Source: Collimonas sp. PA-H2
GTDB taxonomy: Bacteria > Pseudomonadota > Gammaproteobacteria > Burkholderiales > Burkholderiaceae_D
Length of the DNA stretch: 64,000 nucleotides
Reading direction: 5' to 3'
NCBI RefSeq assembly: GCF_002564105.1
Contig: NZ_PDBX01000001.1
Coordinates: forward strand, 2,666,001 to 2,730,000
Part shown: one piece after another, positions 1-64,000 of the stretch
How the letters are laid out: every line of letters starts with the position of its first letter
Numbering within the stretch: the first letter of the stretch is position 1
Made by a program: the position numbers and the translations under genes
Notes under the pieces: generated by a model
The model's database searches: none
Told to the model about the DNA's origin: nothing
What the model saw: only the letters and a program-made list of their open reading frames with translations

Positions 1-161
1 GTGCAAGAGGGCGGTTCGGGAGAAGCACAGCTGTGCGAGGTGACGATGTGTGCCGCCGCATCATGGGTGCAGAACATGAATATAGGCGATGCAGTTTTAT
101 ATATACGGATGGTCGACGCCCGTTCTATGCCAGGCCAGAAGTTTTCTATCCTTACATCAAG

Positions 162-178
162 ATCAGGATCTCCTGATA
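162..178. promoter_or_regulatory. Near-palindromic 17-bp motif, copy A
   Basis: The sequence ATCAGGATCTCCTGATA is a dyad about 100 bases before the start of the binding-protein gene at 281. Closely related copies lie at 3561-3577 (opposite strand) and 9233-9249, each in an upstream region. An extra half-site follows at 179-188. A shared regulator operator is inferred; the regulator is unknown. Confidence 0.45.
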
Positions 179-280
179 TCTCCTGATCCAGACTCTCATT
201 ATCCTGAGTTCGGCACGATGGCTGCCAATGCGTTCTTTCGGATATTTCGCATCATCCTCTTCATATGACAAGGTGGTTCA

Positions 281-1192
281 ATGTACACGGATGTTTTTCT
301 TCGGCCAGGATATTCGATTCTTGGAGCGATGTTGTTGAGTTCATGGCTGCTCCCCTCGCCAGCAGTTGCCGGCCCCACCCTGGCGAAAATCAGGGATACC
401 CAGGCCATCACCATTGCCTATCGGGAAACCACGGCGCCGTTCTCGTATCTTGATGCGGAAAAGAAGCCAGTCGGCTTCACGGTCGATCTCTGTTTGAAAA
501 TCATCGAGGGAATACGGCAGGAACTGAAGCTACCGCAATTGAAAGTAAACTATCTGGCTGTCACGCCTTCCAGCCGCATTGCTGCCATCACCAGCGGCCA
601 GGCCGATCTTGAGTGCGGCACCACCACCAACAATGCCGAACGCCGCAAGCAGGTGGCGTTTACCGTCCCCCATTTTTTTGCCGGAGTGCGAATGGCTGTC
701 CGTACGGATTCCGGCATCAAGAACTGGATTGATCTGCGCGGAAGAGAAGTCGTGACTACCAAAGGGACGACTACCGTCAAGTTACTGAACGACAGGAACA
801 AGGTAAGGGCGTTGGCCTTGAAGCTGGTAGAAGGAACGGATCACTCCGAATCGTTCAGCATGCTTGAAAAAGGGCAGGCCGCGGCATTCGTGATGGACGA
901 CGTTATCTTGTACGGTTTCCGCGCAAGCATGAAGCGCCCCGAAGAATTCGCGATTGTCGGTGACGCGCTCTCGGTGGAACCCTACGCGATCATGCTGACT
1001 AAAGACGATGCGGAACTCAAGACATCGGTTGACCGGGAGATGGCGAATTTGCAGAATGACGGCAATTTTCGCAAGATATACGACAAATGGTTCATGCATC
1101 CCGTTCCGTCGCCAGGGAAGAGCGTGAACATGCCGATGGGATATTTGCTGCGGGATTCCATCCTTTTTCCTACAGATAAAATCGGAGATTAA
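281..1192 (+). CDS. Periplasmic amino-acid-type substrate-binding protein (SBP family 3)
   Basis: This 303-residue protein resembles the solute-binding component of glutamate/aspartate-type ABC transporters. A hydrophobic N-terminus ending near residue 30 (SPAVAG) suggests export to the periplasm. The core reads like family 3: an early ITIAYRE strand, PFSY, a GFTVDLC segment, then AITSGQADLECGTTTNNAERR and a C-terminal LQNDGNFRKIYDKWF. The ATG at 281 follows an AAGGTGG ribosome site. No permease or ATPase gene lies nearby, so it is an orphan receptor in this window; it could serve a transporter encoded elsewhere or a sensor. The family assignment is firm, the ligand is not. Confidence 0.85.
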   Translation: MYTDVFLRPGYSILGAMLLSSWLLPSPAVAGPTLAKIRDTQAITIAYRETTAPFSYLDAEKKPVGFTVDLCLKIIEGIRQELKLPQLKVNYLAVTPSSRIAAITSGQADLECGTTTNNAERRKQVAFTVPHFFAGVRMAVRTDSGIKNWIDLRGREVVTTKGTTTVKLLNDRNKVRALALKLVEGTDHSESFSMLEKGQAAAFVMDDVILYGFRASMKRPEEFAIVGDALSVEPYAIMLTKDDAELKTSVDREMANLQNDGNFRKIYDKWFMHPVPSPGKSVNMPMGYLLRDSILFPTDKIGD

Positions 1193-1283
1193 TCGGCCTG
1201 CCAGGACGGTTTCACAACGTCCCGGCATTGCAGCGCATTACGGTCGCCTGGATTTCGACGGCAGATAGGCCGGCCAGGGACGT

Positions 1284-1643
1284 TTACATTACCAGCGCTT
1301 GTTCCGCATCCTGTACTTTGCGCCGGGCCAGCGCCAGATTCGATTTACTCTTGTCGAGGACAGCATAGATGAACAGTCCCTCGTGCTTGTCTATCGGCCG
1401 CAGTATGTGATACTGCTTGCCGAGAGTGATCAGGATATCTTCGATACTGTCATTCAGACCGAGGCTTTTCATGGTTTTCAATTTGGCGCGCACTACCTCG
1501 GTGTTGCCGGCTGCCGCCAACTCTAGATCGACGCCGCTGCCGCCTGAGCCCAGGATCATCCCACTGTTGCTATCGACAATTGCTGCCGCCAGCGTGCCAT
1601 CGATATTCAGTAGTGCGTCAACAATAACTTTCATGTTACTCAT
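1284..1643 (-). CDS. Roadblock/LC7-domain protein
   Basis: The protein has 119 residues from the ATG at 1643, which sits five bases after an AAGGGA ribosome site; an upstream in-frame start exists but is less well placed. The N-terminal helix followed by GTLAAAIVDSNSGMILGSGG, and the later ILITLGKQYHILRPI and LFIYAVLDKSKSNLALAR strands, are typical of roadblock/LC7 (MglB-like) proteins that bind and regulate small GTPases. It is the last gene of a minus-strand operon with a GTPase and a second roadblock-like protein. A role in controlling that GTPase is inferred from context. Confidence 0.75.
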   Translation of the reverse strand: MSNMKVIVDALLNIDGTLAAAIVDSNSGMILGSGGSGVDLELAAAGNTEVVRAKLKTMKSLGLNDSIEDILITLGKQYHILRPIDKHEGLFIYAVLDKSKSNLALARRKVQDAEQALVM

Positions 1644-1731
1644 ATTTTCCCTTGGCTTTATAGGTAGTGGCGTTGAACGGAACAGAAGCATCACCGCCGG
1701 CCGACCAGCGCCGGTGATGCATGAAACTGCG

Positions 1732-2133
1732 TCAGTGGTTCAGGATTAACTGCTGGATGAAATTGCTGACAATTTTGTCGACCGTCCATATGGTGTGTCC
1801 AAGGATGGCGTCCTGGTTGACTACGATGCAGAGCAAATAGGGATATTTATGGCCGACCGGACGGAAAATGATTTTTCCTTTCGGGGTTTCAAGCATCAAA
1901 CGATCGCAGCCATCGAAGTCCACCTCTTTACCTAGCGAGCGCGCTATGGCAATCAGGGAACTGGTCATCGCCGACAGGCGGGCCGCACTGAATTTTTGTC
2001 CCGGGTCATAGATAGCGATTTCCTGCCCATCCAGGGTGGTCATGACCATCGTGGATATGCTGTTTTGGGACAAGTCAATCCGGCTGAATACATGATGGGC
2101 TGCAGCTGATGCAGAAGCGAGATTAGCTTTCAT
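1732..2133 (-). CDS. Second roadblock/LC7-like protein
   Basis: The protein has 133 residues and is predicted to be soluble. Its layout (long N-terminal helix, STMVMTTLDGQEIAIYDPGQ, a helix, then KIIFRPVGHKYPYLLCIVVNQDAILG) resembles the roadblock fold, although it is more divergent than the 1284-1643 product. It lies 12 bases downstream of the GTPase gene and 88 bases upstream of the other roadblock gene, which implies one transcript. It may form a heterodimer with its neighbour or be the direct partner of the GTPase; neither is shown by sequence. Confidence 0.6.
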   Translation of the reverse strand: MKANLASASAAAHHVFSRIDLSQNSISTMVMTTLDGQEIAIYDPGQKFSAARLSAMTSSLIAIARSLGKEVDFDGCDRLMLETPKGKIIFRPVGHKYPYLLCIVVNQDAILGHTIWTVDKIVSNFIQQLILNH

Positions 2134-2145
2134 TTTTTTGTAAAC

Positions 2146-2670
2146 TCATATTGGAACCAGCAGCGATGAGAAGATATCCAGTGCATCAAGCATTTGTGAT
2201 CTTTCACGTACGTCTACGGCGATCATCGGGACGGCGATGCCCAGTGTCGCGGTCAGTTGCGACGCAAACCGGTTGCTTGCCTCGGCGCTGATAGGGCGCG
2301 CCAGCAGCAACATGCATGGCATGTCTTCGGAAACGGAAAAAACGGTTTGAAGATATTGTTTCACCGTGCGGACCGCATTCGCTTCGTTGGCGTCGACCAT
2401 GACAATCACGCCAATCGCCATGGAGAGCAGCCAGCCGCGCATGAAATCGAAGCGGTCCTGCCCCGGGCTGCCGTAGATATGCAGTTGTTCGCCGCCGTCC
2501 AGATCGACTACGCCAAAATCGGCGCCGACAGTTGTATTCGCTTTGGCTACAGAGGAGGGATCCATGTTAGGAACATCGCAATCGACCATCAGATCTCCGC
2601 ACAGAGAACGGATCGCGGTCGTTTTGCCTATGCCCATCGGCCCCAGGAGAACTATTCGAAGTATGCACAC
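2146..2670 (-). CDS. Small Ras-like GTPase (MglA-like/ATP-GTP-binding protein)
   Basis: The chosen start is a GTG at 2670 that overlaps the stop of the preceding gene (TAGTG) and follows a GGAGAGA ribosome site; it gives MCILRIVLLG at the N-terminus. An alternative start at 2715 would overlap more. The P-loop is GPMGIGKTTAI (about residues 10-20). The switch/G3 region is YGSPGQDRFDFM, with the Gly-Gln of small GTPases. The usual NKxD guanine motif is not visible: the position reads LLLARPIS. Such diverged G4 motifs are common in bacterial GTPases linked to roadblock proteins. The operon suggests a polarity or signalling switch, but the output is unknown. Confidence 0.75.
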   Translation of the reverse strand: MCILRIVLLGPMGIGKTTAIRSLCGDLMVDCDVPNMDPSSVAKANTTVGADFGVVDLDGGEQLHIYGSPGQDRFDFMRGWLLSMAIGVIVMVDANEANAVRTVKQYLQTVFSVSEDMPCMLLLARPISAEASNRFASQLTATLGIAVPMIAVDVRERSQMLDALDIFSSLLVPI

Positions 2671-3365
2671 TATTGGGTTCTCTCCAATTCTTGCGCACGG
2701 CTCCTGCCCAGCCATTGATTGATTTTTTTGACAAACATGCCGACACCACCCTCCTTTTGATCAAGATATGCCGGCTGTGCGGGTTCCGGCTCGATCGGCA
2801 TTTTTCCTCCTTCGACCAGCACTTCTTTCTTTTTCAATTCGTCAAGAAACATATATGCATCACGTTCTGTCAAGCCGCCGTATGTAAGTAGCCAATGCCA
2901 GCTGACGGATTGCTTGGTCATTACTGCCAGGATTTTTTGAAAGCGGATGGGTGAAAAATCGTGCTCCAGATTGATCCATCTGGAGATGCGATAAATTCTT
3001 TGGGAGACGAAATCGGATACATCGTGCGAACCGATTTGCTCAGTCTTCAAGTCCAGTATCCGCAAGGCCGCCCGGTCGAGTACGTTGATCAGATCCTGCA
3101 GGCGGAAATTTAACGGCAAGCTCATGTTGCCTCTGCCTGGTGGATGATCGAGACCGTCCGAGATCCAGATACAGATGCAGTTGGCCGGCAGCATTTCGCG
3201 CGGATCGAAGACGGAAGGATCCAGTAATGCTACCGATGCAAATCTGAGGTCGGATGGAATCCAGCGGAATACGGTCCTTTCATTTGCTATCTGCATGAGG
3301 AGTTCATAGCGCAGAAACTCTTTTTCAGCGAGATGGTTGATAGAAATGAAGGTGGCCTTACGCAT
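2670..3365 (-). CDS. Unknown protein heading the GTPase/roadblock operon
   Basis: I do not recognise this protein of about 231 residues. It is soluble, has no signal peptide, and ends in a charged segment after a run of KKKEVLVEGG and polar residues. A C-terminal winged-helix-like stretch (SVSWHWLLTYGGLTERDAYMFLDELKKKEVL) is possible. The ATG at 3365 is used here; a TTG at 3407 would add 14 residues. Neither has a strong ribosome site. The gene is translationally coupled to the GTPase gene, so it may be an effector or regulator of the switch. Confidence 0.6.
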   Translation of the reverse strand: MRKATFISINHLAEKEFLRYELLMQIANERTVFRWIPSDLRFASVALLDPSVFDPREMLPANCICIWISDGLDHPPGRGNMSLPLNFRLQDLINVLDRAALRILDLKTEQIGSHDVSDFVSQRIYRISRWINLEHDFSPIRFQKILAVMTKQSVSWHWLLTYGGLTERDAYMFLDELKKKEVLVEGGKMPIEPEPAQPAYLDQKEGGVGMFVKKINQWLGRSRAQELERTQ

Positions 3366-3997
3366 TATGGGAATCGGATTGATTGCCGGGAATTGGAGCG
3401 TGCACAAGAATGTTTTCTAACAGCGGATATCGCATGAACTTCCCCTAAAAAATGCGCCAGATCGCTATCCCCTCGATTTGCTGCATGACTGGTCCCGTGC
3501 AAGGCATTTCCTTCGCACGGCCAACTAGCGGCAAGGGTAAGCAATACGCAGTGGAAGGGATATCAGGGGATCTTGATATTTGCGCGGGATTTGCGAAATG
3601 CCTTGTCAGGAATTCCCTATAGCGGTCATGAAACCTGACCGCATTGGCGCTTGATCCGGACAGGCTATTGCAGCGATTGCTGTCGGTTTCGAAAAGCGGC
3701 TATTAGATGAATATTCCGGGATTGGAGGAAATGCTTACCCGAAATTCAGGATTGCCTGATTGGAATTTCCTTTTGCGTTGCCCATCATTGATGCTAGGAA
3801 GAAATTGTTGATAACGATATCAAATGAATAGCGGATCGGGAAAATTCCTGCTCTGAAGCGGATGCGCGCATTGCCAATGCGCGGAAAGGCAGCCGGGGTT
3901 GAACGACGTTCTTCGCAGGTCGCCTGCGTCGGCAAACGCATCGGCGGCAGTGAATATCATCGGCAAGAAATTTGTCTGGATCGACGGAGAAAATGAC
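3366..3997. other. Intergenic region with operator copy C
   Basis: No convincing gene is seen in these 630 bases between divergent transcription units. It must carry the promoters of the minus-strand GTPase operon and of the plus-strand gene at 3998. The near-palindrome at 3561-3577 is the only clear element. Confidence 0.5.
3561..3577 (-). promoter_or_regulatory. Near-palindromic 17-bp motif, copy C
   Basis: Read on the minus strand this is ATCAAGATCCCCTGATA, matching copies at 162 and 9233. It lies about 200 bases upstream of the GTPase-operon start and in its orientation. Confidence 0.45.
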
Positions 3998-4396
3998 ATG
4001 GCAAGGAAAACTTCGGATGATGATCCCTTATTGCTGGCGCAAATACTGCGTTCTTTCAATCTGGACGAAACCACCAGCGCTGCACGATTTATAGAGAGTC
4101 TGACTTTCGATGCGATTTTTCGTGAAGAGTGGGAAAGCATTTGCGGCAATCAGCATCAATTGCAGTTTTACGACAGGCTTGCCGACGACATTTTCGACGC
4201 GCTGGAAAACCATGGCGACATGGAAAATTCTATACGAGAGAAAGCCAGTCAGTTGCTTGGCGAAATCCAAGGACACTACGAATGGCTTTGCAAGTATCTG
4301 CTTGGTACGGAAAGTCGCGAGATCGATCAAAGAAGGAAATCATGTCTTTTTGATGGGGACCGCCGGTACAAATATAGGAACCCTTTTAGCGGATAG
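3998..4396 (+). CDS. Small acidic protein of unknown function
   Basis: The ATG at 3998 follows CGGAGA at a suitable distance and gives 132 residues. The protein is acidic and helical, with a run of DDDPLLLAQILRSFNLDE near the N-terminus, and has no signal peptide or membrane segment. I do not recognise a family. It ends 46 bases before the start of the GH28 lipoprotein gene and could be cotranscribed with it. Confidence 0.45.
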   Translation: MARKTSDDDPLLLAQILRSFNLDETTSAARFIESLTFDAIFREEWESICGNQHQLQFYDRLADDIFDALENHGDMENSIREKASQLLGEIQGHYEWLCKYLLGTESREIDQRRKSCLFDGDRRYKYRNPFSG

Positions 4397-4442
4397 AAAA
4401 GGCTATTTCTTCGGATATCTTGATCTTTTTTTGGAAAACACG

Positions 4443-6329
4443 ATGCATGGTTTCATGAAGTTATTTTGCGTGACGATTTTCACCGGCATGACCCTGAGCG
4501 CATGCGGTGGCGGCGGTGATGCCGGCGGGGAGAACGCCAATTCAGGCAGCAGCACGGCTGGTGCAAGTGCGACTCCAACAACCAGTACAAGTACCTCCCC
4601 GGCCGGCACGAGTACTACTCCGACCGGCACGAGTACTACTCCGACCGGCACAAGCACCACCCCAACCGGTACGAGCACTACTCCGACCGGCACAAGCACC
4701 ACCCCAACCGGTACGAGCACTACTCCGACCGGCACGAGTACTACTCCGACCGGCACAAGCACTACTCCGACCGGTACAAGCACTACCCCGACCGGACCGG
4801 GCGGCAATACCTCAGTGGTGGACGCAGCGCTTCCGCCTGAGCCGCAACTGCCCAAAGCCTTATGCGCTACATTAATTGCGGGTCTTAAACAGACGTCCGG
4901 TCTATTGCCTGCTTCTGTGGACGCCAGCCGCAACAGTTCCAATCCGGATACGGTCAGAATTCAGAACGCCATCTCCAATTGCCCGGCCGGGCAGGCAATC
5001 AAGCTGACGGCCGGCAGCGACGGACAGAATGCCTTTCTTTCCGGCCCGCTGACCCTGGCGAGCGGCGTCACCCTCTGGCTGGATCAAGGAGTGACATTAT
5101 TCGCATCGCGCAGCCCGGCGGATTTCGACAAGGGAGACGGCAATTGCGGCGACGCGGCAGGCAGCGGCAATTCCTGCAATGCGCTGATCACCGCCCGCAA
5201 TACCCAAAACAGCGGTGTGGTCGGCGACGGTGTCATCGACGGCCGCGGCGGCAGCATCCTGACATCCGGCGCCAATACCGGGAAAATGACATGGTGGGAT
5301 GTCGCCATGCTGAATAAATCGACCGGAAAGAATCAGAATAATCCGCGCCTGATCCAGCTTTTTGGCGGCAGCAACTTTACGCTGTATCGCATCGCGTTGC
5401 AGAACGCGCCGGCTTTCCACGTGGTTCCCAGCGATGTAAACGGCTTTACCGCCTGGGGAGTGAAGCTGTTGACGCCGACCCTGGCTTACAGCAATCCGGG
5501 TTATGCCTGTGCGGCCGGGACCAGCCCGGATCCGACTACGCCGGCGACCTCGCCCAGCACCTGTTTTACGCCAGAAACCACCAAGAACACCGATGGCATC
5601 GATCCGGCTCAGGCAAGCAATGTCTTGATTGCATACTCTTATCTCAGCGGCGGCGATGACAACATCGCAATCAAGGCGCATGGCAGCCAGGCGTCGCCGG
5701 CCGCTACTCATCGCATCGTCCATAACCACCTCTATTACGGTCATGGCATGTCGATCGGCAGCGAGACGGATGCCGGGGTCGACGGCATTGAAATCCGGGA
5801 TATGGCTATCGACGGCCACGACTCGCCGAACGGCGTGGGCATCAGGATCAAGTCGGATGACGGCCGTGGCGGCGAGGTGAAGAACGTCCGCTACCAGCAG
5901 ATTTGCATGCGCAACGTCAAGGAGCCGATGATATTCGACCCCTATTACAGTCCCGGCAACCATACTTTGACGCCGAATTTCCACGATATCACGGTCAGCG
6001 GCTTTCACAATACCGGCAGCGCAAAATATGGCGGCGGCGTTCTTACCTTCAATGGCTATGATTTCAACGGCATTATCAATGTATTGAAGATTACCCTGGA
6101 CAACGTCATCTTCGATTCTGCGCCGACACTGTCGACTACGCGGCACAACGGTGGTCCGACGCCACCCTCGAACACGCAGTTTACTGTCGGACCCGGTCCG
6201 GTCAACTTCGCGATTTCGCCTTCTGCGTCGAACAACGTGACGGTAACGGCCGTGCAGAAAAACCAGCTGTCGCCGATCGATTGCAGCCTGGCCTTTGTTC
6301 CATTTCCCTCGTCGGCGTCGCCTTTTTAA
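4443..6329 (+). CDS. GH28-family (polygalacturonase-fold) lipoprotein
   Basis: This 628-residue protein starts with a short lipoprotein signal peptide ending LSAC, so it should be lipidated and sit on the outer membrane or outside the cell. A low-complexity linker follows (about residues 25-120), then the catalytic beta-helix. The four GH28 motifs are all present: NTDG near residue 382, GGDDN near 403, GHGMSIGSE near 434 and RIKSDD near 467, so the acid catalysts look intact. The family cleaves pectic polygalacturonan, but a related uronic-acid polymer is possible. An in-frame start further upstream (4110) overlaps the previous gene and was rejected; ATGs at 4443 and 4455 are both possible. 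Confidence 0.88.
   Translation: MHGFMKLFCVTIFTGMTLSACGGGGDAGGENANSGSSTAGASATPTTSTSTSPAGTSTTPTGTSTTPTGTSTTPTGTSTTPTGTSTTPTGTSTTPTGTSTTPTGTSTTPTGTSTTPTGPGGNTSVVDAALPPEPQLPKALCATLIAGLKQTSGLLPASVDASRNSSNPDTVRIQNAISNCPAGQAIKLTAGSDGQNAFLSGPLTLASGVTLWLDQGVTLFASRSPADFDKGDGNCGDAAGSGNSCNALITARNTQNSGVVGDGVIDGRGGSILTSGANTGKMTWWDVAMLNKSTGKNQNNPRLIQLFGGSNFTLYRIALQNAPAFHVVPSDVNGFTAWGVKLLTPTLAYSNPGYACAAGTSPDPTTPATSPSTCFTPETTKNTDGIDPAQASNVLIAYSYLSGGDDNIAIKAHGSQASPAATHRIVHNHLYYGHGMSIGSETDAGVDGIEIRDMAIDGHDSPNGVGIRIKSDDGRGGEVKNVRYQQICMRNVKEPMIFDPYYSPGNHTLTPNFHDITVSGFHNTGSAKYGGGVLTFNGYDFNGIINVLKITLDNVIFDSAPTLSTTRHNGGPTPPSNTQFTVGPGPVNFAISPSASNNVTVTAVQKNQLSPIDCSLAFVPFPSSASPF
4605..4793 (+). repeat. Nine 21-bp tandem repeats encoding a Thr/Ser/Pro linker
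   Basis: Nine consecutive in-frame 21-base units each encode GTSTTPT. Units differ only at synonymous positions (for example ggcacgagtactactccg against ggtacaagcactaccccg), so protein sequence is kept while DNA varies. The repeat forms a flexible, probably extended stalk between the lipid anchor and the GH28 domain. Repeat number could change by slippage without a frameshift. Confidence 0.95.
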
Positions 6330-6463
6330 CGTGATGTGCATGCAAGGGAGAAGAGTGTTGGTGCGAATTTTAAGCTGCGCGCACAAGACTGCGGCTACTC
6401 CAAAGACGAGATGGCATGCACCCGAGATTTGGACAAATTTATTTCGACCATTGAAATAGCTTG

Positions 6464-6730
6464 ATGAAAAATACTGACGACTTCGAAAAATATACTGAAA
6501 ATGCAAACAAGCTGCTGGACGCGGTAATGGCCAGGCTCGATCTCAAAAGCGATGCGGCGCTTTCACGATGTCTTGCGGTGACGCCGCCGGTCATCAGCAA
6601 GATTCGCCATGGCCGGACAGAAATCGGCGCAGCCATGCTGATCAGTCTTCATGAGGCCAGCGATTTATCGATCGCTGAGCTGAAGATTTTTCTGAAATCA
6701 GATGGCGTATCCCGAATGTGCGATTCATAG
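6464..6730 (+). CDS. Small helix-turn-helix protein
   Basis: The protein has 88 residues. ALSRCLAVTPPVISKIRHGRTEIGAAMLISLHEASDLS reads as an XRE-like helix-turn-helix (first helix, turn, recognition helix PPVISKIRHG). The rest is short and uncharacterised, with a leading charged helix. It is alone between two surface-protein genes and may regulate them; that is inference. A TTG three bases upstream is an alternative start. Confidence 0.65.
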   Translation: MKNTDDFEKYTENANKLLDAVMARLDLKSDAALSRCLAVTPPVISKIRHGRTEIGAAMLISLHEASDLSIAELKIFLKSDGVSRMCDS

Positions 6731-6985
6731 GCGTCATTTCAAACCGCTGCCATCCATCAGCTACTGAAGCGTCTGAAGAAACCGTTGCCGCGCCAAAATG
6801 GGCTTGCGGAAGCCAGTTGCCGGATCAGTTGTTGGCCGGCCCTGGCAAGAACGAGAGTTCCTGAACCGATGTGCAGAAATATGAATCTCAGCAGCTCTTG
6901 TTTTCCTGCCTGGGGCACCTGTCAATTTTTGTCAGGCACGATCCGTGCTCTAGTCCAGAAGTCGCTCCCCTTTCTGCCATGAATC

Positions 6986-9145
6986 ATGAAAATAAAAAAC
7001 CATATTCCGTCGGTCTTAGTCGCTGCCTTGATCTCGACGCTGACCGCCTGCGGGGGCGGCGACGGCGCCAGCAACAGTGCTGCGAACACCGCTAGTCCAG
7101 CGACACCCGCCGCGATCGGCACGGGAAATGGCGATACTTCAACGACTTCTACCGGCAGCACCGCCACCAATACCAATACCAATACCAATACTCCCACCAC
7201 CGTTCCGGCCGCCACGCCAACCACCACACCGGCGACGACGGTGACGCCGATCGATATCAGCGCCCCTATCCTGGCAAACCAGAACGTCGTCCTCAATGGC
7301 GATTCCGTCGTCGATATCCCTGCCGGAACGACTACATACGGCGGCATCATTTCCGGAACCGGCACGCTCACGGTCCGCGCCCCCGGCGGTTCGGGCACAC
7401 TGGTTCTCACCGCTGACAGCAGCTTCACACTGCCAGCCTCGCGGCAAACCGAGACGGCCACGCAAACCAAGAGCCCCACCGACCCCAACCACGTGCATTA
7501 TTGGGTCATCCACAATCCCAATCCGCCGGCAGTGATAGTCAATGCCGGCGCCACATTGCAACTGGGGACGCCATCATCCACAGGCGGCAGCATCGGCAGC
7601 TACATTCCAAACACTGCCGGCACCACGATCAATCTGGACAATTTCCAGATCGACGGCACCCTGGTGCTGGAATCCGGCCCGACGCTTAACATGGGCATCC
7701 TGAGCGGCAGCGGCGTCATCCGCCGTCCACCCATCGGCGCCACCGGCGGCACCGTCCGCTTCGTCGGCGACAATCCGTTCAGCGGCGTGTACTCTCAGCT
7801 TTACGGTGGCTATTTCGGTGTCGACCACGTCATCTTTTCGATGCCGAATGCGACCATTTTCAGCAACGAGTCGTTCATCACCGCGGCCCCGGAGAGCTTG
7901 TTCGGCGATACCACGGCACATCTGCTGAAGTATCCGAAAACCATTTGGGAAAGCCATTACGGCGACGATATCAACACCAACTCCGGTTTGGTGATGTTTA
8001 CGGGCATCTACAGTTACAGCAACAGCGGCGACCAGCTCAAACCAGCCTTGAGCGATCCCAGCCTGAATACCATGCTGGTGCAAAATGTCTCTGGCAGCCT
8101 TACCGGAGGCACTAATTCCAGTTTCCGCGGCATCAATATCGAGGGCGGCACGACCCAGTGGGGCGACGGCACGACCAATCAGTTCTTCCTGCCTTCGGCG
8201 CCATCCCCGGCTGCCTCCAACTCCGCTGTAAAAAATGCCTATATCAATCTGCACAGGGGATCGACCCTGGTGTTCGATTACAACGGCAAGTACAGCTGCA
8301 ACGTCGGCATTACAGGCGGTGGCGGCGGTCCGGACGCCGACGGTTCGAGCGGAACCGGCAATCTCACCATAGCCGCCACCGCCGGTAACTACGCGGTACT
8401 GACCATGCCGCAGAACTACAACGGCATCACTACCATCGGCGCCGGCGCCACGCTCCAGATCGGCAACGGCGCACCGGTCAGCGCGGTGCAGGCGACGGTA
8501 GGAGCGCCGACTGCGGCCGCGCCGTACGGCGCCATCTTGCGCCAGACCATGCTGGCCACCTACACGGGAGACAGCAGCCTGCTTACCGCCGAATCGGCCA
8601 ACGGCAGCCTCAGCGATGCCATCGTCGACAACGGCACGCTGATTATCGCCAACACATCGACTGCCATCACCCTATCCAACATTGGCGGCAGCGGGGTGAT
8701 CAAACAAGCCGGCGCCGCAAGCACCACCCTGTCAGGCGCTAACAGCTACAGCGGCGGGACCACGGTCAGCGCCGGTACGCTAAACGTGGCCAGCGCCACC
8801 GCGCTGGGTAGCGGCAGCGTCATCAACGGCGCTACCCTGGCGACCGCCGGCAGCCAGCATGCGCTCAATGTCGGCGGCAACTACACGCAGACCGCGATCG
8901 GCAATCTCGCATTATCGATCGGTAGTGTCCCCGATCAGCTCAAGGTTGGCGGACGGGCGCTTCTGTCCGGCGGGCTGACGCTCAATTTCGCGGCGGCCCC
9001 GGCGCATGGCAGCAGGTTCGTGGTGGTGCAAGCTGCCGGCGGCGTGAGCGGCGCCTTTACCAGCATCAGCGGCAATGTCGGCGGTACCGGTCTTGCCTTG
9101 ACAGGCGGCCAGGACGCTACGAGTTACTACGTCACGGCGCCATGA
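6986..9145 (+). CDS. Lipoprotein with autotransporter-type beta-strand repeats
   Basis: This 719-residue protein has a lipoprotein signal peptide (STLTAC, cysteine near residue 22) followed by a Thr/Asn-rich linker with an NTNTNTNT run. The body is a repetitive beta-helix. Near residues 580-605 GAASTTLSGANSYSGGTTVSAGTLNV is a typical passenger-associated transport repeat. There is no C-terminal beta-barrel, so it cannot export itself by the type V route and is more likely anchored through its lipid. It precedes a full autotransporter gene by 164 bases and shares the repeat type, so the two may act as a pair at the surface. Confidence 0.75.
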   Translation: MKIKNHIPSVLVAALISTLTACGGGDGASNSAANTASPATPAAIGTGNGDTSTTSTGSTATNTNTNTNTPTTVPAATPTTTPATTVTPIDISAPILANQNVVLNGDSVVDIPAGTTTYGGIISGTGTLTVRAPGGSGTLVLTADSSFTLPASRQTETATQTKSPTDPNHVHYWVIHNPNPPAVIVNAGATLQLGTPSSTGGSIGSYIPNTAGTTINLDNFQIDGTLVLESGPTLNMGILSGSGVIRRPPIGATGGTVRFVGDNPFSGVYSQLYGGYFGVDHVIFSMPNATIFSNESFITAAPESLFGDTTAHLLKYPKTIWESHYGDDINTNSGLVMFTGIYSYSNSGDQLKPALSDPSLNTMLVQNVSGSLTGGTNSSFRGINIEGGTTQWGDGTTNQFFLPSAPSPAASNSAVKNAYINLHRGSTLVFDYNGKYSCNVGITGGGGGPDADGSSGTGNLTIAATAGNYAVLTMPQNYNGITTIGAGATLQIGNGAPVSAVQATVGAPTAAAPYGAILRQTMLATYTGDSSLLTAESANGSLSDAIVDNGTLIIANTSTAITLSNIGGSGVIKQAGAASTTLSGANSYSGGTTVSAGTLNVASATALGSGSVINGATLATAGSQHALNVGGNYTQTAIGNLALSIGSVPDQLKVGGRALLSGGLTLNFAAAPAHGSRFVVVQAAGGVSGAFTSISGNVGGTGLALTGGQDATSYYVTAP

Positions 9146-9232
9146 ACAGATGCGGGCCGCCGGCTGGCGTGCCTGGCGCCGATTGCGGCATAGGGAATTT
9201 CCGGGCATGCGGTGTGCCAATCCCGCATAAGA

Positions 9233-9249
9233 ATCAAGGATTCCTGATA
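9233..9249 (+). promoter_or_regulatory. Near-palindromic 17-bp motif, copy B
   Basis: ATCAAGGATTCCTGATA lies about 60 bases before the autotransporter start. It matches the dyads at 162-178 and 3561-3577. Confidence 0.45.
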
Positions 9250-9309
9250 GCTCGCCTCCTTCCGCTCACTATTCCTGCGAACACGCAGATTTTATAAGTT
9301 CAAATAACT

Positions 9310-12300
9310 ATGTCTCATCCTGTCCGCCGTCGCTTTGCGCTCTCCGCTGTATCTTTCCTTTTGCTGATGCCCGCCGCGAGCGTAATCCCCGTCGCCGCCT
9401 ATGCAGCTTGCAGCACTGCCAGCCGTGCAACAATCTGCGACGCCAGCGCGGCGAATCCCTGGACAACGACGATTGGCGGAGGCAATCTGGCGACGGAAGA
9501 TGGCAGAATGGTGACAGTCGGCGCAGGCAGCCGGATCGCAGTCGGCGACGCCAACGCCATCAGCCTGCGCGACAATGCAAACATACGGGTGCAGAACGGC
9601 GGCGCGGTAAGCGCCAACGGGATCAGGAGTAATGGACTATATAAGAGCGGCGCCAATACGATCGAGTTTCGCAGCAACAGCACCTTGACTGTCGATCAGG
9701 GCGGCCAGGTCCTGGCGACCGGCACCGAAGCCAGCGCCGAAGCAATCAATCCGCAAGGCAGCGGCAATCTCATCGTCAACAATGGCACGATCAAGGCAGA
9801 TCATGCCGCCGCCATCTGGTTTCAGAATGCAAGCGGGCTCAATACGGTCATCAACAATGAAACAGGCGTCATCCAGGCGCCAGGCAATGTCATCGGCGCA
9901 TCCGGCAACGGCGCGATAGACTTTAGCAATAAAGGAAGGATCGTCGGCAACCTTGCTTTCTCCGGCGGCAATGACATATTGCGGCTCTATACCGGGTCGG
10001 TCATTACCGGTAGTTTCGATGGCGGCGGGGGCAATAACACGCTGTTCCTGAGTGGAACCGGCAGTGCGTCCCTGCCCGGCAGCATTACGCATTTTTCGTC
10101 GCTCATCAAAAACGATACGGGAACCTGGACGCTGACCACACCCATTACCGGAGTTGGGGTTGTCGAAGTTCAGCAAGGCACGCTGGCATTGAGCGCCAAC
10201 AACAGCGCATATGCCGGAAAGATGAGCGTCGATGCGGCCGGCACGCTCGAAGCACGGGCGCAAAATCTGCCGCTTGCGGTCGCGGATGCCGGTCTGGTGC
10301 GCTTTGTGCAACCAGACAACGGGACCTATGCCGGCATCATTTCCGGCGCCGGCGCGGTCGAAAAGACCCAGGCGGGCACATTAACGCTGGCGCCGGCAGC
10401 TTCTGGCGGCAATACGTATTCCGGCGGCACCACGCTCACCGGCGGCGCCGTTGCTGTCGGCGCCGACAACGCGCTTGGTGCAAACACCGGTGGACTGACA
10501 TTCAACGGCGGTACGCTTCAGCTTCTGCAGAGTTTTGATCTCGCCAGTTCGCGTGCGGTAACGATAAATGCCGCGGGCGGCACAATCGACACGCAGGGTT
10601 TCGTATCCACGCTGACGCAAGGCATGACTGGTTCCGGCAGCTTCAACAAAGCAGGAGCAGGAACCCTGACGCTCGCAGGCAGCAATGCATATACCGGCGG
10701 CACTAGAATCTCGGCTGGCACGCTGCAGCTTGGCAACGGCGGCGCCAGCGGCAGCATCGTGGGCGATGTCGCAAACGATGGCGTACTTGTCTTCAAGCGT
10801 TCAGACAACGTGGTTTTCGCCGGCGCGATTTCCGGCCGCGGCACTGTTACGCAGGCAGGCGCCGGCATGACGCTGCTGAATGCCGGCAATTCATATTCCG
10901 GTGGCACGATCATCGCCGCCGGAATACTGGCGGTGGGCGACGCCTCCCACGCGAATGCGGCATTGTCCGGCGGCGGCAACACGGCCATCTCGGCCGGCGC
11001 CACGCTCGGCGGCTATGGCAGCGTCGCGGGAACGGTGACCAACAACGGCGCCATCGCGGCCGCCAATGCCTTGTCACCGTTTGCCAGTTCGGGCAACGGC
11101 GCCTTTACGATCAATGGCACACTGGTGAACGCCGGCCAGGTGCAAATCGGCGGCCAAGGCATTGGCAACCGGCTCAATGTAGTCGGCAACTATGTCGGCC
11201 AGAACGGCAGCATCGCCCTGAACGCCTACCTCGCAGGTGACGGCGCGGCCTCGGACCGCTTGGTGATCAGCGGCGGCGCCGCCAGCGGATCGTCCAGCTT
11301 GCGCATCACGAATGTCGGTGGTCCCGGCGCAGCCACAGTCGCCGATGGTATTGAAGTGGTGCAGGCCGTCAATGGCGCGACGACCACGGCAAACGCGTTC
11401 GCGCTGGCCGGACCGCTCAAGGCCGGCGCATATTCCTACTATCTTGCCAAAGGCGGCGTGACCAGCGGCACTTCTGAAAACTGGTATCTGCGTAACACCG
11501 TGGCGCAAACGCCGACACCACCCGTGGTCGCGCCGCCAACCACAACCTTAAGTACGCCTCCAGCCACACCCCCAGCCACGCCACCGATTGCTGCGACAGG
11601 CCCAACGCCATCGACCGGCTCCGGAACAATTCCACTGTATCGTCCCGAAGTACCTATCTATGTGGAAGTTGCCAGCGTCGCGCGGCAGCTGAATATCCAG
11701 CAGCTCGCTACCTTCCATGACAGGCAAGGGGAACAATCGCTGTTGACCGGGAGCGGCGAACTGCCGGCAGCTTGGGGACGTGTCTGGGGCAGCCATGCCA
11801 GGCAAGGCCAGGATGGCGCTGTCTCGTCCCGCTTCGATGGATCGACGACGGGAATGCAGGTCGGCCACGACCTCTATGCCGATACCGGCGCTGATGGCCG
11901 ACGCAATCATTACGGCCTGTTTGCCGGTTTTGCGCATGCCGCCGGCAACGTCAACGGTTTTGCCATGGCCGTGCAGAACCTTGATGCCGGCAATCTTTCC
12001 ATCGACGCATATAGTCTTGGCGGCTATTGGACTCGCGTCGGCCCGAGCGGCTGGTACACGGATGCGGTCTTGATGGGAAGTTCAATGTCAGCGAACCCGC
12101 GTTCACACGATGGCGTGGGCGCCGCCACACGCGGCAGCGCGCTCATCGGCTCTATCGAAGGAGGCCTGCCAATCCGACTCGGAGCCAATGTGACCATCGA
12201 ACCACAGGCGCAAGTGATCTGGCAAAGTCTGTCGTTCAATGACTTGAATGATGGTGTCTCGACAGTGGGCTTTAACAAGACCAATACCTTCCAGGCTCGC

Positions 12301-12588
12301 ATCGGCGTGCGGCTGCAAAGCCGCTTTGAAACAGCTGCAGCAGCCTGGCGGCCGTATCTGCGGCTGAACCTGCTGCGCAGTTCCGGTTCGCATGACACTG
12401 TCGCTTTTGACCGCGCGACAATGATTTCCAGCGCTACGAATCGGACAGCGGGCCAGCTGAACGCCGGTCTGGTCGCAACCGTCAGCAAATCGGCCAGTAC
12501 GTTTGTCACAGCCACCTACACGGCCAATTTCGGTGGAGCGCAACAGCGCATATTGATGGCTGATGCAGGCGTGCGCTGGAGTTGGTAG
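9310..12588 (+). CDS. Type Va autotransporter
   Basis: This 1092-residue protein has an N-terminal signal peptide (VAAYAA, cut near residue 32). A long beta-helical passenger follows with several autotransporter-associated repeats such as GAGTLTLAGSNAYTGGTRIS. A Pro/Thr-rich hinge lies near residues 735-775. The C-terminal 270 residues form the translocator barrel, containing the AWGRVWGSH entry and ending in an aromatic (VRWSW) as barrels recognised by BAM do. It should display the passenger on the cell surface or release it. The ribosome site before the ATG is weak. The passenger substrate is not predictable. Confidence 0.9.
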   Translation: MSHPVRRRFALSAVSFLLLMPAASVIPVAAYAACSTASRATICDASAANPWTTTIGGGNLATEDGRMVTVGAGSRIAVGDANAISLRDNANIRVQNGGAVSANGIRSNGLYKSGANTIEFRSNSTLTVDQGGQVLATGTEASAEAINPQGSGNLIVNNGTIKADHAAAIWFQNASGLNTVINNETGVIQAPGNVIGASGNGAIDFSNKGRIVGNLAFSGGNDILRLYTGSVITGSFDGGGGNNTLFLSGTGSASLPGSITHFSSLIKNDTGTWTLTTPITGVGVVEVQQGTLALSANNSAYAGKMSVDAAGTLEARAQNLPLAVADAGLVRFVQPDNGTYAGIISGAGAVEKTQAGTLTLAPAASGGNTYSGGTTLTGGAVAVGADNALGANTGGLTFNGGTLQLLQSFDLASSRAVTINAAGGTIDTQGFVSTLTQGMTGSGSFNKAGAGTLTLAGSNAYTGGTRISAGTLQLGNGGASGSIVGDVANDGVLVFKRSDNVVFAGAISGRGTVTQAGAGMTLLNAGNSYSGGTIIAAGILAVGDASHANAALSGGGNTAISAGATLGGYGSVAGTVTNNGAIAAANALSPFASSGNGAFTINGTLVNAGQVQIGGQGIGNRLNVVGNYVGQNGSIALNAYLAGDGAASDRLVISGGAASGSSSLRITNVGGPGAATVADGIEVVQAVNGATTTANAFALAGPLKAGAYSYYLAKGGVTSGTSENWYLRNTVAQTPTPPVVAPPTTTLSTPPATPPATPPIAATGPTPSTGSGTIPLYRPEVPIYVEVASVARQLNIQQLATFHDRQGEQSLLTGSGELPAAWGRVWGSHARQGQDGAVSSRFDGSTTGMQVGHDLYADTGADGRRNHYGLFAGFAHAAGNVNGFAMAVQNLDAGNLSIDAYSLGGYWTRVGPSGWYTDAVLMGSSMSANPRSHDGVGAATRGSALIGSIEGGLPIRLGANVTIEPQAQVIWQSLSFNDLNDGVSTVGFNKTNTFQARIGVRLQSRFETAAAAWRPYLRLNLLRSSGSHDTVAFDRATMISSATNRTAGQLNAGLVATVSKSASTFVTATYTANFGGAQQRILMADAGVRWSW

Positions 12589-12798
12589 CGGGCGGCAAAA
12601 GCAGCGGATTTGTCCATCTCTGTTTAGATTGCCATGAACATGACGCCAGCCTTCGCTCTGCGTGTGTAAGAACGCCAACAAGGCCGCGATCATGGGCTGC
12701 GGGTCGATATTTGCTATGCTAGCGTTTTTCCGCCGGTCGGCACCATTGCCTGGGCCGGCGGCCCCTAACCGGGTGTCCCTATTTACGGAGCAGCGCAT

Positions 12799-13335
12799 AT
12801 GGCCTCTTTGCAAGAGCAATTTTTGAAAGCTGGCCTGGTTGACAAGACTAAAGTCAAACTGGTCAACCAGGACAAGAACAAGCAGAAAAAGGCGGAGCGC
12901 CGGAGCGGTACGGCCAGCGTCGATGAAACGCGCCTGGCGGCGCTCGAAACGCAACGCAAGAACGCCGACCGCGCCCGCGAACTGAATGCCCAGCGCGATG
13001 CGGCCGCCACCCAAAAAGCGATCGCGGCGCAAATTGTCCAGATGGTGCAGAAAAATCGCCAAAGCACGGGAGGGGGCGACATCGCCTACAATTTCACTCA
13101 CGACAACAAGATCGAACGGCTGTATGTCTCGGCCGCGGTCCATGCGCATTTGATCGCCGGGCGCCTGGTGATCATCTGCCAGGGCGCAAGCAGAGACCTG
13201 GTGCCCAGGATCATCGCCGACAAGATCGCGGAGCGCGATGCCTCGCTGGTCGTGCGGGTGAACAAGGCTAGCACCGAGATCGATGCGGACGATCCGTATG
13301 CAGCCTTCCAGATTCCGGACGACTTGATGTGGTAG
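12799..13335 (+). CDS. DUF2058 family protein
   Basis: The 178-residue protein starts MASLQEQFLKAGLVDK and has a highly charged coiled-coil-like region (KQKKAERRSG to QKNRQS) before a small globular C-terminal domain with YNFTHDNKIERLYVS and RLVIICQG. This matches DUF2058, whose members are described as nucleoid- or nucleic-acid-associated; no reaction is established. A GGAG ribosome site precedes the ATG. It stands alone. Confidence 0.85.
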   Translation: MASLQEQFLKAGLVDKTKVKLVNQDKNKQKKAERRSGTASVDETRLAALETQRKNADRARELNAQRDAAATQKAIAAQIVQMVQKNRQSTGGGDIAYNFTHDNKIERLYVSAAVHAHLIAGRLVIICQGASRDLVPRIIADKIAERDASLVVRVNKASTEIDADDPYAAFQIPDDLMW

Positions 13336-13823
13336 CTCCAGCGCTTGTCTGGTTCGGGGCGGCAGGTATTTGTACAACAAACAGTATGGGTCCGACGGGC
13401 CGACTTTTGCGTTCTCCAAAACAAAAAACGCCAACCCGCATGGATTCCCGATCATGAGGGACGGCATGTCAAGTCGGCGCTCGCGAGCGGGTCAAGTTTT
13501 AATGCAACCGGACGAACGGACCGGCGACAGATCCGAGTAATGGACAAAATTTAGTCGAACAGCAAAGAAACTGACAAAAATTGTTAGCGCTAACATCAAT
13601 TCGGGGTTGTTGTCTATTGGCACAGTATTTGCTGTTTTTTGGCAATTTGAACGTTGCCAAAAAAAGTTGTGGCCAAGTCGTCAAGCCAGCAACTCGACAG
13701 GCATAGTTCTCACCTGTTACACACCTGTTCAAGCGGGAGGTGATCCGCTGTCGTCAGACACCTGGGCTTGAAAGCGACTACGGTCCCTGCGGACGTTGTA
13801 ACGCCTGTTTGGAAAATATACAT
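13336..13823. other. Intergenic region with a perfect 14-bp palindrome
   Basis: No gene is supported in these 488 bases. They hold the promoter of the regulator at 13824 and the palindrome at 13582-13595. A near-perfect ribosome-site sequence (GGGAGGTGA) at 13735-13743 precedes no good start codon. Confidence 0.4.
13582..13595. promoter_or_regulatory. LacI-type palindromic operator candidate
   Basis: TGTTAGCGCTAACA is a perfect 14-bp palindrome with the central CG typical of LacI/PurR-family operators. It lies about 230 bases before the BTAD regulator gene. No LacI-family gene is in the window. Confidence 0.5.
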
Positions 13824-16280
13824 ATGTTCAGCGCGCGTTTGAATTTGCTAGGTACATTCGAATTTTTCAACGCTGAGACCGGCCAAAAAATAAAGCTCGC
13901 GTATACAAAGCTCACCCTTTTACTGACATATCTCGCGCTGGAACCAAGAGCTCATACGCGTGAATCGCTTGTTGATTTGTTATGGCCAGAACTGGATGAG
14001 CATGATGGCAAGGCCAACCTGCGCCGGGCGCTGTTCAATTTGCAACAGGCGTTTGTGCAGGCCAAGTTGGAAAAATCACTGCTCTATGCGGATCGCAGCA
14101 TCGTCCACCTTTCAGAAGAGCGCTTTTGGATCGATGCAGACGAGTTCGAGAATTGGGAAAAGATAGACTGTATAAAATTAACCGATCAGCAACTTGAGCT
14201 TTACAGAGGACCGTTGCTGGACGGGATTTTTCCTGCCGGCGAGAGGCTTGCCAACTGGTTGCAGCTTAGGCGGGCGCGGTGCGAACAAAAAAATGTTTCA
14301 CTGCTTGAGCATGCCATTGTTCTGCATGCAAATGCAGGCGAATTCGATGTCATGGAACGGCGGTGCCGACAGCTCATCTCGGTAGATTTCTTGAACGAAC
14401 TGGCGCACTCCCGCCTCATGCATATGTACCTTGAGATGGGCAATCAGGTTGCGGCTCGCAGTATATACGATGCGTACTGCAGCATGACCCAGCAGCACCT
14501 CGGGACTGCTCCTCCCCAAGAGATCGCCATGCTCTTCGAGAAATCGGCGTATCAATCGCTGCCAGCAACTCAGGCAGCAAGATCAAATCCTGTTTTGGGA
14601 AAATTTTCCGTACCCGAAACAAGACGCGAGTATCGATTGGTTTCTACTCTTTATATTGAGCTGCTCCCTCTTGTCCACTGTGATCGGGAGGCATGGCTCC
14701 GCATGAGCGCGGCAGCCATCGTGCGGCTGCGCGGATTGCTGTCGAAATATTGCGGCACCTTCCGGCAGCAATCGAATTCTATCGTCATCGCCTATTTTGG
14801 CTATCCGGTTTCACACGAATTCATAACGGAATGGTCCCTCGCTGCCGGACTATCCATCCGTCAATGCATTGCGGACGAGTTCCGCCATGTCGGGATCCGA
14901 AGCGCGGTGCATGCCGACATCATGATGACAGGCCCGGGATATACCTTGCCGGACATACTGGGGGAATGCACTACGATTGCGCGCAACCTGGCGGAGTCAG
15001 CGCCGATGGGAGCGCTGATTGCATCAGAAGAGACTCGGCATGGAATTGCATCGCTGTTTGACATGAAGTCCCTTGATGGCGCTCCACATAAGGCAGTCGA
15101 GGTGCATGCGCTGCGAGAGCCTTGCAACGAAATGCGCAATGTCGCGCGATCGCATCGCTGTACTTTCGTGGGACGCTTGGATGAACTCAAGGCGCTGGAC
15201 CTGGCGTGGACAAAGGCCAGCGTCGACGGCGGGATATGTGTGCAGCTGAGCGGCGAAGCAGGAGTTGGAAAATCTCGATTGATACAGGAATTCCTTGGTA
15301 CAAAAAGTACACAGTTCGAAAATGCGCATCGCGCTTGTTTTCACATAGAAAACTTGCTGTCGCCATTACATCCCATCCTTGCATTGGTCCGCTCGCTTGG
15401 GGGAATCTCGGGAAACGCTGGATCTGGTGCGAGTACCGGATCGGCGTCAGCCAGTGTACCTCCTGAAACCGTCTCTATAGATGAAAGCGAATTGAGCCTG
15501 CTATCAAATCTCCTGTACGCGCATGAAAAAAATATTCGCGGATACCCGATCTTTGAACGAGAAAAACTGTTTTCGTCGCTTGCCGGCAGCCTGAAAAAAA
15601 ATCACAAAGGGTCTCTTACCGTACTTGTGTTTGAAGATATTCAATGGGCAGATAAAGTTTCGCTCGATTTCATCGCCTGGCTCAGGGAGAGGGAAATGTC
15701 CCTGGGCATATTTTTGATAGTGACGTGCCGGAAGCATCCCAAAATATCAGGGCCAGCCCTAGGCCCCGCCATTTTGATGGATATACAACCGCTTGACATG
15801 GCTGAGGCGACCAGCTTGGCGCTGCAGTTTTCCCAATTTCTCGAAGCCTCGCCGACATGGCAATCGCACCTGCTTAAAATGGCCGACGGCATTCCATTGT
15901 TCCTTGAAAAGCTGCTTCAGGATCCCAATCCTGAAGTTCACTTCACATGTCCAAAGTCGTTGCGCAACCTCTTGACGGAGAGGATAGACATGCTTGGAGA
16001 GATACGCCATGTGCTGTGCCATGCTTCGTGCATAGGTTTCCAGTTCGGGCTGCATGTCTTGGCCGAAATCGAATCGGTCAGCATCCGCAAATGCCAGCAA
16101 TTGATCCAGACGCTGGTCGCTTCAGGCTTGATTGAGAAGAAGCCGGAAGCGGGGCATTTCCAGTTTCGTTACAGGCTTGTACGAGAGGTAGCGTATGGCA
16201 TGTTAACGTTTGAAGAACGGCAACAGATACTTGCAAAGATTGCCCGGCCAAACCAGGCCGTGAGCGCCCATCCGCAATAA
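13824..16280 (+). CDS. Large BTAD/AAA transcriptional regulator with degenerate cyclase-like domain
   Basis: This 818-residue protein begins with an OmpR/SARP-like winged helix (about 1-95: LRRALFNLQQAF, LWPELDEHDGKANLRRAL) and a bacterial transcriptional activator domain (about 100-250: LAHSRLMHMYLEMGNQVAA). Residues 285-460 resemble a class III nucleotide cyclase but lack its metal-binding aspartates (the first strand reads STLYIELLPL), so it is probably a sensor or scaffold. A P-loop ATPase follows (GEAGVGKSRL near 480; Walker B VLVFEDIQWAD near 605). Its overall layout is like AfsR/AAA-type activators. The GTG at 13740 would add 28 residues including a CGRCNAC motif; ATG 13824 is preferred. 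It precedes the giant adhesin gene. Confidence 0.8.
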   Translation: MFSARLNLLGTFEFFNAETGQKIKLAYTKLTLLLTYLALEPRAHTRESLVDLLWPELDEHDGKANLRRALFNLQQAFVQAKLEKSLLYADRSIVHLSEERFWIDADEFENWEKIDCIKLTDQQLELYRGPLLDGIFPAGERLANWLQLRRARCEQKNVSLLEHAIVLHANAGEFDVMERRCRQLISVDFLNELAHSRLMHMYLEMGNQVAARSIYDAYCSMTQQHLGTAPPQEIAMLFEKSAYQSLPATQAARSNPVLGKFSVPETRREYRLVSTLYIELLPLVHCDREAWLRMSAAAIVRLRGLLSKYCGTFRQQSNSIVIAYFGYPVSHEFITEWSLAAGLSIRQCIADEFRHVGIRSAVHADIMMTGPGYTLPDILGECTTIARNLAESAPMGALIASEETRHGIASLFDMKSLDGAPHKAVEVHALREPCNEMRNVARSHRCTFVGRLDELKALDLAWTKASVDGGICVQLSGEAGVGKSRLIQEFLGTKSTQFENAHRACFHIENLLSPLHPILALVRSLGGISGNAGSGASTGSASASVPPETVSIDESELSLLSNLLYAHEKNIRGYPIFEREKLFSSLAGSLKKNHKGSLTVLVFEDIQWADKVSLDFIAWLREREMSLGIFLIVTCRKHPKISGPALGPAILMDIQPLDMAEATSLALQFSQFLEASPTWQSHLLKMADGIPLFLEKLLQDPNPEVHFTCPKSLRNLLTERIDMLGEIRHVLCHASCIGFQFGLHVLAEIESVSIRKCQQLIQTLVASGLIEKKPEAGHFQFRYRLVREVAYGMLTFEERQQILAKIARPNQAVSAHPQ

Positions 16281-17009
16281 CGCTTCAATCCGGCTTTCAC
16301 TCCCAGTGAAAGTCGACAACAGCGGTAAGAAACAACCGCGTTGCCGTCGATGAAAAAAGCGGCGCGGCCATCAAACTCTTCCCTCATGGCTCTCATCCAG
16401 ATTTGATCTCCGGCTCACACAGAACCTTTGCTTGTACCAGGCACGATCGACGTTACGTCATCAATTGTTAACTATTGTTAATAGTATTAAAACGCTATCT
16501 CAATTCACGAATTTTTATCGATTTATGGACGCTGTATGGACGATGGGTGGAGACACTAAACCCGACATCCAAAAGCACCGGAGGCTAATCGCCGGCGGCG
16601 TAAAACACCGTCATCAGCGAAATTCTTGCAGCCCAATTGACGTATCGAAATCGAGATAAGCGGGGAGAACGATCAATGTTTTTTTTTAATGGCAGCTTCA
16701 AAAGAACGCTTTTTTTCGCGTTGAATTACCGGTCTGGCGACAGGATTTCCCCTCCACCAAGCGATGGATGAATCAGCCTCGCGTCGGTCGAAGCCGGTTA
16801 CCTCATCCACACAGCGATAGCTGGCCGGCGCCTATTTCTCAGATACGGATTACCCGTTTTTTCCAGGAGTCCCCGCTGGTTTGCCGCAGGGATGCACTGA
16901 AGTTTTTATAAAAAATACGCATTATTCCGGCTCTGCGCTCAGGGCCTTTGCGCGCCTGCATGTCGAGTCTGTTGCTGTTTCCCCGTATTCCCTACGCAAA
17001 GGAGAAGTT
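16281..17009. other. Long upstream region of the trimeric adhesin gene
   Basis: No convincing gene is seen in these 729 bases. A perfect hairpin (8-bp stem CTTTCACT, loop CCC) at 16294-16312 just after the regulator may end its transcript, although no T-run follows. Two copies of ATTGTTAA at 16464 and 16474, one helical turn apart, could bind a regulator. Such long leaders are common before large adhesin genes. Confidence 0.45.
16294..16312 (+). terminator. Hairpin after the BTAD regulator gene
   Basis: A perfect 8-bp stem with a 3-base loop lies 14 bases after the stop codon. It lacks a T-tract, so termination may be Rho-assisted or the hairpin may protect the 3' end. Confidence 0.3.
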
Positions 17010-20000
17010 ATGAACAAGATTCACAGCAAGGTCTGGAGTCCCGCGCTGAACCAGTTCGTGGTTGCTTCGGAGATCGCCGCGTGCCGCCGCGGCGGCACGC
17101 CGGGACAAGGCCGGCGCCGTCGATCATCGCGCAGCCTGAGCTCGGCGGTGTTCACCGTGTTGATCGCGTCAGGCTGGATCGGATGGTCTTCGCCGGTGCA
17201 GGCACAGGCGGTGGATTGCACCGCGGCGCCGTACAACATCTATAACAGCACCGCCTCATGCATGGGTTTTCAGTCCGCGGCCAGCGGTACTGGAGCCACC
17301 GCGCTAGGATCGCTTGCGCACGCCAACGTGCTGGGCGCATTGGCTGTAGGCTACAACTCTCTTTCCAACGGACAGAACGGTATAGCCTTAGGCTTCCAAG
17401 CATACACCAGCGCTATCAATACCATTTACCTGGGAGCACGTAGCGCTGGCGGTACCGGTGCGACAGCTGGCGGCGCGATCGGCATTGGCACCGATGTCAC
17501 GGCTTCCGGTGCCAATGCTCTTGCCATGGGATCTCTTTCGATCAGTGCCAGCACCAATAGCGTTGCTTTTGCCAACAGCAGTTCGGTGGACGCGAATTCG
17601 GTCAACAGCATCGCCATGGGTTATGTGGCCAATGTCGTTAACTCCAACAATGCCGTTGCTCTCGGCTCGGGCTCGACCGTGAGCGGAGGAACCCACGGGA
17701 CGGCAGTCGGCTGGCAAGCCTATGCGACCGCTCTCAACGCAATCTACCTGGGCGCGCGTACCGTTGGCGTAGGTGCATCCGGAGCATCGGCCGTCGCGAT
17801 CGGTACGGATGTGAGCGTTGCTGGCGCCGAAGGCATCGGCATGGGATTACAGGCGAATGCGAGCAATACGGATGCGATCGCCATCGGCACGTCGTCCGCT
17901 TCTTCAGGTAGCCAGTCGACCGCAGTGGGCAGGCAGACTTCGGCCACTGCGCAGTACGGTACGGCCTTGGGTAGCAACTCGGCTGCTTCGGGCGTGGCGG
18001 CGACGGCGGTGGGTGCTAATGCCCAGGCTTCGGGCGTCGCCAGCGTCGCGGCAGGCCAGAACAACGTCGCTAACGGCGACCAGTCGATTGCCATCGGTTT
18101 CTCGACCCACGCCTCGGGGACAGCTTCCATCGCTATCGGTGGCAATGCGACCGGGGGCGCTGCGTCGTCCAGCACCAACACCATTGCCATAGGCTCTCAA
18201 TCCGCGGCAACGCAAGGTAGCGCCATTGCCGTCGGTCTGCTGGCGAACGCAACCGCGACCAATGCGGTCGCGATGGGCGCTACGGCCAATGCATCGGCCG
18301 CCCAAGCCGTCGCGCTGGGATATGGAACTACCGCGAGCGCTACTGACGCGGTGGCCATTGGTCTCAATGCAACTAGTAGTGGTGCGAATGCCATCGCGGC
18401 GGGCAATGCGTCCAAGGCGCTGGCGGCATCCACGGTAGCGTTCGGTGACAGCAACACTGTCGCCGCTGCGGCCGGGACGGGTTCCATCGCCGGCGGCCAC
18501 AATTCGCAGGTAACCAGCGGCACCGGCGCGGTAGCGTTGGGCGAAGGGCAGGTCGCCAATGGCAATGGCGCAGTGGCAATCGGCGATCCGAATGTGTCCT
18601 TTGGTACGGGCGCCGTCACGATGGGAGCGAATAACACCGCGGCAGGCAATGCGGCCGGGACTGTTGCGGCCAATGGCGCCGTAGCAATCGGCAACAGCAA
18701 CAGCGCGATTGGACAGGGATCGGTGGCATTGGGCAATGCCACATCGGCCCTTGCTGCCGGCGGCGTTGCCTTGGGCGATGCCGCCACGGCGAACAACGCC
18801 AAGGACGTCGCGCTGGGTTCAGGTTCGACAACGGCGGTGGCGGTCGGCACCAGCAGCGTGACGCTGGGCGGTACGGTCTACAACTTTGCCGGCACCAACC
18901 CAGCCAGCACCGTAAGCGTGGGCGCAGTCGGAAGCGAGCGCACCGTCACCAATGTCGCTGCCGGGCGCATCTCTGGCGCCTCGACCGACGCCATAAACGG
19001 CAGCCAGCTATACGCCACCAACCAGGCCGTCCAGGCTATTGCGGCCAGCACGCCTCTTCACTACTACAGTGTGAACGATGCCGGCACGCAGCAGGCGAAC
19101 TATATCAACAATGGCGCCACCGGCAACAACTCCGTGGCGGCAGGTGTCGCGGCGAGCGCTTCTGGAAATCGATCCATTGCGATGGGCTTTCAAGCCCAGG
19201 CGAGCGCGACACAGGCCCTCGCAATCGGCGATGGCGCGACGGCTTCGGGCAGTCAGGCAATTGCGCTCGGCGCGGGCGCGGTGAGTTCCGGCGTGAGCGG
19301 CTCGACCGCGGTTGGCGTCAACAGCACCGCCAGCGGAGTCAATAGCGTGGCAGTGGGCGTGTTCTCGAGCGCGACTGGCGCCACCTCCGCGGCCTTTGGC
19401 CCAGGCGCGCTCGCTGCGGCTGCGCGCGCCGCTGCATTCGGACCTTCGGCACGGGCGAATGCCGCATCTACCGTGGCCTTTGGCGACACGTCGGTGGTGG
19501 CCGCCGCAGCGGGCGCCGGCTCCATCGCCGGCGGCCACAACTCGCAGGTAACCGGCGGCACCGGCGCGGTGGCGCTGGGCGAGGGACAGATTGCCAATGG
19601 CAACGGCGCGGTGGCGATCGGCGATCCCAACAGTGCGACCGGGACCGGTGCAGTGACGGTCGGCGCCAACAATACCTCGAATGGACAAGGAGCGATTGCC
19701 CTCGGCAATTCCAACAGCGCAACTGGACAAGGTTCTATCGCCTTGGGCAACGCATCGACCGCTGCTGCCGCCGGCGGCATCGCACTTGGAGATACGGCGA
19801 ATGCGGCGCTGGGCAACGGCGTGGCGATTGGCGCCAATTCAACAGCCGGTAACGCCAATGATGTGGCGCTCGGAGCGGGTTCGACTACTGCGGCGCCGCA
19901 CACGGGCGTCACCGCCCAGTTTGGCGGTACGGCGGCGGGCATTGCCAATGCAGCCAATGGCGTGGTGTCGGTCGGCGCAGCGGGCGCAGAGCGCCAAATC

Positions 20001-23000
20001 CAGAACGTAGCTGCAGGGGTGATTTCAGCGAGCAGCACCGATGCCATCAACGGTTCGCAGTTGAATACAGTCGTCACCGGCATCAATAACCTGGGTACGA
20101 CGACGGCGAGTATCCTGGGCGGCGGCGCTGCCTATAATCCGGCGACCGGCAATGTCGCCGGCTTCAGCCAGCCGATCAATAGTGTTAGCGCTACCGGCGC
20201 AGTAACCGGGCCGACGGCGCAGACAACGGTCGCTGGAGCGCTGACGGCGCTGAATACCAATGTCGACAACACGGCCAATATCGCGGTCAAGTACGATGCG
20301 GTGGGCGGCAGCAAGATCACCCTGGGTGCGACCGGCGGCGCCGGCGCAGGTGCGCCGGTAACCATCACCAACCTGGCGCCGGCGGTGTTGAACGCGACCA
20401 GCACGGATGCAGTGAACGGTTCGCAACTGTTCGGCACCAACCAGAATGTAGCGAACATCACCAACGGCAAGGCTGGCCCGTTCGTCTCGGACAACAGCGT
20501 GACGGCGGTGCAGCCGGTATCGAGCGGAGCCAACGCCAGCGCCGGCGGCTTTGGAGCGACGGCAACCGGCGCGGCATCGACGGTGCTGGGCAACCAGGCC
20601 ACCGATAACGGCAACGCCAATGCGACGGTATTAGGCCAAGGCGCCAGCATTGCAGCTGGCACCACGGGTAGCAACGTGGCGTTGGGGCAGGGCAGTACGG
20701 TGGCAGCCGCAGCAGTGCCAACTACCGGCGCGACCATTGGCGGCACAGCTTATACCTTCGCCGGTGGCGTGCCGGCAGGCGTGGTATCGGTGGGCAGCGC
20801 CGGCAACGAGCGTCAGGTCACCAACGTGGCGGCCGGTCAACTGAGCGGCGCAAGCACCGATGCGGTGAACGGCAGTCAGCTGTTTGCAACCAATACGCAG
20901 GTGACGGCCAATACCACCGCGATCACCAATATCAACAACGGTGGCGGCATCAAGTATTTTCATGCCGATTCGACGTTGGCCGATAGCGCCGCTACCGGTA
21001 CGGACAGCGTTGCCGTTGGCCCGACTGCGAATGCCAGTGCGACTGATGCGATGGCATTGGGTCATGGCTCGGCAGCTACCAATGCAGGCGCAGTGGCCCT
21101 CGGTGCGGGCAGCACGACGGCTGCTGCAGTTGCAACTACAGGGGCGACCATTAACGGCACTGCGTACAACTACGCCGGCACCGCACCGACTAGCACAGTG
21201 AGCATTGGTAGTGCAGGCAATGAGCGGACAATCACCAATGTAGCTGCCGGCCGGGTCAGCGGAACATCTACTGATGCAGTGAATGGTTCGCAACTATTCG
21301 CCACCGATAGCGCTGTCAACAGCCTAGGCAACACGGTCAACAACATCACCAACGGCAAGGCTGGTCCGTTCGTCTCGGACAACAGCGTAACGGCGGTGCA
21401 GCCGGTATCGAGCGGCGCCAACGCCAGCGCCGGCGGCTTCGGAGCGACGGCAACCGGCGCGGCATCGACGGTGCTGGGCAACCAGGCCACCGATAACGGC
21501 AACGCCAATGCGACGGTATTAGGCCAGGGCGCCAGCATTGCAGCTGGCATCACCGGCAGCAATGTCGCCTTGGGTCAGGGGAGCACGGTGGCAGCCGCAG
21601 CAGTGCCAGCTACCGGCGCGACAATCGGCGGTACGGCTTATACCTTCGCCGGTGGCGCGCCTGCGGGCGTGGTATCGGTAGGTAGCGCTGGCAACGAGCG
21701 TCAAATCACTAACCTGGCTGCTGGTCAGTTAAGTGGCGCAAGCACGGATGCGGTGAACGGTTCGCAGCTGTTCGCGACCAACCAGCAAGTGACGGCCAAT
21801 ACCACGGCGATCACCAATATCAACAATGGCGGCGGCATCAAGTATTTCCATGCCAACTCGACGCTGGCCGATAGCACTGCTACCGGTACCGACAGCGTGG
21901 CAGCGGGGCCAACCGCGAATGCCACTGCCATCGATGCAATGGCGTTGGGTCACGGTGCAACAGCTGCCAACGCCGGTGCGGTGGCCCTGGGGGCTGGCAG
22001 CACGACGGTCGCGGCGGTAGCCACCACCGGCGCCACCATCAACGGCACCATTTACGCTTTTGCCGGCACTACACCGGCCAGTACGGTGAGCGTTGGCAGT
22101 GCCGGCAACGAGCGGACGATCACCAATGTGGCAGCTGGACAGTTGAGCACCACCAGCACCGATGCGGTCAACGGCAGCCAGCTGAACGCAACCAACCTGG
22201 CGATTGCCGCGGGTAAAACACATTACTACAGCGTCAACGACGGCGGCACCCAAGGCGGCAACTACAATAACAACGGCGCCACCGGAGTGGATGCCCTGGC
22301 GGCTGGCGTCGGATCCTCGGCCGCGGCGGCGAGCGATGTCGCCATCGGCAATTTAGCTGCAGCTTCGGGCGGATCATCGATTGCCGTCGGCAATGGCGCG
22401 CAGGCATCGGGCGCCAACAGCATCAGCATAGGCACCGGCAATGTCGTCAGCGGCGCCAGCAGCGTAGCGATCGGCGATCCGACCACCATTACCGGGACCG
22501 GCAGCTTCTCCGTGGGCAATAACAATAACATCGCTTCCAACAACTCCTTTGTGTTCGGCAGCAATGTGACGGTGCCCACGGGGCTGGACGGTTCTGTGGT
22601 GCTGGGCAACAGCAGTGCGGCAGCGGCTGCGAATCCTACCTCCAGCAGCACCATTAATGGCACGACCTATGGCGGTTTTGCCGGCGCTGCACCGGTTTCC
22701 ACCGTATCGGTGGGGGCAACCGGAACGGAACGTCAAATCACCAACGTGGCTGCGGGCCGGATCACGGCAACTTCAACCGATGCTGTCAACGGCTCCCAGC
22801 TCTATTCAGTGGCAAACGGCCTGGGCACTGCAATCAATAACCTGACGACCATTGTCAACGCGGACCAGTTTCCGATTGCTTCCAGCGAAGGAAAGACATT
22901 TACCGGTTCTATCGGCGCGGCAGGAAGCAACTCGCTGGGCATGGGCACCAACGCAGTAGCAACCGGCCAAAACTCGACCGCGGCAGGTCAAGGAACCGTG

Positions 23001-24182
23001 GCCAACCAGGCCAACACGACCGCGCTCGGCCAAGGCGCCCAGGCGACGGCTGCCAACAGTACGGCGTTAGGTCAAGGGGCGGCAGCCAGCACCGGCAATA
23101 GCGTGGCAATCGGCAGCACCTCAGCGACCACCGCAGCCGTGGCAACCGCCGGCGCCACTATCCGCGGCACCGCATATGCCTTTGCCGGCAGTGCGCCTGT
23201 GGGTACGGTGAGTGTCGGGACCGCAGGAAATGAGCGGCAGATCCAGAATGTCGCCGCCGGACAGCTGACTTCGACCAGCACCGATGCCGTGAATGGCAGC
23301 CAGCTCTTTGCCACCAACAGCGCTATCAGCAACCTGACTACTGTAGTGGCCGCTGCTCAGCCAAAATATTACAGCGTCAATTCGAGCGGCGGCGGCAACG
23401 TCAACAATGACGGTGCAACCGGAGCCGATGCCATTGCTTTGGGCAAGAACACGGTCGCTTCTGGCGCAAATTCAGTCGCCATCGGCGCCGGCACCAGCGT
23501 GACTGCCAGCAACGGTGTAGCGATCGGCGCCGCTTCGACGGCGGATCGCGCAGGCTTGAATGGTGCCAAGGAATCGTTCTCCAATACGGTGGTGTCATCG
23601 ACGCAAGGCGCGGTCTCGGTCGGCAGCGCAGGCAACGAACGTCAGATCACCAATGTTGCGGGTGGAACGCAGGCGACGGATGCTGTCAATGTGCGCCAAT
23701 TGCAGGCCGTACAGTCGGGAGGGGTGCATTACGACACCAACGCTGACGGTTCAAGCAACTACAGCAGCGTCACGATGGGTAACGGCGCGAGCAGTCCCGT
23801 GGCGATACATAACGTCGAAGCTGGTACGGCCGCTACGGATGCAGTCAACGTTTCCCAGCTCAATACAGGTCTGAACGGCGCGGTACAGCAGGCTAACCAA
23901 TACGCAAACGGCTTGGTGATGCAGTTGCAGAACAATATCAACGACGTTGCCAAGAAGGCTTATGCAGGCACCGCAGCGGCCATGTCGATGGAAAGCGCTC
24001 CATATGTGGCAGGCAAGATCACTTACGCCGCGGGCTATGGGTATTACCAAAACCAGAATGCGATTGGCGTGTCGCTGCGCCGCACTGCGGAGAACGGTCG
24101 CTGGAGTCTCAGCGGCGGTGTCTCGGGTACAACCGCAGGCGGCGTGGCTGCACGGGTTGCCGTGTCCGGAATTATCAATTGA
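17010..24182 (+). CDS. Giant trimeric autotransporter adhesin (YadA-like)
   Basis: This 2390-residue type Vc adhesin starts at the ATG at 17010, six bases after AAAGGAG, with an extended signal peptide region (MNKIHSKVWSPALNQFVVAS). The head and stalk are built from many left-handed repeats (GAVALGEGQVANGNGAVAIG and ASGANSIAMG types) interleaved with neck or linker motifs (NERQITNVAAGQLSGASTDAVNGSQL). The last 90 residues are the YadA anchor barrel (YAGTAAAMSM to SGIIN). It should trimerise, insert in the outer membrane and mediate adhesion or clumping. Two stretches of about 300 residues are near-identical copies. An in-frame ORF start at 16881 was rejected for lack of a ribosome site. Confidence 0.95.
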   Translation: MNKIHSKVWSPALNQFVVASEIAACRRGGTPGQGRRRRSSRSLSSAVFTVLIASGWIGWSSPVQAQAVDCTAAPYNIYNSTASCMGFQSAASGTGATALGSLAHANVLGALAVGYNSLSNGQNGIALGFQAYTSAINTIYLGARSAGGTGATAGGAIGIGTDVTASGANALAMGSLSISASTNSVAFANSSSVDANSVNSIAMGYVANVVNSNNAVALGSGSTVSGGTHGTAVGWQAYATALNAIYLGARTVGVGASGASAVAIGTDVSVAGAEGIGMGLQANASNTDAIAIGTSSASSGSQSTAVGRQTSATAQYGTALGSNSAASGVAATAVGANAQASGVASVAAGQNNVANGDQSIAIGFSTHASGTASIAIGGNATGGAASSSTNTIAIGSQSAATQGSAIAVGLLANATATNAVAMGATANASAAQAVALGYGTTASATDAVAIGLNATSSGANAIAAGNASKALAASTVAFGDSNTVAAAAGTGSIAGGHNSQVTSGTGAVALGEGQVANGNGAVAIGDPNVSFGTGAVTMGANNTAAGNAAGTVAANGAVAIGNSNSAIGQGSVALGNATSALAAGGVALGDAATANNAKDVALGSGSTTAVAVGTSSVTLGGTVYNFAGTNPASTVSVGAVGSERTVTNVAAGRISGASTDAINGSQLYATNQAVQAIAASTPLHYYSVNDAGTQQANYINNGATGNNSVAAGVAASASGNRSIAMGFQAQASATQALAIGDGATASGSQAIALGAGAVSSGVSGSTAVGVNSTASGVNSVAVGVFSSATGATSAAFGPGALAAAARAAAFGPSARANAASTVAFGDTSVVAAAAGAGSIAGGHNSQVTGGTGAVALGEGQIANGNGAVAIGDPNSATGTGAVTVGANNTSNGQGAIALGNSNSATGQGSIALGNASTAAAAGGIALGDTANAALGNGVAIGANSTAGNANDVALGAGSTTAAPHTGVTAQFGGTAAGIANAANGVVSVGAAGAERQIQNVAAGVISASSTDAINGSQLNTVVTGINNLGTTTASILGGGAAYNPATGNVAGFSQPINSVSATGAVTGPTAQTTVAGALTALNTNVDNTANIAVKYDAVGGSKITLGATGGAGAGAPVTITNLAPAVLNATSTDAVNGSQLFGTNQNVANITNGKAGPFVSDNSVTAVQPVSSGANASAGGFGATATGAASTVLGNQATDNGNANATVLGQGASIAAGTTGSNVALGQGSTVAAAAVPTTGATIGGTAYTFAGGVPAGVVSVGSAGNERQVTNVAAGQLSGASTDAVNGSQLFATNTQVTANTTAITNINNGGGIKYFHADSTLADSAATGTDSVAVGPTANASATDAMALGHGSAATNAGAVALGAGSTTAAAVATTGATINGTAYNYAGTAPTSTVSIGSAGNERTITNVAAGRVSGTSTDAVNGSQLFATDSAVNSLGNTVNNITNGKAGPFVSDNSVTAVQPVSSGANASAGGFGATATGAASTVLGNQATDNGNANATVLGQGASIAAGITGSNVALGQGSTVAAAAVPATGATIGGTAYTFAGGAPAGVVSVGSAGNERQITNLAAGQLSGASTDAVNGSQLFATNQQVTANTTAITNINNGGGIKYFHANSTLADSTATGTDSVAAGPTANATAIDAMALGHGATAANAGAVALGAGSTTVAAVATTGATINGTIYAFAGTTPASTVSVGSAGNERTITNVAAGQLSTTSTDAVNGSQLNATNLAIAAGKTHYYSVNDGGTQGGNYNNNGATGVDALAAGVGSSAAAASDVAIGNLAAASGGSSIAVGNGAQASGANSISIGTGNVVSGASSVAIGDPTTITGTGSFSVGNNNNIASNNSFVFGSNVTVPTGLDGSVVLGNSSAAAAANPTSSSTINGTTYGGFAGAAPVSTVSVGATGTERQITNVAAGRITATSTDAVNGSQLYSVANGLGTAINNLTTIVNADQFPIASSEGKTFTGSIGAAGSNSLGMGTNAVATGQNSTAAGQGTVANQANTTALGQGAQATAANSTALGQGAAASTGNSVAIGSTSATTAAVATAGATIRGTAYAFAGSAPVGTVSVGTAGNERQIQNVAAGQLTSTSTDAVNGSQLFATNSAISNLTTVVAAAQPKYYSVNSSGGGNVNNDGATGADAIALGKNTVASGANSVAIGAGTSVTASNGVAIGAASTADRAGLNGAKESFSNTVVSSTQGAVSVGSAGNERQITNVAGGTQATDAVNVRQLQAVQSGGVHYDTNADGSSNYSSVTMGNGASSPVAIHNVEAGTAATDAVNVSQLNTGLNGAVQQANQYANGLVMQLQNNINDVAKKAYAGTAAAMSMESAPYVAGKITYAAGYGYYQNQNAIGVSLRRTAENGRWSLSGGVSGTTAGGVAARVAVSGIIN
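20454..22210 (+). repeat. Tandem 888-bp near-identical duplication inside the adhesin
   Basis: The stretch starting aacatcaccaacggcaagg at 20454 recurs at 21342 with few changes, an offset of 888 bases (296 residues). It spans NGKAGPFVSDNSVTAVQ through GGGIKYFHA and into the next head repeats. The copies differ mainly at scattered synonymous sites, which points to recent duplication or gene conversion. Recombination between them would lengthen or shorten the stalk by one unit. Confidence 0.8.
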
Positions 24183-24188
24183 AGGCAA

Positions 24189-24230
24189 GACAGTCAAGGA
24201 TGGTTGTTTCAGCAAACCTCTGTGACTGTC
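24189..24230 (+). other. Stem-loop between adhesin and partner gene
   Basis: GACAGTCA and its perfect complement TGACTGTC enclose a 26-base loop with a smaller GGTT/AACC stem inside. It sits seven bases after the adhesin stop. It could attenuate read-through into the next gene or mark an RNA-processing site. Confidence 0.4.
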
Positions 24231-24278
24231 GAAGCAGAGTGAAAATCTTCCGATTTACATTTTTTTCAGGACAAATTT

Positions 24279-25100
24279 ATGCGACATTCTTCCAGCATCC
24301 TCTGTCGGGCTTTATGCATAAGCATGCTTTATTGCTTGGCTTTTTCCGCGACTGCCGGCGACACCAGCGAAGTGAATTTTCCAGCGCTCGACAGCTCTTA
24401 CTTGAAAACAGGTGATTTTGTCGGCCCAGACCACGTAAAGCGGATAACGCCGGGCTTGCATAAAGACCAGGTCCGCCTGGAGCTCGGTAATCCTCATTTC
24501 AGCGAAGGAATCTTCAATGTACGCGAGTGGGACTATGTGTTCAATTTCTATACAGGTAAGGGCAACGAGTACGTTACCTGTCAATTCAAGGTGAAGTTCG
24601 ACTCGAATAACCGCGCTACGTCTACCCATTGGAAGAACCCGGAATGCGAAGGGTACGTCAATCCGCCTCAAGTCAAAGACACGCCCATAGTGCCGGTAGC
24701 AGAAAAACCCTTGAAGCGCCGCATGGAATTCGGTGCAGACGGACTTTTTGCATTTGGTAAATCGGACCTCAGCAACCTGGATTCGACAGGACGCGGCAAA
24801 CTTGACGATCTGGCAGACCATCTCAAGCAGGACGCAATCACGTTGTCATCTGTCGTTGTGACAGGGTACACAGACCGGATTGGTTCTGAAGAGGCAAATC
24901 TCGTACTGTCGCAAGCAAGGGCCGATACGATTCGCGATTATTTAATACAAAAAGGTTTGGATGCTCATCTGGTTCGGGCATATGGCGCCGGCAAAGCCAA
25001 GCCCGTCGTTCAATGTCCGGGGCAGAAATTGACGCCACAGCTGGTGGGGTGCCTGCAACCCAATCGACGCATGGAGATCGAGATTGTCGGGGAGCGATGA
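24279..25100 (+). CDS. TpgA-like outer-membrane partner of the trimeric adhesin (BamE-like plus OmpA-like)
   Basis: This 273-residue exported protein has a signal peptide ending near FSATAG. An N-terminal BamE/SmpA-OmlA-like domain follows (about 45-115: ITPGLHKDQVRLELGNPHF, REWDYVFNFY). The C-terminal OmpA-like peptidoglycan-binding domain (about 150-270) contains VVTGYTDRIGSEEANLVLS and ends NRRMEIEIVGER. This domain pair directly after a trimeric adhesin gene is the arrangement of TpgA with AtaA in Acinetobacter, which helps place the adhesin on the surface. The gap is 96 bases with an AGGA ribosome site. Assignment by architecture and neighbourhood. Confidence 0.85.
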   Translation: MRHSSSILCRALCISMLYCLAFSATAGDTSEVNFPALDSSYLKTGDFVGPDHVKRITPGLHKDQVRLELGNPHFSEGIFNVREWDYVFNFYTGKGNEYVTCQFKVKFDSNNRATSTHWKNPECEGYVNPPQVKDTPIVPVAEKPLKRRMEFGADGLFAFGKSDLSNLDSTGRGKLDDLADHLKQDAITLSSVVVTGYTDRIGSEEANLVLSQARADTIRDYLIQKGLDAHLVRAYGAGKAKPVVQCPGQKLTPQLVGCLQPNRRMEIEIVGER

Positions 25101-25271
25101 GTATCGTCGGCGCGATCTGATCTGAATCCTGGCGATCAATCGCCAAGAAAAGACTGGAACCTGACAATGATTTTTTAGTTTTTTGATGAGGCAGGTGACG
25201 CGGAACCGTCAAGGCGATGCCGTGGCGGTTCAGGTGGACTGGCGAGAAGCTGCGCCAGATCAAGAGTCCAT

Positions 25272-26180
25272 CTACTCTTGCGGTGTGAGGCGACTTTTCT
25301 TGCAACAAGCGGATGCGATTTGCCTGCCTGTTTGCAGGGCGCTGGCAAAATCCGCGTCAGACATTTGCGCGCCGGCATTGCGCCTTAGCTGTTCTTCCGA
25401 CAAAGCACTATTTCTCGCATCTGCCTCGGCTACCTTGTAGGCAAGGGACAGTTTTGCATCGCGTGGCAGCAGTTCTCCGGCGCCGTACACTTGCGCCAGC
25501 AGTGCCAGGGCGAATGGCTCTCCCTGTCCGGCGGCGGATTTCAGTTCCGTGACGGCTTCGGTTTTCCACTGCTGTACGACGGGGTCGTCCGCGCTTTTTG
25601 CCAGATCGGTATCGCGACCGTAAGGCCCTTCCATGAAGTAATCGATTTGCGCCTCTACTTTCCCGGCGCGCGCGGCCAAGGCCAGGAAGGAGAGACGCTC
25701 CTGCAGTTGCGCCGAATTGACGCCTTTGCACAATGCCAGCAATTTTTTTCGTTGATCCAGAAACTGCTTGAGCTCGGTGGCGCTGTTGTATGCGGGAGCG
25801 GGCTCGTCGTTACTGGCGCAAACCGCTGCCGCCTGGTAAACATTGTAGGCTGCATCTTTGTCGCCGGCCCTTGCCAGGCTGTTCCATTTTGAAATGTACT
25901 CTTGCGCCGTAAGCCCGCCCAGGTCGACCTGGCGGCCGTTTCGCGCATACACGGCGGCGGAAGGAGGGGGGAGTGCGGCGAGGTCATTTCCCTGGTTTAC
26001 CGTTCCAGTGGCGAACGGCGATATCAATTCGCCGCTGCGGGGAGATGGACTGGAAACCTGATCTGGGCTTGCGGCTTTTGCGCTCAGCTTTTCCCCGGAA
26101 TTCCCTGTCGTCGACAGATATATTCCAAGGCATGCGCCGGCCACTGCAAGCAGTAGCGAATAACGGATAGTCGGGCTCAC
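25272..26180 (-). CDS. Exported or anchored protein of unknown function (Sel1-like)
   Basis: The 302-residue protein starts at a GTG (no earlier start and no clear ribosome site) with an N-terminal hydrophobic helix that may be a signal anchor. A Ser/Pro-rich segment follows, then a helical body with FLALAARAGKVEAQIDY and AGQGEPFALALLAQVYGAGELL resembling short Sel1/TPR-like repeats. I know no defined function. It is convergent with the adhesin partner gene. Confidence 0.6.
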   Translation of the reverse strand: MSPTIRYSLLLAVAGACLGIYLSTTGNSGEKLSAKAASPDQVSSPSPRSGELISPFATGTVNQGNDLAALPPPSAAVYARNGRQVDLGGLTAQEYISKWNSLARAGDKDAAYNVYQAAAVCASNDEPAPAYNSATELKQFLDQRKKLLALCKGVNSAQLQERLSFLALAARAGKVEAQIDYFMEGPYGRDTDLAKSADDPVVQQWKTEAVTELKSAAGQGEPFALALLAQVYGAGELLPRDAKLSLAYKVAEADARNSALSEEQLRRNAGAQMSDADFASALQTGRQIASACCKKSRLTPQE

Positions 26181-26280
26181 GGCATCGGGAAAACGTGGAG
26201 AGGCAGTTCGTTATGGGCCTGATGCCGGCATGGCGCAACCGGCATCAGGTATCAAACATCAGGTATCAAGCAAGTGGCGC

Positions 26281-26760
26281 TTAATTCCACAAATAGCAAT
26301 AAGCCTCGCTGGCTTCCAGATTGTCGCCTTCGCTGCCATCGTCCAGCACTTTCTTGACGAATCCGTTTGGATGCGCCTGGTCCGGCGTGACGTTGCAGTT
26401 GTCGTGGACCCAGTGGATGCCATAACCGCTGGTATACAGCTGGCCGCACATTTCCACCTGGTCGCCGATATTGAACGCCGCCAGCGACTTTGGTATCGAA
26501 GTCGAATTCTTGTGGTAATCCGCAGCGTAGACGTTGTCCATGGCAACGTCATAAGTCCTGCCGTCCTGGTCCGCTTTTACGCGGATATGCGTATGCGAGA
26601 GCTTGACGCCCTTGAGTGCTTTGCCATCCGCAAATGTCGGTTTGGCGTTGACGGTGCCCGTCAGATAGCTGCCTGCGGCGGCGTCGCAATCCGATTGGCC
26701 ATCGGCCATGGCGTACATTGCCTGAGTCAGCAGGCAAAGGGAAACCAGGAATTTTTTCAT
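26281..26760 (-). CDS. DUF3465-like exported protein
   Basis: The 159-residue protein has a clear signal peptide (MKKFLVSLCLLTQAMYAMA). The ATG at 26760 follows an AAGGAG ribosome site. The mature part contains LTGTVNAKP, LSHTHIRVKADQDGRTYDVAMDN and GYGIHWVHDNC, as in the DUF3465 family of periplasmic proteins of unknown function. Four cysteines may form disulfides. It is a probable single-gene unit. Confidence 0.7.
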   Translation of the reverse strand: MKKFLVSLCLLTQAMYAMADGQSDCDAAAGSYLTGTVNAKPTFADGKALKGVKLSHTHIRVKADQDGRTYDVAMDNVYAADYHKNSTSIPKSLAAFNIGDQVEMCGQLYTSGYGIHWVHDNCNVTPDQAHPNGFVKKVLDDGSEGDNLEASEAYCYLWN

Positions 26761-27264
26761 TGAGCTTTTCTCCTTCATGTTTCTATAAGGTCCAGCGGTT
26801 AATAAAACAGGGGATGACTGTTGCTTTCACCGTGACGCGGCACAGATTTTCTCCGGGCAGCGCCGTCGACATGCGAGCCAGAATGTCGCCCTGGCAGCTT
26901 GCCAAAAATAACAGTTATTTATTACGCAATGATGACTTGCGGCAATATTATTCTATTGCCTATTGGTGATGATTTGCGCTGCCTGTTAATTAATGCAGTG
27001 TAAAGAAGTGGTTTCTGCACGCTCAGGCCCCGCGGACGACCCTGGAAAGCGCCGATCCCCGCTATCGTAAATATGGCTGTGATGACCATCATCTAGTTGG
27101 CATGCGCTAGTGTCGCCGCGGCATCCGTGTTGCCCGCAGCCTGCCGCGAGTTTTCAATCATGCCATTGCTGTGCTGGACATCGTTTGTCGATATCGACCA
27201 GGATCAGCCTGCGGGCTACTCAGCCAGTCAGCGTCCGGCATGCAGAAGCTTGACCTGATCTTCC
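26761..27264. other. Gene-free AT-rich region
   Basis: I see no gene in these 500 bases. A perfect 13-base dyad AATAACAGTTATT is at 26907-26919, upstream of the minus-strand gene that ends at 26281. The rest likely marks the left edge of the biosynthetic island. Confidence 0.4.
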
Positions 27265-27720
27265 ATGGAGTCTCTTACTCTTTGCGCGTCGGCGTTTGCT
27301 ACGCCGCCATCAACGAATAATCGTGACAATGCACGTGATCCGGAAATGCATCAGTCTAAGAACGGCAATGAGTGGCACTTTGGCATGAAGGCACACATCG
27401 GCGTTGATGCTGTGTCGGGTCTTGTACACACCGTGACCGGCGCGCTGGCAACGTCGCTGACATGATGCAAGCCCATGCGCCGTGCCCTGCCTAAAAACAA
27501 GTTGGGGCGTATGCGCGAGAAGTTGGAAATTCTCAAGGCCAGCGTAAGGGCGAAAGTGGAGCATCCATTTCATGTCGTCAAGAATCGGTTTAAGCATAGT
27601 AAGACGCGCTACCGCGGCTCGGCCAAAAATATCGCACAGCCATTCCCGTTGTTTGGATTTGCCAATTTGCTGCTCGCCGGCAGGTGTTTTGCGATCTCTG
27701 AAACCCGACGTGCGCCCTGA
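27265..27720 (+). pseudogene. Broken IS5-family transposase
   Basis: Two reading frames carry pieces of one IS5-group transposase. The first contains [20 protein letters not shown], which is typical of the DDE catalytic domain. The second (from 27475) contains RAKVEHPFHVVKNRF and ends near the usual C-terminus. A frame break and missing sequence join them near 27465, and the N-terminal third is absent, so the element is dead. No terminal inverted repeats were recognised. It borders the biosynthetic island. Confidence 0.85.
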
Positions 27721-28295
27721 GTATCGGGAGAAATGAAAAATAGGGGGAGATTCACTCGAAACAAGCAATTCCAGTCACTTCCATCGCAAGATGCCGACTG
27801 CCGATCAGAATGATGATTTGAAAGCCAGCGCGAAAACTAAAATCACCAATTGTTCAGCGCTTCCCTAACTTATTCCTCCAGTCAAGCCATTGACAGACGT
27901 CGGTGCTGAACAACAACCTGTTAAAAATGACATTTACATGCGACTTAAGCCAAGATAATATCCACTCGCTTAAGTATACAGACCTGTATGTATTCTTTTG
28001 GTTTTCATCGAAATGCAAGCACTCAAGAAGAATGGATTCCTTATATATTTTTCGCCATGACAATACATGCATTTGATTTTGCTGCTAATATTTAAGAACA
28101 GACTAGTCTGTCTATTTTTAGGGAAAATTTGAATTCTGCCGCATTAGGCATTTTTTTTTGACTTCATAGGTTATTGAATTTAAGTGACAGATTTTTTATA
28201 AAAAGCCTTAATGCGACAGAATTTTCGGATGTATTGCCGGATGTGGTTCGTGGTCGCGACGTCACCGTCGCGAGTGATTACCCAGATGAATATGG
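27721..28295. other. AT-rich spacer before the biosynthetic island
   Basis: This stretch is distinctly richer in A and T than its surroundings and has no supported gene; a 72-residue minus-strand ORF at 27854-28072 lacks recognisable features. It probably carries the promoter for the gene pair starting at 28296. Confidence 0.4.
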
Positions 28296-28445
28296 ATGGC
28301 GGAAATGACTGCGGAATTTGACGAGAACGATTTTCAATTTCTTCTGAAGCTGGGGGAAGCGGGAACTAAAGAGGTGGGTCGAAAGATGAAAAACTTGAAC
28401 GATGCCGTTCAGCGGGTCCTGGTCCGAGAGAGGGATATAGAATGA
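28296..28445 (+). CDS. Small coupled protein before the ketosynthase gene
   Basis: The ORF has 49 codons plus stop. Its TGA (28443-28445) overlaps the ATG of the next gene (28442) in an ATGA arrangement, which argues for translational coupling. The product is charged, amphipathic and helical (FDENDFQFLLKLGEAG, then MKNLNDAVQRVL). It is not recognised. The upstream ribosome site is weak, so confidence is limited. Confidence 0.45.
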   Translation: MAEMTAEFDENDFQFLLKLGEAGTKEVGRKMKNLNDAVQRVLVRERDIE

Positions 28446-29719
28446 TGCGCCGAGTGGTTGTGACGGGGATCGGCATTGTTTCCCCACTGGGTTGTGGCAC
28501 GGAACTGGCATGGCAGCGCCTAATTGACGGGCGTTCGGGACTTCGCCTGTTGGGGGACGAAATTGTCGGCGATCTTCCTGCTAAGGTAGGCGGGACCGTG
28601 CAAGATAGGACAACCGATCCCGAGGGCGGTTTCGATCCTGAAATCTCGATTCCGAGCAGAGAGTTGAAGAAGATGGATCGGTTCATCCAGATGGCGATGG
28701 TCGCCGCTGACGAGGCGCTGGCAGATGCCGGATGGGCTCCGCAAAACGACCATCAACGCGAGCGCACTGCGACCATCATTGCGTCCGGCATCGGCGGATT
28801 TCCCGGGCTGGCCAATGCGGTAAGGATAGGCGAAACGCGTGGTGTGCGGCGGCTGTCGCCTTTCACCATTCCGTACTTCCTATCGAATCTGGCGGCTGGC
28901 CAGATATCGATCAAGCATGGGTTCCGGGGGGCGCTCGGCTGCCCTGTGACCGCCTGCGCGGCTAGCGTACAGGCGATCGGTGATGCGATGCGCCTAATCC
29001 GGTCAGGAGAAGCGGATATTGTATTGGCAGGCGGCGCCGAAGCGGCTTTCGACAAAGTCAGCATTGGCGGGTTCTCGGCGGCGCGGGCTTTATCGACGGG
29101 CTTCAACGATGAGCCGACTCGCGCCTCGCGCCCATTTGACCGCGACCGTGACGGGTTTGTGATGGGTGAAGGCGCGGCAATGTTGGTGGTGGAAGCACTG
29201 GACCATGCTCTGGCACGCGGCGCCAGCCCGATCGCCGAAATTATTGGCTATGGAACCACCGCAGATGCCTATCACATGACGGCCGGCCCCGACGATGGAA
29301 ATGGCGCCATGCGGGCGATGAAGCTGGCCTTGGCGATGGGGGGAGTAACCCCAGATCGTGTCGGTTACGTCAACGCCCATGCTACCTCGACGCCGGTTGG
29401 CGATGCCGGAGAAATTGCGGCCTTTAAGACTGTTTTCGGAACAAAAACGGGGCCGGCTATTTCCTCTACCAAGTCTGCGACGGGGCATTTGCTGGGGGCG
29501 GCAGGCGCCCTCGAGGCTGCGTTTTCCGTTCTTGCTCTCAGAGATGGAGTGCTTCCTGGAACGCTCAATCTGGAGAATCCCGACGACTCGGCGACTGGCC
29601 TCGATCTGATAGGGCCGGCGGCGCGGCGCGTCCCAATTGAGATAGCGCTGTCCAACGGGTTCGGGTTCGGCGGAGTCAACGCCTCGGTGCTGTTTCAACG
29701 GTTCCCAGATGGACGGTAG
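28442..29719 (+). CDS. Beta-ketoacyl-ACP synthase II-type condensing enzyme
   Basis: The 425-residue protein has the complete KAS II layout. The nucleophilic cysteine is in VTACAAS (about residue 170) and the two histidines are in NAHATSTPVGD (about 310) and KSATGHLLGAAG (about 345). The C-terminal GFGFGGVNAS loop is present. A GAGAGGG ribosome site precedes tandem ATGs. It condenses malonyl-ACP with an acyl chain. Here it heads a biosynthetic island rather than a housekeeping fatty-acid cluster, so it may extend or supply the precursor of the product. Involvement is inferred from position; an IS scar separates it from the next gene. Confidence 0.9.
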   Translation: MMRRVVVTGIGIVSPLGCGTELAWQRLIDGRSGLRLLGDEIVGDLPAKVGGTVQDRTTDPEGGFDPEISIPSRELKKMDRFIQMAMVAADEALADAGWAPQNDHQRERTATIIASGIGGFPGLANAVRIGETRGVRRLSPFTIPYFLSNLAAGQISIKHGFRGALGCPVTACAASVQAIGDAMRLIRSGEADIVLAGGAEAAFDKVSIGGFSAARALSTGFNDEPTRASRPFDRDRDGFVMGEGAAMLVVEALDHALARGASPIAEIIGYGTTADAYHMTAGPDDGNGAMRAMKLALAMGGVTPDRVGYVNAHATSTPVGDAGEIAAFKTVFGTKTGPAISSTKSATGHLLGAAGALEAAFSVLALRDGVLPGTLNLENPDDSATGLDLIGPAARRVPIEIALSNGFGFGGVNASVLFQRFPDGR

Positions 29720-29853
29720 AAGAGTGCGCGTTGATCGCGCCGTTCATGCCGAAGACGAAAACGACAGGCCGGCCGCGGGCAACTGATGTGCGGGCGGTGG
29801 TCGATGCGCCCATCTACATTGCCTGCACGGGATGTCAGTGGCGATCCTCATAG
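29719..29853 (+). pseudogene. N-terminal scar of an IS5-type transposase
   Basis: In one frame beginning right at the ketosynthase stop, the sequence reads LIAPFMPKTKTTGRPRATD and then YIACTGCQWR before a stop. This is the conserved N-terminal part of IS5/IS1480-like transposases (usual form LIPLLPxxxxxGRPR ... YILRTGCQWR). About 45 codons remain. The scar sits between two biosynthetic genes and suggests the modules were joined by transposition. Confidence 0.7.
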
Positions 29854-29939
29854 TGTCTATCCGTCTCATGATGCACGGGATGGCGAGGCCGTGTCATGCG
29901 TAATCCGAGTTCTAGTCATTCTCTAAAAGGAATCTCTCC

Positions 29940-31325
29940 GTGTTAGACACTCTAATCGTTGGTGCCCGCTGCGCCGGCTCCACGCTCGCGATTCATCTGG
30001 CGCGCGCAGGCAAGCGCGTCCTCGCTATCGACGCGAACAATCTGCCATGCGACCAGCCGCTGTCCACCCATTTCATTTCGCCCCACGGCATGGCGTTGCT
30101 GGACGAGTTGGGCCTCGGCGATAAGGTGCGCCGGTTCGCACCGCCAGTGCCTAGCATGATGTTCGGCGCCGATGACGAAGTCGGTCGGATTGTTTATCCG
30201 GTTGGCGGGAGCTGCTCCTGCCCGCGTCGTATAGATCTCGATGCGCTCTTGCTAGACGAAGCGCGGGCCGCCGGGGCTGAGGTCCGTACTCGTACGAAAC
30301 TGGTCGCGCTGCTGCGCGACGGCGAGCGGGTCACCGGAGCCGTAGTCGAACACGCCGGGACACGCGAAGAGATCCGGGCGCGGATCGTGGTCGGCGCGGA
30401 TGGTCCCCACTCGACCACGGCGCAACTCGTAGGCGCCGAGGAGTACCATGGGTACGACTGCCCCCGCGCGATGTATTGGGCGTATTGGCCGAGACCAGCC
30501 TGGTTCGACGACGATCCGCGTTACCTGGGCGGGGCGATGAACTGCAATTTCGGCGACGACATCGTCATCATCTTTCCAACAAACCACGATCTCTTGCTCG
30601 TCGGGGTGGCATTCCCGAAGACCCAGCTACCGGAGTGGAAGGGGCGAACGCTACAGAAGCTGCAGGAGACGCTCCAGCGCAATCATTACACGGCGCCGCT
30701 GACCGTTGGACCGCCTGCGAGCAAGGTCCTGGGCGCATTGAACCTGCGCTTCTTCTTCCGTCAAGCGACGGGGCCGGGTTGGGCCCTGGTCGGCGACTCA
30801 GGCCTGTTCATGGATCCGTCCCCCGGCTTCGGGATCACCGACGCTCTGCGCGACGCCGGGGCGCTGGGGCGGGCGATCGTCGAGGGCGGGGACCAGGCGC
30901 TGGTGCGCTACTGGCGCCAGCGAGACGCGACCTCGATCGACCTCTTTGAATACTCCCGCAGCCGCGGCGCGCTCACCCACAACAACCCGCTCAGCCGTAT
31001 CCTGTACGGCAAGCTGGCGGCAGACCCGGTGCTGCAGGCACGCCTGTTCGCCGCCCTGAATCGCGAGCGCTCGCCGTTTGCCATATTCGACCTTCCCGAC
31101 GTCGTGAGCTGGGCGTCCCAGGCCGTTCAACGCGGCGAGCTGGGGGTGATCGAACCCTTGGAGGCCATGTCCCAGCGAGGCAAGGAGATCCGGGCCGAGA
31201 TAGCGTTGCGCCAGCACCTGGCCGAACAGGCCAACGCCACCCCGGCCCGGGCGTCCGGGTTCGAGCAATCCAAGTCGCTCGCGTCCGGCGGCGATCGCGC
31301 CCTTGGCGTAAGGGAAGCGGTATGA
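29940..31325 (+). CDS. FAD-dependent oxidoreductase/monooxygenase
   Basis: The 461-residue protein starts at a GTG eight bases after AAAAGGAA. The N-terminal dinucleotide fold has the variant VGARCAGSTLAIHLARAG; the second FAD motif is GDSGLFMDPSPGFGITDALRDAG near residue 285. This matches flavoprotein hydroxylases and geranylgeranyl-reductase-like enzymes of group A. No transmembrane segment is seen. It may hydroxylate, epoxidise or reduce the acyl product. It is coupled by ATGA to the small gene at 31322. Codon use is richer in CG than in the ketosynthase or the FAAL genes. Confidence 0.85.
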   Translation: MLDTLIVGARCAGSTLAIHLARAGKRVLAIDANNLPCDQPLSTHFISPHGMALLDELGLGDKVRRFAPPVPSMMFGADDEVGRIVYPVGGSCSCPRRIDLDALLLDEARAAGAEVRTRTKLVALLRDGERVTGAVVEHAGTREEIRARIVVGADGPHSTTAQLVGAEEYHGYDCPRAMYWAYWPRPAWFDDDPRYLGGAMNCNFGDDIVIIFPTNHDLLLVGVAFPKTQLPEWKGRTLQKLQETLQRNHYTAPLTVGPPASKVLGALNLRFFFRQATGPGWALVGDSGLFMDPSPGFGITDALRDAGALGRAIVEGGDQALVRYWRQRDATSIDLFEYSRSRGALTHNNPLSRILYGKLAADPVLQARLFAALNRERSPFAIFDLPDVVSWASQAVQRGELGVIEPLEAMSQRGKEIRAEIALRQHLAEQANATPARASGFEQSKSLASGGDRALGVREAV

Positions 31326-31480
31326 GCACAAAGAACGTCGACGTCGAGTCGTGCCGGACAATCGCGGAGGTCGTTGCGGCGGGCGCGCGCGTAGCGTTGG
31401 CCACGCAATTTCCAATCCTGGTGCTGCCCAGCCGGCACTCACGGGCCCTACGTTCAGTCAACCAAGGAGACAGGCTATGA
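31322..31480 (+). CDS. 52-residue protein coupled at both ends in the island
   Basis: The ATG at 31322 overlaps the preceding stop (ATGA) and follows AAGGGAAGC at the right distance. Its own TGA overlaps the next ATG at 31477, again as ATGA. The product begins MSTKNVDVESCRTIAEVVAA and has a hydrophobic centre (ARVALATQFPILVLP) and a basic tail. Double coupling plus a ribosome site is strong evidence that it is translated. No family is recognised; it might be a membrane-associated accessory subunit of the desaturase that follows, but this is speculative. Confidence 0.6.
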   Translation: MSTKNVDVESCRTIAEVVAAGARVALATQFPILVLPSRHSRALRSVNQGDRL

Positions 31481-32559
31481 CCATCGAAGCACCGTTGGAG
31501 GCTGGCGTCGCGTTTGCGCGCCTCAGGCTTCCAGAAAAATTTCATCGGATCAGTTCCTTCGCCACGGCACTCTACCTCGTGCACGCCCTGGCATTCTTCC
31601 TGGTTCCGGCCATGGTGGCCTTCGCCATCGTCGATATCCCGGCGTCGACGCCGGTGCGGATAGCTTGGGCACTCGTCTTGGGGATCATCGGTGGTCATGG
31701 AATGCACCTCTTGACCTTTGTCGGACACGAGGGAATGCACACGAACCTGCACCGGAACAAATACCTGAGCGCCGCGCTGGCGGTGCTCTGTTCTTCGCTG
31801 GTGCCGTTCTTCTTCATCGTGGGCTTCAGCATGACCCACTGGAAGCACCACCGCTATACCGGCCAGAACATCGATCCCGATGTTCAGATTTACTCGCAGT
31901 ACAGGAACTTCTGGTCGCGCTTCTTTCGCGCGCGCTCCGGGACCGTCCGGATTTACATGAAGAACGCCGTGCGCATGGGGCTGGGCCTACCTTGGCCGGA
32001 GGACACCAAGCTGCCGTTCTCCCAGCGCGAAATGCGCTGGATCACCCGGATCAACATCGCCCTGGGGCTATGCGCTGTAACGGTGTACGCGCTCATCTGG
32101 CATCGCTCGTTGTGGCTCGGCTTCACGGTGATGCTGGCTCCGTATTTCGGGCTGTACGTGTTCAGCGCCCTGCGTGCGTACATTGAGCACACGGGCACCG
32201 TACCGGGTCGTTACCACGACAGCCGCAGCTACACATCGCCCATCTACACGGCTCTTTTCTTCGGGAGTAACTTCCATCTCGAGCACCACCTGTATCCGGC
32301 CGTCCCGTGTTACCGGCTGCCCGCGCTGCACCGGTACCTGGCGTCGCAGGGACTGCTGGAAGCGACGGGCGCACAGGTTGAGCGGTCGTTTTTTGGCGCG
32401 CTGCGCTATACGACGGCGCGCTTCCAGTACCCCTGCGTCAATCTGCCGTCCGCGAGCGACGATTTCCTCGAGCGGATTGCCGACGGCCGTTTCGATCGCG
32501 AAGCGGATTTGGCGGGTACCCGGGCCGGCGACGCGATGGCCGCAGTTGCGCGCGAATAG
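31477..32559 (+). CDS. Membrane fatty acid desaturase/hydroxylase
   Basis: The ATG at 31477 follows AAGGAGA by six bases and gives 360 residues. Three histidine boxes are seen: HEGMHTNLH (about 84), HWKHHRY (about 121) and HLEHHLYP (about 268), which bind the di-iron centre in the FA_desaturase superfamily. At least four hydrophobic segments alternate with these boxes. Fatty-acid modification (desaturation or hydroxylation) at the membrane is the family role; the substrate is likely an acyl group of the island product. It is distinct from the three desaturases of the polyyne core. Confidence 0.88.
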   Translation: MTIEAPLEAGVAFARLRLPEKFHRISSFATALYLVHALAFFLVPAMVAFAIVDIPASTPVRIAWALVLGIIGGHGMHLLTFVGHEGMHTNLHRNKYLSAALAVLCSSLVPFFFIVGFSMTHWKHHRYTGQNIDPDVQIYSQYRNFWSRFFRARSGTVRIYMKNAVRMGLGLPWPEDTKLPFSQREMRWITRINIALGLCAVTVYALIWHRSLWLGFTVMLAPYFGLYVFSALRAYIEHTGTVPGRYHDSRSYTSPIYTALFFGSNFHLEHHLYPAVPCYRLPALHRYLASQGLLEATGAQVERSFFGALRYTTARFQYPCVNLPSASDDFLERIADGRFDREADLAGTRAGDAMAAVARE

Positions 32560-32649
32560 AGCACCATTTTGAACACACATACCACCCCGACCTCGCGTCG
32601 GCTGTCCCAGAACCAAAATGCCGTGTACGCGGCGAAGTAAGGAAAGATC

Positions 32650-33654
32650 ATGTTTATCCAAAATACGTGGTACGCAGCAGCCCTTTCCGGAGAAGTCAAA
32701 AGGGAGCCTTTTGCCCGGACTATCCTGAACGAGAAGATCGTCATGTACCGCACCTCAACGAACCAGGTTGTCGCGCTTGAGGACCGCTGCGCCCATCGAC
32801 AGGTTCCGTTGTCCCGGGGACGCCTGATCGGAGACGAGCTTCAGTGCTGGTACCATGGTCTCCGCTACGACTGCTCGGGGGAGTGCGTCAGTATCCCCAG
32901 CCAAAGCACGATCCCGAAGGGCGCGCGCGTCCGTTCGTTCCCCGCCGTCGAGAAGTACGGCTTTGTCTGGCTGTGGCCCGGCGACCCGGAGAAGGCAGAC
33001 GAGGGGGCGATCCCGAACCATTGGGTCTGTTCGGCGCCCGAGCTCGCGGGGACGATGAGCTACTGCACCATCGCCTGCAACTACGTGTTCGGGATCGACA
33101 ACATCCTCGACATCTCGCACGCTGCCTTCGTTCACGCGAAGACACTGGGCTCACTCGACATCGTCGAGACTCCGCCTGAAATCGTGATCAACGACGACGA
33201 AGTCCGCGTGCGCCGCTATATGCGCCGCGAGAAGACGCCTCCGCTGTACAGCCGGATCCTGAAACTCGACTACATCGACCGCTTCCAGGAGGTCCTCTAC
33301 TGGCCCGTCGGCAACACGCGGGTCGAGACGAGAGCTCACGCGTGCGACGATTCCAGCGGCAAGGTATTTCACGTCTATACGACGACGATCTTCACTCCCG
33401 CCACCGATGTCACGAGCCACGTCTTCGTGGGCATGCATCGCGATTTCGACGTTGACAACCAGATGTTTACTGAGTTCACAGCGAAAGAAGTGTTCTCAAC
33501 TGTCATGGAGGACAAAGACGTCGCTGAGAGCCTTCAGGCGAACTGGAGCCCCACGGCGCCGATGATCGACATCCACCTCGATCGGCCGGCGTTCGCCGCG
33601 CGCCGGATATTGGAGCGAATGGGAGCAAACGCCTCCATTCGGACGGGCGTATGA
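32650..33654 (+). CDS. Rieske non-heme iron oxygenase, alpha-subunit type
   Basis: This 334-residue protein starts MFIQNTWYAAAL after AAGGAAA. The Rieske [2Fe-2S] ligands are CAH near residue 48 and CWYH near 66. The mononuclear iron site is DISHAAFVH near 154-162. The layout is like vanillate O-demethylase and related oxygenases, which hydroxylate or demethylate; here it probably oxidises the acyl product. No dedicated reductase is next to it. A second, internally deleted copy of the same gene family lies at 42726, whose ends align to the two ends of this protein. Confidence 0.9.
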   Translation: MFIQNTWYAAALSGEVKREPFARTILNEKIVMYRTSTNQVVALEDRCAHRQVPLSRGRLIGDELQCWYHGLRYDCSGECVSIPSQSTIPKGARVRSFPAVEKYGFVWLWPGDPEKADEGAIPNHWVCSAPELAGTMSYCTIACNYVFGIDNILDISHAAFVHAKTLGSLDIVETPPEIVINDDEVRVRRYMRREKTPPLYSRILKLDYIDRFQEVLYWPVGNTRVETRAHACDDSSGKVFHVYTTTIFTPATDVTSHVFVGMHRDFDVDNQMFTEFTAKEVFSTVMEDKDVAESLQANWSPTAPMIDIHLDRPAFAARRILERMGANASIRTGV

Positions 33655-33701
33655 CGCACGACACGACGGCGAGCCCATCATTCGCAGAGAAGGAAATGAC
33701 G

Positions 33702-34526
33702 ATGAACCATCAAAAACGCGCCGGTCTCTATATCGATGAGTTGCTGCGCGAACTCGAGACGTCGGCGCAGGACGAAGTCAGTTTGCGGCACCCCATGGCG
33801 TTCGGAGAAGTCTTCGGCCGCGGCCGCGTGGAAGAGCTCGCGGCTGCCGCCGAGAGCATCTTTTCCGAGGTCGAGCCGGATCACACATGGAGCGGCGCCG
33901 ATATTGGCGGGCGCGAGTGGCATGGGCACTTCCAGGGCCGCCGCATTCGTGGGGTGACGGTGGCGCGGCGCTTCGACAAGCACGTACAGGTCGACATCTT
34001 CCTCGCCTCGTTCCCCGTGCCGGTTCGGCAGGCGCTGCACGACGCGTGCCGGGACCTCATCGACGCCGACGCATGGTTGCTCCCCCCGGGGATCGATACC
34101 GCGTTGCCGCCCATACCTGCCGACGAAGTGCTGGACGCCAAATTGCAGTTCGGCCTCGCCGCCGATGTGCTCTTTACCAGCCCCGTGGCCTGCAAGCCGG
34201 TTCGTGGCGTTGCCGACGTCGAACGACTGTGCGGCCATTCGATCGTCGTCTACGGCGGGCGCGCGAGCGGGCCGCGCCTGACGTCGGGCTCCACGACGCT
34301 GAGCATCTGGACGGGGCAGGTCGCCGGGCTGCCGCTGGAAGTGGCGAACGTCATCCACTGGGAGGATGCGCAGCATGTGAAGGTCATGGCAATGGCGATG
34401 CGCCCTTGGCCCGTCGTCGCACTGTTTCAAGCGCGCATGCAAGCGCGAACGCTCTCGTTTCTCGATGCGTCGTACTTCGAGTCGGATGACGGGACGACCC
34501 CGCTCCAGCTTGATGAGGAAGTATAA
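33702..34526 (+). CDS. Unknown protein of the biosynthetic island
   Basis: I do not recognise this soluble protein of 274 residues. The ATG at 33702 follows AGAAGGAA well; an earlier ATG at 33651 overlaps the Rieske gene stop in an ATGA fashion and is an alternative. The halves have similar patterns (strand-rich segments such as RRIRGVTVARRFDKHVQVDIFL and TLSIWTGQVAGLPLEVANVIHWED, each followed by a helix), which may mean two repeats of a small alpha-beta barrel domain. It lies between the oxygenase and the exporter, so a cyclase, isomerase or carrier role is possible. Confidence 0.6.
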   Translation: MNHQKRAGLYIDELLRELETSAQDEVSLRHPMAFGEVFGRGRVEELAAAAESIFSEVEPDHTWSGADIGGREWHGHFQGRRIRGVTVARRFDKHVQVDIFLASFPVPVRQALHDACRDLIDADAWLLPPGIDTALPPIPADEVLDAKLQFGLAADVLFTSPVACKPVRGVADVERLCGHSIVVYGGRASGPRLTSGSTTLSIWTGQVAGLPLEVANVIHWEDAQHVKVMAMAMRPWPVVALFQARMQARTLSFLDASYFESDDGTTPLQLDEEV

Positions 34527-34530
34527 GTAT

Positions 34531-35955
34531 ATGAACGCTCCCCTCGCCCCGGCTGTGCAGGCACAGGCGCAGCCGAGCTCGATTTCGCCGTGGCCGGTTT
34601 TTTGGATCGCGAGTGTGGCGGTCTTCCTCGTCTCGATCGACGTCACCGTGCTCTATGCGGCGTTTCCCGCGTTGCAACGGGCGTTTCCCGAGGCCGGCTC
34701 GGCGGACCTGTCGTGGGTCCTGAACGCGTACACGCTGGTCTTTGCCGCGTTGCTTGTGCCGGCCGGCCGCTTGGCCGACCTGCGCGGACGCAAGCGCATG
34801 TTCTTGCTCGGACTTGCCATATTCCTGGGCGGATCCCTCGGCTGCGGTCTGGCCGGCCATGTCGCGACTCTGATCGCGATGCGCGCCGCGCAGGGAGCGG
34901 GCGCGGCGCTACTGCTGCCGGCATCGCTGTCGATCTTGCTGGCGGCGTTCCCCCCCAGCAAACGCGCGATCGCCGTGAGCTCGTGGGGTGCAGTCAGCGG
35001 GCTTGCAGGTGCGCTGGGGCCGAGCCTCGGCTCTTTCCTGGTCGATCACTTCGGCTGGCCGTGGGCCTTCTTTCTCAACCTGCCGCTTGGAATCATCATG
35101 CTATGGCGTGGATGGCGCATGCTCGACGAATCGCGCGATCCTGAGCGCGGCGCGCCGATCGACGTCATGGGCGTCGCCCTGCTGATCCTCGGCGTGGGCG
35201 CGATCACCTTCGGCCTGGTACAGTCCGAGGCGGTCGGCTGGACCTCCCCGATGGTGACCCTGTCGATCGCCGGTGGGCTGGCGACGCTGATGGCGTTCGT
35301 CGCCTGGGCGCGCACGGTGCGCGCCCCGGCCATCGATCTCTCGCTGTTCCAGGACCGGACATACTGCTACATCAATCTTGCGTCGCTGTGCTTCGCGATC
35401 GGCTTCGCCATGATGTTTTTCCAGACGTTCCTGTTCACTACAGGTGTCTGGTCGTACTCGCTGACGCGCGCAGGGCTGGCCGGCAGCCCTGGACCGTTGC
35501 TCGTCGTTCCCACGGCGATCGTATGCGGACGGTTCGCGGCGCGCGCCGGGCACAAGCTGCTGCTGGTGAGCGGGAGCCTGATCTTCACGGCGGGGAGCAT
35601 CTGGTTCGCGCTGGTGCCCGGGGTCAATCCCGACTATGTGCACGCGTGGCTGCCGGGGGCCCTACTCACCGGACTGGGTGTAGGCATGGTCATGCCTTCG
35701 CTGTCGGCGGCGGCCGTCGCGCATCTGGCACCGGCGCGGTTCGGCGTGGGCTCCGCCGTCAACCAGGCGGTACGCCAGATGGGATCGGTGCTCGGGGTGG
35801 CGCTCACGGTCGCCATAACCGGCCATGCGATGCTGAACCTCGCCGCATTTCACACCCTCTGTTACCTGCAGATCGCGTTCGGTTTGGCCACCGCAATCCT
35901 GTGCGCACCGGTCGACACGCGATCACGAGCGCCTGCGCCTGTGGCGGCGCATTGA
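34531..35955 (+). CDS. MFS drug/product exporter (DHA2-like)
   Basis: The 474-residue protein has about 13-14 hydrophobic segments from WPVFWIASVAVFLVSIDVTVLY onward. The motif RLADLRGRKRMF in the second loop is the MFS signature, and the first-helix D (SIDVTVLY) is typical of DHA2 transporters such as EmrB/QacA. The start at 34531 lies four bases after the previous stop with an AGGAA site. Placement next to the polyyne genes suggests export of the product and self-protection. Confidence 0.88.
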   Translation: MNAPLAPAVQAQAQPSSISPWPVFWIASVAVFLVSIDVTVLYAAFPALQRAFPEAGSADLSWVLNAYTLVFAALLVPAGRLADLRGRKRMFLLGLAIFLGGSLGCGLAGHVATLIAMRAAQGAGAALLLPASLSILLAAFPPSKRAIAVSSWGAVSGLAGALGPSLGSFLVDHFGWPWAFFLNLPLGIIMLWRGWRMLDESRDPERGAPIDVMGVALLILGVGAITFGLVQSEAVGWTSPMVTLSIAGGLATLMAFVAWARTVRAPAIDLSLFQDRTYCYINLASLCFAIGFAMMFFQTFLFTTGVWSYSLTRAGLAGSPGPLLVVPTAIVCGRFAARAGHKLLLVSGSLIFTAGSIWFALVPGVNPDYVHAWLPGALLTGLGVGMVMPSLSAAAVAHLAPARFGVGSAVNQAVRQMGSVLGVALTVAITGHAMLNLAAFHTLCYLQIAFGLATAILCAPVDTRSRAPAPVAAH

Positions 35956-36107
35956 TCTGATGCGCCGTCGCTTGGCGCTTATCGTTGAATAGCGTTTTGA
36001 GAAGTATTGATATTTCTGTAGAGATCAGCAATTAGCCAAACGAGCGCAACGCCGGTCTGCCCTCGGCAGCGTGGCGTTTTCCCGGTAATCAAATAACGGA
36101 GTATCGA
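35956..36107. promoter_or_regulatory. Probable promoter region of the polyyne core
   Basis: The 152-base gap between exporter and FAAL holds a possible sigma-70 promoter (TTGAGA at 35997, TAGAGA at 36019, 16-base spacing) and an imperfect GCGCC/GGCGC stem right after the exporter stop. Neither is strong. Confidence 0.3.
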
Positions 36108-37967
36108 ATGACATCCAGCTTGAGCATGAGCGAAGCGGTAATCTTGGTTCCGGAACACGCCGCGCAGGATATCGACATGGACGCGATCCTGCGCCGGCGC
36201 GCCGCGGCAACGCCGGACGAGGTCGCTCTGCGTTTCCTGAAAAACGGTGAAGACGACATCGTTGACTTGACCTATCGTCAGCTCGACTTGCGCGCCGCTC
36301 GCCTGGCCCGCCAGCTCAAACAGCAGTTGACGCCTGGAGCCCGGGTGCTGCTGGTGCTGGAACCTGGCCTGAACTATGTCACGGCGCTGTTCGCCATTTT
36401 CAAGGCGGGCGCCACGGCGGTGCCGTCGTTTCCGCCGGTCGGAACCCGCGCCATCTCACGCTTCGCCAGCATCTGCAACGATTGCAATGCGCAGCTGGTG
36501 ATCGCTGAAGGCAGCTTGCAGGCGTCGGTCGACCGCCTCAACGCTACGCTCTCCGCCGAAGGAAATTTTCCTGAATGGCTGTTTGTCGGCAGCGATTTTT
36601 TCGAAGCACGAGATGTGCAGCCAATACCCGCGCATGCAGACGACGAAGGGCGCAACGGCGGACAATTCCCGGCGCTGCTGCAATACACATCCGGCTCCAC
36701 CGGCAATCCCAAGGGTGTGGTGCTTTCCGCCGCCAACCTGATCAGCAACAGCCGCGTGCTCGACATCAGGCTGGGATCGGCAGAAAAACATATCGGCTTC
36801 ACCTGGCTGCCGCCCTACCATGACATGGGCTTGATGGGGGCGCTGCTGTTGTCGGTGTACAGCGGATTCACGTTGGTGGTCATGACGCCCGCTCATTTCG
36901 TGCAGCGTCCGCTGCGCTGGCTGAAAGGCTTGTCGACGCACCGGGTCACCACCTCGGTGGCGCCCAATTTCGCGCTCGACCTTTGCGTCGATACCATTAC
37001 CGATGAAGAAATCGCCGAACTCGACCTGAGCAGGCTGAAGATGCTGTTTTGCGGCGCCGAGCCGGTGCGGCAAGCCACGCTTGACCGTTTTTCGGAAAAA
37101 TTCAGAGCGGCCGGATTCTCCAGCGCGGCGTTTGTCCCGTGCTACGGCCTGGCCGAAGCGACCCTGTTCATTTCCGGAAAATCGGATCGCGACGCGACAC
37201 CGAAGACGCTGCTGCTGGACCATGAATCTCTGGCCTGCGGCCAGGCTAGGCCGGCCACCGCAGATGCACCTGCCACGGCGGTAATCAGCTGCGGCACGGT
37301 AGCCAGCGGACATGTGATGGCCATCGTCGATCCCGACACCCGGAAGCAGTTGCCGGCCGGCTCGGTCGGCGAGCTGTGGTTCAAGGGCGCCAGCGTGGCG
37401 CAAGCCTATCTCAACCAGCCCGAAGCCAGCACCGAAATATTCCGTGCCTTCATTGCAGGCGATTCGCAGGACGGCCCCTACTTGCGCACCGGCGACCTCG
37501 GTTTCATGCTCGACGACGAACTGTATATCACCGGCCGCATCAAGGACGTCATCATTTTCGCCGGCCGCAATCTCTATCCGCAAGACATCGAAGCCGCGGC
37601 CCAGGCCAGCCACCCGGCGATCCGCACCAACGGCGTCGCGGCGTTCTCGGTGACGCGGGACGATACGGAACAGCTGGTGGTGGTGGCCGAGATCCTGCGC
37701 TCAGCCAAGTTGAACGGCGAAGACCTGGAAAACGTCGAAGACGCGATTGCCGCCGCCATCACCCGCAGCCACGGCGTGGCGCCGCACACCGTGCACCTGG
37801 CGCCGGTGTCGACGATTCCATTGACCACCAGCGGCAAAGTGCGCCGCAGCGCTTGCCGCGACGCCTTCAATGGCGGCGCGCTGGCGTACGCCAAGGCTCG
37901 TCCAATGCCATCGGCGACAGCAGCGATAGTCGAAACCGACAGCACCACACTTTTCCAACAGGGGTAA
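36108..37967 (+). CDS. Fatty acyl-AMP ligase (FAAL) of polyyne biosynthesis
   Basis: This 619-residue adenylate-forming enzyme has the ATP motif YTSGSTGNPKG (about 192-202), YGLAEATLF (about 345), TGDLGF (about 461) and GRIKDVIIFAGRNLYPQDIE (about 475-495). The overall size and FAAL-like spacing match enzymes that activate a fatty acid and pass it to a carrier protein rather than to CoA. It is the first gene of the conserved core and follows an ACGGAG ribosome site. It should load the starter acid onto the ACP at 39963. Confidence 0.93.
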   Translation: MTSSLSMSEAVILVPEHAAQDIDMDAILRRRAAATPDEVALRFLKNGEDDIVDLTYRQLDLRAARLARQLKQQLTPGARVLLVLEPGLNYVTALFAIFKAGATAVPSFPPVGTRAISRFASICNDCNAQLVIAEGSLQASVDRLNATLSAEGNFPEWLFVGSDFFEARDVQPIPAHADDEGRNGGQFPALLQYTSGSTGNPKGVVLSAANLISNSRVLDIRLGSAEKHIGFTWLPPYHDMGLMGALLLSVYSGFTLVVMTPAHFVQRPLRWLKGLSTHRVTTSVAPNFALDLCVDTITDEEIAELDLSRLKMLFCGAEPVRQATLDRFSEKFRAAGFSSAAFVPCYGLAEATLFISGKSDRDATPKTLLLDHESLACGQARPATADAPATAVISCGTVASGHVMAIVDPDTRKQLPAGSVGELWFKGASVAQAYLNQPEASTEIFRAFIAGDSQDGPYLRTGDLGFMLDDELYITGRIKDVIIFAGRNLYPQDIEAAAQASHPAIRTNGVAAFSVTRDDTEQLVVVAEILRSAKLNGEDLENVEDAIAAAITRSHGVAPHTVHLAPVSTIPLTTSGKVRRSACRDAFNGGALAYAKARPMPSATAAIVETDSTTLFQQG

Positions 37968-37970
37968 GCA

Positions 37971-38918
37971 GTGACCAATACCAAAACTCCGGCGGCGCCA
38001 GCGCCTGGCGAGAAAGTACAAGTGCTCAGGGATGGCGACACCAAGGCGCGCAGGCTGGCTTACCTGACGGTGCTGACGCCTGCCATCGGTTTTATCGCCG
38101 CGCTCTGGTATTCGATCCAGTTCGGCGTCAAGCAGCAAGACATGGTGCTGCTCGGCGTCATGTATTTCCTGACTTCGTTCGGCGTCGAAGGCGGATTGCA
38201 CCGCTTCTTTTCGCATCGTGCTTTCAAGGCCGGACCGGTGGTGACTGCTGTCATCGGCATCCTCGGCTGCATGGCGGCGCAAGGCCCCATCCTGTTCTGG
38301 GCGGCGACGCACCGCATGCACCACGTCTTCACCGACCAGGACGGCGACCCGCATTCGCCGCGGGTGCTGTCGCCTGGCCTGCGCGGACGCATCAAGGCCT
38401 TGTGGCATGGCCATGTGGGCTGGCTGTTTACCGTCAAGCGCAGCAACTGGAGCACCTACGTGCCAGACCTGTTCGGCAGCAAGCTGGTGCTGTTCGTCAA
38501 CCAGCACTACCTGATCTGGGTATTCCTCGGCCTGGCGATACCGACCGCGATCGGCGCCGCGCTGAGCGGCATCGAAGGTGCGGTCGGCGGCCTGCTGTGG
38601 GGCGGCCTGGCCCGGATCTTCCTGCTGGACCAGGTGACCTGGGCGGTCAATTCGATCGGCCATACCTTCGGAAAACGACCCAACCAGACCAGGGACACCA
38701 GCGGCAACATCGGCTGGCTGGCGCTGGTGTCCGCCGGTGGCGGCTGGCACAACAACCATCACGCCAATCCGGCGCTGGCGCACAACGATTTTCATTTCTG
38801 GCAAATCGATACCACGGCCTGGGTGATCCGCTTGCTGGGCCTGGTCGGCCTGGCATGGGATATCCGGCAACGCCAGAGCACAGATCCGCTAGACCAGAAA
38901 CTTTTCAATAACGATTAA
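37971..38918 (+). CDS. Acyl-lipid/ACP desaturase 1 of the polyyne core
   Basis: The 315-residue membrane desaturase starts at a GTG three bases after the FAAL stop. Histidine boxes are HRFFSH (about 77), HRMHH (about 114) and HNNHH (about 260), the delta-9 acyl desaturase pattern. Four hydrophobic stretches are present. In polyyne pathways such desaturases act on ACP-bound chains, and some act as acetylenases. Which bond this one makes cannot be told from sequence. Neighbours are tightly packed, supporting one operon. Confidence 0.92.
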   Translation: MTNTKTPAAPAPGEKVQVLRDGDTKARRLAYLTVLTPAIGFIAALWYSIQFGVKQQDMVLLGVMYFLTSFGVEGGLHRFFSHRAFKAGPVVTAVIGILGCMAAQGPILFWAATHRMHHVFTDQDGDPHSPRVLSPGLRGRIKALWHGHVGWLFTVKRSNWSTYVPDLFGSKLVLFVNQHYLIWVFLGLAIPTAIGAALSGIEGAVGGLLWGGLARIFLLDQVTWAVNSIGHTFGKRPNQTRDTSGNIGWLALVSAGGGWHNNHHANPALAHNDFHFWQIDTTAWVIRLLGLVGLAWDIRQRQSTDPLDQKLFNND

Positions 38919-38933
38919 CATCGGGAAAATGCC

Positions 38934-39908
38934 ATGACTACGCAAACCAATGTCTTACCTCCCAAGCCGGCGAGCGCCGCCGGTCCTGCACTGAGGCCGG
39001 GCGTCGCGCCGCTGACCGGCGCCGGCGCCACCATCAAGCAGGTCACCGCGCTGGTGGTCATGCTGGTGCCGCTGGCCGGATTCGCGGTGGCGCTGCAGCG
39101 CGCGCTGGAAGGGCGCATGTCGACCATCGACGTGGTGCTGTTCGGCGTCTTTTATTTCCTCCACATGGGTGGCATCACGATGGGCTTCCATCGCTACCTG
39201 GCCCACAAGACCTTCAGCACCTCGCCCTTTTTCGAGGGACTGCTGCTGATCAGCGGCTCGATGGCGGCCCAGGGGCCGATCATGTTCTGGGTCACCACCC
39301 ATCGCCGTCACCACACCTACAGCGACCAGCACGGCGATCCGCATTCGCCCAACCTGCACGGCTCGGGGCTGCTCGGCCGCCTGCGCGGGATCTGGTATGC
39401 GCATATGCCGTGGATGCTGGCCAAGGATGTGTCGGGCTGGAATTTCTTTGCGCCGGATATCCTCGCCAACCGCAAGCTGTTCTTCTACCACCGTACCTAC
39501 GGCCTCTGGATCGTGCTCGGCCTGGCGCTTCCGGCGGTCATCGGCGGCGCGATTGGCGGCAGCTGGGATGCGGCCTTCAGCGGTTTCCTGTTCGGCGGAC
39601 TGGCGCGGATTTTCCTGGCCAACCAGGCTGCCTGGTGCGTCGGCTCGGTGTGCCACATGATCGGCGGCAAACCGTTCAAGACCGACGACAACAGCGCCAA
39701 CAACTGGACCGTCGCCATCCTCACCTTCGGCGAAGGCTTGCAGAACAACCACCATGCATTCCCGGGATCGTACCGCCACGGCGTGAAATGGTGGGAGCCG
39801 GACCTGAGCGGCTGGCTGCTGGCCGGGCTGGGAAAAATCGGCGTGGTCTGGAACCTGCGCTCGCCTGACGAAAAAACGATAGCAAAGATGCGGATGCGCG
39901 CCCGCTGA
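38934..39908 (+). CDS. Acyl-lipid/ACP desaturase 2 of the polyyne core
   Basis: The protein has 324 residues with boxes HRYLAH (about 85), HRRHH (about 122) and NNHHAF (about 270). It is a paralogue of the preceding desaturase and shares its membrane topology. The N-terminal 30 residues are Ala/Pro-rich and probably cytoplasmic. It is 15 bases downstream of desaturase 1. The pair likely produces successive double or triple bonds on the ACP-bound chain. Confidence 0.92.
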   Translation: MTTQTNVLPPKPASAAGPALRPGVAPLTGAGATIKQVTALVVMLVPLAGFAVALQRALEGRMSTIDVVLFGVFYFLHMGGITMGFHRYLAHKTFSTSPFFEGLLLISGSMAAQGPIMFWVTTHRRHHTYSDQHGDPHSPNLHGSGLLGRLRGIWYAHMPWMLAKDVSGWNFFAPDILANRKLFFYHRTYGLWIVLGLALPAVIGGAIGGSWDAAFSGFLFGGLARIFLANQAAWCVGSVCHMIGGKPFKTDDNSANNWTVAILTFGEGLQNNHHAFPGSYRHGVKWWEPDLSGWLLAGLGKIGVVWNLRSPDEKTIAKMRMRAR

Positions 39909-39962
39909 TCGCTGCAAAATTCAAACACACACATTTGATTCACATTCACCCCAGGAGAAATC

Positions 39963-40295
39963 ATGTCTCAAGAAAACAAGTCGGGCGGCCTGTTCGGCTT
40001 CTTCCGCAAAGGCGGAGAGGAAGTTGAAAGCAATGAGCCGTTAAGCGAAGAAGTGATCCGCCAGTGGCTGGTCAAGCGCTTGGCCAAGCAGGTAAAAGTC
40101 GATCCCAGCGCGATCGACACCGCCAAGAAGTTCGAGCTGTACGGCCTCGATTCGATTGTCGCGGTGCGGGTTTCCGGCGACCTGGAAAAACTGGTCGAGC
40201 AGCGCCTGTCGCCGGCGCTGCTGTTCGAACACCCAAGCATCGACGAGCTGAGCGCTCACCTGGCCACGGAACTCGGGCTCAACGCCATCGCATAA
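39963..40295 (+). CDS. Acyl carrier protein of the polyyne core
   Basis: This 110-residue protein is longer than a housekeeping ACP, with a charged N-terminal extension (residues 1-30, GGLFGFFRKGGEEVESN). The phosphopantetheine site is LYGLDSIVAVRV with the serine near residue 63. An AGGAGAA ribosome site precedes the ATG. It should hold the growing chain between the ligase and the desaturases. A dedicated ACP between desaturase genes is a hallmark of bacterial polyyne clusters. Confidence 0.93.
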   Translation: MSQENKSGGLFGFFRKGGEEVESNEPLSEEVIRQWLVKRLAKQVKVDPSAIDTAKKFELYGLDSIVAVRVSGDLEKLVEQRLSPALLFEHPSIDELSAHLATELGLNAIA

Positions 40296-40309
40296 TCTGG
40301 GAGAAATCA

Positions 40310-41410
40310 ATGCCGTCCGCAAATAGTTACCCTTCATCGCCGGGGCCCGAATTCGAGGCGTTCCTGGACAAGAGCAAGACGCTGGAAGGCGCCCGTCTGG
40401 CCGAAGCGATTCCTAAATCGTATTTCGAACCGCAAGCCTGGCGCGGCCTGGCCGGCTTTTTCATCAGCTATGCGCTGTATATCGGCGCCATTGTCGGCGT
40501 CGCCTATGCGCCGCACTGGGGATTCTATATTCCCCTGTACATCGTCGCCGGGCTGGGCGGATGGGGCCTGCATTGCATCGCGCACGACTGCGGACACAAT
40601 TCGTTCTCGCGCAACAAGAAGCTCAACATAGCCATCGGCCACCTGTCGCTGCTGCCGCTGCTGTATCCGTTCTATTCATGGAAGCACGTGCATAACCTGC
40701 ATCACTTCCATACCAACAACCTGGAACTCGATACCGACTGGCGGCCGATTCCGCGCGACATGTACAAGCGTATGTCGTTCGGCCAGCGCTTTGTTTATAT
40801 GGGCACCAGGACCTGGCTGTTCTGGGCCGGCACCATCAATTACTGGATCGTGTCGGGCTTTCGTCCGGGATTTTTCCCCAAGAAGGACATGCGCAGCGAT
40901 GTCAAACGCTCGATCGCGTTCGTGGTGCTGGCTTCGATTGTGTATTTCTCCGCGCTCATCTACTTTACCGGCATAGCAGGTTTCTTCTTGCTGTTTTTTG
41001 CGCCGTGGATTGCAATCCACACCTGGTTCAGCGTGACCACGCTGATGCACCACACCGCGGCCGACATCCCGTTCCTGACCTCGGAACACTGGACGCCGAA
41101 CGCTAGCCGCATGCTGGTCACCACCGACTACCGCTATCCGAAATGGCTGCTGTTCCTGACCCACAACATCTCTATCCATACCGCCCACCACGTGGCGCCG
41201 GTGGTGCCGTTCTATAACCTGCAAAAAGCGCAGACGGCATTGAAGCAGGCTTATCCGGGCATGATCAGGGAAAAGAACTTCAGCTTCGGCGACCTGCTGT
41301 GGGTCGTAAAGAACTGCCATTTCTACGATCTCGATTCGGGCTATTACAAGGATTCGGCGGAGCAGCGCGCCGTGGTCAACGGCGGCGCCACCTCGGTCCC
41401 CAATACCTGA
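40310..41410 (+). CDS. Desaturase 3 (delta-12/acetylenase type) of the polyyne core
   Basis: The ATG at 40310 gives 366 residues; an in-frame start at 40064 overlaps the ACP and was rejected. Boxes are HDCGHNSF (about 92), HNLHHFH (about 127) and HTAHH (about 290). This is the delta-12/FAD2 pattern, different from the two delta-9-type enzymes before it. FAD2 relatives include plant acetylenases, so formation of a triple bond is plausible. It is 14 bases after the ACP stop. Confidence 0.92.
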   Translation: MPSANSYPSSPGPEFEAFLDKSKTLEGARLAEAIPKSYFEPQAWRGLAGFFISYALYIGAIVGVAYAPHWGFYIPLYIVAGLGGWGLHCIAHDCGHNSFSRNKKLNIAIGHLSLLPLLYPFYSWKHVHNLHHFHTNNLELDTDWRPIPRDMYKRMSFGQRFVYMGTRTWLFWAGTINYWIVSGFRPGFFPKKDMRSDVKRSIAFVVLASIVYFSALIYFTGIAGFFLLFFAPWIAIHTWFSVTTLMHHTAADIPFLTSEHWTPNASRMLVTTDYRYPKWLLFLTHNISIHTAHHVAPVVPFYNLQKAQTALKQAYPGMIREKNFSFGDLLWVVKNCHFYDLDSGYYKDSAEQRAVVNGGATSVPNT

Positions 41411-41453
41411 TCCATCATCAACCCGTGCCGGACCAACCGCAGGACCTGACGAT

Positions 41454-42398
41454 ATGACTGACATCACTTCACCATCGCCGCCGCTGTCGCAACAGCCGGC
41501 GGCGGCGCCGGCCCTCAGCATCGGCGCCAGCCTGGCAAAGGCAGGTTACCAGCTGGGCGGCCTGCTGGCGCCCAGGCTGGCCGGCCGGATTGCGGCCGAC
41601 GCCTTCGGCCGCTCGCGCTCAAAAGGCGGTCGCACCTTGTTCAGGATGCCGCTTGGAGCGCAAACCTTCGAGATCGCCGGCAATGAAGACGTGCGCCACG
41701 GCTATCTCTGGAAAAACCAGGGTCCTACCGTGCTCTTGGTGCACGGCTGGGGTTCCGACAGCAGCAGCATGATCGGCTTCGTCAAGCCGCTGCTGGCGCT
41801 CGGTTTCCAGGTAGCCTCGTTCGATGCGCCTGCGCATGGCGAATCGGCTGGCAACAAGACCACGATGACGCGCTTTGTCAAAGCGGTCGGCGCGGCCATC
41901 AAGTCACTCGACAATGTGCAGATCGTTGTCGGCCACTCGCTCGGTTCAATTGCCTCGGTGGCCGCCATCGCCCACGCCAGCCCAAGGCACGCAGAAGCCG
42001 TCAAGCGCATGGTGCTGATCGCCGCCCCGATATCGCTTTCCACCGTGCTGGAGCGCTGGTCGACCAACCAGCGCCAGCAGCTGCCGCCGGCCGTGATCGG
42101 CAAGATCTACGACCGCCTGCACGTGCAGAACGGCGTCCCGGTCAGCCACTGGGATATCAGCGTGCTGGGCGCGGCCATGGATGTGCCGGTACTTGTGGTC
42201 CACGACGAACATGATCCGGTGGTGCCCCTGACCGAGGCCCAAAGGCTGATGCGTAGCCTGAAAAACGTGCGCCTGGAACAAACCTCCGGCCTCGGGCACA
42301 GCCGGATACTGTCGGCCGCCCCGGTCAAGGAACTGATCACTCGCTTCATCAGCGAATCCCATCTGACCCCAACTAGCCTGGAACCTAGCAATGACTGA
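41454..42398 (+). CDS. Alpha/beta hydrolase (probable thioesterase) of the polyyne core
   Basis: The 314-residue protein has the oxyanion motif VHGWGSDSSS (about 97), nucleophile VGHSLG (about 160), acid DEHDPVVP (about 251) and histidine GLGHSRI (about 280). It is soluble with no signal peptide. In polyyne clusters a hydrolase at this place releases the chain from the ACP. It overlaps the rubredoxin gene by eight bases, so the two are coupled. Confidence 0.88.
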   Translation: MTDITSPSPPLSQQPAAAPALSIGASLAKAGYQLGGLLAPRLAGRIAADAFGRSRSKGGRTLFRMPLGAQTFEIAGNEDVRHGYLWKNQGPTVLLVHGWGSDSSSMIGFVKPLLALGFQVASFDAPAHGESAGNKTTMTRFVKAVGAAIKSLDNVQIVVGHSLGSIASVAAIAHASPRHAEAVKRMVLIAAPISLSTVLERWSTNQRQQLPPAVIGKIYDRLHVQNGVPVSHWDISVLGAAMDVPVLVVHDEHDPVVPLTEAQRLMRSLKNVRLEQTSGLGHSRILSAAPVKELITRFISESHLTPTSLEPSND

Positions 42399-42576
42399 AA
42401 CAGAAACTGAATTCAAGACACTGATGTGCCTGGTGTGCGGCTGGATCTATTCGGAAAAGAATGGCGCCCCCAGCGAAGGCCTGGCGCCGGGCACCCGCTG
42501 GGACGATATCCCGGACACCTGGACCTGCCCTGAGTGCGGCGTAAAGAAAGAGGATTTCACCATGGTGGAATTTTAA
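42391..42576 (+). CDS. Rubredoxin
   Basis: This 61-residue protein has the two iron-ligating pairs CLVCG (about 12-16) and CPECG (about 46-50), with the aromatic core WIYSEKNG and DDIPDTWTCP of rubredoxin. It is the last gene of the core and probably feeds electrons to the di-iron desaturases. The reductase is not in the window. Confidence 0.95.
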   Translation: MTETETEFKTLMCLVCGWIYSEKNGAPSEGLAPGTRWDDIPDTWTCPECGVKKEDFTMVEF

Positions 42577-42725
42577 GCTGCCGCAGTTGCGCCATCAGCG
42601 TTGCCACAAGCTCATGGGAACCTATCAGCTTTGACAGGGTGTTGAAATCCGGCGGCGGTATGATTTCTGACCGGCGCCAGTCAGCTTGCAGCTTGCCATC
42701 GATGCGACTAGAAATGGAAGACACT

Positions 42726-43190
42726 ATGTTTATTCATAATGCAAGGTACGTCGCGGCGCTGGGCATCTTTCCCCTGGCAACCGACGCCACCTGCCATCTC
42801 TGGGCCGGCCACTACCGCGATTTCGGCATCGACAACCAGCAACTGCCGGACGCGATCGCCGAGGAGCTGCGCACTACCATCGCGGCAGCCGTCTATATCT
42901 GCCAGCAGGGGCAGGAAAACCGTGACAACGACGCCGTGTTCATCCACCTGGCGGCGGACCAAGCCTCGATTGCCGCGCGCCAGATCCCCGACGTGCCGCT
43001 GCAAAAAGGAAACGCAGGCACTATTGCCCACTCTTGTGAAATCGGCGTCATGGCGCCGGTTGCATGCAGCAGGACCAGACCGCAAACCACAATACCAACA
43101 GGAGAACGTCATCGTGAGCACCCCCACCGAACAGTTAGCGCCTACCCCCGAATCCGTCGCCAAGGCGTTCCTCACGCCGCGAACCGATGA
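42726..43190 (+). pseudogene. Rieske oxygenase remnant with in-frame internal deletion
   Basis: The ORF starts MFIHNARYVAALG, matching MFIQNTWYAAALSG of the Rieske oxygenase at 32650. It then jumps to IFPLATDATCHLWAGHYRDF and GIDNQQLPDAIAEEL, matching residues about 247 onward (IFTPATDVTSHVFVGMHRDF, DVDNQMFTEFTAKEV), and continues to IHLAADQASIAARQI, the counterpart of IHLDRPAFAARRI. Roughly 233 residues, including the Rieske cluster and the iron site, are missing without a frame break. The ribosome site (GGAAG) remains and the frame runs 77 bases into the next gene. It cannot be an oxygenase; it may still be translated. Confidence 0.8.
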
Positions 43191-43896
43191 GCGGACCCCG
43201 GTCACGGCCGGTTTCGAGGGCGCGAGCCGGGTAGAGACCTATGGCCCGAGCGGCAAGCTGGTGTCCTGGCAGGCCGGCCGGGGGCCGACAGTATTGCTGG
43301 TCCACGGCTGGGAAGGCCGCTCCAGCGACATGGCGCCGTTCATTCCGCCGCTGCTTGAGGCCGGCTACCGCGTGGTGCTGGTCGATCTGCCGGCGCATGG
43401 CGAGTCCGAAGGAACGACCTCGTCGATCCCGGCTTGCGCCGCCGCGCTGCTGAAACTCCAGGACTTGATCGGTCCGGTGTATGCTGCAATCGCGCACTCG
43501 GTCGGCTGTGCTCTTACTGTGGAAGCGGTGCGGCACGGCCTGCAGGTCGAGCGCCTGGTGCTGATCGCGCCGCCGGCGCGCTACTTCGATTACGCCGTCG
43601 GCTTCGGCGTCCAGGCTGGCCTGGACCGGCGCCAGGTGGCGGCAATGATCGCCCTGCTGCAGGAGCAGGGCGTCGATGTCGCCGATGTTAATACGCCGCG
43701 AGCCGCCGCAAGCCTCAAACAACCGCTGCTGATCCTGCATTCGAACGACGACCGCGTGGTGCCGGTATCGCTTGGTGTGGAAATCGCCGACGCCTGGCAA
43801 GGCGCCAAGCTGCTCCGCTTCGACGGCCTGGGCCATCGCCGGATTCTGAAGGCGCCCGAAGTGATCGATGCCGCGCGCGCTTTCCTGACTACCTGA
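43114..43896 (+). CDS. Second alpha/beta hydrolase at the cluster edge
   Basis: The GTG at 43114 follows GGAGAACG and gives 260 residues. The oxyanion motif VHGWEGRSSD (about 63), a nucleophile elbow IAHSVG (about 128), acid HSNDDRVVP (about 209) and GLGHRRIL (about 239) mark an alpha/beta hydrolase related in layout to the 41454 product. It may be a second release or editing thioesterase. Its start lies inside the Rieske remnant, so the intact original order was probably oxygenase followed by hydrolase. Confidence 0.85.
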   Translation: MSTPTEQLAPTPESVAKAFLTPRTDERTPVTAGFEGASRVETYGPSGKLVSWQAGRGPTVLLVHGWEGRSSDMAPFIPPLLEAGYRVVLVDLPAHGESEGTTSSIPACAAALLKLQDLIGPVYAAIAHSVGCALTVEAVRHGLQVERLVLIAPPARYFDYAVGFGVQAGLDRRQVAAMIALLQEQGVDVADVNTPRAAASLKQPLLILHSNDDRVVPVSLGVEIADAWQGAKLLRFDGLGHRRILKAPEVIDAARAFLTT

Positions 43897-43954
43897 ACCA
43901 GGGCTACCTGAGAACCGCCGGAACATGACTATGCGGCGGGGGCAATACGGCCCA

Positions 43955-44455
43955 TCACCTCGACAGCAGAGGATGGTCGCGGTACTGCTTGGGCGACATG
44001 TTGAGCCAGCGCTTGCAGGCCAGGAACAGTGCACTCTGGCCGGTGAAACCAAGCAGGAAAATCATCTCTGAGACCAGCAGCTGATGCTGTCCCAGGTACT
44101 GTTGCGCCAGGCTGTACCGCGCATGCTCCACCAGCGCCTGGAAACTGGGCCATTGAAAGGTGCGTTCGCTGATGCATAGCGCGCTGGCGATGTCGGCCCT
44201 TAACGGCGCGCCGTCCGCCAGCCGGCCGAGACGCTCGCTTCTTCGGCGAGCTCGATGGCGGTGTCGTCGGTAACCAGGCGCAGGTAGCAGATAAGCGGCG
44301 CCAGGCTGGCGTACAGGTTTTCGCTGGACATCATGGCGTAGCCGGCCACGTCGAAGATGGCGGGCGTGGTCACCTCGGGAACCGACAGCCCGATCGCCGG
44401 GTTATTCGAGCGCAAGGCGGCGACTTTCCACAAGGCACGCAGCTTTCCCGTTGGA
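43955..44455 (-). pseudogene. Decayed AraC-family regulator
   Basis: On the minus strand the frame near 44455-44240 reads ALWKVAALRSNNPAIGLS, GYAMMSSENLYASLAPL and YLRLVTDDTAIELAEE, the start of an Arabinose_bd-type sensor domain. A frame change near 44220 leads to RLADGAPLRADIASALCISE then FTGQSALFLACKRWLNMSPK, the AraC DNA-binding domain. About 110 residues between them and the N-terminus are lost. It is a dead regulator next to the cluster end and may once have controlled it. Confidence 0.75.
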
Positions 44456-44460
44456 TAACT

Positions 44461-44550
44461 GGCGTTACCAAGGTGTTCAGCTATTTCGATGCGGACGCCG
44501 TCAAGCAAGGCCTGACCAGCGGCATTTACCTGGCGTCGCTGGACCGATAA
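44461..44550 (+). pseudogene. Unidentified 3' gene fragment
   Basis: One frame reads GVTKVFSYFDADAVKQGL and ends IYLASLDR before TAA, with no start of its own. It looks like the C-terminal end of a lost protein. The parent family was not identified. Confidence 0.3.
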
Positions 44551-44640
44551 GCAGCCATCCGGGCCCCGGGATTCGGCCCGGATCTCGGCCGTAGTTGCGA
44601 TCACATTGAAAGTATTAAGTACACGGAGAGGAAAGCCATC

Positions 44641-45126
44641 ATGCAACGCAAGAGTTTCGGCAACATGCAATGCCCCATTGCCCGCAGCCTGGAACGGGTC
44701 GGCGAATGGTGGAGCATCCTGATTCTGCGCGACGCCTTCTATGGCCTGACCCGCTTCGACGAATTCCAGAAAAGTCTGGAGATCGCCCCCAACATGCTGA
44801 CCCGGCGCCTGAACGCGCTGGTGGAAGAAGGCTTGCTGGAACGGCATCTTTACTGCGAAAAACCGCCGCGCCATGAATACCTGCTGACCCAGCGCGGCCG
44901 CGATTTCCGTCCGGTGTTGCTGGTGCTGCTGGCCTGGGGCAACAAGCATTTCGCGCCGGAAGGCGAAAGCGTGATGCTGCTCGACGCCGATACCGGCGCC
45001 AGGGTCGAGCCGGTGCTGTACGACGGCGCCAGCGGCAAGCCGATCGGCGCACAGCACGTGTTCGGCGCCGGCCCGGCCGCCGACCAAGTTGTCCGGCTAC
45101 GCGTCGCCCGCCAGCCGGGCAAGTGA
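44641..45126 (+). CDS. HxlR-family transcriptional regulator
   Basis: The 161-residue protein has the HxlR winged helix: [45 protein letters not shown] and [12 protein letters not shown], with [11 protein letters not shown] forming the wing. The cysteine in MQCPIAR can be redox- or electrophile-sensing in this family. An additional 60-residue tail follows. It points at a minus-strand azoreductase fragment across a short gap, as HxlR genes often neighbour quinone or azo reductases. That target has decayed. Confidence 0.88.
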
Positions 45127-45129
45127 AAA

Positions 45130-45248
45130 GCTGAAGCGATGGCGAGGTCGGGATGGCGGGCCCGGAAGGTCGCGACTACCCCCGCTGACAGTTCACGACT
45201 GACGGAGCCTTGCCCGAGGATGCTGGAATCCAGGTGTAGCAGTTCATG
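45130..45248 (-). pseudogene. N-terminal fragment of an FMN azoreductase
   Basis: In one minus-strand frame the sequence reads [20 protein letters not shown] and then [10 protein letters not shown], matching the N-terminus of FMN-dependent NADH azoreductases (KLLHLDSSxxGxxSVSR). About 40 residues remain and the expected start codon is out of frame. It is next to the HxlR regulator gene. Confidence 0.6.
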
Positions 45249-45329
45249 AGAATTATCTCCAAAGTGGCATATCAGTTCGCATAACCGCAACCGAAATGGC
45301 ATTGACGGACGTGAATGACGACCCCTGCC

Positions 45330-45908
45330 TTATTCTTTGACCGCTTCAACGGCAATGTCAATCGCGACATCGTCCCCAACGTAAGGCGCATACTTGCCGG
45401 CATTGAAAACGGTGCGCTTGACTGTGGTGCTGGCGTTCACCCCAATCGCATCTTTCTTCAGCATCGGGTGGGCCATCAATTGAAAGGTATCAATCGCCAA
45501 AGTGACCGGTTTGCTTACTCCCTTGATCGTCAAATCACCATCCACGGCGATCGGCTTGTCGCCGTCAAAGCGCACTTTCGTCGATTTGAATCTGGCCGTC
45601 GGGTATTTCTCGGTGTCAAAGAAATCTTCGCCCTGAATAATGCCGTTGAATACGTCAAAACCCGTGTCAACCGACTTCATGTCGATGGTGACATCGACCG
45701 AACCGGTCTTGGCGTCCTTGTCGAGTACGATTTTGCCCGTGGTCTTGTTAAAGCGGCTGAGCTGCTTTGTATAGCCGAAGTGGTTGTACGAAAATCGCGG
45801 AAAGGTGTGGGTGCCGTCGATAACGAACGTCTCAGGAGTGGCGAAAGCCGAACCGCTCAGGGTGGCGATAAACGCAGCGGCAATTGCAAATCTGGTCAAT
45901 GTTTTCAT
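45330..45908 (-). CDS. YceI-family periplasmic protein 1
   Basis: The 192-residue protein has a signal peptide ending SAFATP and the YceI fold: TFVIDGTHTFPRFSYNHFGY, KTGSVDVTIDMKSVDTGFD, and a C-terminal IDIAVEAVKE. YceI proteins are beta-barrel lipocalin-like carriers of polyisoprenoids. The gene is the third of a three-gene minus-strand operon with a second YceI protein and cytochrome b561, an order often linked to ubiquinone or redox balance. The ribosome site is weak. Confidence 0.93.
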   Translation of the reverse strand: MKTLTRFAIAAAFIATLSGSAFATPETFVIDGTHTFPRFSYNHFGYTKQLSRFNKTTGKIVLDKDAKTGSVDVTIDMKSVDTGFDVFNGIIQGEDFFDTEKYPTARFKSTKVRFDGDKPIAVDGDLTIKGVSKPVTLAIDTFQLMAHPMLKKDAIGVNASTTVKRTVFNAGKYAPYVGDDVAIDIAVEAVKE

Positions 45909-45950
45909 GATTAAGATTTCTTGTTTAAATGGATGGTGATAAAAAAAAGA

Positions 45951-46523
45951 CTACGTGCTGGACGTGGCCACGATGTGAAACTTGATTTGAATATCGTTTG
46001 CGACAGTGTCAAAAGCCGCCCATGCACCTTCGCCAATGGAAAAATCGGCGCGTTTGATGACGAACGCTCCGTCGAAGGTTCCGATCTTGCCCTGCTGTGT
46101 AAAGATGACGGGCGCCGTAACGATGCTGGTACGTCCCTTGATGCTCAGAGGCCCGGTCACCTCATAGCGGTTACCGCCAAGTGCCTTGACGCTGCTCGCT
46201 ACAAAGCTCGCCCTCGGATATGCTTTGGCGTTGAACCATAGCTTGCCGGTGACTTCGCCGTTTCCTTCATCCGAACCGACGTCGATGCTGGCGATGTCGA
46301 TATCAATTTGCGCCTTTGCGCTATTCAATTTCGCCGGATCAAAGTCCACCTGCGCCGTAAAGTGCTTGACGCGGCCGTCCATGTTCACCCCCATCTGCTT
46401 ATAGCCAAACGTAAGCGTGGTTTTATCGGTTTGCACAGCCTTGAATTCGTCAGCGTGGCCGAATGCCGGCAGGACTAATACGCCGGCGGCCAGGAATGCG
46501 TTGAGTGCATATTTGATGTTCAA
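45951..46523 (-). CDS. YceI-family periplasmic protein 2 with TTG start
   Basis: The chosen start is a TTG at 46523 seven bases after AAGGAG, giving 190 residues and a good signal peptide (NIKYALNAFLAAGVLVLPAFGHA). A longer ORF to 46595 lacks a ribosome site and would spoil the signal peptide. The YceI core is clear: TLTFGYKQMGVNMDGRVKHF, AQIDIDIASIDVGSDEGNGE and SIKGRTSIV. It is 29 bases downstream of the cytochrome b561 gene. Confidence 0.88.
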   Translation of the reverse strand: MNIKYALNAFLAAGVLVLPAFGHADEFKAVQTDKTTLTFGYKQMGVNMDGRVKHFTAQVDFDPAKLNSAKAQIDIDIASIDVGSDEGNGEVTGKLWFNAKAYPRASFVASSVKALGGNRYEVTGPLSIKGRTSIVTAPVIFTQQGKIGTFDGAFVIKRADFSIGEGAWAAFDTVANDIQIKFHIVATSST

Positions 46524-46551
46524 TTTTGTTCTCCTTCTATGTCGATCGAGA

Positions 46552-47094
46552 TCACGTTTTGTCGCCGTAAGGCAGCATGCGGGTGAGAACGTCATCCTTG
46601 TTTTTTACGTGATGTTTCAGCGCCGCTAATGCATGTCCAAGGACAATTGCCGCTAACATCATGTTCAAGCTCCAATGCACCGTTTGCAGTAAATTTCCAA
46701 GCTCCCTGTTCTTGGTCAGAAGATCGGGGATCGGCAATACGCCGAGCATCACTGTTTGGAATCCTTTTGCGGAACTCATAAGCCAGCCCGAAAGCGGAAT
46801 TGCAAACATCAAAAAGTAAAGCAGGCCATGCCCTGAATGCGCGGCGAGCCGCTCATTTCGCCCCATATGCGTTGGCAAACCAGGTGGACGATTAAATGTG
46901 CGCCAGGACAAACGTATGAGCGCCAGAATAAATACCGATACGCCAGCCCATTTATGCCAGGAGTAATACCTTAGCTTTTCAGGCGATAGCGGAAGATTGC
47001 TCATGTAAAGACCAAAGCAGAACAATCCGATGATGGCGATTGCCATGATCCAGTGCAGCGCTTTCGCAGTTGATGTGTATGAGACGCTTTTCAT
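46552..47094 (-). CDS. Cytochrome b561-type membrane protein
   Basis: The 180-residue protein has four transmembrane helices and the histidines expected for two b-hemes: ALHWIMA, YSWHKWAG, HSGHGLLYF, TVHWSLN and LGHALAALKHH. A GGGAG site precedes the ATG. It heads the operon with two YceI genes and should pass electrons between the quinone pool and the periplasm. Confidence 0.93.
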   Translation of the reverse strand: MKSVSYTSTAKALHWIMAIAIIGLFCFGLYMSNLPLSPEKLRYYSWHKWAGVSVFILALIRLSWRTFNRPPGLPTHMGRNERLAAHSGHGLLYFLMFAIPLSGWLMSSAKGFQTVMLGVLPIPDLLTKNRELGNLLQTVHWSLNMMLAAIVLGHALAALKHHVKNKDDVLTRMLPYGDKT

Positions 47095-47573
47095 TTTCTA
47101 TACTCCCGGCTATTGATCACCCCGCACGATTTTGAAAAGCGCGTCGAATTGAAGGTGAACCGTCGATGAAAGAATATATATGCGGGGATTCCATCTGAAT
47201 AGACAGAATATTTAGATATGATCCATCGGCGTAGCAGATGGTAGAAGGCCGATGACCGCCGTGCCTCATCCTGCTCATCGGGCAAGCCGAATCGTGTCAG
47301 GCCAATGATGCAAATCGCTAGCTTGATTGTGATGGAGGGGTGCGAGCGGCTACACCCATGGTTAGTCCCAATATGGAAAAGAAAAATTGAAAGATTAAGA
47401 GATTGACAGCAAAGTCTGTCGAGATAACTTTGATTTTGAAATTTTTAATCAAAACGGACAGCATGGTCTGCCGACCCTTTGCGGGTGCGGTTCGCCAAAC
47501 AAATGATCCGTATCGGATCCTGAGCGCCAGAACCGTGAAGGTCGAAATACGTCTGCATGCTGATCGCAGGCGT
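47095..47573. other. Gene-free region
   Basis: No gene is supported in these 479 bases. A GACAG/CTGTC dyad overlapping a TTGACA sequence near 47403-47420 looks like a promoter with nothing obvious downstream. Confidence 0.3.
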
Positions 47574-47927
47574 TCAGTCTATAAATGCATATAGCTCGAG
47601 AAGTCTGCCGTCGCGTGTGACCGCTACGTCGACGCCAGTCACGGCAGTCCGATTGTCTTCAGGCCCATAGCCCCATGCGAGACGTCCGACCCCATGCATG
47701 GCCTCGGCGGCGCCGCGCTCGATAAAGTCGAAAGCAGGGAATCTTGCCTGCAACTCGTCGATCCTGCGGTTGATGGCTTCGAGGCCGACATATCGGCCGT
47801 CCGGATCGACGAAGGTGCCTTCAGGCAGCCAGATAGTTTCCAGTTCCCTCATTCGCGCCGCAGAATCTCGCTCGCCGAAGATGGCGAGCAGGTTTCGCTG
47901 CAGCAGTTCATTCACCGAAAAAGACAT
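47574..47927 (-). CDS. SnoaL-like (NTF2-fold) protein 1
   Basis: The ATG at 47927 follows AAAGGAAT and gives 117 residues. LLQRNLLAIFGERDSAARM, TFVDPDGRYVGLEAINRRI and LAWGYGPEDNRTAVTGVDVA match the SnoaL-like cone fold used by small isomerases and hydrolases. It is the last of three minus-strand genes, after another SnoaL-like protein and an SDR. Substrate unknown. Confidence 0.8.
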   Translation of the reverse strand: MSFSVNELLQRNLLAIFGERDSAARMRELETIWLPEGTFVDPDGRYVGLEAINRRIDELQARFPAFDFIERGAAEAMHGVGRLAWGYGPEDNRTAVTGVDVAVTRDGRLLELYAFID

Positions 47928-48013
47928 CGCGGATTCCTTTGAATAATTGAAGACCGTGCCGGACGATAGTTCGCCGGCATCGTGGTCCTGCGGATCGAAA
48001 CGGGCGCTACCGG

Positions 48014-48421
48014 TCAGTGTCGAGCGGCCATCGATACGGCGAAGCTGTCTTCCAGCATCAGGAAGCTTGCAATCTGCGCGCCGGAGAACGTCAGGGCAAT
48101 CGCGAATGCTGTAACGATCAGTTTTCCTGTGGCGCTGATCCGTGTCTGCAAGTGGCCGAGAATGATCGCCCGATCGTCGTTCGCGAGGATGTCCTTGATA
48201 TCGAAGCTGACGCGCTCGACCATGGTTTGCGTGTCGCGGACGAAATCCGATAGTGCCTTGCGTCCAGTCTTGTGGCCGATCCAGGGCAGCACGCCGGTGT
48301 CGCCCGGGATATTCCAGTCGAGATCGGGCGTGCACAACGCGGCAATCTCTTCGGCGCTGGCGCCTGAGCCCATTTTTTCAAGAAACTGCTGGGCGAGGTG
48401 GAGGTTTTTTTGCGAATTCAT
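48014..48421 (-). CDS. SnoaL-like (NTF2-fold) protein 2
   Basis: The 135-residue protein has the family pattern LAQQFLEKMGSGASAEEIA, LDWNIPGDTGVLPWIGHKTG and ALSDFVRDTQTM. It is 54 bases downstream of the SDR and 86 bases upstream of SnoaL 1, so the three are probably one operon controlled by the divergent LysR gene. Confidence 0.8.
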   Translation of the reverse strand: MNSQKNLHLAQQFLEKMGSGASAEEIAALCTPDLDWNIPGDTGVLPWIGHKTGRKALSDFVRDTQTMVERVSFDIKDILANDDRAIILGHLQTRISATGKLIVTAFAIALTFSGAQIASFLMLEDSFAVSMAARH

Positions 48422-48475
48422 GGTGTTTTCCAGATAGTGCCGCAGCTATGCTTGCATGGATGCGGCGTTGAAGAA

Positions 48476-49258
48476 TCAGACTTGCACGAGCCCGCCATCG
48501 ACGAACAATTCTGTCCCAGTGATATAGCTGGCATCGTCGGACGCGAGAAAGGAAACCGCCTTTGCGATCTCATCGGTATTACCCACCCGGCCGAGCGGCG
48601 TGGTGGCGGCGACTTCCTCGCAGTACGCTGCAATCTGCTCTTCGCTTAACTTGAGTTCAGTCTTATAGGCGGGTGTGACGATGACGCCAGGCGCGACCAC
48701 GTTCACGCGGATGTCCCGCCCTTTCAGATCCGACGCCCAGGTGCGTGCGAAGGAGCGCAGCGCAGCCTTGGTGGCGGCATAGACGCCGAACGCCGGTGTC
48801 CCTTGCACCGCTGCAATCGATCCTGTTATCACGATGGCGCTACCTGCCCGCATGATTGGCAGTGCGTTCTGCACGGTAAGCAAAGTGCCTTTTACGTTGA
48901 TGTCGAAGTACTTGTCGAACTGCGCTTCGGTGATATCTCCGAGGCGGGCGAATTCTCCGCCGCCCGCATTGGCAAAGAGAATGTCTATCCTATGGTGCCG
49001 CGCAGAGACAGTATCGACGATCTTTTTGAGGTCTGCGGCCGACGAAATGTCGCCGCGAATCGCGCTGGCGCCGTGGCCGATTTCCGACACCGCGGCGTTC
49101 AGCTCCTCCTGGCGTCGCCCGGTGATGAACACCGTGGCGCCTTCGCGAGCGAGGCGCTTGGCGGTGGCAAGGCCGATTCCGCTGCTGCCGCCAGTGACGA
49201 GCGCCACCTTGCCCGCATGCTTGGTCGAATGGACATTGTCATAGAGAGAGGTTGTCAT
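48476..49258 (-). CDS. Short-chain dehydrogenase/reductase
   Basis: The 260-residue protein has the classical SDR cofactor motif TGGSSGIGLA, the NAGG segment and the catalytic YAATKAALRS (Tyr-x3-Lys), with a serine in ITGSIAAVQ. An AGGAG site precedes the ATG. It is divergent from the LysR regulator gene at 49380, a common pairing in which the regulator controls the enzyme. Confidence 0.9.
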   Translation of the reverse strand: MTTSLYDNVHSTKHAGKVALVTGGSSGIGLATAKRLAREGATVFITGRRQEELNAAVSEIGHGASAIRGDISSAADLKKIVDTVSARHHRIDILFANAGGGEFARLGDITEAQFDKYFDINVKGTLLTVQNALPIMRAGSAIVITGSIAAVQGTPAFGVYAATKAALRSFARTWASDLKGRDIRVNVVAPGVIVTPAYKTELKLSEEQIAAYCEEVAATTPLGRVGNTDEIAKAVSFLASDDASYITGTELFVDGGLVQV

Positions 49259-49341
49259 TTCAGTGCTCCTGATCTGCCTGTGTGGGCGAATGACCTCAGC
49301 TTAGTTTAAACACGCATGCAGATAAATAGGTGTATTGTGGT

Positions 49342-49365
49342 TTATCTATTCACCTGTGTAGATAA
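49342..49365. promoter_or_regulatory. LysR-type operator candidate
   Basis: TTATCTA and its exact complement TAGATAA are separated by 10 bases in the 121-base gap between the SDR and LysR genes. It has the T-N11-A pattern typical of LysR binding sites. Confidence 0.55.
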
Positions 49366-49379
49366 TTGGAGATCAGCTG

Positions 49380-50279
49380 ATGGATCATTTGCAGGCAATC
49401 CGCGTCTTTGTCCGCGTTGTTGAGACAGGCGGCTTTGGACGCGCGGCCCTTTCTCTCAATATGCCCAACGCCACGGCGAGCAAATGGGTCAAATCGCTGG
49501 AAACGCATCTTGGTGTAAAACTGCTGGAGCGAAATACGCGGCGGGTCAGCGTGACGACCGATGGCGCTGCTTACTATGAGCGCACGCGGCAACTGCTCAG
49601 CGAGCTCGATGATGTCGAGGCCACGCTTGGCCGCGAGCAGGCGAATCCGCGTGGCGTGCTGAGGGTCGATACCGGAGGGTCGACCGCAAGCGGCATCCTC
49701 ATCCCCGCATTGCCAGCTTTTCTTGCGCGCTATCCCGATATACAGGTGCAACTCAGCGTCACCGACAGGACCGTAGATCTTGTCGCGGAAAACATAGACT
49801 GTGCAATCCGCAGTAGCGCCAATGATCTGGACCTCGTGACCCATCCGATCGGGAAACTCGCGTGGACCACATGTGCGAGCCCCGCTTATCTCGCGAAGCA
49901 TGGCACGCCGAAGCGTCCGCAGGAAATCGTGGATAACAACATGCCTGTCGTCGGCTACTTTTCGGCAAGCACGGGCATCACGCAGCCCCTTACGTTTTGC
50001 CGAGGCGAGGAGACGACCACGCTGGATCATGTACGCAATGACATTCTTGTCAGCGAGAGCAATGCCCATCTTGCAACGGCGCTGGCTGGTTTGGGGATCG
50101 TCCACACATTAGACTTCATGGTGCGCCCGTTCATCGAGCAAAAGAGGCTGGTACCCATTCTCGTGCAATGGCGGCCGCACCCGCTTGAGGTCTATATCGT
50201 GTATCCGCCTAGCCGGAGATATAGCACCAAGATGCGGGTGTTTGCAGATTGGGCAGCGGCATTGTTCGCGTCTGCGTGA
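49380..50279 (+). CDS. LysR-family transcriptional regulator
   Basis: The 299-residue protein starts MDHLQAIRVFVRVVETGGFG with the winged helix (NATASKWVKSLETHLGVKLLERNTRRVSVT). The remaining 210 residues form the effector domain (LRVDTGGSTASGILIPALPA, DLVAENIDCAIR). It is divergent from the SDR/SnoaL operon and likely regulates it. A GGAGATCAGCTG site precedes the ATG. Confidence 0.93.
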   Translation: MDHLQAIRVFVRVVETGGFGRAALSLNMPNATASKWVKSLETHLGVKLLERNTRRVSVTTDGAAYYERTRQLLSELDDVEATLGREQANPRGVLRVDTGGSTASGILIPALPAFLARYPDIQVQLSVTDRTVDLVAENIDCAIRSSANDLDLVTHPIGKLAWTTCASPAYLAKHGTPKRPQEIVDNNMPVVGYFSASTGITQPLTFCRGEETTTLDHVRNDILVSESNAHLATALAGLGIVHTLDFMVRPFIEQKRLVPILVQWRPHPLEVYIVYPPSRRYSTKMRVFADWAAALFASA

Positions 50280-50607
50280 GTCATGGCAGACGCACATCAT
50301 GCGACAAGTGGGAAAGTCGACCCGATTGACAAGTGCGGCCGCCTGCGTGCGTTGGTAAACGCCTAGTATTTTTATCGGGCGACGATGCGGCAGCCAAATC
50401 CGCAGTCGATTAGTCACGTTTCCCAGAATTTTCTTCCCCGTCCGTGCGGATTTACATCCATTTTGTTTCTTGTATTGCTTTGTGAAACGATAAAAAATCA
50501 TGTTTTCATGAGCTTATCAATTTATGTGCGAATGGCATGGCGTTTGCTTGTGAACAAAGAGCGGGGGCCGCGAAAGCCTCGTCCAATAAATTTAAAGGGG
50601 GAGACAA
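50280..50607. other. Intergenic region before the amidase
   Basis: I see no gene or clear operator in these 328 bases. They contain the promoter of the amidase gene; its ribosome site is AAAGGGGGAG at 50594-50603. Confidence 0.3.
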
Positions 50608-52077
50608 ATGGATATTCAGCGACGTAATTTCCTGCAGAAAACTGGCAAGTACGCAGCCCTTGCGGGAGTTGGCGCAATAGCACCAGGGGCTTTTGCGCGA
50701 ACCACTGCCAGCACTGCCATGGGGCACATTTCAATGACGGAAATGTCTCGCCGGCTCGCTGCCGGCTCCTTGAGCAGCCGCCAATTAGTTGAAGAAGCGC
50801 TTGCCGCCATCAGCGATCCGAATGGCGAGGGCTCACGCGCCTTCATGACCGTCTACGCCGAAAAGGCTCGTGCAGTTGCGACCGAGATCGATGCGCAGCG
50901 TCGTCGTGGCATGGTTGCCTCCCCGATTGCCGGCATACCTGTTTCGATCAAAGATCTGCTCGACGAAGCCGGACAAACTACCCTGGGAGGTTCCACGGTT
51001 CTGGTCGGCCAGCCCCCCGCGCTGGTCGATTCAACCGTAGTGGCCAGATTGCGTAAGGCAGGCGCAGTCATAATCGGGCGTACCAATACGGTTGAATTCG
51101 CCTACACAGGGCTGGGTATCAATCCGCACTACGGTACTCCGAAGAATGTCTATGATCGTGCTACCGGCCGCATTCCCGGAGGTTCGACATCGGGCGGCGG
51201 TATATCGGTGGCTGACGGCATGGCTGCCGGCGCTATCGGCACCGATACCGGCGGCTCGCTGCGCATTCCTGCCGCGCTCAACGGCCTGGTCGGGTTCAAG
51301 CCGACTCAAAGCCGCGTACCGCGCGAAGGCGTGATGCCGCTATCGACTACCTTGGATTCGGTAGGTCCGATCGCCTGGAGTGTTGCCGACTGTGCGTTGC
51401 TCGATGCAGTACTCACAGCCGAGGCTGTGCGAGCATCTCACGCGCCTGCATTGCGCGGACTGCGATTCGCCGTGCCAAAGACTTACTTTCAGAATGATTT
51501 GTCCGAACCTGTCGCGCGCGCATTTGAGCTCGCCTTGTCACGGCTGTCAGCGGCTGGAGCGACCATTGTCGAGTTACCGATGATCGAATTTGCGCAGGCA
51601 CCGAACATCAATCCACGCGGCATGATCACGGCGTCGGAGGCGTATGCCTGGCACCGCAAATATATTAAAGACGGCGCAGATAAATACGATCCGCGAGTAC
51701 TTGCTCGTATCAAAACCGGCGAAGCCATCAGCGCGCCAGACTATGTTCAACTTCTGGCGCTGCGGCGCGAATTCATCCGCTCGATAAATCAAGCCGCGGC
51801 TGGTTATGATGCGATGCTGATGCCGACAACACCTGACATTGCGCCAGCCATCGCCGATGTGATCAAGGACGACGAGAGCTACTATCGCATTAACGGACGC
51901 ATGCTGCGTAATCCATCGGTGGTCAACTTGTTCGACGGCTGCGCGCTCTCGGTACCGTGCCACCAGGCGGGCGACGCACCGGTCGGACTCATGATTGCAG
52001 GTATTCAAAATACCGATCACCACATTTTATCGGTGGGACGCTCGGTGGAGGCGATTGTTTCGCCGCCCCGAAGCTAA
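50608..52077 (+). CDS. Exported amidase-signature hydrolase (Tat)
   Basis: The 489-residue protein begins with QRRNFLQKTGKYAALAGVGA, a twin-arginine signal, and so is exported folded. The Ser-cisSer-Lys catalytic set is visible: SIKDLL (Lys near 115), GGSTSGGG (cis-Ser near 192) and TDTGGSLRIPAA (Ser near 215). It hydrolyses an amide; the family does not show which. It is monocistronic here. Length and motifs are complete. Confidence 0.92.
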   Translation: MDIQRRNFLQKTGKYAALAGVGAIAPGAFARTTASTAMGHISMTEMSRRLAAGSLSSRQLVEEALAAISDPNGEGSRAFMTVYAEKARAVATEIDAQRRRGMVASPIAGIPVSIKDLLDEAGQTTLGGSTVLVGQPPALVDSTVVARLRKAGAVIIGRTNTVEFAYTGLGINPHYGTPKNVYDRATGRIPGGSTSGGGISVADGMAAGAIGTDTGGSLRIPAALNGLVGFKPTQSRVPREGVMPLSTTLDSVGPIAWSVADCALLDAVLTAEAVRASHAPALRGLRFAVPKTYFQNDLSEPVARAFELALSRLSAAGATIVELPMIEFAQAPNINPRGMITASEAYAWHRKYIKDGADKYDPRVLARIKTGEAISAPDYVQLLALRREFIRSINQAAAGYDAMLMPTTPDIAPAIADVIKDDESYYRINGRMLRNPSVVNLFDGCALSVPCHQAGDAPVGLMIAGIQNTDHHILSVGRSVEAIVSPPRS

Positions 52078-52268
52078 CGGTGATTGCCCGGCAAGACCGT
52101 TTGGTCGGGTCGGGCGCTCATCATCATTATGTTCGACCTTCCGTCGCAAGCCGAGTTGACGAGAATGATTGGTCCCGGCTCCAGGAAGCGACGGATACTC
52201 CGGCAGATATTATTGTTCGCGATTTCAATTGTTGCTTCGTTTGTGCGATGACAGCCCGGTCTGATAAT

Positions 52269-52676
52269 TCAGAGTTCTTCAGGAAATTTGTTGCCGAACA
52301 TGGGAAGGCCGCTCTTTGACTCCTCACGCGAAGCTTCGTCTTGAATAACATCCCAATGCTCGACCAGAATGCCATCGACGATACGCAGAATGTCTGCCGC
52401 GATCCAGTTCTTCGGCCGGCCATGGCCAGAAAATCGCCCGTGGATGATCACGAAATCGCCATCGGCCATTATCAAGCCCGGTTCGTACTTCAGCGTTGAC
52501 GGAGCGCTTTTGATGAGATTGAACAGACCGTCGCGACCGGGCTCTATATGAGCGCTGTGCTGGACGTAGTTGGGTGACCAATAGCGCTCACACGCCACGT
52601 AATCACGTTTGTTGAACAAGGTATCGAAGGCCTCAAGGACCAGTGCTTTATTTTTCAATTCAATCGTTTCATTCAT
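52269..52676 (-). CDS. SnoaL-like (NTF2-fold) protein 3
   Basis: The ATG at 52676 follows CTGGAGAAC and gives 135 residues. NKALVLEAFDTLFNKRDYVA, HSAHIEPGRDGL and DILRIVDGILVEHWDVIQ fit the SnoaL/DUF-type predicted ester cyclase family. A longer ORF to 52778 has no ribosome site. The gene is alone and convergent with the amidase gene. Confidence 0.8.
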   Translation of the reverse strand: MNETIELKNKALVLEAFDTLFNKRDYVACERYWSPNYVQHSAHIEPGRDGLFNLIKSAPSTLKYEPGLIMADGDFVIIHGRFSGHGRPKNWIAADILRIVDGILVEHWDVIQDEASREESKSGLPMFGNKFPEEL

Positions 52677-52866
52677 TTTGTTCTCCAGATTCACGGTTAT
52701 GCTTTCTGCCGTAGAGATACCTGCACTGCTTATCGACAAAGCTTCGCGGATCACAGCGCGGCCTTGATCTGCGGGCATATCGGGACGGCGATGGCGCGCG
52801 GATAGAATCCGCCTCGAAGGGATATCGCTACAACGCGCTATCGTCGCCCGCCCGAACCATCCACGA

Positions 52867-53619
52867 TCAATGTGGCGGTTGTGCCATCATGTCGTTGAAC
52901 TGCGTCACGAGCGCAGCCTCGCCAGGTCCCGGGTTATTGCGTAGCATCTTTGCTCCCTCCACCAACACCTCCTCCGCATCCGTTCCAAGGACCTTGATTG
53001 TTTCGTCGATGAACTGTGCCAGAGGCATCGCCCGAGGTTCGTCATTGCTATTTAGCAGATCCGTCTGCACCCAGGGTGGGGCTAACTCCAGCACCTTCAC
53101 CGAACTGTCTTTCAACTTGTAGCGCAGCGATTGGGTGTACGAGTGTATGGCCGCCTTGGTGGAGGAATACACCGCCGTCATCGCCAGCGGCACGAATCCC
53201 AATACCGACGATACATTGATGACAGTAGCCGCATCCTGTTTCTTCAAGTGCTCGATCAGCGCCGAAGTCATCCGGATCGGGCCCAGCAGATTGGTCGTAA
53301 TGGTCGACACCAGGAGGCTTTCATCGATTGTGCTTGCGGCATCGTCGACCTGCATGATGCCGGCATTGTTGATCAGCACATTGAGCTTTGGGTGCTCTGC
53401 AATCAGTTTCCTTGCGACCGTTGCAATGCTGGCAGGATCCTCGACATTGAGTTCCACCGACTGCATACCGGGATTCGCCTTGGTTACCTCATCCAGATGG
53501 CCCTTACGCCGGCCGGAGATAATTACCTGGTTTCCCAGTTTGTGCAAAGCCTCAGCTAAGCCGCGCCCGATTCCTGAACCACCACCAGTAATAAAGATCG
53601 TATTTCCACTCAGTTTCAT
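52867..53619 (-). CDS. Short-chain dehydrogenase (DltE-like)
   Basis: The 250-residue SDR has TGGGSGIGRG, NNAGIM and YSSTKAAIHS. The C-terminal part (EVLVEGAKMLRNNPG) is typical of DltE-like members. Its upstream region has a TetR-like operator (53903) and a mini-ORF with a perfect ribosome site (53725). The TetR gene at 53962 is upstream on the same strand and probably controls it. Confidence 0.88.
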   Translation of the reverse strand: MKLSGNTIFITGGGSGIGRGLAEALHKLGNQVIISGRRKGHLDEVTKANPGMQSVELNVEDPASIATVARKLIAEHPKLNVLINNAGIMQVDDAASTIDESLLVSTITTNLLGPIRMTSALIEHLKKQDAATVINVSSVLGFVPLAMTAVYSSTKAAIHSYTQSLRYKLKDSSVKVLELAPPWVQTDLLNSNDEPRAMPLAQFIDETIKVLGTDAEEVLVEGAKMLRNNPGPGEAALVTQFNDMMAQPPH

Positions 53620-53724
53620 TTTCTGTTCCTCTTGTTTGGTTTGTTTAACTACAATTTGCTGCAGGGCGTGCTCTTGCCCGTTTGTTAAACGACCGGGACG
53701 TTCCCAGCCGGTCTTCTTGCCACT

Positions 53725-53739
53725 TCACGAATTAGTCAT
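53725..53739 (-). other. Four-codon leader mini-ORF with perfect ribosome site
   Basis: On the minus strand AAAGGAGG is followed after seven bases by ATG ACT AAT TCG TGA. It lies 106 bases upstream of the SDR gene. It could be a leader or a fragment of a lost gene start. Confidence 0.3.
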
Positions 53740-53902
53740 GTTGTTGCCTCCTTTGATCTGCTGGAGCCATCAGTTGTGTTTAAGCTTCACTCTCAGGCCA
53801 GCTCGGCCTTGAGTGCATTCCGGCAGGTCGTGCGCCAACCAGTAAAGTGGCGCATTCGTCAATACGGCGGGTTTTTTGGCAGTCATATAAATCTGCTTTA
53901 AT

Positions 53903-53914
53903 ATGACCGGTCAT
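53903..53914. promoter_or_regulatory. TetR-type operator, copy 1
   Basis: ATGACCGGTCAT is a perfect palindrome and lies in a longer match (AATATGACCRGTCATCTTA) to the site at 54549. It is upstream of the SDR gene and just beyond the 3' end of the TetR gene. Confidence 0.7.
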
Positions 53915-53961
53915 CTTAAAAATGTCAGAAAAAAAACCATCAGCCTGGTTGCGACGGCCAC

Positions 53962-54537
53962 TCAGATCAAAATTTTACGAAACGCCACATCCATGAACAC
54001 GTCAAATGCATCACGACTCCGTTCAACTCGTGCCCTCAAGGTGGCTCCCTCCCACGCGTTGAGTAAAAATCCGGCGAGTGACCGTGCGTTCAGTTCACTC
54101 CCTATTGAGAGGTCGGCTTGGCCGGCAGCGATAGCCCCCTCAATAAGTTTGGTCCACTTTCCATAGACCCCAGCTAACTGGCTTCTGATGACAGGGCTTT
54201 GATCTGACAGTTCTGCACTGAAGTTTCCAAGAAGGCAACCTTGTTCAAAATCGAGGCTAACGATCATTTCATTGAGCCCCACAAAATAGCTTCTTAACCG
54301 TTCCATCGGTGCGATTGACTGGTCTGTTAATACATCCCGCAAGTTGCCGCGTGTTCCATAATAATCAACAATCTCCGCACCGAGCGCTTCCTTGCTCTCG
54401 AAGTGGTTGTAAAACGAACCCTTCGGCACGCCGGCGGTAGCAGCAATATCTTGCACGCTGCAACCATTGAAACCCTTCTCGGGAAGAAGTTTCAATGCTG
54501 CATCGAAGATCTTGTCGTGTACGTTTGGTTTTGGCAT
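53962..54537 (-). CDS. TetR-family regulator (AcuR-like)
   Basis: The 191-residue protein has a TetR DNA-binding domain: IFDAALKLLPEKGFNGCSVQ, DIAATAGVPKGSFYNHFESK. The C-terminal half (FEQGCLLGNFSAEL and WTKLIEGAIAAGQADLS) matches the AcuR/NemR-type ligand domain. No ribosome site precedes the ATG, and an operator copy begins 12 bases upstream, so the gene is probably autorepressed and weakly or leaderlessly translated. Confidence 0.9.
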   Translation of the reverse strand: MPKPNVHDKIFDAALKLLPEKGFNGCSVQDIAATAGVPKGSFYNHFESKEALGAEIVDYYGTRGNLRDVLTDQSIAPMERLRSYFVGLNEMIVSLDFEQGCLLGNFSAELSDQSPVIRSQLAGVYGKWTKLIEGAIAAGQADLSIGSELNARSLAGFLLNAWEGATLRARVERSRDAFDVFMDVAFRKILI

Positions 54538-54548
54538 GGAGGTACAAT

Positions 54549-54560
54549 ATGACCAGTCAT
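54549..54560. promoter_or_regulatory. TetR-type operator, copy 2
   Basis: ATGACCAGTCAT has one change from copy 1 at 53903, and the flanks (AAT before, CTTA after) also match. It abuts the TetR start. Confidence 0.7.
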
Positions 54561-54621
54561 CTTATTTGTCAAGCCGGGTTCGTCACATTTTTTTTCGGAT
54601 GCAACTAGGCAATTAGTTTGA

Positions 54622-54835
54622 GATCAGGGTCGTCGAAGTTGGTGGGCCAGATACCTTGAGTCAATCGATCAAGGCGGTAGCGCTTGGTGGACAGGTGGCC
54701 TTGGTCGGCGTACCGGCAGGCGTGGCAGGCACTATTGACTTCATGTCCATGTTTATGAGTCAGGCCCCCGCGGCGCCCCCAATCTGGCATGTGCGTGGAG
54801 TAAGTTCACGCGTGGGCACGATGTGCCACCCTACG
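54622..54835 (+). pseudogene. Fragment of a zinc-type alcohol dehydrogenase
   Basis: One frame reads EIRVVEVGGPDTLSQSIKAV then ALVGVPAGVAGTIDFM and VRGVSSRVG, matching the C-terminal part of NAD(P)-dependent medium-chain alcohol dehydrogenases. Both ends are missing. It is upstream of, and divergent from, the TetR gene, so it may be the remnant of a gene the regulator once controlled. Confidence 0.65.
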
Positions 54836-55760
54836 GCAAGTTCAAGAGAGGTTGCAGCTCATCTGCCGCCTGTGCAAAACGCCTGACCAGGAAATCGAGC
54901 AGTGTGCGCAAACGTGGCGTCAGATAGCGGTTGCGGTGATAAAGTGCGTGCATCGGCGCATCCGGGCAACGCCATTCTGGAATCAGAATCGTCAGCCGCC
55001 CGGCATGTAGGTCCGCCGCGATATCCCATATCGATTTCACTATCACGCCATAACCCCGCAGCGCCCATTCACGGGCGACCGCGCCGTCATTCGTTTCGCG
55101 GGCAGTATCGGACGGAACGGTGTAGGTCTGCACCTCTCCACCACGCGTGAAGCGCCATTCGTTGATCGCTCCCGGTACCGTTCCGTGAACAATGCAGCGA
55201 AAATTCTCCAGGTCGCGTGGCTCTTTAGGCATGCCGTGCCGAGCGACATATTCGGGCGATGCACAGAGCATCCGTCGATTGGAAGCGAGACGCCGTGCGA
55301 CCAGGGAGCTGTCTGGAAGCACACCGAAGCGAATTGCAAGATCGACGTCTTCCTGCAGCATATTCGAGAGTCCATCCGACAATATCAACGCGACACTTAC
55401 TTCCGGATATTGCGCGCTGAATTCGTCGAGCCATTCGATCAGCAGATTGCGGCCAAAATCCGATGTGGCTGAAATCCGCACCTTGCCACGCACGATGTTT
55501 CGGCCGGTTTGTAGCGCCGCATGCGCATCGTCAAGCGCTTGCAGCGCCACACGGCAATGCTCCAGATAAAGACGGCCTTCGTCGGTAAGGCGCAACTGTC
55601 GCGTGGTGCGTTCAAACAGGCGCGTCCTTAGGGTCTCTTCGAGTTTGGCTAGTCGCGCGCTTGCAGCGGCAGGCGTGAGGCCGAGTTTGCGTCCCGCGGC
55701 CGACAATCCCCCCAGGCTCGCAGCCTCCACGAACAGGCGAATGTCCCCTAAGTTGTCCAT
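54831..55760 (-). CDS. LysR-family transcriptional regulator
   Basis: The 309-residue protein has an N-terminal winged helix (GGLSAAGRKLGLTPAAASAR, LEETLRTRLFERTTRQLRLT) and an effector domain (VRISATSDFGRNLLIEWLDE). It is divergent from the VOC gene at 55871. The spacer has an AT-rich dyad around ATTATTCAAA (about 55763-55788), a possible binding site. Confidence 0.93.
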   Translation of the reverse strand: MDNLGDIRLFVEAASLGGLSAAGRKLGLTPAAASARLAKLEETLRTRLFERTTRQLRLTDEGRLYLEHCRVALQALDDAHAALQTGRNIVRGKVRISATSDFGRNLLIEWLDEFSAQYPEVSVALILSDGLSNMLQEDVDLAIRFGVLPDSSLVARRLASNRRMLCASPEYVARHGMPKEPRDLENFRCIVHGTVPGAINEWRFTRGGEVQTYTVPSDTARETNDGAVAREWALRGYGVIVKSIWDIAADLHAGRLTILIPEWRCPDAPMHALYHRNRYLTPRLRTLLDFLVRRFAQAADELQPLLNLP

Positions 55761-55870
55761 AAATTATTCAAAATAATTTGAAAATAATTCAAATGCTACG
55801 CCAATTATCGGATGAGCACTCTACGCAGATAATCTGCCCATCAGCTTAATTTGACCGAAAGCAGTCGCCC

Positions 55871-56257
55871 ATGAAACTTGACCACGCAACCATCGTTACC
55901 ACCAATCTGGAAGCAGCTCGCAATTTCTTTCGCAATGTCGCTGGATTGACAGAAGGTAAGCGTCCGCCATTTAGTATTCGTGGCTACTGGCTGTATGCAC
56001 GGGGGCGCGCAGTGATTCATCTGGTCAGCTCCTGCGTTCGGGAGCAGATCGGGCGCACCTCGCCACGTATCGATCACGCGGCGTTCCGCATGGAAAATCC
56101 TGCCGAATGGGAAGCGCTGCTCGAACGGCTAAGGGTGCACGGCGTTTCGTATCAGCTTACGGAAGTACCCTCGGCGCGCGAACTTCAATTGTTTGTCGAG
56201 TTGGAGCCAGGTGTTGTCGTCGAATTTGTGACGGCCTTGCCCGCCCCACGTATCTGA
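55871..56257 (+). CDS. VOC/glyoxalase-fold protein
   Basis: The 128-residue protein starts MKLDHATIVTTNLEAARNFF, the typical first strand and helix of the VOC fold, and continues with GYWLYARGRAVIHLV and HAAFRMEN. Glu in QLFVELEPGVVVEFV could be a metal ligand. A metal-dependent lyase, dioxygenase or isomerase role is typical. It is next to the LysR gene and probably its target. Confidence 0.85.
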   Translation: MKLDHATIVTTNLEAARNFFRNVAGLTEGKRPPFSIRGYWLYARGRAVIHLVSSCVREQIGRTSPRIDHAAFRMENPAEWEALLERLRVHGVSYQLTEVPSARELQLFVELEPGVVVEFVTALPAPRI

Positions 56258-56272
56258 CTGGCGGAGAAAATC

Positions 56273-56491
56273 ATGCCTATTCCCTTGACGCAGGCATTCA
56301 GAGCATTGGCCATCGGCGCCTCCAATCTCGGCAATGCGGGCGGAGTATGGCTCGGTCGCCTGACCGTCAAATACGGTTATGCGCTTGATCTATTGCCATG
56401 GGCCTCGGCAACAGTGACGGCAGTGGCGCTGGCAGCCACATGGTTAGCGGCGCGCATGGAAACGCCATCGGCTGCACATCGGCTGCACTAA
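56273..56491 (+). pseudogene. C-terminal fragment of an MFS transporter
   Basis: The 72-codon frame reads AIGASNLGNAGGVWLGRLTV then ALDLLPWASATVTAVALA, the end of AraJ-type MFS transporters (usual form AFNLGNALGAWLGG). Twelve helices have been cut to two. It has its own ATG but is probably not functional. Confidence 0.65.
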
Positions 56492-56531
56492 CGGCGCCCT
56501 GCGGGCGCTAAATTTTAAAGAGGAAATGAAA

Positions 56532-57323
56532 ATGTTTAACTATCGTGGATCAACGGCCTTGATTACCGGAGCATCAAAAGGAATTGGCGAAGTCTTCGCA
56601 GAGCATCTTGCCGCGCGCAGCATGAACCTTGTACTGGTTGCACGTTCACTAGATGCTTTGGAAAGCCTGGCACAACGCTTGTCTGCCCAATACGGAGTTC
56701 AGTGCACCGCACTCAATGCCGACCTCGCTGATCCAGAATCCGCAAATTGGATTGCCGTCGAACTTGAGCGGCGTGGCATCCAGGTGGATCTGCTGGTCAA
56801 TAACGCAGGCCTGGGATTGAGCGGCAATTTCCTGTCGCACGAACTGAAGCAGGAGCAAGGCAGCATCCAGGTGAATGTACAGACGCTCGTCTCCCTCAGC
56901 TATCTATTGGGAAATGGCATGAAAATCCGTGGCAAGGGCGGCATCATCAATCTTGCCTCCAACGCTAGTTTTCAGCCGCTCCCTGCGATGGCCACCTACG
57001 CGGCGACCAAGGCCTTCGTGCTCCATTTCAGCGAAGCGCTGAACTATGAACTGGCCGCTGACGGTGTGCATGTGATGGCCGTGTGCCCGGGCCCGACAGC
57101 CACCAATTTTTTCGCAGGAATCACAACCAAGCTGTCGGCGAAGGACATGGACAGTTCAGAGTCAGTGGTGCAAAAGTCGCTCGCGGCGTTCGATCAAGGA
57201 AGAAGCGTCGCCTATCCGACCCGCCTGAGCGTGCGAGTGGGCACCTTACTGCCCAGATTTCTGCCGCGCTCGCTGGTCACCAAAATCGCGGGAATGGCAT
57301 CCAGGAATATGGGGCTTCACTAA
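56532..57323 (+). CDS. Short-chain dehydrogenase/reductase
   Basis: The 263-residue SDR has TGASKGIGEVF, NNAGLG and YAATKAFVLHF. The start at 56532 fits the AAAGAGG site better than the ATG six bases upstream. The C-terminal VGTLLPRFLPRSLVTKIAG is typical of the DltE-like dehydrogenase group. It follows the MFS fragment and a VOC gene. Confidence 0.88.
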   Translation: MFNYRGSTALITGASKGIGEVFAEHLAARSMNLVLVARSLDALESLAQRLSAQYGVQCTALNADLADPESANWIAVELERRGIQVDLLVNNAGLGLSGNFLSHELKQEQGSIQVNVQTLVSLSYLLGNGMKIRGKGGIINLASNASFQPLPAMATYAATKAFVLHFSEALNYELAADGVHVMAVCPGPTATNFFAGITTKLSAKDMDSSESVVQKSLAAFDQGRSVAYPTRLSVRVGTLLPRFLPRSLVTKIAGMASRNMGLH

Positions 57324-57652
57324 TTGCCATCCGCAAGCTCAGACCTTATACGGCTTCCGCGCCGCCGCCCCAGATTTGCGCGCCGAAGTGACTGCTTCTG
57401 CCGTCGATACTATTGAAAAAATGATGAGAAATTTCGATCAATATTTTTGTTTGGAATATCCCAAGATTCCAGCTGTACTTTTGAGTCAGCATTAGTGGGA
57501 CATAATCACTATGTTTTCAGGATTGTCCGGCGCAGCTAAACCATTTGCGTGAGTTGGATAATATCTGCATGAGTTGGATATCAAAACCGATTAGATATTG
57601 ATCTTGGCCAGGTAACCTCGCGCTACAAATTTAATGAAAAAGGGGATTGAGC
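57324..57652. other. Upstream region of the flavin reductase gene
   Basis: No gene is seen in these 329 bases. The sequence GCRTGAGTTGGATA occurs twice (57547-57560 and 57567-57580), 20 bases apart, a spacing that suits a dimeric regulator on one face of DNA. Confidence 0.4.
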
Positions 57653-58279
57653 ATGACAGAAGACAAGCATTTTTACGAGCCGTCCAAGGGGCATGGATTG
57701 GCGCATGATCCCTTCAATGCCATCGTCGGCCCGCGTCCGATCGGTTGGATCGCCTCGCGTGCGCCTAATGGCGTGCTGAACCTGGCCCCCTACAGTTTTT
57801 TCAACGCATTCAATTACACCCCGCCCATCGTCGGCTTTGCCAGCGTCGGTCGTAAGGATAGTCTGAACAATATAGAGAGAACCGGTGAGTTTGTGTGGAA
57901 CCTGGCGACCCGCCCACTCGCCGAGGCAATGAACTGCAGTAGCGTATCGGCGCCGTCCGAAGTTGACGAGTTTGGGCTGGCCGGCCTCACTCCTACGCCG
58001 GGTCGAATCGTCAAGGTGCCGCGCGTGGCAGAAAGTCCGGTTGCGTTTGAATGCCGCTGCAGTCAGATACTACAGCTGACCACCGCTGCCGGCGCTACTG
58101 TCGAGACCTGGTTGGTATTGGGCGAGGTAGTTGGCGTGCACATCGATCAGGCGCTGTTGAAAAATGGCAACTACGGTACGGCGGACGCTCGCCCGATCCT
58201 GCGCGGCGGTGGACCGTCAGATTATTTCGAAGTGACCGCGGAAAACTTATTCCACATGCGGCGCCCGCCATATCCCTGA
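57653..58279 (+). CDS. Flavin reductase-like (FMN split-barrel) protein
   Basis: The ATG at 57653 follows AGGGGATTG and gives 208 residues. NAIVGPRPIGWIASRAPNG, NLAPYSFFNAFNYTPPIVGF and GRKDSLNNIERTGEFVWNLA form the FMN-binding flavin_Reduct domain. It may reduce flavin for an oxygenase, or reduce a substrate with bound FMN. No partner gene is near. Confidence 0.88.
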   Translation: MTEDKHFYEPSKGHGLAHDPFNAIVGPRPIGWIASRAPNGVLNLAPYSFFNAFNYTPPIVGFASVGRKDSLNNIERTGEFVWNLATRPLAEAMNCSSVSAPSEVDEFGLAGLTPTPGRIVKVPRVAESPVAFECRCSQILQLTTAAGATVETWLVLGEVVGVHIDQALLKNGNYGTADARPILRGGGPSDYFEVTAENLFHMRRPPYP

Positions 58280-58451
58280 TGAATCTCGGTGAGTCGGTGG
58301 GAAGTCGATGCTGGGGCGCATATAATTTCAAGACCAGTGTTTCGTTAAATTATTGCCGACAAAAGAAATAATTTTTTCGCGAATCGAAACCTTGTTTCCC
58401 GTCCTCTTAGTAGTCGAGGGATTTCCTCAAAGACGAAAGGAAAAAAATGTT

Positions 58452-58736
58452 TTACGTGAAAAATGTTCCAAATTGGGAGAGAGTCTTGCGTGTTGTCGCC
58501 GGTCGCCGGTCGCCTCCAGCCATAAGACAGACATCAACCGCATCCCAACTTCCTGCCGCCGGATTTGTGTCCATGAGCGGTACGCCTTCAACGGTCATTG
58601 CTTGATACGTCGAATCTGGGTCGAGTAACGAGAGGGCCTGGCGCAGTGCCCATAATTCATGGAATCTGTCTCCAGCGTTCGAAGCTGGTGCCCCCGCGTT
58701 GTCGTTGCTGACGCCGGCCAGGTTGGCTAGAGACAT
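58452..58736 (-). CDS. Truncated N-terminal part of a defence-type protein (DUF4297-like)
   Basis: The 94-residue ORF follows GAAGGAG at the right distance, and is 38 bases downstream of the HipA-like gene. GDRFHELWALRQALSLLDPD, TVEGVPLMD and SWDAVDVCLMAGG resemble the start of DUF4297/Cap4-like or Avs-type proteins seen in antiviral islands, from memory of that pattern. The rest of the protein is missing, so it is probably a broken gene. The identification is uncertain. Confidence 0.4.
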   Translation of the reverse strand: MSLANLAGVSNDNAGAPASNAGDRFHELWALRQALSLLDPDSTYQAMTVEGVPLMDTNPAAGSWDAVDVCLMAGGDRRPATTRKTLSQFGTFFT

Positions 58737-58774
58737 GCACTACTCCTTCAATTTTTGGTCAAATGGTCTTGTGC

Positions 58775-60055
58775 CTAGGGTAAACCAGAAAGAAAGACCT
58801 TGGTCATTTGCTGAACCTCGAAACGGGGCATGTTCAGTTGGGCAGCCCGGTCCTGCCACTCCTTGACCACGTCTGTCACCTGTTTCTCGATGGCGTCTGC
58901 CTGAACACGGGTGAGGCGATAGAAATCTTCCGCGGTGTCACGCACAGCTTTTATGCTCGGGGCGGCCACGTTACCGTCCAAGGTCAAGGCATGTTCATGC
59001 TTGTAAAGGTTTGGATTCATGTCGAAAGCAGGAGCCAGGCGCCAGCCGGTTTTGTCGCGTACACACCCGTGATTGCGCAAGTGGTCGTCTCGATTCCCCA
59101 CCAGAACGTTAAAGACAACGCGGCGATAGAGCTGCTCGAGATCGGAATTGATGTGGTTCCGGGCACCTTGATCGGAGATGAGTTGTACCAGGTCGACGTA
59201 GCTGGCCCCGGCTTGACCGTCTTGGCGTTCGAGCAGGGTCATGGCCGATACAAACATACGGCGGCTCTCACCAATGCGGTCGAAGCGCTCCACACAGAAC
59301 GTGCGGTACCCGTCCCCGAATTTTTCCAGCCGCGATGCCGGCACCCAGATACCAGCGTCACGCGCCATCTGGTGGACGAGAAATTCCCAGCCGCCGACGT
59401 CATGGCGGTCTTCCTTGGAGGGAAACTTCGCGAACCAGAGCGTGCCCGACAGGTCGGTGAAGTTCGCCTTTGGCCGCGCGCCACCAAGGGAAGTACCTGG
59501 AGCGATGAGCATGGACAACCAACGCTCGTATTCCGGCAGTTTCTCAACGCCGGGCTCCTCCAGCTTACGGCTTATTTCGGCCAGTTCGCCCAGGCTGGTA
59601 GCAGGTGGTGCGGCATTTTCGCGGTCGTCGAGAAAGTTGCCACCGTCGACCTTGCGAAAGCGCAATGCCCCCATGCGGGTGATGTCATGGACCCCCAGCA
59701 GGAAATCGACTTCGCGTAGCACCTTCATTTCTCGGTCTTCACGGTCGGCTTCGGCCGCCTCGCGTCGCTCCATGAGCATTCGCCCCCACCGGTCTGGCGC
59801 CGAATCCATGAAAATGCCAAAGCCTGGCGCGCCCGCATCAGGGTACTGTTCCCCCGAGTGAAGGTCCAGTCTCGGATCGAGCATGAACTTACCTGGGTGC
59901 GCTTCCCAGCTCTGAACGTATTGGAACGAGGCCGGCAAGTCTTCCTTGCGCAGATTGCGATGAAGCACCCCCACCTGTTCCTGGATGCCCAGTTCCTCCG
60001 CCTCTAGGAATACGCTATAGGTTTCTCGATCCAGTTGTGCTTTAGCTTTGTTCAT
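58775..60055 (-). CDS. HipA-family serine/threonine kinase toxin
   Basis: The protein has 426 residues. The substrate/ATP loop SLGGARPKANF is near residue 195 and the catalytic NRDDHLRNHG is near residue 325, with a later AFDMNPN metal motif. HipA-type toxins phosphorylate translation factors and cause growth arrest. The start at 60055 overlaps the antitoxin gene by 14 bases (an upstream TTG is an alternative). Both genes form the usual antitoxin-first pair. Confidence 0.9.
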   Translation of the reverse strand: MNKAKAQLDRETYSVFLEAEELGIQEQVGVLHRNLRKEDLPASFQYVQSWEAHPGKFMLDPRLDLHSGEQYPDAGAPGFGIFMDSAPDRWGRMLMERREAAEADREDREMKVLREVDFLLGVHDITRMGALRFRKVDGGNFLDDRENAAPPATSLGELAEISRKLEEPGVEKLPEYERWLSMLIAPGTSLGGARPKANFTDLSGTLWFAKFPSKEDRHDVGGWEFLVHQMARDAGIWVPASRLEKFGDGYRTFCVERFDRIGESRRMFVSAMTLLERQDGQAGASYVDLVQLISDQGARNHINSDLEQLYRRVVFNVLVGNRDDHLRNHGCVRDKTGWRLAPAFDMNPNLYKHEHALTLDGNVAAPSIKAVRDTAEDFYRLTRVQADAIEKQVTDVVKEWQDRAAQLNMPRFEVQQMTKVFLSGLP

Positions 60056-60416
60056 CAAAGGGCTTTCCCTGGGTTATTGCATCATCCCCGATGCGCTGGA
60101 TCTTATCCGCTCGCCCACGCGGAGTCCGAACCAGAAGCTTCGCATCCTGCAGCTTGCGGCCAAGTTCGTCGTTGTTGGCCACTGACTCGAAATCTTTGTC
60201 CATACCCAGAAGGCGAAGAGCGCGGAGGTACGTACCAATGGCGATGGAGGCATCGCCTTTTTCCAGACGGTTCAAGGTGTCGCGTGAGACATTCATCCGT
60301 TCGCAAAAAAGCACCGTTGAGATATCCCGGCGCAGGCGAGCCTCCCGCAGGCGCTGTCCAAAGGCCTTGAGCTGTCGGTCGACAGAGGGAAAAGGGCGCG
60401 GAGTCTTGGTTTTCAT
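60042..60416 (-). CDS. HipB-like antitoxin (XRE HTH)
   Basis: The ATG at 60416 gives 124 residues. The helix-turn-helix is SVDRQLKAFGQRLREARLRR, ISTVLFCERMNVSRDTLNRL with a basic N-terminus. A C-terminal tail after GRKLQDAKLLVRTPRGRAD may contact the kinase. TGTCCGAT repeats at and before the start are its likely operators. An in-frame start 12 codons upstream was rejected because it overlaps one operator and lacks a ribosome site. Confidence 0.88.
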   Translation of the reverse strand: MKTKTPRPFPSVDRQLKAFGQRLREARLRRDISTVLFCERMNVSRDTLNRLEKGDASIAIGTYLRALRLLGMDKDFESVANNDELGRKLQDAKLLVRTPRGRADKIQRIGDDAITQGKPFDEQS

Positions 60417-60539
60417 GTCCGATACTTTAGACAATCTATCTGTATTTGTCAATTTAATCGGACGTTTACTGCCGCGCCATCAAATAAACATGTCCGATTA
60501 AACGGGTAAAATATATATTTTTGTATGTTTAATCGGACA
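60415..60539. promoter_or_regulatory. HipBA operator array
   Basis: Related sequences occur at 60415-60425 (ATGTCCGATAC), 60453-60463 (TTTAATCGGAC), 60491-60503 (TGTCCGATTAAAC) and 60527-60539 (GTTTAATCGGACA). The last two are exact inverted copies of each other 23 bases apart. The array overlaps the antitoxin start and suits cooperative autorepression by a HipB dimer. Confidence 0.7.
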
Positions 60540-60652
60540 ATTCTTGTGGCGCGGATTCACTAGGGCGGAAGAGCGTCCAAATGAAAGCCCGGACGATGGC
60601 GCGGGCATCAAGCGGTTTCGACCTGACGAAAATCACGCACGTCATTGATCGC

Positions 60653-61035
60653 TTACCAAATTTCAGGCGGCGGAAAATGAGTCTTTTCGGGCAAAAGCAT
60701 ATTTTCGCGGCCCCAGTTTTGGAATCGAATTTTTTGTTCAAAATCCTGCTGTTCTTTTTCGCTCCATGGCCCTAAATCTTTGTTCGGACCAATCAATGGG
60801 TCGAAAGAAAATTTCACGTCTAGTCCGCAATCACCTCTGAGCATCTTCCACATATGGTGTGCCTCATCGTGCCACGTAATTGTGCGCCCTTTCGTATGTC
60901 GAGTTGTAATGAATGCAGACGAATGAAGGATCTGAGCCCACAGAGGAAAATCATATTCATCAAAATAGAATTGATTTCCATTCCATCTTACTTTGTTAAA
61001 TATTCGCTCAACGTAAATGTTGAACAGCGTTTACG
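60653..61035 (-). pseudogene. Start-less ORF fragment of unknown origin
   Basis: An open frame on the minus strand from 61035 reads NIYVERIFNKVRWNGNQFYF, FPLWAQILHSS, TWHDEAHHMWKMLRGDC and ends at 60653. The first ATG is at 60853, in the middle of an apparently continuous domain, and a TAA closes the frame upstream. I do not know the family; a decayed or frameshifted gene is likely. Confidence 0.35.
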
Positions 61036-61057
61036 CAACTCCTCGTCTCTTAAGTTG

Positions 61058-61171
61058 GTAAAGGCCGGTGGCTCGGGAAAGCGGGGCCTAATGGCCATGC
61101 CGCCACAAAGCCAGATTTCCGATGCCGATCTGCAGTCACTTGCGCAATGGCTGCTCAAAAGTGTCAAGTGA
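61058..61171 (+). pseudogene. C-terminal fragment of a class I cytochrome c
   Basis: The frame reads VKAGGSGKRGLMAMPPQSQI then DADLQSLAQWLLKSVK before TGA. This is the Met-ligand end of small cytochromes c (usual form GSGxWGxxPMPPN...DADxxxLxxWIL). The heme-binding CxxCH part is absent. Confidence 0.6.
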
Positions 61172-61598
61172 TCACCTATCCGTCACCGTGTAGGACTTTC
61201 CTGGCGATCGAACTTTATTTGTTGCGATCAAACTTTATTTGAGCGCAACAATAGCTGAAAGCGAACAATAAAGTCTGTCGGAATCGGATTTCGTAAGTAT
61301 CTGACTTATCAACTTGTCGAGTACGGCCTACTAATTGCTGGAGACGCTGCAACTCTACTTAGAGCGGACCTGGAAGCTGTCCGCAATGCTTTGTAATCTG
61401 CAACTCAGGAAGGCTCACTAACGGCTAAAAGCCGACTCTGAAGCATTTCACCAATACGATGTTGCTTTATTAGTTGCCAAATGCCAATATGTGGCAAGAT
61501 TTTTCCGCTAGGATTAATTTATTCAATATCGAGGCATATCTGTGCCGGTTCACTTAGTATTTATATCTGTATCTAAACAGGTATGCGATTGGGAGAGC
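61172..61598. other. Intergenic region with hairpin-type repeat copy A
   Basis: I see no gene in this stretch. It includes gatgttgctttattag starting at 61458, which resembles the element at 63314. An ACGGCTAAAAGCCG hairpin is at 61421-61434. Confidence 0.4.
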
Positions 61599-62087
61599 AT
61601 GAAAGCTAAGTATCGAATTTCAGAAGAAGACTATGTGAACACGATGAAGTTGTTTGCCAAGCTAACCCCACGGAAAATTTTCAGTTATTCAACGTTTGTA
61701 CTGGTTCTTGTAGCGCTTGCTGTGTTTGGTCCGCTAGTTGTCAAAGCTGGCGCAATCGGTGGACTTGCAGGGGGGCTGATTGTTGCGGTGTTTGGGCGGT
61801 ATATCGTTGCACCCATATTGGCTCGCCGGCACTATAGAAAATACAGAGCTATTCATGAGGAGTTCACCGTTGAACTACTCCAAGATGGCGTCCGTTTTAT
61901 TTCTCCGAATGCAGATGGCAAACTCATGTGGAACCACGTGTTGAAGTGGCGTCAGAATGACGACTACATTCTCATCTATCCGATGCCTAGGCTGTATCAC
62001 ATCTTGCCAAAATCCGTCGTATCTGACGGCTTCAACGTATCTTTGTTGATTAATCGGTTGACCCAACATGTTGGCAATCCAGTTTAA
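61599..62087 (+). CDS. YcxB-like membrane protein
   Basis: The ATG at 61599 follows GGGAGAG and gives 162 residues. Two transmembrane helices (FSYSTFVLVLVALAVFGPLV and AIGGLAGGLIVAVFGRYIV) are followed by HYRKYRAIHEEFTVELLQDG and WNHVLKWRQNDDYILIY, the YcxB-like domain pattern. Function is unknown in the family. Confidence 0.65.
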   Translation: MKAKYRISEEDYVNTMKLFAKLTPRKIFSYSTFVLVLVALAVFGPLVVKAGAIGGLAGGLIVAVFGRYIVAPILARRHYRKYRAIHEEFTVELLQDGVRFISPNADGKLMWNHVLKWRQNDDYILIYPMPRLYHILPKSVVSDGFNVSLLINRLTQHVGNPV

Positions 62088-62199
62088 GCAGGCATCTTGT
62101 TATTACGTGGCAGCTTACTGGAGTTTGCGACAGTCGGTTATCGGTCAGAAGCCGCCACTGGTGACATTCCCAACAGTTTGATTGTTTCTAAGGGAAAAA

Positions 62200-62427
62200 A
62201 TGCAGAGAGAAAAACTGGCCGAAGCTTTCTTGAGCCGCACGCCAATTGCCGGTGTAATGTTTGAACATAATGATTACGTGAAGGTGGTCAGCGGAGCTCA
62301 TAGTGAAAAATTTGGTTCGTTAGTTAGCCTACTTGAGCTCACTCCAGAACCGAGATTTGTTGTCGAGCTTGAGTCGGGGTTTGATGTTGAAGTTCTACAA
62401 TCAGAGCTGGCTAGCGTTTGCAACTAA
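62200..62427 (+). CDS. Small protein of unknown function
   Basis: The ATG at 62200 follows CTAAGGG and gives 75 residues. The product is acidic with a beta-rich middle (IAGVMFEHNDYVKVVSGA, FVVELESGFDVEVLQ). I do not recognise it. Length and neighbours (small independent genes) suggest an immunity-type or cassette-type gene. Confidence 0.5.
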   Translation: MQREKLAEAFLSRTPIAGVMFEHNDYVKVVSGAHSEKFGSLVSLLELTPEPRFVVELESGFDVEVLQSELASVCN

Positions 62428-62507
62428 TCGCCTGGGCGGGCATCAGGCGAAGGTGGGTGATGCCGGTCAGAACCGGGCGTTCAATTTAATGAACAACTAA
62501 TACAGAT

Positions 62508-63191
62508 ATGGGTACCTCCAGCACTTCTCTTTTTGCAGACGACGTGGCGTCCGATGTACGCGACGAATTCACCGAGCTATTGGCCCGTGGCGTTAGCGCT
62601 GCCGACGCAACCCAGTCACTAATGGAGTCTTGGTCTGCCGCAATCAAGGATGTTGATGATGGGCCGACGTTTTGGCTGGCGCTTGCCGCAACCCAGTGGA
62701 AGTTCGGCTGCCTTGGGCAAGAAGTTCAGACTCGCGCCGTTGATGTGATTGACAGTGGGCGCGACCTCAATAAATGGAATGGTGCCTCCGCTATACGCCG
62801 CGGCGCAGTTCTTTCGGCCCTAAAGGATAAACTGCTTTCACCGCTGCCACCTTTACGCCGACCGCGTCGACGGAAAATCGTCGCGGTTCCCTCCATCAAA
62901 GTTCCGTCCCCTGACGGACGCGGGCTAGCCACGGCTTTTGAAATAACGCCAAGCTCGGCTCTCACTACTCCGCAAATGCAGGTAATGGTTGAGTTGGTGG
63001 TCGGACAGTCTCGAGGCGGAGGCGGAGTGTTTGTCGCGGATTGCGAATTTGACAAAGTCACGCTCGACTGGCTTGATGCAGAAACGTTGCAGATTTCCTA
63101 TCCGCGCTCTGTCGCGACAAGTTCCAAAAGCGCCAGCTATTTCTACTACGGACGCGTCGTCCAAATCAAGTATATCTCAACACCAGATTAA
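62508..63191 (+). CDS. DUF4259-like protein
   Basis: The 227-residue protein begins MGTSSTSLFADDVASDVRDE and continues LARGVSAADATQSLM and PTFWLALAATQWKFGCLGQE, the pattern of DUF4259 proteins. A charged RRPRRRK linker joins a C-terminal beta-rich extension of about 90 residues. The function is unknown, and such proteins are frequent in clusters of small accessory genes. Confidence 0.7.
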   Translation: MGTSSTSLFADDVASDVRDEFTELLARGVSAADATQSLMESWSAAIKDVDDGPTFWLALAATQWKFGCLGQEVQTRAVDVIDSGRDLNKWNGASAIRRGAVLSALKDKLLSPLPPLRRPRRRKIVAVPSIKVPSPDGRGLATAFEITPSSALTTPQMQVMVELVVGQSRGGGGVFVADCEFDKVTLDWLDAETLQISYPRSVATSSKSASYFYYGRVVQIKYISTPD

Positions 63192-63384
63192 CTCATGATT
63201 TGGAGATGGCCACGAACCGTGAGGGGCCGCTTTGATGCGAACCGAATGAATCCACAGGCAATAGCAGACCATCAGTTTTCGGCCAACTACGGACATTCGC
63301 GGACGCCATCAATTTGATGTTGCTCTACTAATTACTGCATGGCAGTATGCAACATCTAAGTTTTAACGACGGCTAGGTTCTTCC
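63192..63384. other. Spacer with hairpin-type repeat copy B
   Basis: GATGTTGC and its exact complement GCAACATC (63314-63354) enclose an inner ACTGC/GCAGT stem. The same type of element lies upstream of the 61599 gene. Confidence 0.45.
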
Positions 63385-63819
63385 ATGCGCCACCTTATTA
63401 CGTTCTTACTCCTAACAGCGTTTTCTTTTGCTTTCGCGAATGCTTCCAACCTACAGGAAGGCCAGGTATGGGCATACACGACGCGTCCCGACGAGAGCGA
63501 TTCAACGCTTACGGTGCTCAAGATTGAGCAGTATAAAGACCTTGGGCAAGTGATTCACGTCAGAATAGACGGAATCCGAATGCGTAATCCACTAAAGGGA
63601 AATATCGTCACGGACATACCGCATTTACCGTTTCGGAGCGCTGCTATACAGCGAAGCGTCACGAAGCTTTTACGCAGGTCATCGTCTGTGCCGAATTTCA
63701 AGGAAGGCTATGACACATGGAGAGAGGCCTACGATGCAGGGAAGGCCGGTGCGTTTGAAACCGATGTTGCCGCCACACTCAATGCCATGCTCGGAGCTGC
63801 ATGGGAGGAGAAAAAATGA
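63385..63819 (+). CDS. Exported protein of unknown function
   Basis: The 144-residue protein has a signal peptide (MRHLITFLLLTAFSFAFANA). LQEGQVWAYTTRPDESDSTL and VLKIEQYKDLGQVIHVRIDG recall small secreted immunity-type proteins. A helical tail follows. Its TGA overlaps the next ATG (ATGA), so the two are coupled. Confidence 0.6.
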   Translation: MRHLITFLLLTAFSFAFANASNLQEGQVWAYTTRPDESDSTLTVLKIEQYKDLGQVIHVRIDGIRMRNPLKGNIVTDIPHLPFRSAAIQRSVTKLLRRSSSVPNFKEGYDTWREAYDAGKAGAFETDVAATLNAMLGAAWEEKK

Positions 63820-64000
63820 AGTCAGGCATACTCTGGCTAACATCTTTCGCTTCACTGTTAACTGCACTTTACTGTGTTGCTGGAGTTCTTCAAGGAGCGA
63901 TGCTCTTTACTGGTGTTCGCGCACGCAGTAACGTCGAGCTATGGGGGACGTTATTCGTTATATTTACCGTTATTTCTCTGGGCGGCACAGTTCTATTATG
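63816..64000 (+). CDS. Small membrane protein, cut by the window end
   Basis: The frame opens MKSGILWLTSFASLLTALYC and has two hydrophobic segments separated by RARSNVELW; the second continues to the window edge. It follows GGGAGGAG with good spacing and is coupled to the previous exported protein. The product is not recognised. Confidence 0.55.
   Translation, partial: MKSGILWLTSFASLLTALYCVAGVLQGAMLFTGVRARSNVELWGTLFVIFTVISLGGTVLL

Follow-up and report, generated by a model that had tools for sequence, protein, structure and literature searches.

Polyynes, chains of carbon triple bonds that are unstable and act against fungi, count among the main antifungal weapons of mycophagous Collimonas. 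The clusters for caryoynencin (cay), cepacin, protegencin/protegenin and massilin have a core of fatty acyl-AMP ligase (FAAL), desaturases, acyl carrier protein (ACP), hydrolase and rubredoxin, and the order FAAL-desaturase-desaturase-ACP-desaturase-hydrolase-rubredoxin is the core of clusters of the caryoynencin/collimonin type. According to the published scheme, the FAAL forms an acyl-AMP from a fatty acid for loading on the ACP, the desaturases act repeatedly on the ACP-bound chain to introduce first double and later triple bonds, the rubredoxin supplying the electrons, and the hydrolase frees the acid. The hydroxylation of caryoynencin uses a P450.

The window analyzed here, a stretch of 64,000 nucleotides from Collimonas sp. 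PA-H2, contains a locus of this known kind (Table 1). Among the genomes compared, G028 may be Collimonas fungivorans Ter331, the bearer of the collimonin cluster ("cluster K").

The seven-gene core and its distribution

The original prediction of seven genes in this order and in one direction is confirmed, and the spacing it described, gaps below 60 bases together with overlaps, also holds (3, 15, 54, 14, 43, and −8 bases between consecutive genes). The rubredoxin gene is too short to appear in the ORF lists and was read and translated directly from the sequence. The further claim that all catalytic motifs are visible stands for six of the proteins, including the FAAL (YTSGSTG, RTGDLG, and SGK), desaturase 1 (HX4H, HX2HH, and HNNHH), the ACP (LDS), desaturase 3 (HX3H, HX2HH, and HX2HH) and the hydrolase (GHSLG), but not for desaturase 2, in which a Gln replaces the first His of the third box. 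The QNNHH box does not represent a defect, as four Collimonas relatives and Streptomyces have it too. The terms delta-9 (desaturases 1 and 2) and delta-12 (desaturase 3) denote here sequence types and not regiochemistry. The best solved relatives of the FAAL are themselves FAALs or FAAL-like proteins (e.g., 7r7e, 5.9e-131; FadD32; FadD28).

Table 1. Features of the polyyne locus, in window coordinates.
Feature	Position	Strand	Evidence or remark
Two DDE (IS5/IS4-like) transposase fragments	27265-27720	+	at the left edge of the acquired region
Cassette gene 1, FabF-type ketosynthase	28442-29719	+	ketoacyl-synt 1.4e-54; Cys-His-His present
Cassette gene 2, FAD-dependent oxidoreductase/monooxygenase	29940-31325	+	FAD_binding_3 7.5e-27
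Cassette gene 3, membrane FA_desaturase-fold enzyme	31477-32559	+	Pfam 1e-30; three His boxes
Cassette gene 4, Rieske oxygenase A (VanA/dicamba demethylase type)	32650-33654	+	Rieske 2.5e-22; VanA_C 4.1e-33
Cassette gene 5, orphan protein	33651-34526	+	present in 2 of 399 Burkholderiales genomes
Cassette gene 6, MFS drug exporter (DHA2/EmrB type)	34531-35955	+	MFS_1 1.1e-42
FAAL, core	36108-37967	+	Pfam AMP-binding 7.6e-68
Desaturase 1, core	37971-38918	+	GTG start; FA_desaturase 3.7e-20; third box HNNHH
Desaturase 2, core	38934-39908	+	FA_desaturase 1e-18; third box QNNHH
ACP, core	39963-40295	+	Pfam PP-binding 7.8e-14
Desaturase 3 (delta-12 type), core	40310-41410	+	FA_desaturase 1.7e-33; His-box motifs
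Alpha/beta hydrolase, core	41454-42398	+	Abhydrolase_1 1.1e-18; GHSLG
Rubredoxin, core	42391-42576	+	two CxxC; NCBIfam 6.8e-20, 70.8 bits (below the family cut-off of 90)
Rieske oxygenase B remnant	42726-43060	+	start codons remain, the greater part of the gene is gone
Second alpha/beta hydrolase	43114-43896	+	AHSVG; Abhydrolase_1 2.1e-15; intact in 5 of 5 clusters
AraC-type regulator remnant	43968-44514	−	Arabinose_bd fragment 9.6e-14

The locus has a FAAL with a stand-alone ACP, three membrane desaturases whose His boxes are intact (save for the conserved Gln of desaturase 2), and a hydrolase and a rubredoxin at its 3' end. That this order is the conserved polyyne core, as originally proposed, is supported by its recurrence in other Collimonas and on Streptomyces plasmids; the collections searched yielded no record named as a published polyyne cluster. 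Purifying selection acts on all seven genes (dN/dS 0.02-0.15 against four other Collimonas genomes). There is good support for reading the locus as a polyyne core; its product is probably collimonin-like, and the core hydrolase is likely the releasing thioesterase.

The core is found in five of the 15 Collimonas genomes searched (91-99% amino acid identity). G028, G153, and G175 each carry the full order on a single stretch, and in G217 the core is split over two contigs, with the FAAL on L008 and the rest on L048, which have 127 identical bases in common. Relatives of desaturase 2 occur in 23 of 399 Burkholderiales at E ≤ 1e-30. The seven-gene order was absent from the three non-Collimonas surroundings examined among them (G324, G564, and G525), as well as from those examined in the family search, namely the non-Collimonas G016, G066, G144, G227, G177, G282, and G288, and G186; in G227, G177, G282, and G288 the desaturase stands alone. 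When 369 genomes of the class were searched, G1020 and the genome of the window itself were the only ones to pass 1e-50, but this absence means nothing, as known Burkholderia and Pseudomonas producers evidently lie outside this sample.

The cassette upstream of the FAAL and the genes behind the core

The surroundings of the core were originally described as less usual, rightly so; they comprise a six-gene cassette and a broken Rieske oxygenase B. The cassette adjoins the 5' side of the FAAL in two of the five core-bearing genomes, that of the window and G028, and is under weaker constraint than the core (dN/dS 0.09-0.27). Its ketosynthase matches NCBIfam PRK06333 with 669 bits (cut-off 525) and PDB 4ddo with 787 bits, and is 45% identical to the FabF of the same genome. 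The FAD enzyme matches the geranylgeranyl reductase superfamily (NCBIfam 3.7e-25, under cut-off), and the desaturase-fold enzyme is nearer to hydroxylases (GntB and CrtR) than to lipid desaturases, all of these NCBIfam matches being below cut-off. Rieske A has both iron sites (PDB 3gb4, 5.6e-50); outside Collimonas, its relatives among 399 Burkholderiales at E ≤ 1e-40 reach at most 41% identity over the full length, or 44% in one partial match, and no polyyne genes lie in the surroundings of the three that were read. The orphan protein has no match in Pfam or NCBIfam, and its predicted fold, from a two-sequence alignment, is not usable (mean pLDDT only 33); its C-terminal half is perhaps SnoaL/NTF2-like (3mso at E 0.23). 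The MFS protein matches efflux_EmrB (NCBIfam 6e-65, slightly under cut-off). No reductase for the rubredoxin or Rieske A was recognized within 28098-44465.

Behind the rubredoxin, the Rieske B remnant was defined by alignment with the copies of G153, G175, and G217, which are intact, and with that of G028, which has a different deletion. Rieske B is intact in all three cassette-free genomes and broken in both cassette-bearing ones (2/2 vs. 0/3 over five genomes; Fisher p = 0.1, by hand), and the deletions in the window genome and G028 are different and not nested. The second hydrolase is conserved among the clusters (91-93% amino acid identity; dN/dS 0.09-0.12). In G153 and G175, an intact gene for the AraC-type regulator follows the cluster, and the window aligns with the G153 region in two segments, having lost about 370 bases. 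As this gene too was lost in the window, the decay of Rieske B may reflect the move of the cluster and not a replacement.

Horizontal origin of the locus

The cluster of the window was acquired horizontally from another Collimonas lineage, since the core is absent from the nearest relatives, G186 and G117, other genes occupy the site in G186, and the synonymous divergence of the core from G175 is low. Collinearity of G186 with the window extends to 26958, is followed by a final match at 27208-27296, and resumes at 50412. Between the window genome and the OK412-like G175, the median dS is 0.177 for the core and second hydrolase (0.115-0.290, n = 8) against 0.552 for genes around fabF (0.371-0.769, n = 15; p 4.1e-6), where the background consists of conserved genes from a single 20-kb stretch and the test treats linked genes as independent. 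Between G028 and G175, core and background are equal (both 0.310).

Similarity between the window and G028 is limited to 28098-43968. The two transposase fragments match Pfam DDE_Tnp_1 at 3.9e-4 (20.7 bits, below the cut-off of 23) and 1.8e-5 (25 bits, above it), and their IS5 label was assigned by eye. Scans of the window for tRNAs and Rfam families found nothing. The G+C content is 60-67% in the island, 52-58% in the near flanks and 61-67% in a large adhesin at 17-24 kb; as the adhesin is as rich as the island, composition alone shows nothing on origin.

Proposed pathway, alternatives and relation to known systems

We consider it very probable that this is a functional polyyne cluster of the collimonin/caryoynencin kind, derived from another Collimonas lineage, whose cassette decorates and exports the product and whose Rieske B decayed where the cassette arrived. 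The FAAL would activate a fatty acid as acyl-AMP and load the ACP, the three membrane desaturases would act for several rounds on the bound chain, introducing double and then triple bonds with electrons from the rubredoxin, and the hydrolase would release the free acid. Rieske A, the hydroxylase-like desaturase and the FAD enzyme would be the oxygenases decorating the product, the MFS protein its putative pump, and the ketosynthase might serve self-protection or chain supply. In the cassette-free form, Rieske B would be the oxygenase, and its decay may have followed the arrival of the cassette.

The same gene content could also be read as a polyyne core with a separate, co-travelling pathway in front that has no role in decoration, which we regard as unlikely although it deserves some weight. 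Indeed, the cassette is missing from three of the five Collimonas clusters, its gaps (220, 151, and 90 bases) exceed those of the core, and 152 bases with a terminator-like stem (35962-35978) separate the MFS gene from the FAAL. Because of this stem, and as promoter-like sites are not above chance (three found against 4.1 expected), cassette and core need not share one transcript. Nevertheless, the two lie side by side in both cassette-bearing genomes, whose chromosomal sites differ, no separate ACP for the cassette is encoded within 28098-36039, and Rieske B is broken exactly where the cassette is present. Moreover, the joint lies about 69 bases 5' of the FAAL, and two of the three cassette-free genomes (G175 and G217/L008) have a further Rieske gene at the same place in front of the FAAL, the one of G175 being 55% identical to Rieske A.

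The other alternatives concern the core itself. A JamABC-like terminal alkyne, or a polyunsaturated fatty acyl starter for another pathway, would also involve a FAAL, a desaturase and an ACP, and single-desaturase FAAL/ACP sets do occur beside PKS genes in Rhodococcus and Pseudonocardia plasmids. Here, however, three desaturases, a hydrolase and a rubredoxin stand in polyyne order, no PKS/NRPS was seen among the genes read in 24000-50000, and the single ketosynthase is of the stand-alone FabF type; this reading was rejected as highly improbable. A chance row of ordinary membrane-lipid desaturases was likewise rejected, its probability being close to negligible: FA_desaturase genes are common in the genome (seven matches), but the tight conserved unit with FAAL, ACP and rubredoxin and the conserved Gln of desaturase 2 speak against it, and the dN/dS values across the seven genes show that the row is not due to chance.

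Returning to the decorated polyyne cluster, a broader model can be offered tentatively, as a conjecture slightly more apt to fail than to hold. Collimonas polyyne clusters would combine an invariant engine of seven genes with an oxygenation cassette before the FAAL that can be exchanged, in three front ends (none; GMC/SDR/Rieske C; and ketosynthase/FAD enzyme/desaturase-like enzyme/Rieske A/orphan/MFS). The last would make Rieske B dispensable, leading to two independent decays; the block would move between lineages, strains would make different, predictable oxygenated polyynes, and the Gln-box desaturase would form the triple bonds. The five related genomes offer a natural experiment, with one engine, three front ends and one Rieske gene lost twice, and their comparison points to the genes for assigning each oxygenation step. 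The Gln of desaturase 2 would be a concrete residue for the double-to-triple-bond step.

Compared with known systems, no P450 was recognized among the genes described in the window, unlike in the caryoynencin cluster. On the plasmids of Streptomyces goshikiensis and Streptomyces sp. Mg1 (NZ_CP115937.1 and others), the core has the same order and the QNNHH box at 42-66% amino acid identity, but other neighbors (P450, p-aminobenzoate, and DAHP-synthase genes). In Collimonas sp. OK412 (NZ_FOLC01000006.1, L009), the core in order and the second hydrolase are 92-99% identical to those of the window, whereas the cassette is absent, a GMC oxidoreductase, an SDR and another Rieske gene stand in front instead, Rieske B and AraC are intact and the chromosomal site differs; OK412 should therefore yield a different product. 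By dS, the window core is closer to OK412 than to G028. In G028, however, all 14 genes are found in the same order (84-99% amino acid identity), collinear over 28098-43968, so that, if G028 is Ter331, this whole block is probably common to the collimonin cluster, although its chromosomal place differs and Rieske B is broken by another deletion. An antifungal pathway thus moves between Collimonas lineages, and the window copy of this known kind of cluster was received from a related strain and carries a presumably exchanged set of finishing enzymes.

The polyyne core and its distribution

The original prediction of a complete polyyne core was judged right. The seven genes were found at the claimed positions and in the claimed order, with gaps of 3, 15, 54, 14, 43 and -8 bases, and family searches and motif reading bore out their assignments with one deviation: desaturase 2 has QNNHH as its third histidine box. 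In the box tabulation, this motif recurs unchanged in Streptomyces and in each of the other four Collimonas clusters; glutamine occupies the position in two of the three desaturases of the G324 cluster (a genome outside Collimonas), and histidine is found in all remaining desaturases tabulated. The QNNHH box, kept from Collimonas to Streptomyces, could possibly mark the enzyme forming the triple bond. Compared with the four other Collimonas carriers, all seven core genes display dN/dS values of 0.02-0.15, indicating purifying selection.

The core is present in 5 of the 15 Collimonas genomes sampled, namely the window genome (5.95 Mb, two contigs) and G028, G153, G175 and G217 among the 14 others. 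The seven proteins are 91-99% identical in these carriers (the FAAL of G217 being taken from its contig L008), and the FAAL of the window is 93% identical (aa) to that of a C. fungivorans MAG and 92% to that of Collimonas sp. OK412, its two nearest named relatives. Outside the genus, the seven-gene order was seen only on Streptomyces plasmids (42-66% aa), for one of which the full annotation was read. Seven Streptomyces records turned up in one of the searches; on the linear S. goshikiensis plasmid NZ_CP115937.1 (L041), p-aminobenzoate, DAHP-synthase and butyrolactone-regulator genes lie beside such a core.

Layouts, front ends and decay of Rieske B

Features of the window and of the loci compared
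Feature	Location	Strand	Content
Core	window 36108-42576	+	FAAL, desaturases 1 and 2, ACP, desaturase 3, alpha/beta hydrolase, rubredoxin
Desaturase 2	window 38934-39908	+	
Cassette	window, upstream of core	same as core	FabF-type ketosynthase, FAD oxidoreductase, desaturase-fold enzyme, Rieske oxygenase A, orphan protein, MFS exporter
Downstream genes	window, downstream of core		Rieske oxygenase B remnant, second alpha/beta hydrolase, AraC regulator remnant
Transposase fragments	window 27265-27720		27.3-kb joint, left border of acquired stretch
Adhesin	window 16881-24182		trimeric autotransporter of the YadA type and of very large size (2433 aa)
YceI/b561 stretch	window 45330-47100		two YceI-like genes, one cytochrome b561-like gene (names by eye)
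Core remnant	G028, L058:9541-10914		both ends of FAAL, desaturase 1 frameshifted in a run of G, start of desaturase 2
Genes before FAAL	G175, L046:11251-15189		GMC oxidoreductase, SDR, third Rieske
Rhodococcus opacus plasmid	NZ_CP110470.1, L182:10000-31293		unannotated FAAL/desaturase/ACP set, then cassette-like FAD enzyme and large KS-domain ORF
Burkholderia stagnalis	NZ_CP156686.1, L125:144-9345		2824-aa FAAL-ACP-KS multidomain ORF, orphan relative directly after

G028 shares the layout of the window, but the similarity between them is confined to 28098-43968, which puts the block at different chromosomal places. In G153, G175 and G217, the core lies elsewhere (adjoined in G153 and G175 by ABC-ATPase, protease and adhesin genes, named by eye), the cassette is absent and Rieske B has stayed intact. 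In place of the cassette, the FAAL is preceded by an SDR and a Rieske gene in G175 and on contig L008 of G217, joined in G175 by a GMC oxidoreductase gene, so that the G175 stretch gives this core a further front end; G153 has neither the pair nor the GMC oxidoreductase there. Similarity between the window and G175 starts at 36039, 69 bases before the FAAL, which marks the joint of cassette and core.

The core remnant of G028 lies where G153 and G175 carry their live cluster; therefore, two layouts occur in G028, one as a live cluster and the other in ruins. At this site, the window genome shows no trace of a cluster.

In an alignment of the five copies, Rieske B is full-length in G153, G175 and G217. 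The window keeps its first codons and last quarter, and G028 three short pieces, some absent from the window, while one window piece is missing in G028. Since these differences are reciprocal, the deletions are not nested and arose separately. Rieske B is lost in both clusters with the cassette and in none of the three without it (p = 0.1, by hand, on five genomes), a suggestive link rather than proof.

Horizontal origin

Using 15 genes around fabF as background, the median dS between the window genome and G175 is 0.177 for the core plus second hydrolase vs 0.552 (p 4.1e-6). Against G028, G153 and G217, the core values of the window are likewise lower (0.318, 0.339 and 0.302) than the backgrounds (0.538, 0.564 and 0.544). 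Between the other carriers, core values match the background for G028-G175 (0.310 and 0.310) and G028-G153 (0.162 and 0.137, p 0.27), and do so less well for G028-G217 (0.171 and 0.116, p 0.005). The cassette genes (dS 0.228-0.351 between window and G028) mostly fall under the background range of 0.314-0.800.

The nearest of seven relatives compared, G186 (background dS 0.179) and G117 (0.274), lack the core in the genus-wide search. Collinearity between G186 and the window runs to 26958, with one final stretch at 27208-27296, and resumes at 50412; G186 carries other genes in between. The core points to G175, and the cassette to G028, as does a FAAL stretch at 36.6-37.8 kb that is nearer G028 than the remainder of the gene; recombination therefore took part. 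On these comparisons, the donor is none of the sampled genomes.

Elsewhere in the window, the repeat region of the adhesin differs from its counterpart in G186, and the YceI/b561 stretch is represented in the 14 other Collimonas genomes only by pieces of up to ~115 bases.

Possible cassette functions and relation to known clusters

The cassette ketosynthase shares 45% identity with the genome's own FabF and so is not its copy. PDB 4ddo, a Burkholderia FabF2, is a very close relative (787 bits), and FabF proteins at 64-65% identity are common on plasmids. As a guess, an extra FabF might serve self-protection or chain supply. Relatives of the FAD enzyme (34-35%) include one ~7 kb behind the FAAL/desaturase/ACP set of the Rhodococcus plasmid and another on a Streptomyces plasmid, next to a gene for a ring-hydroxylating oxygenase, neighbours that would fit a role in oxidation. 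The membrane desaturase-fold enzyme is nearer to hydroxylases. Outside the window genome and G028, the orphan protein was not found among 399 Burkholderiales; a relative (30% in the alignment) lies directly 3' of the FAAL-PKS gene of B. stagnalis. A terminator-like stem between cassette and core and the weaker constraint on the cassette genes (dN/dS 0.09-0.27) were counted against the overall reading.

Front-end exchange with repeated Rieske B loss and transfer between lineages may not be expected by a specialist; by its predicted gene content, the window cluster itself belongs to an already known kind, that of the polyyne core.
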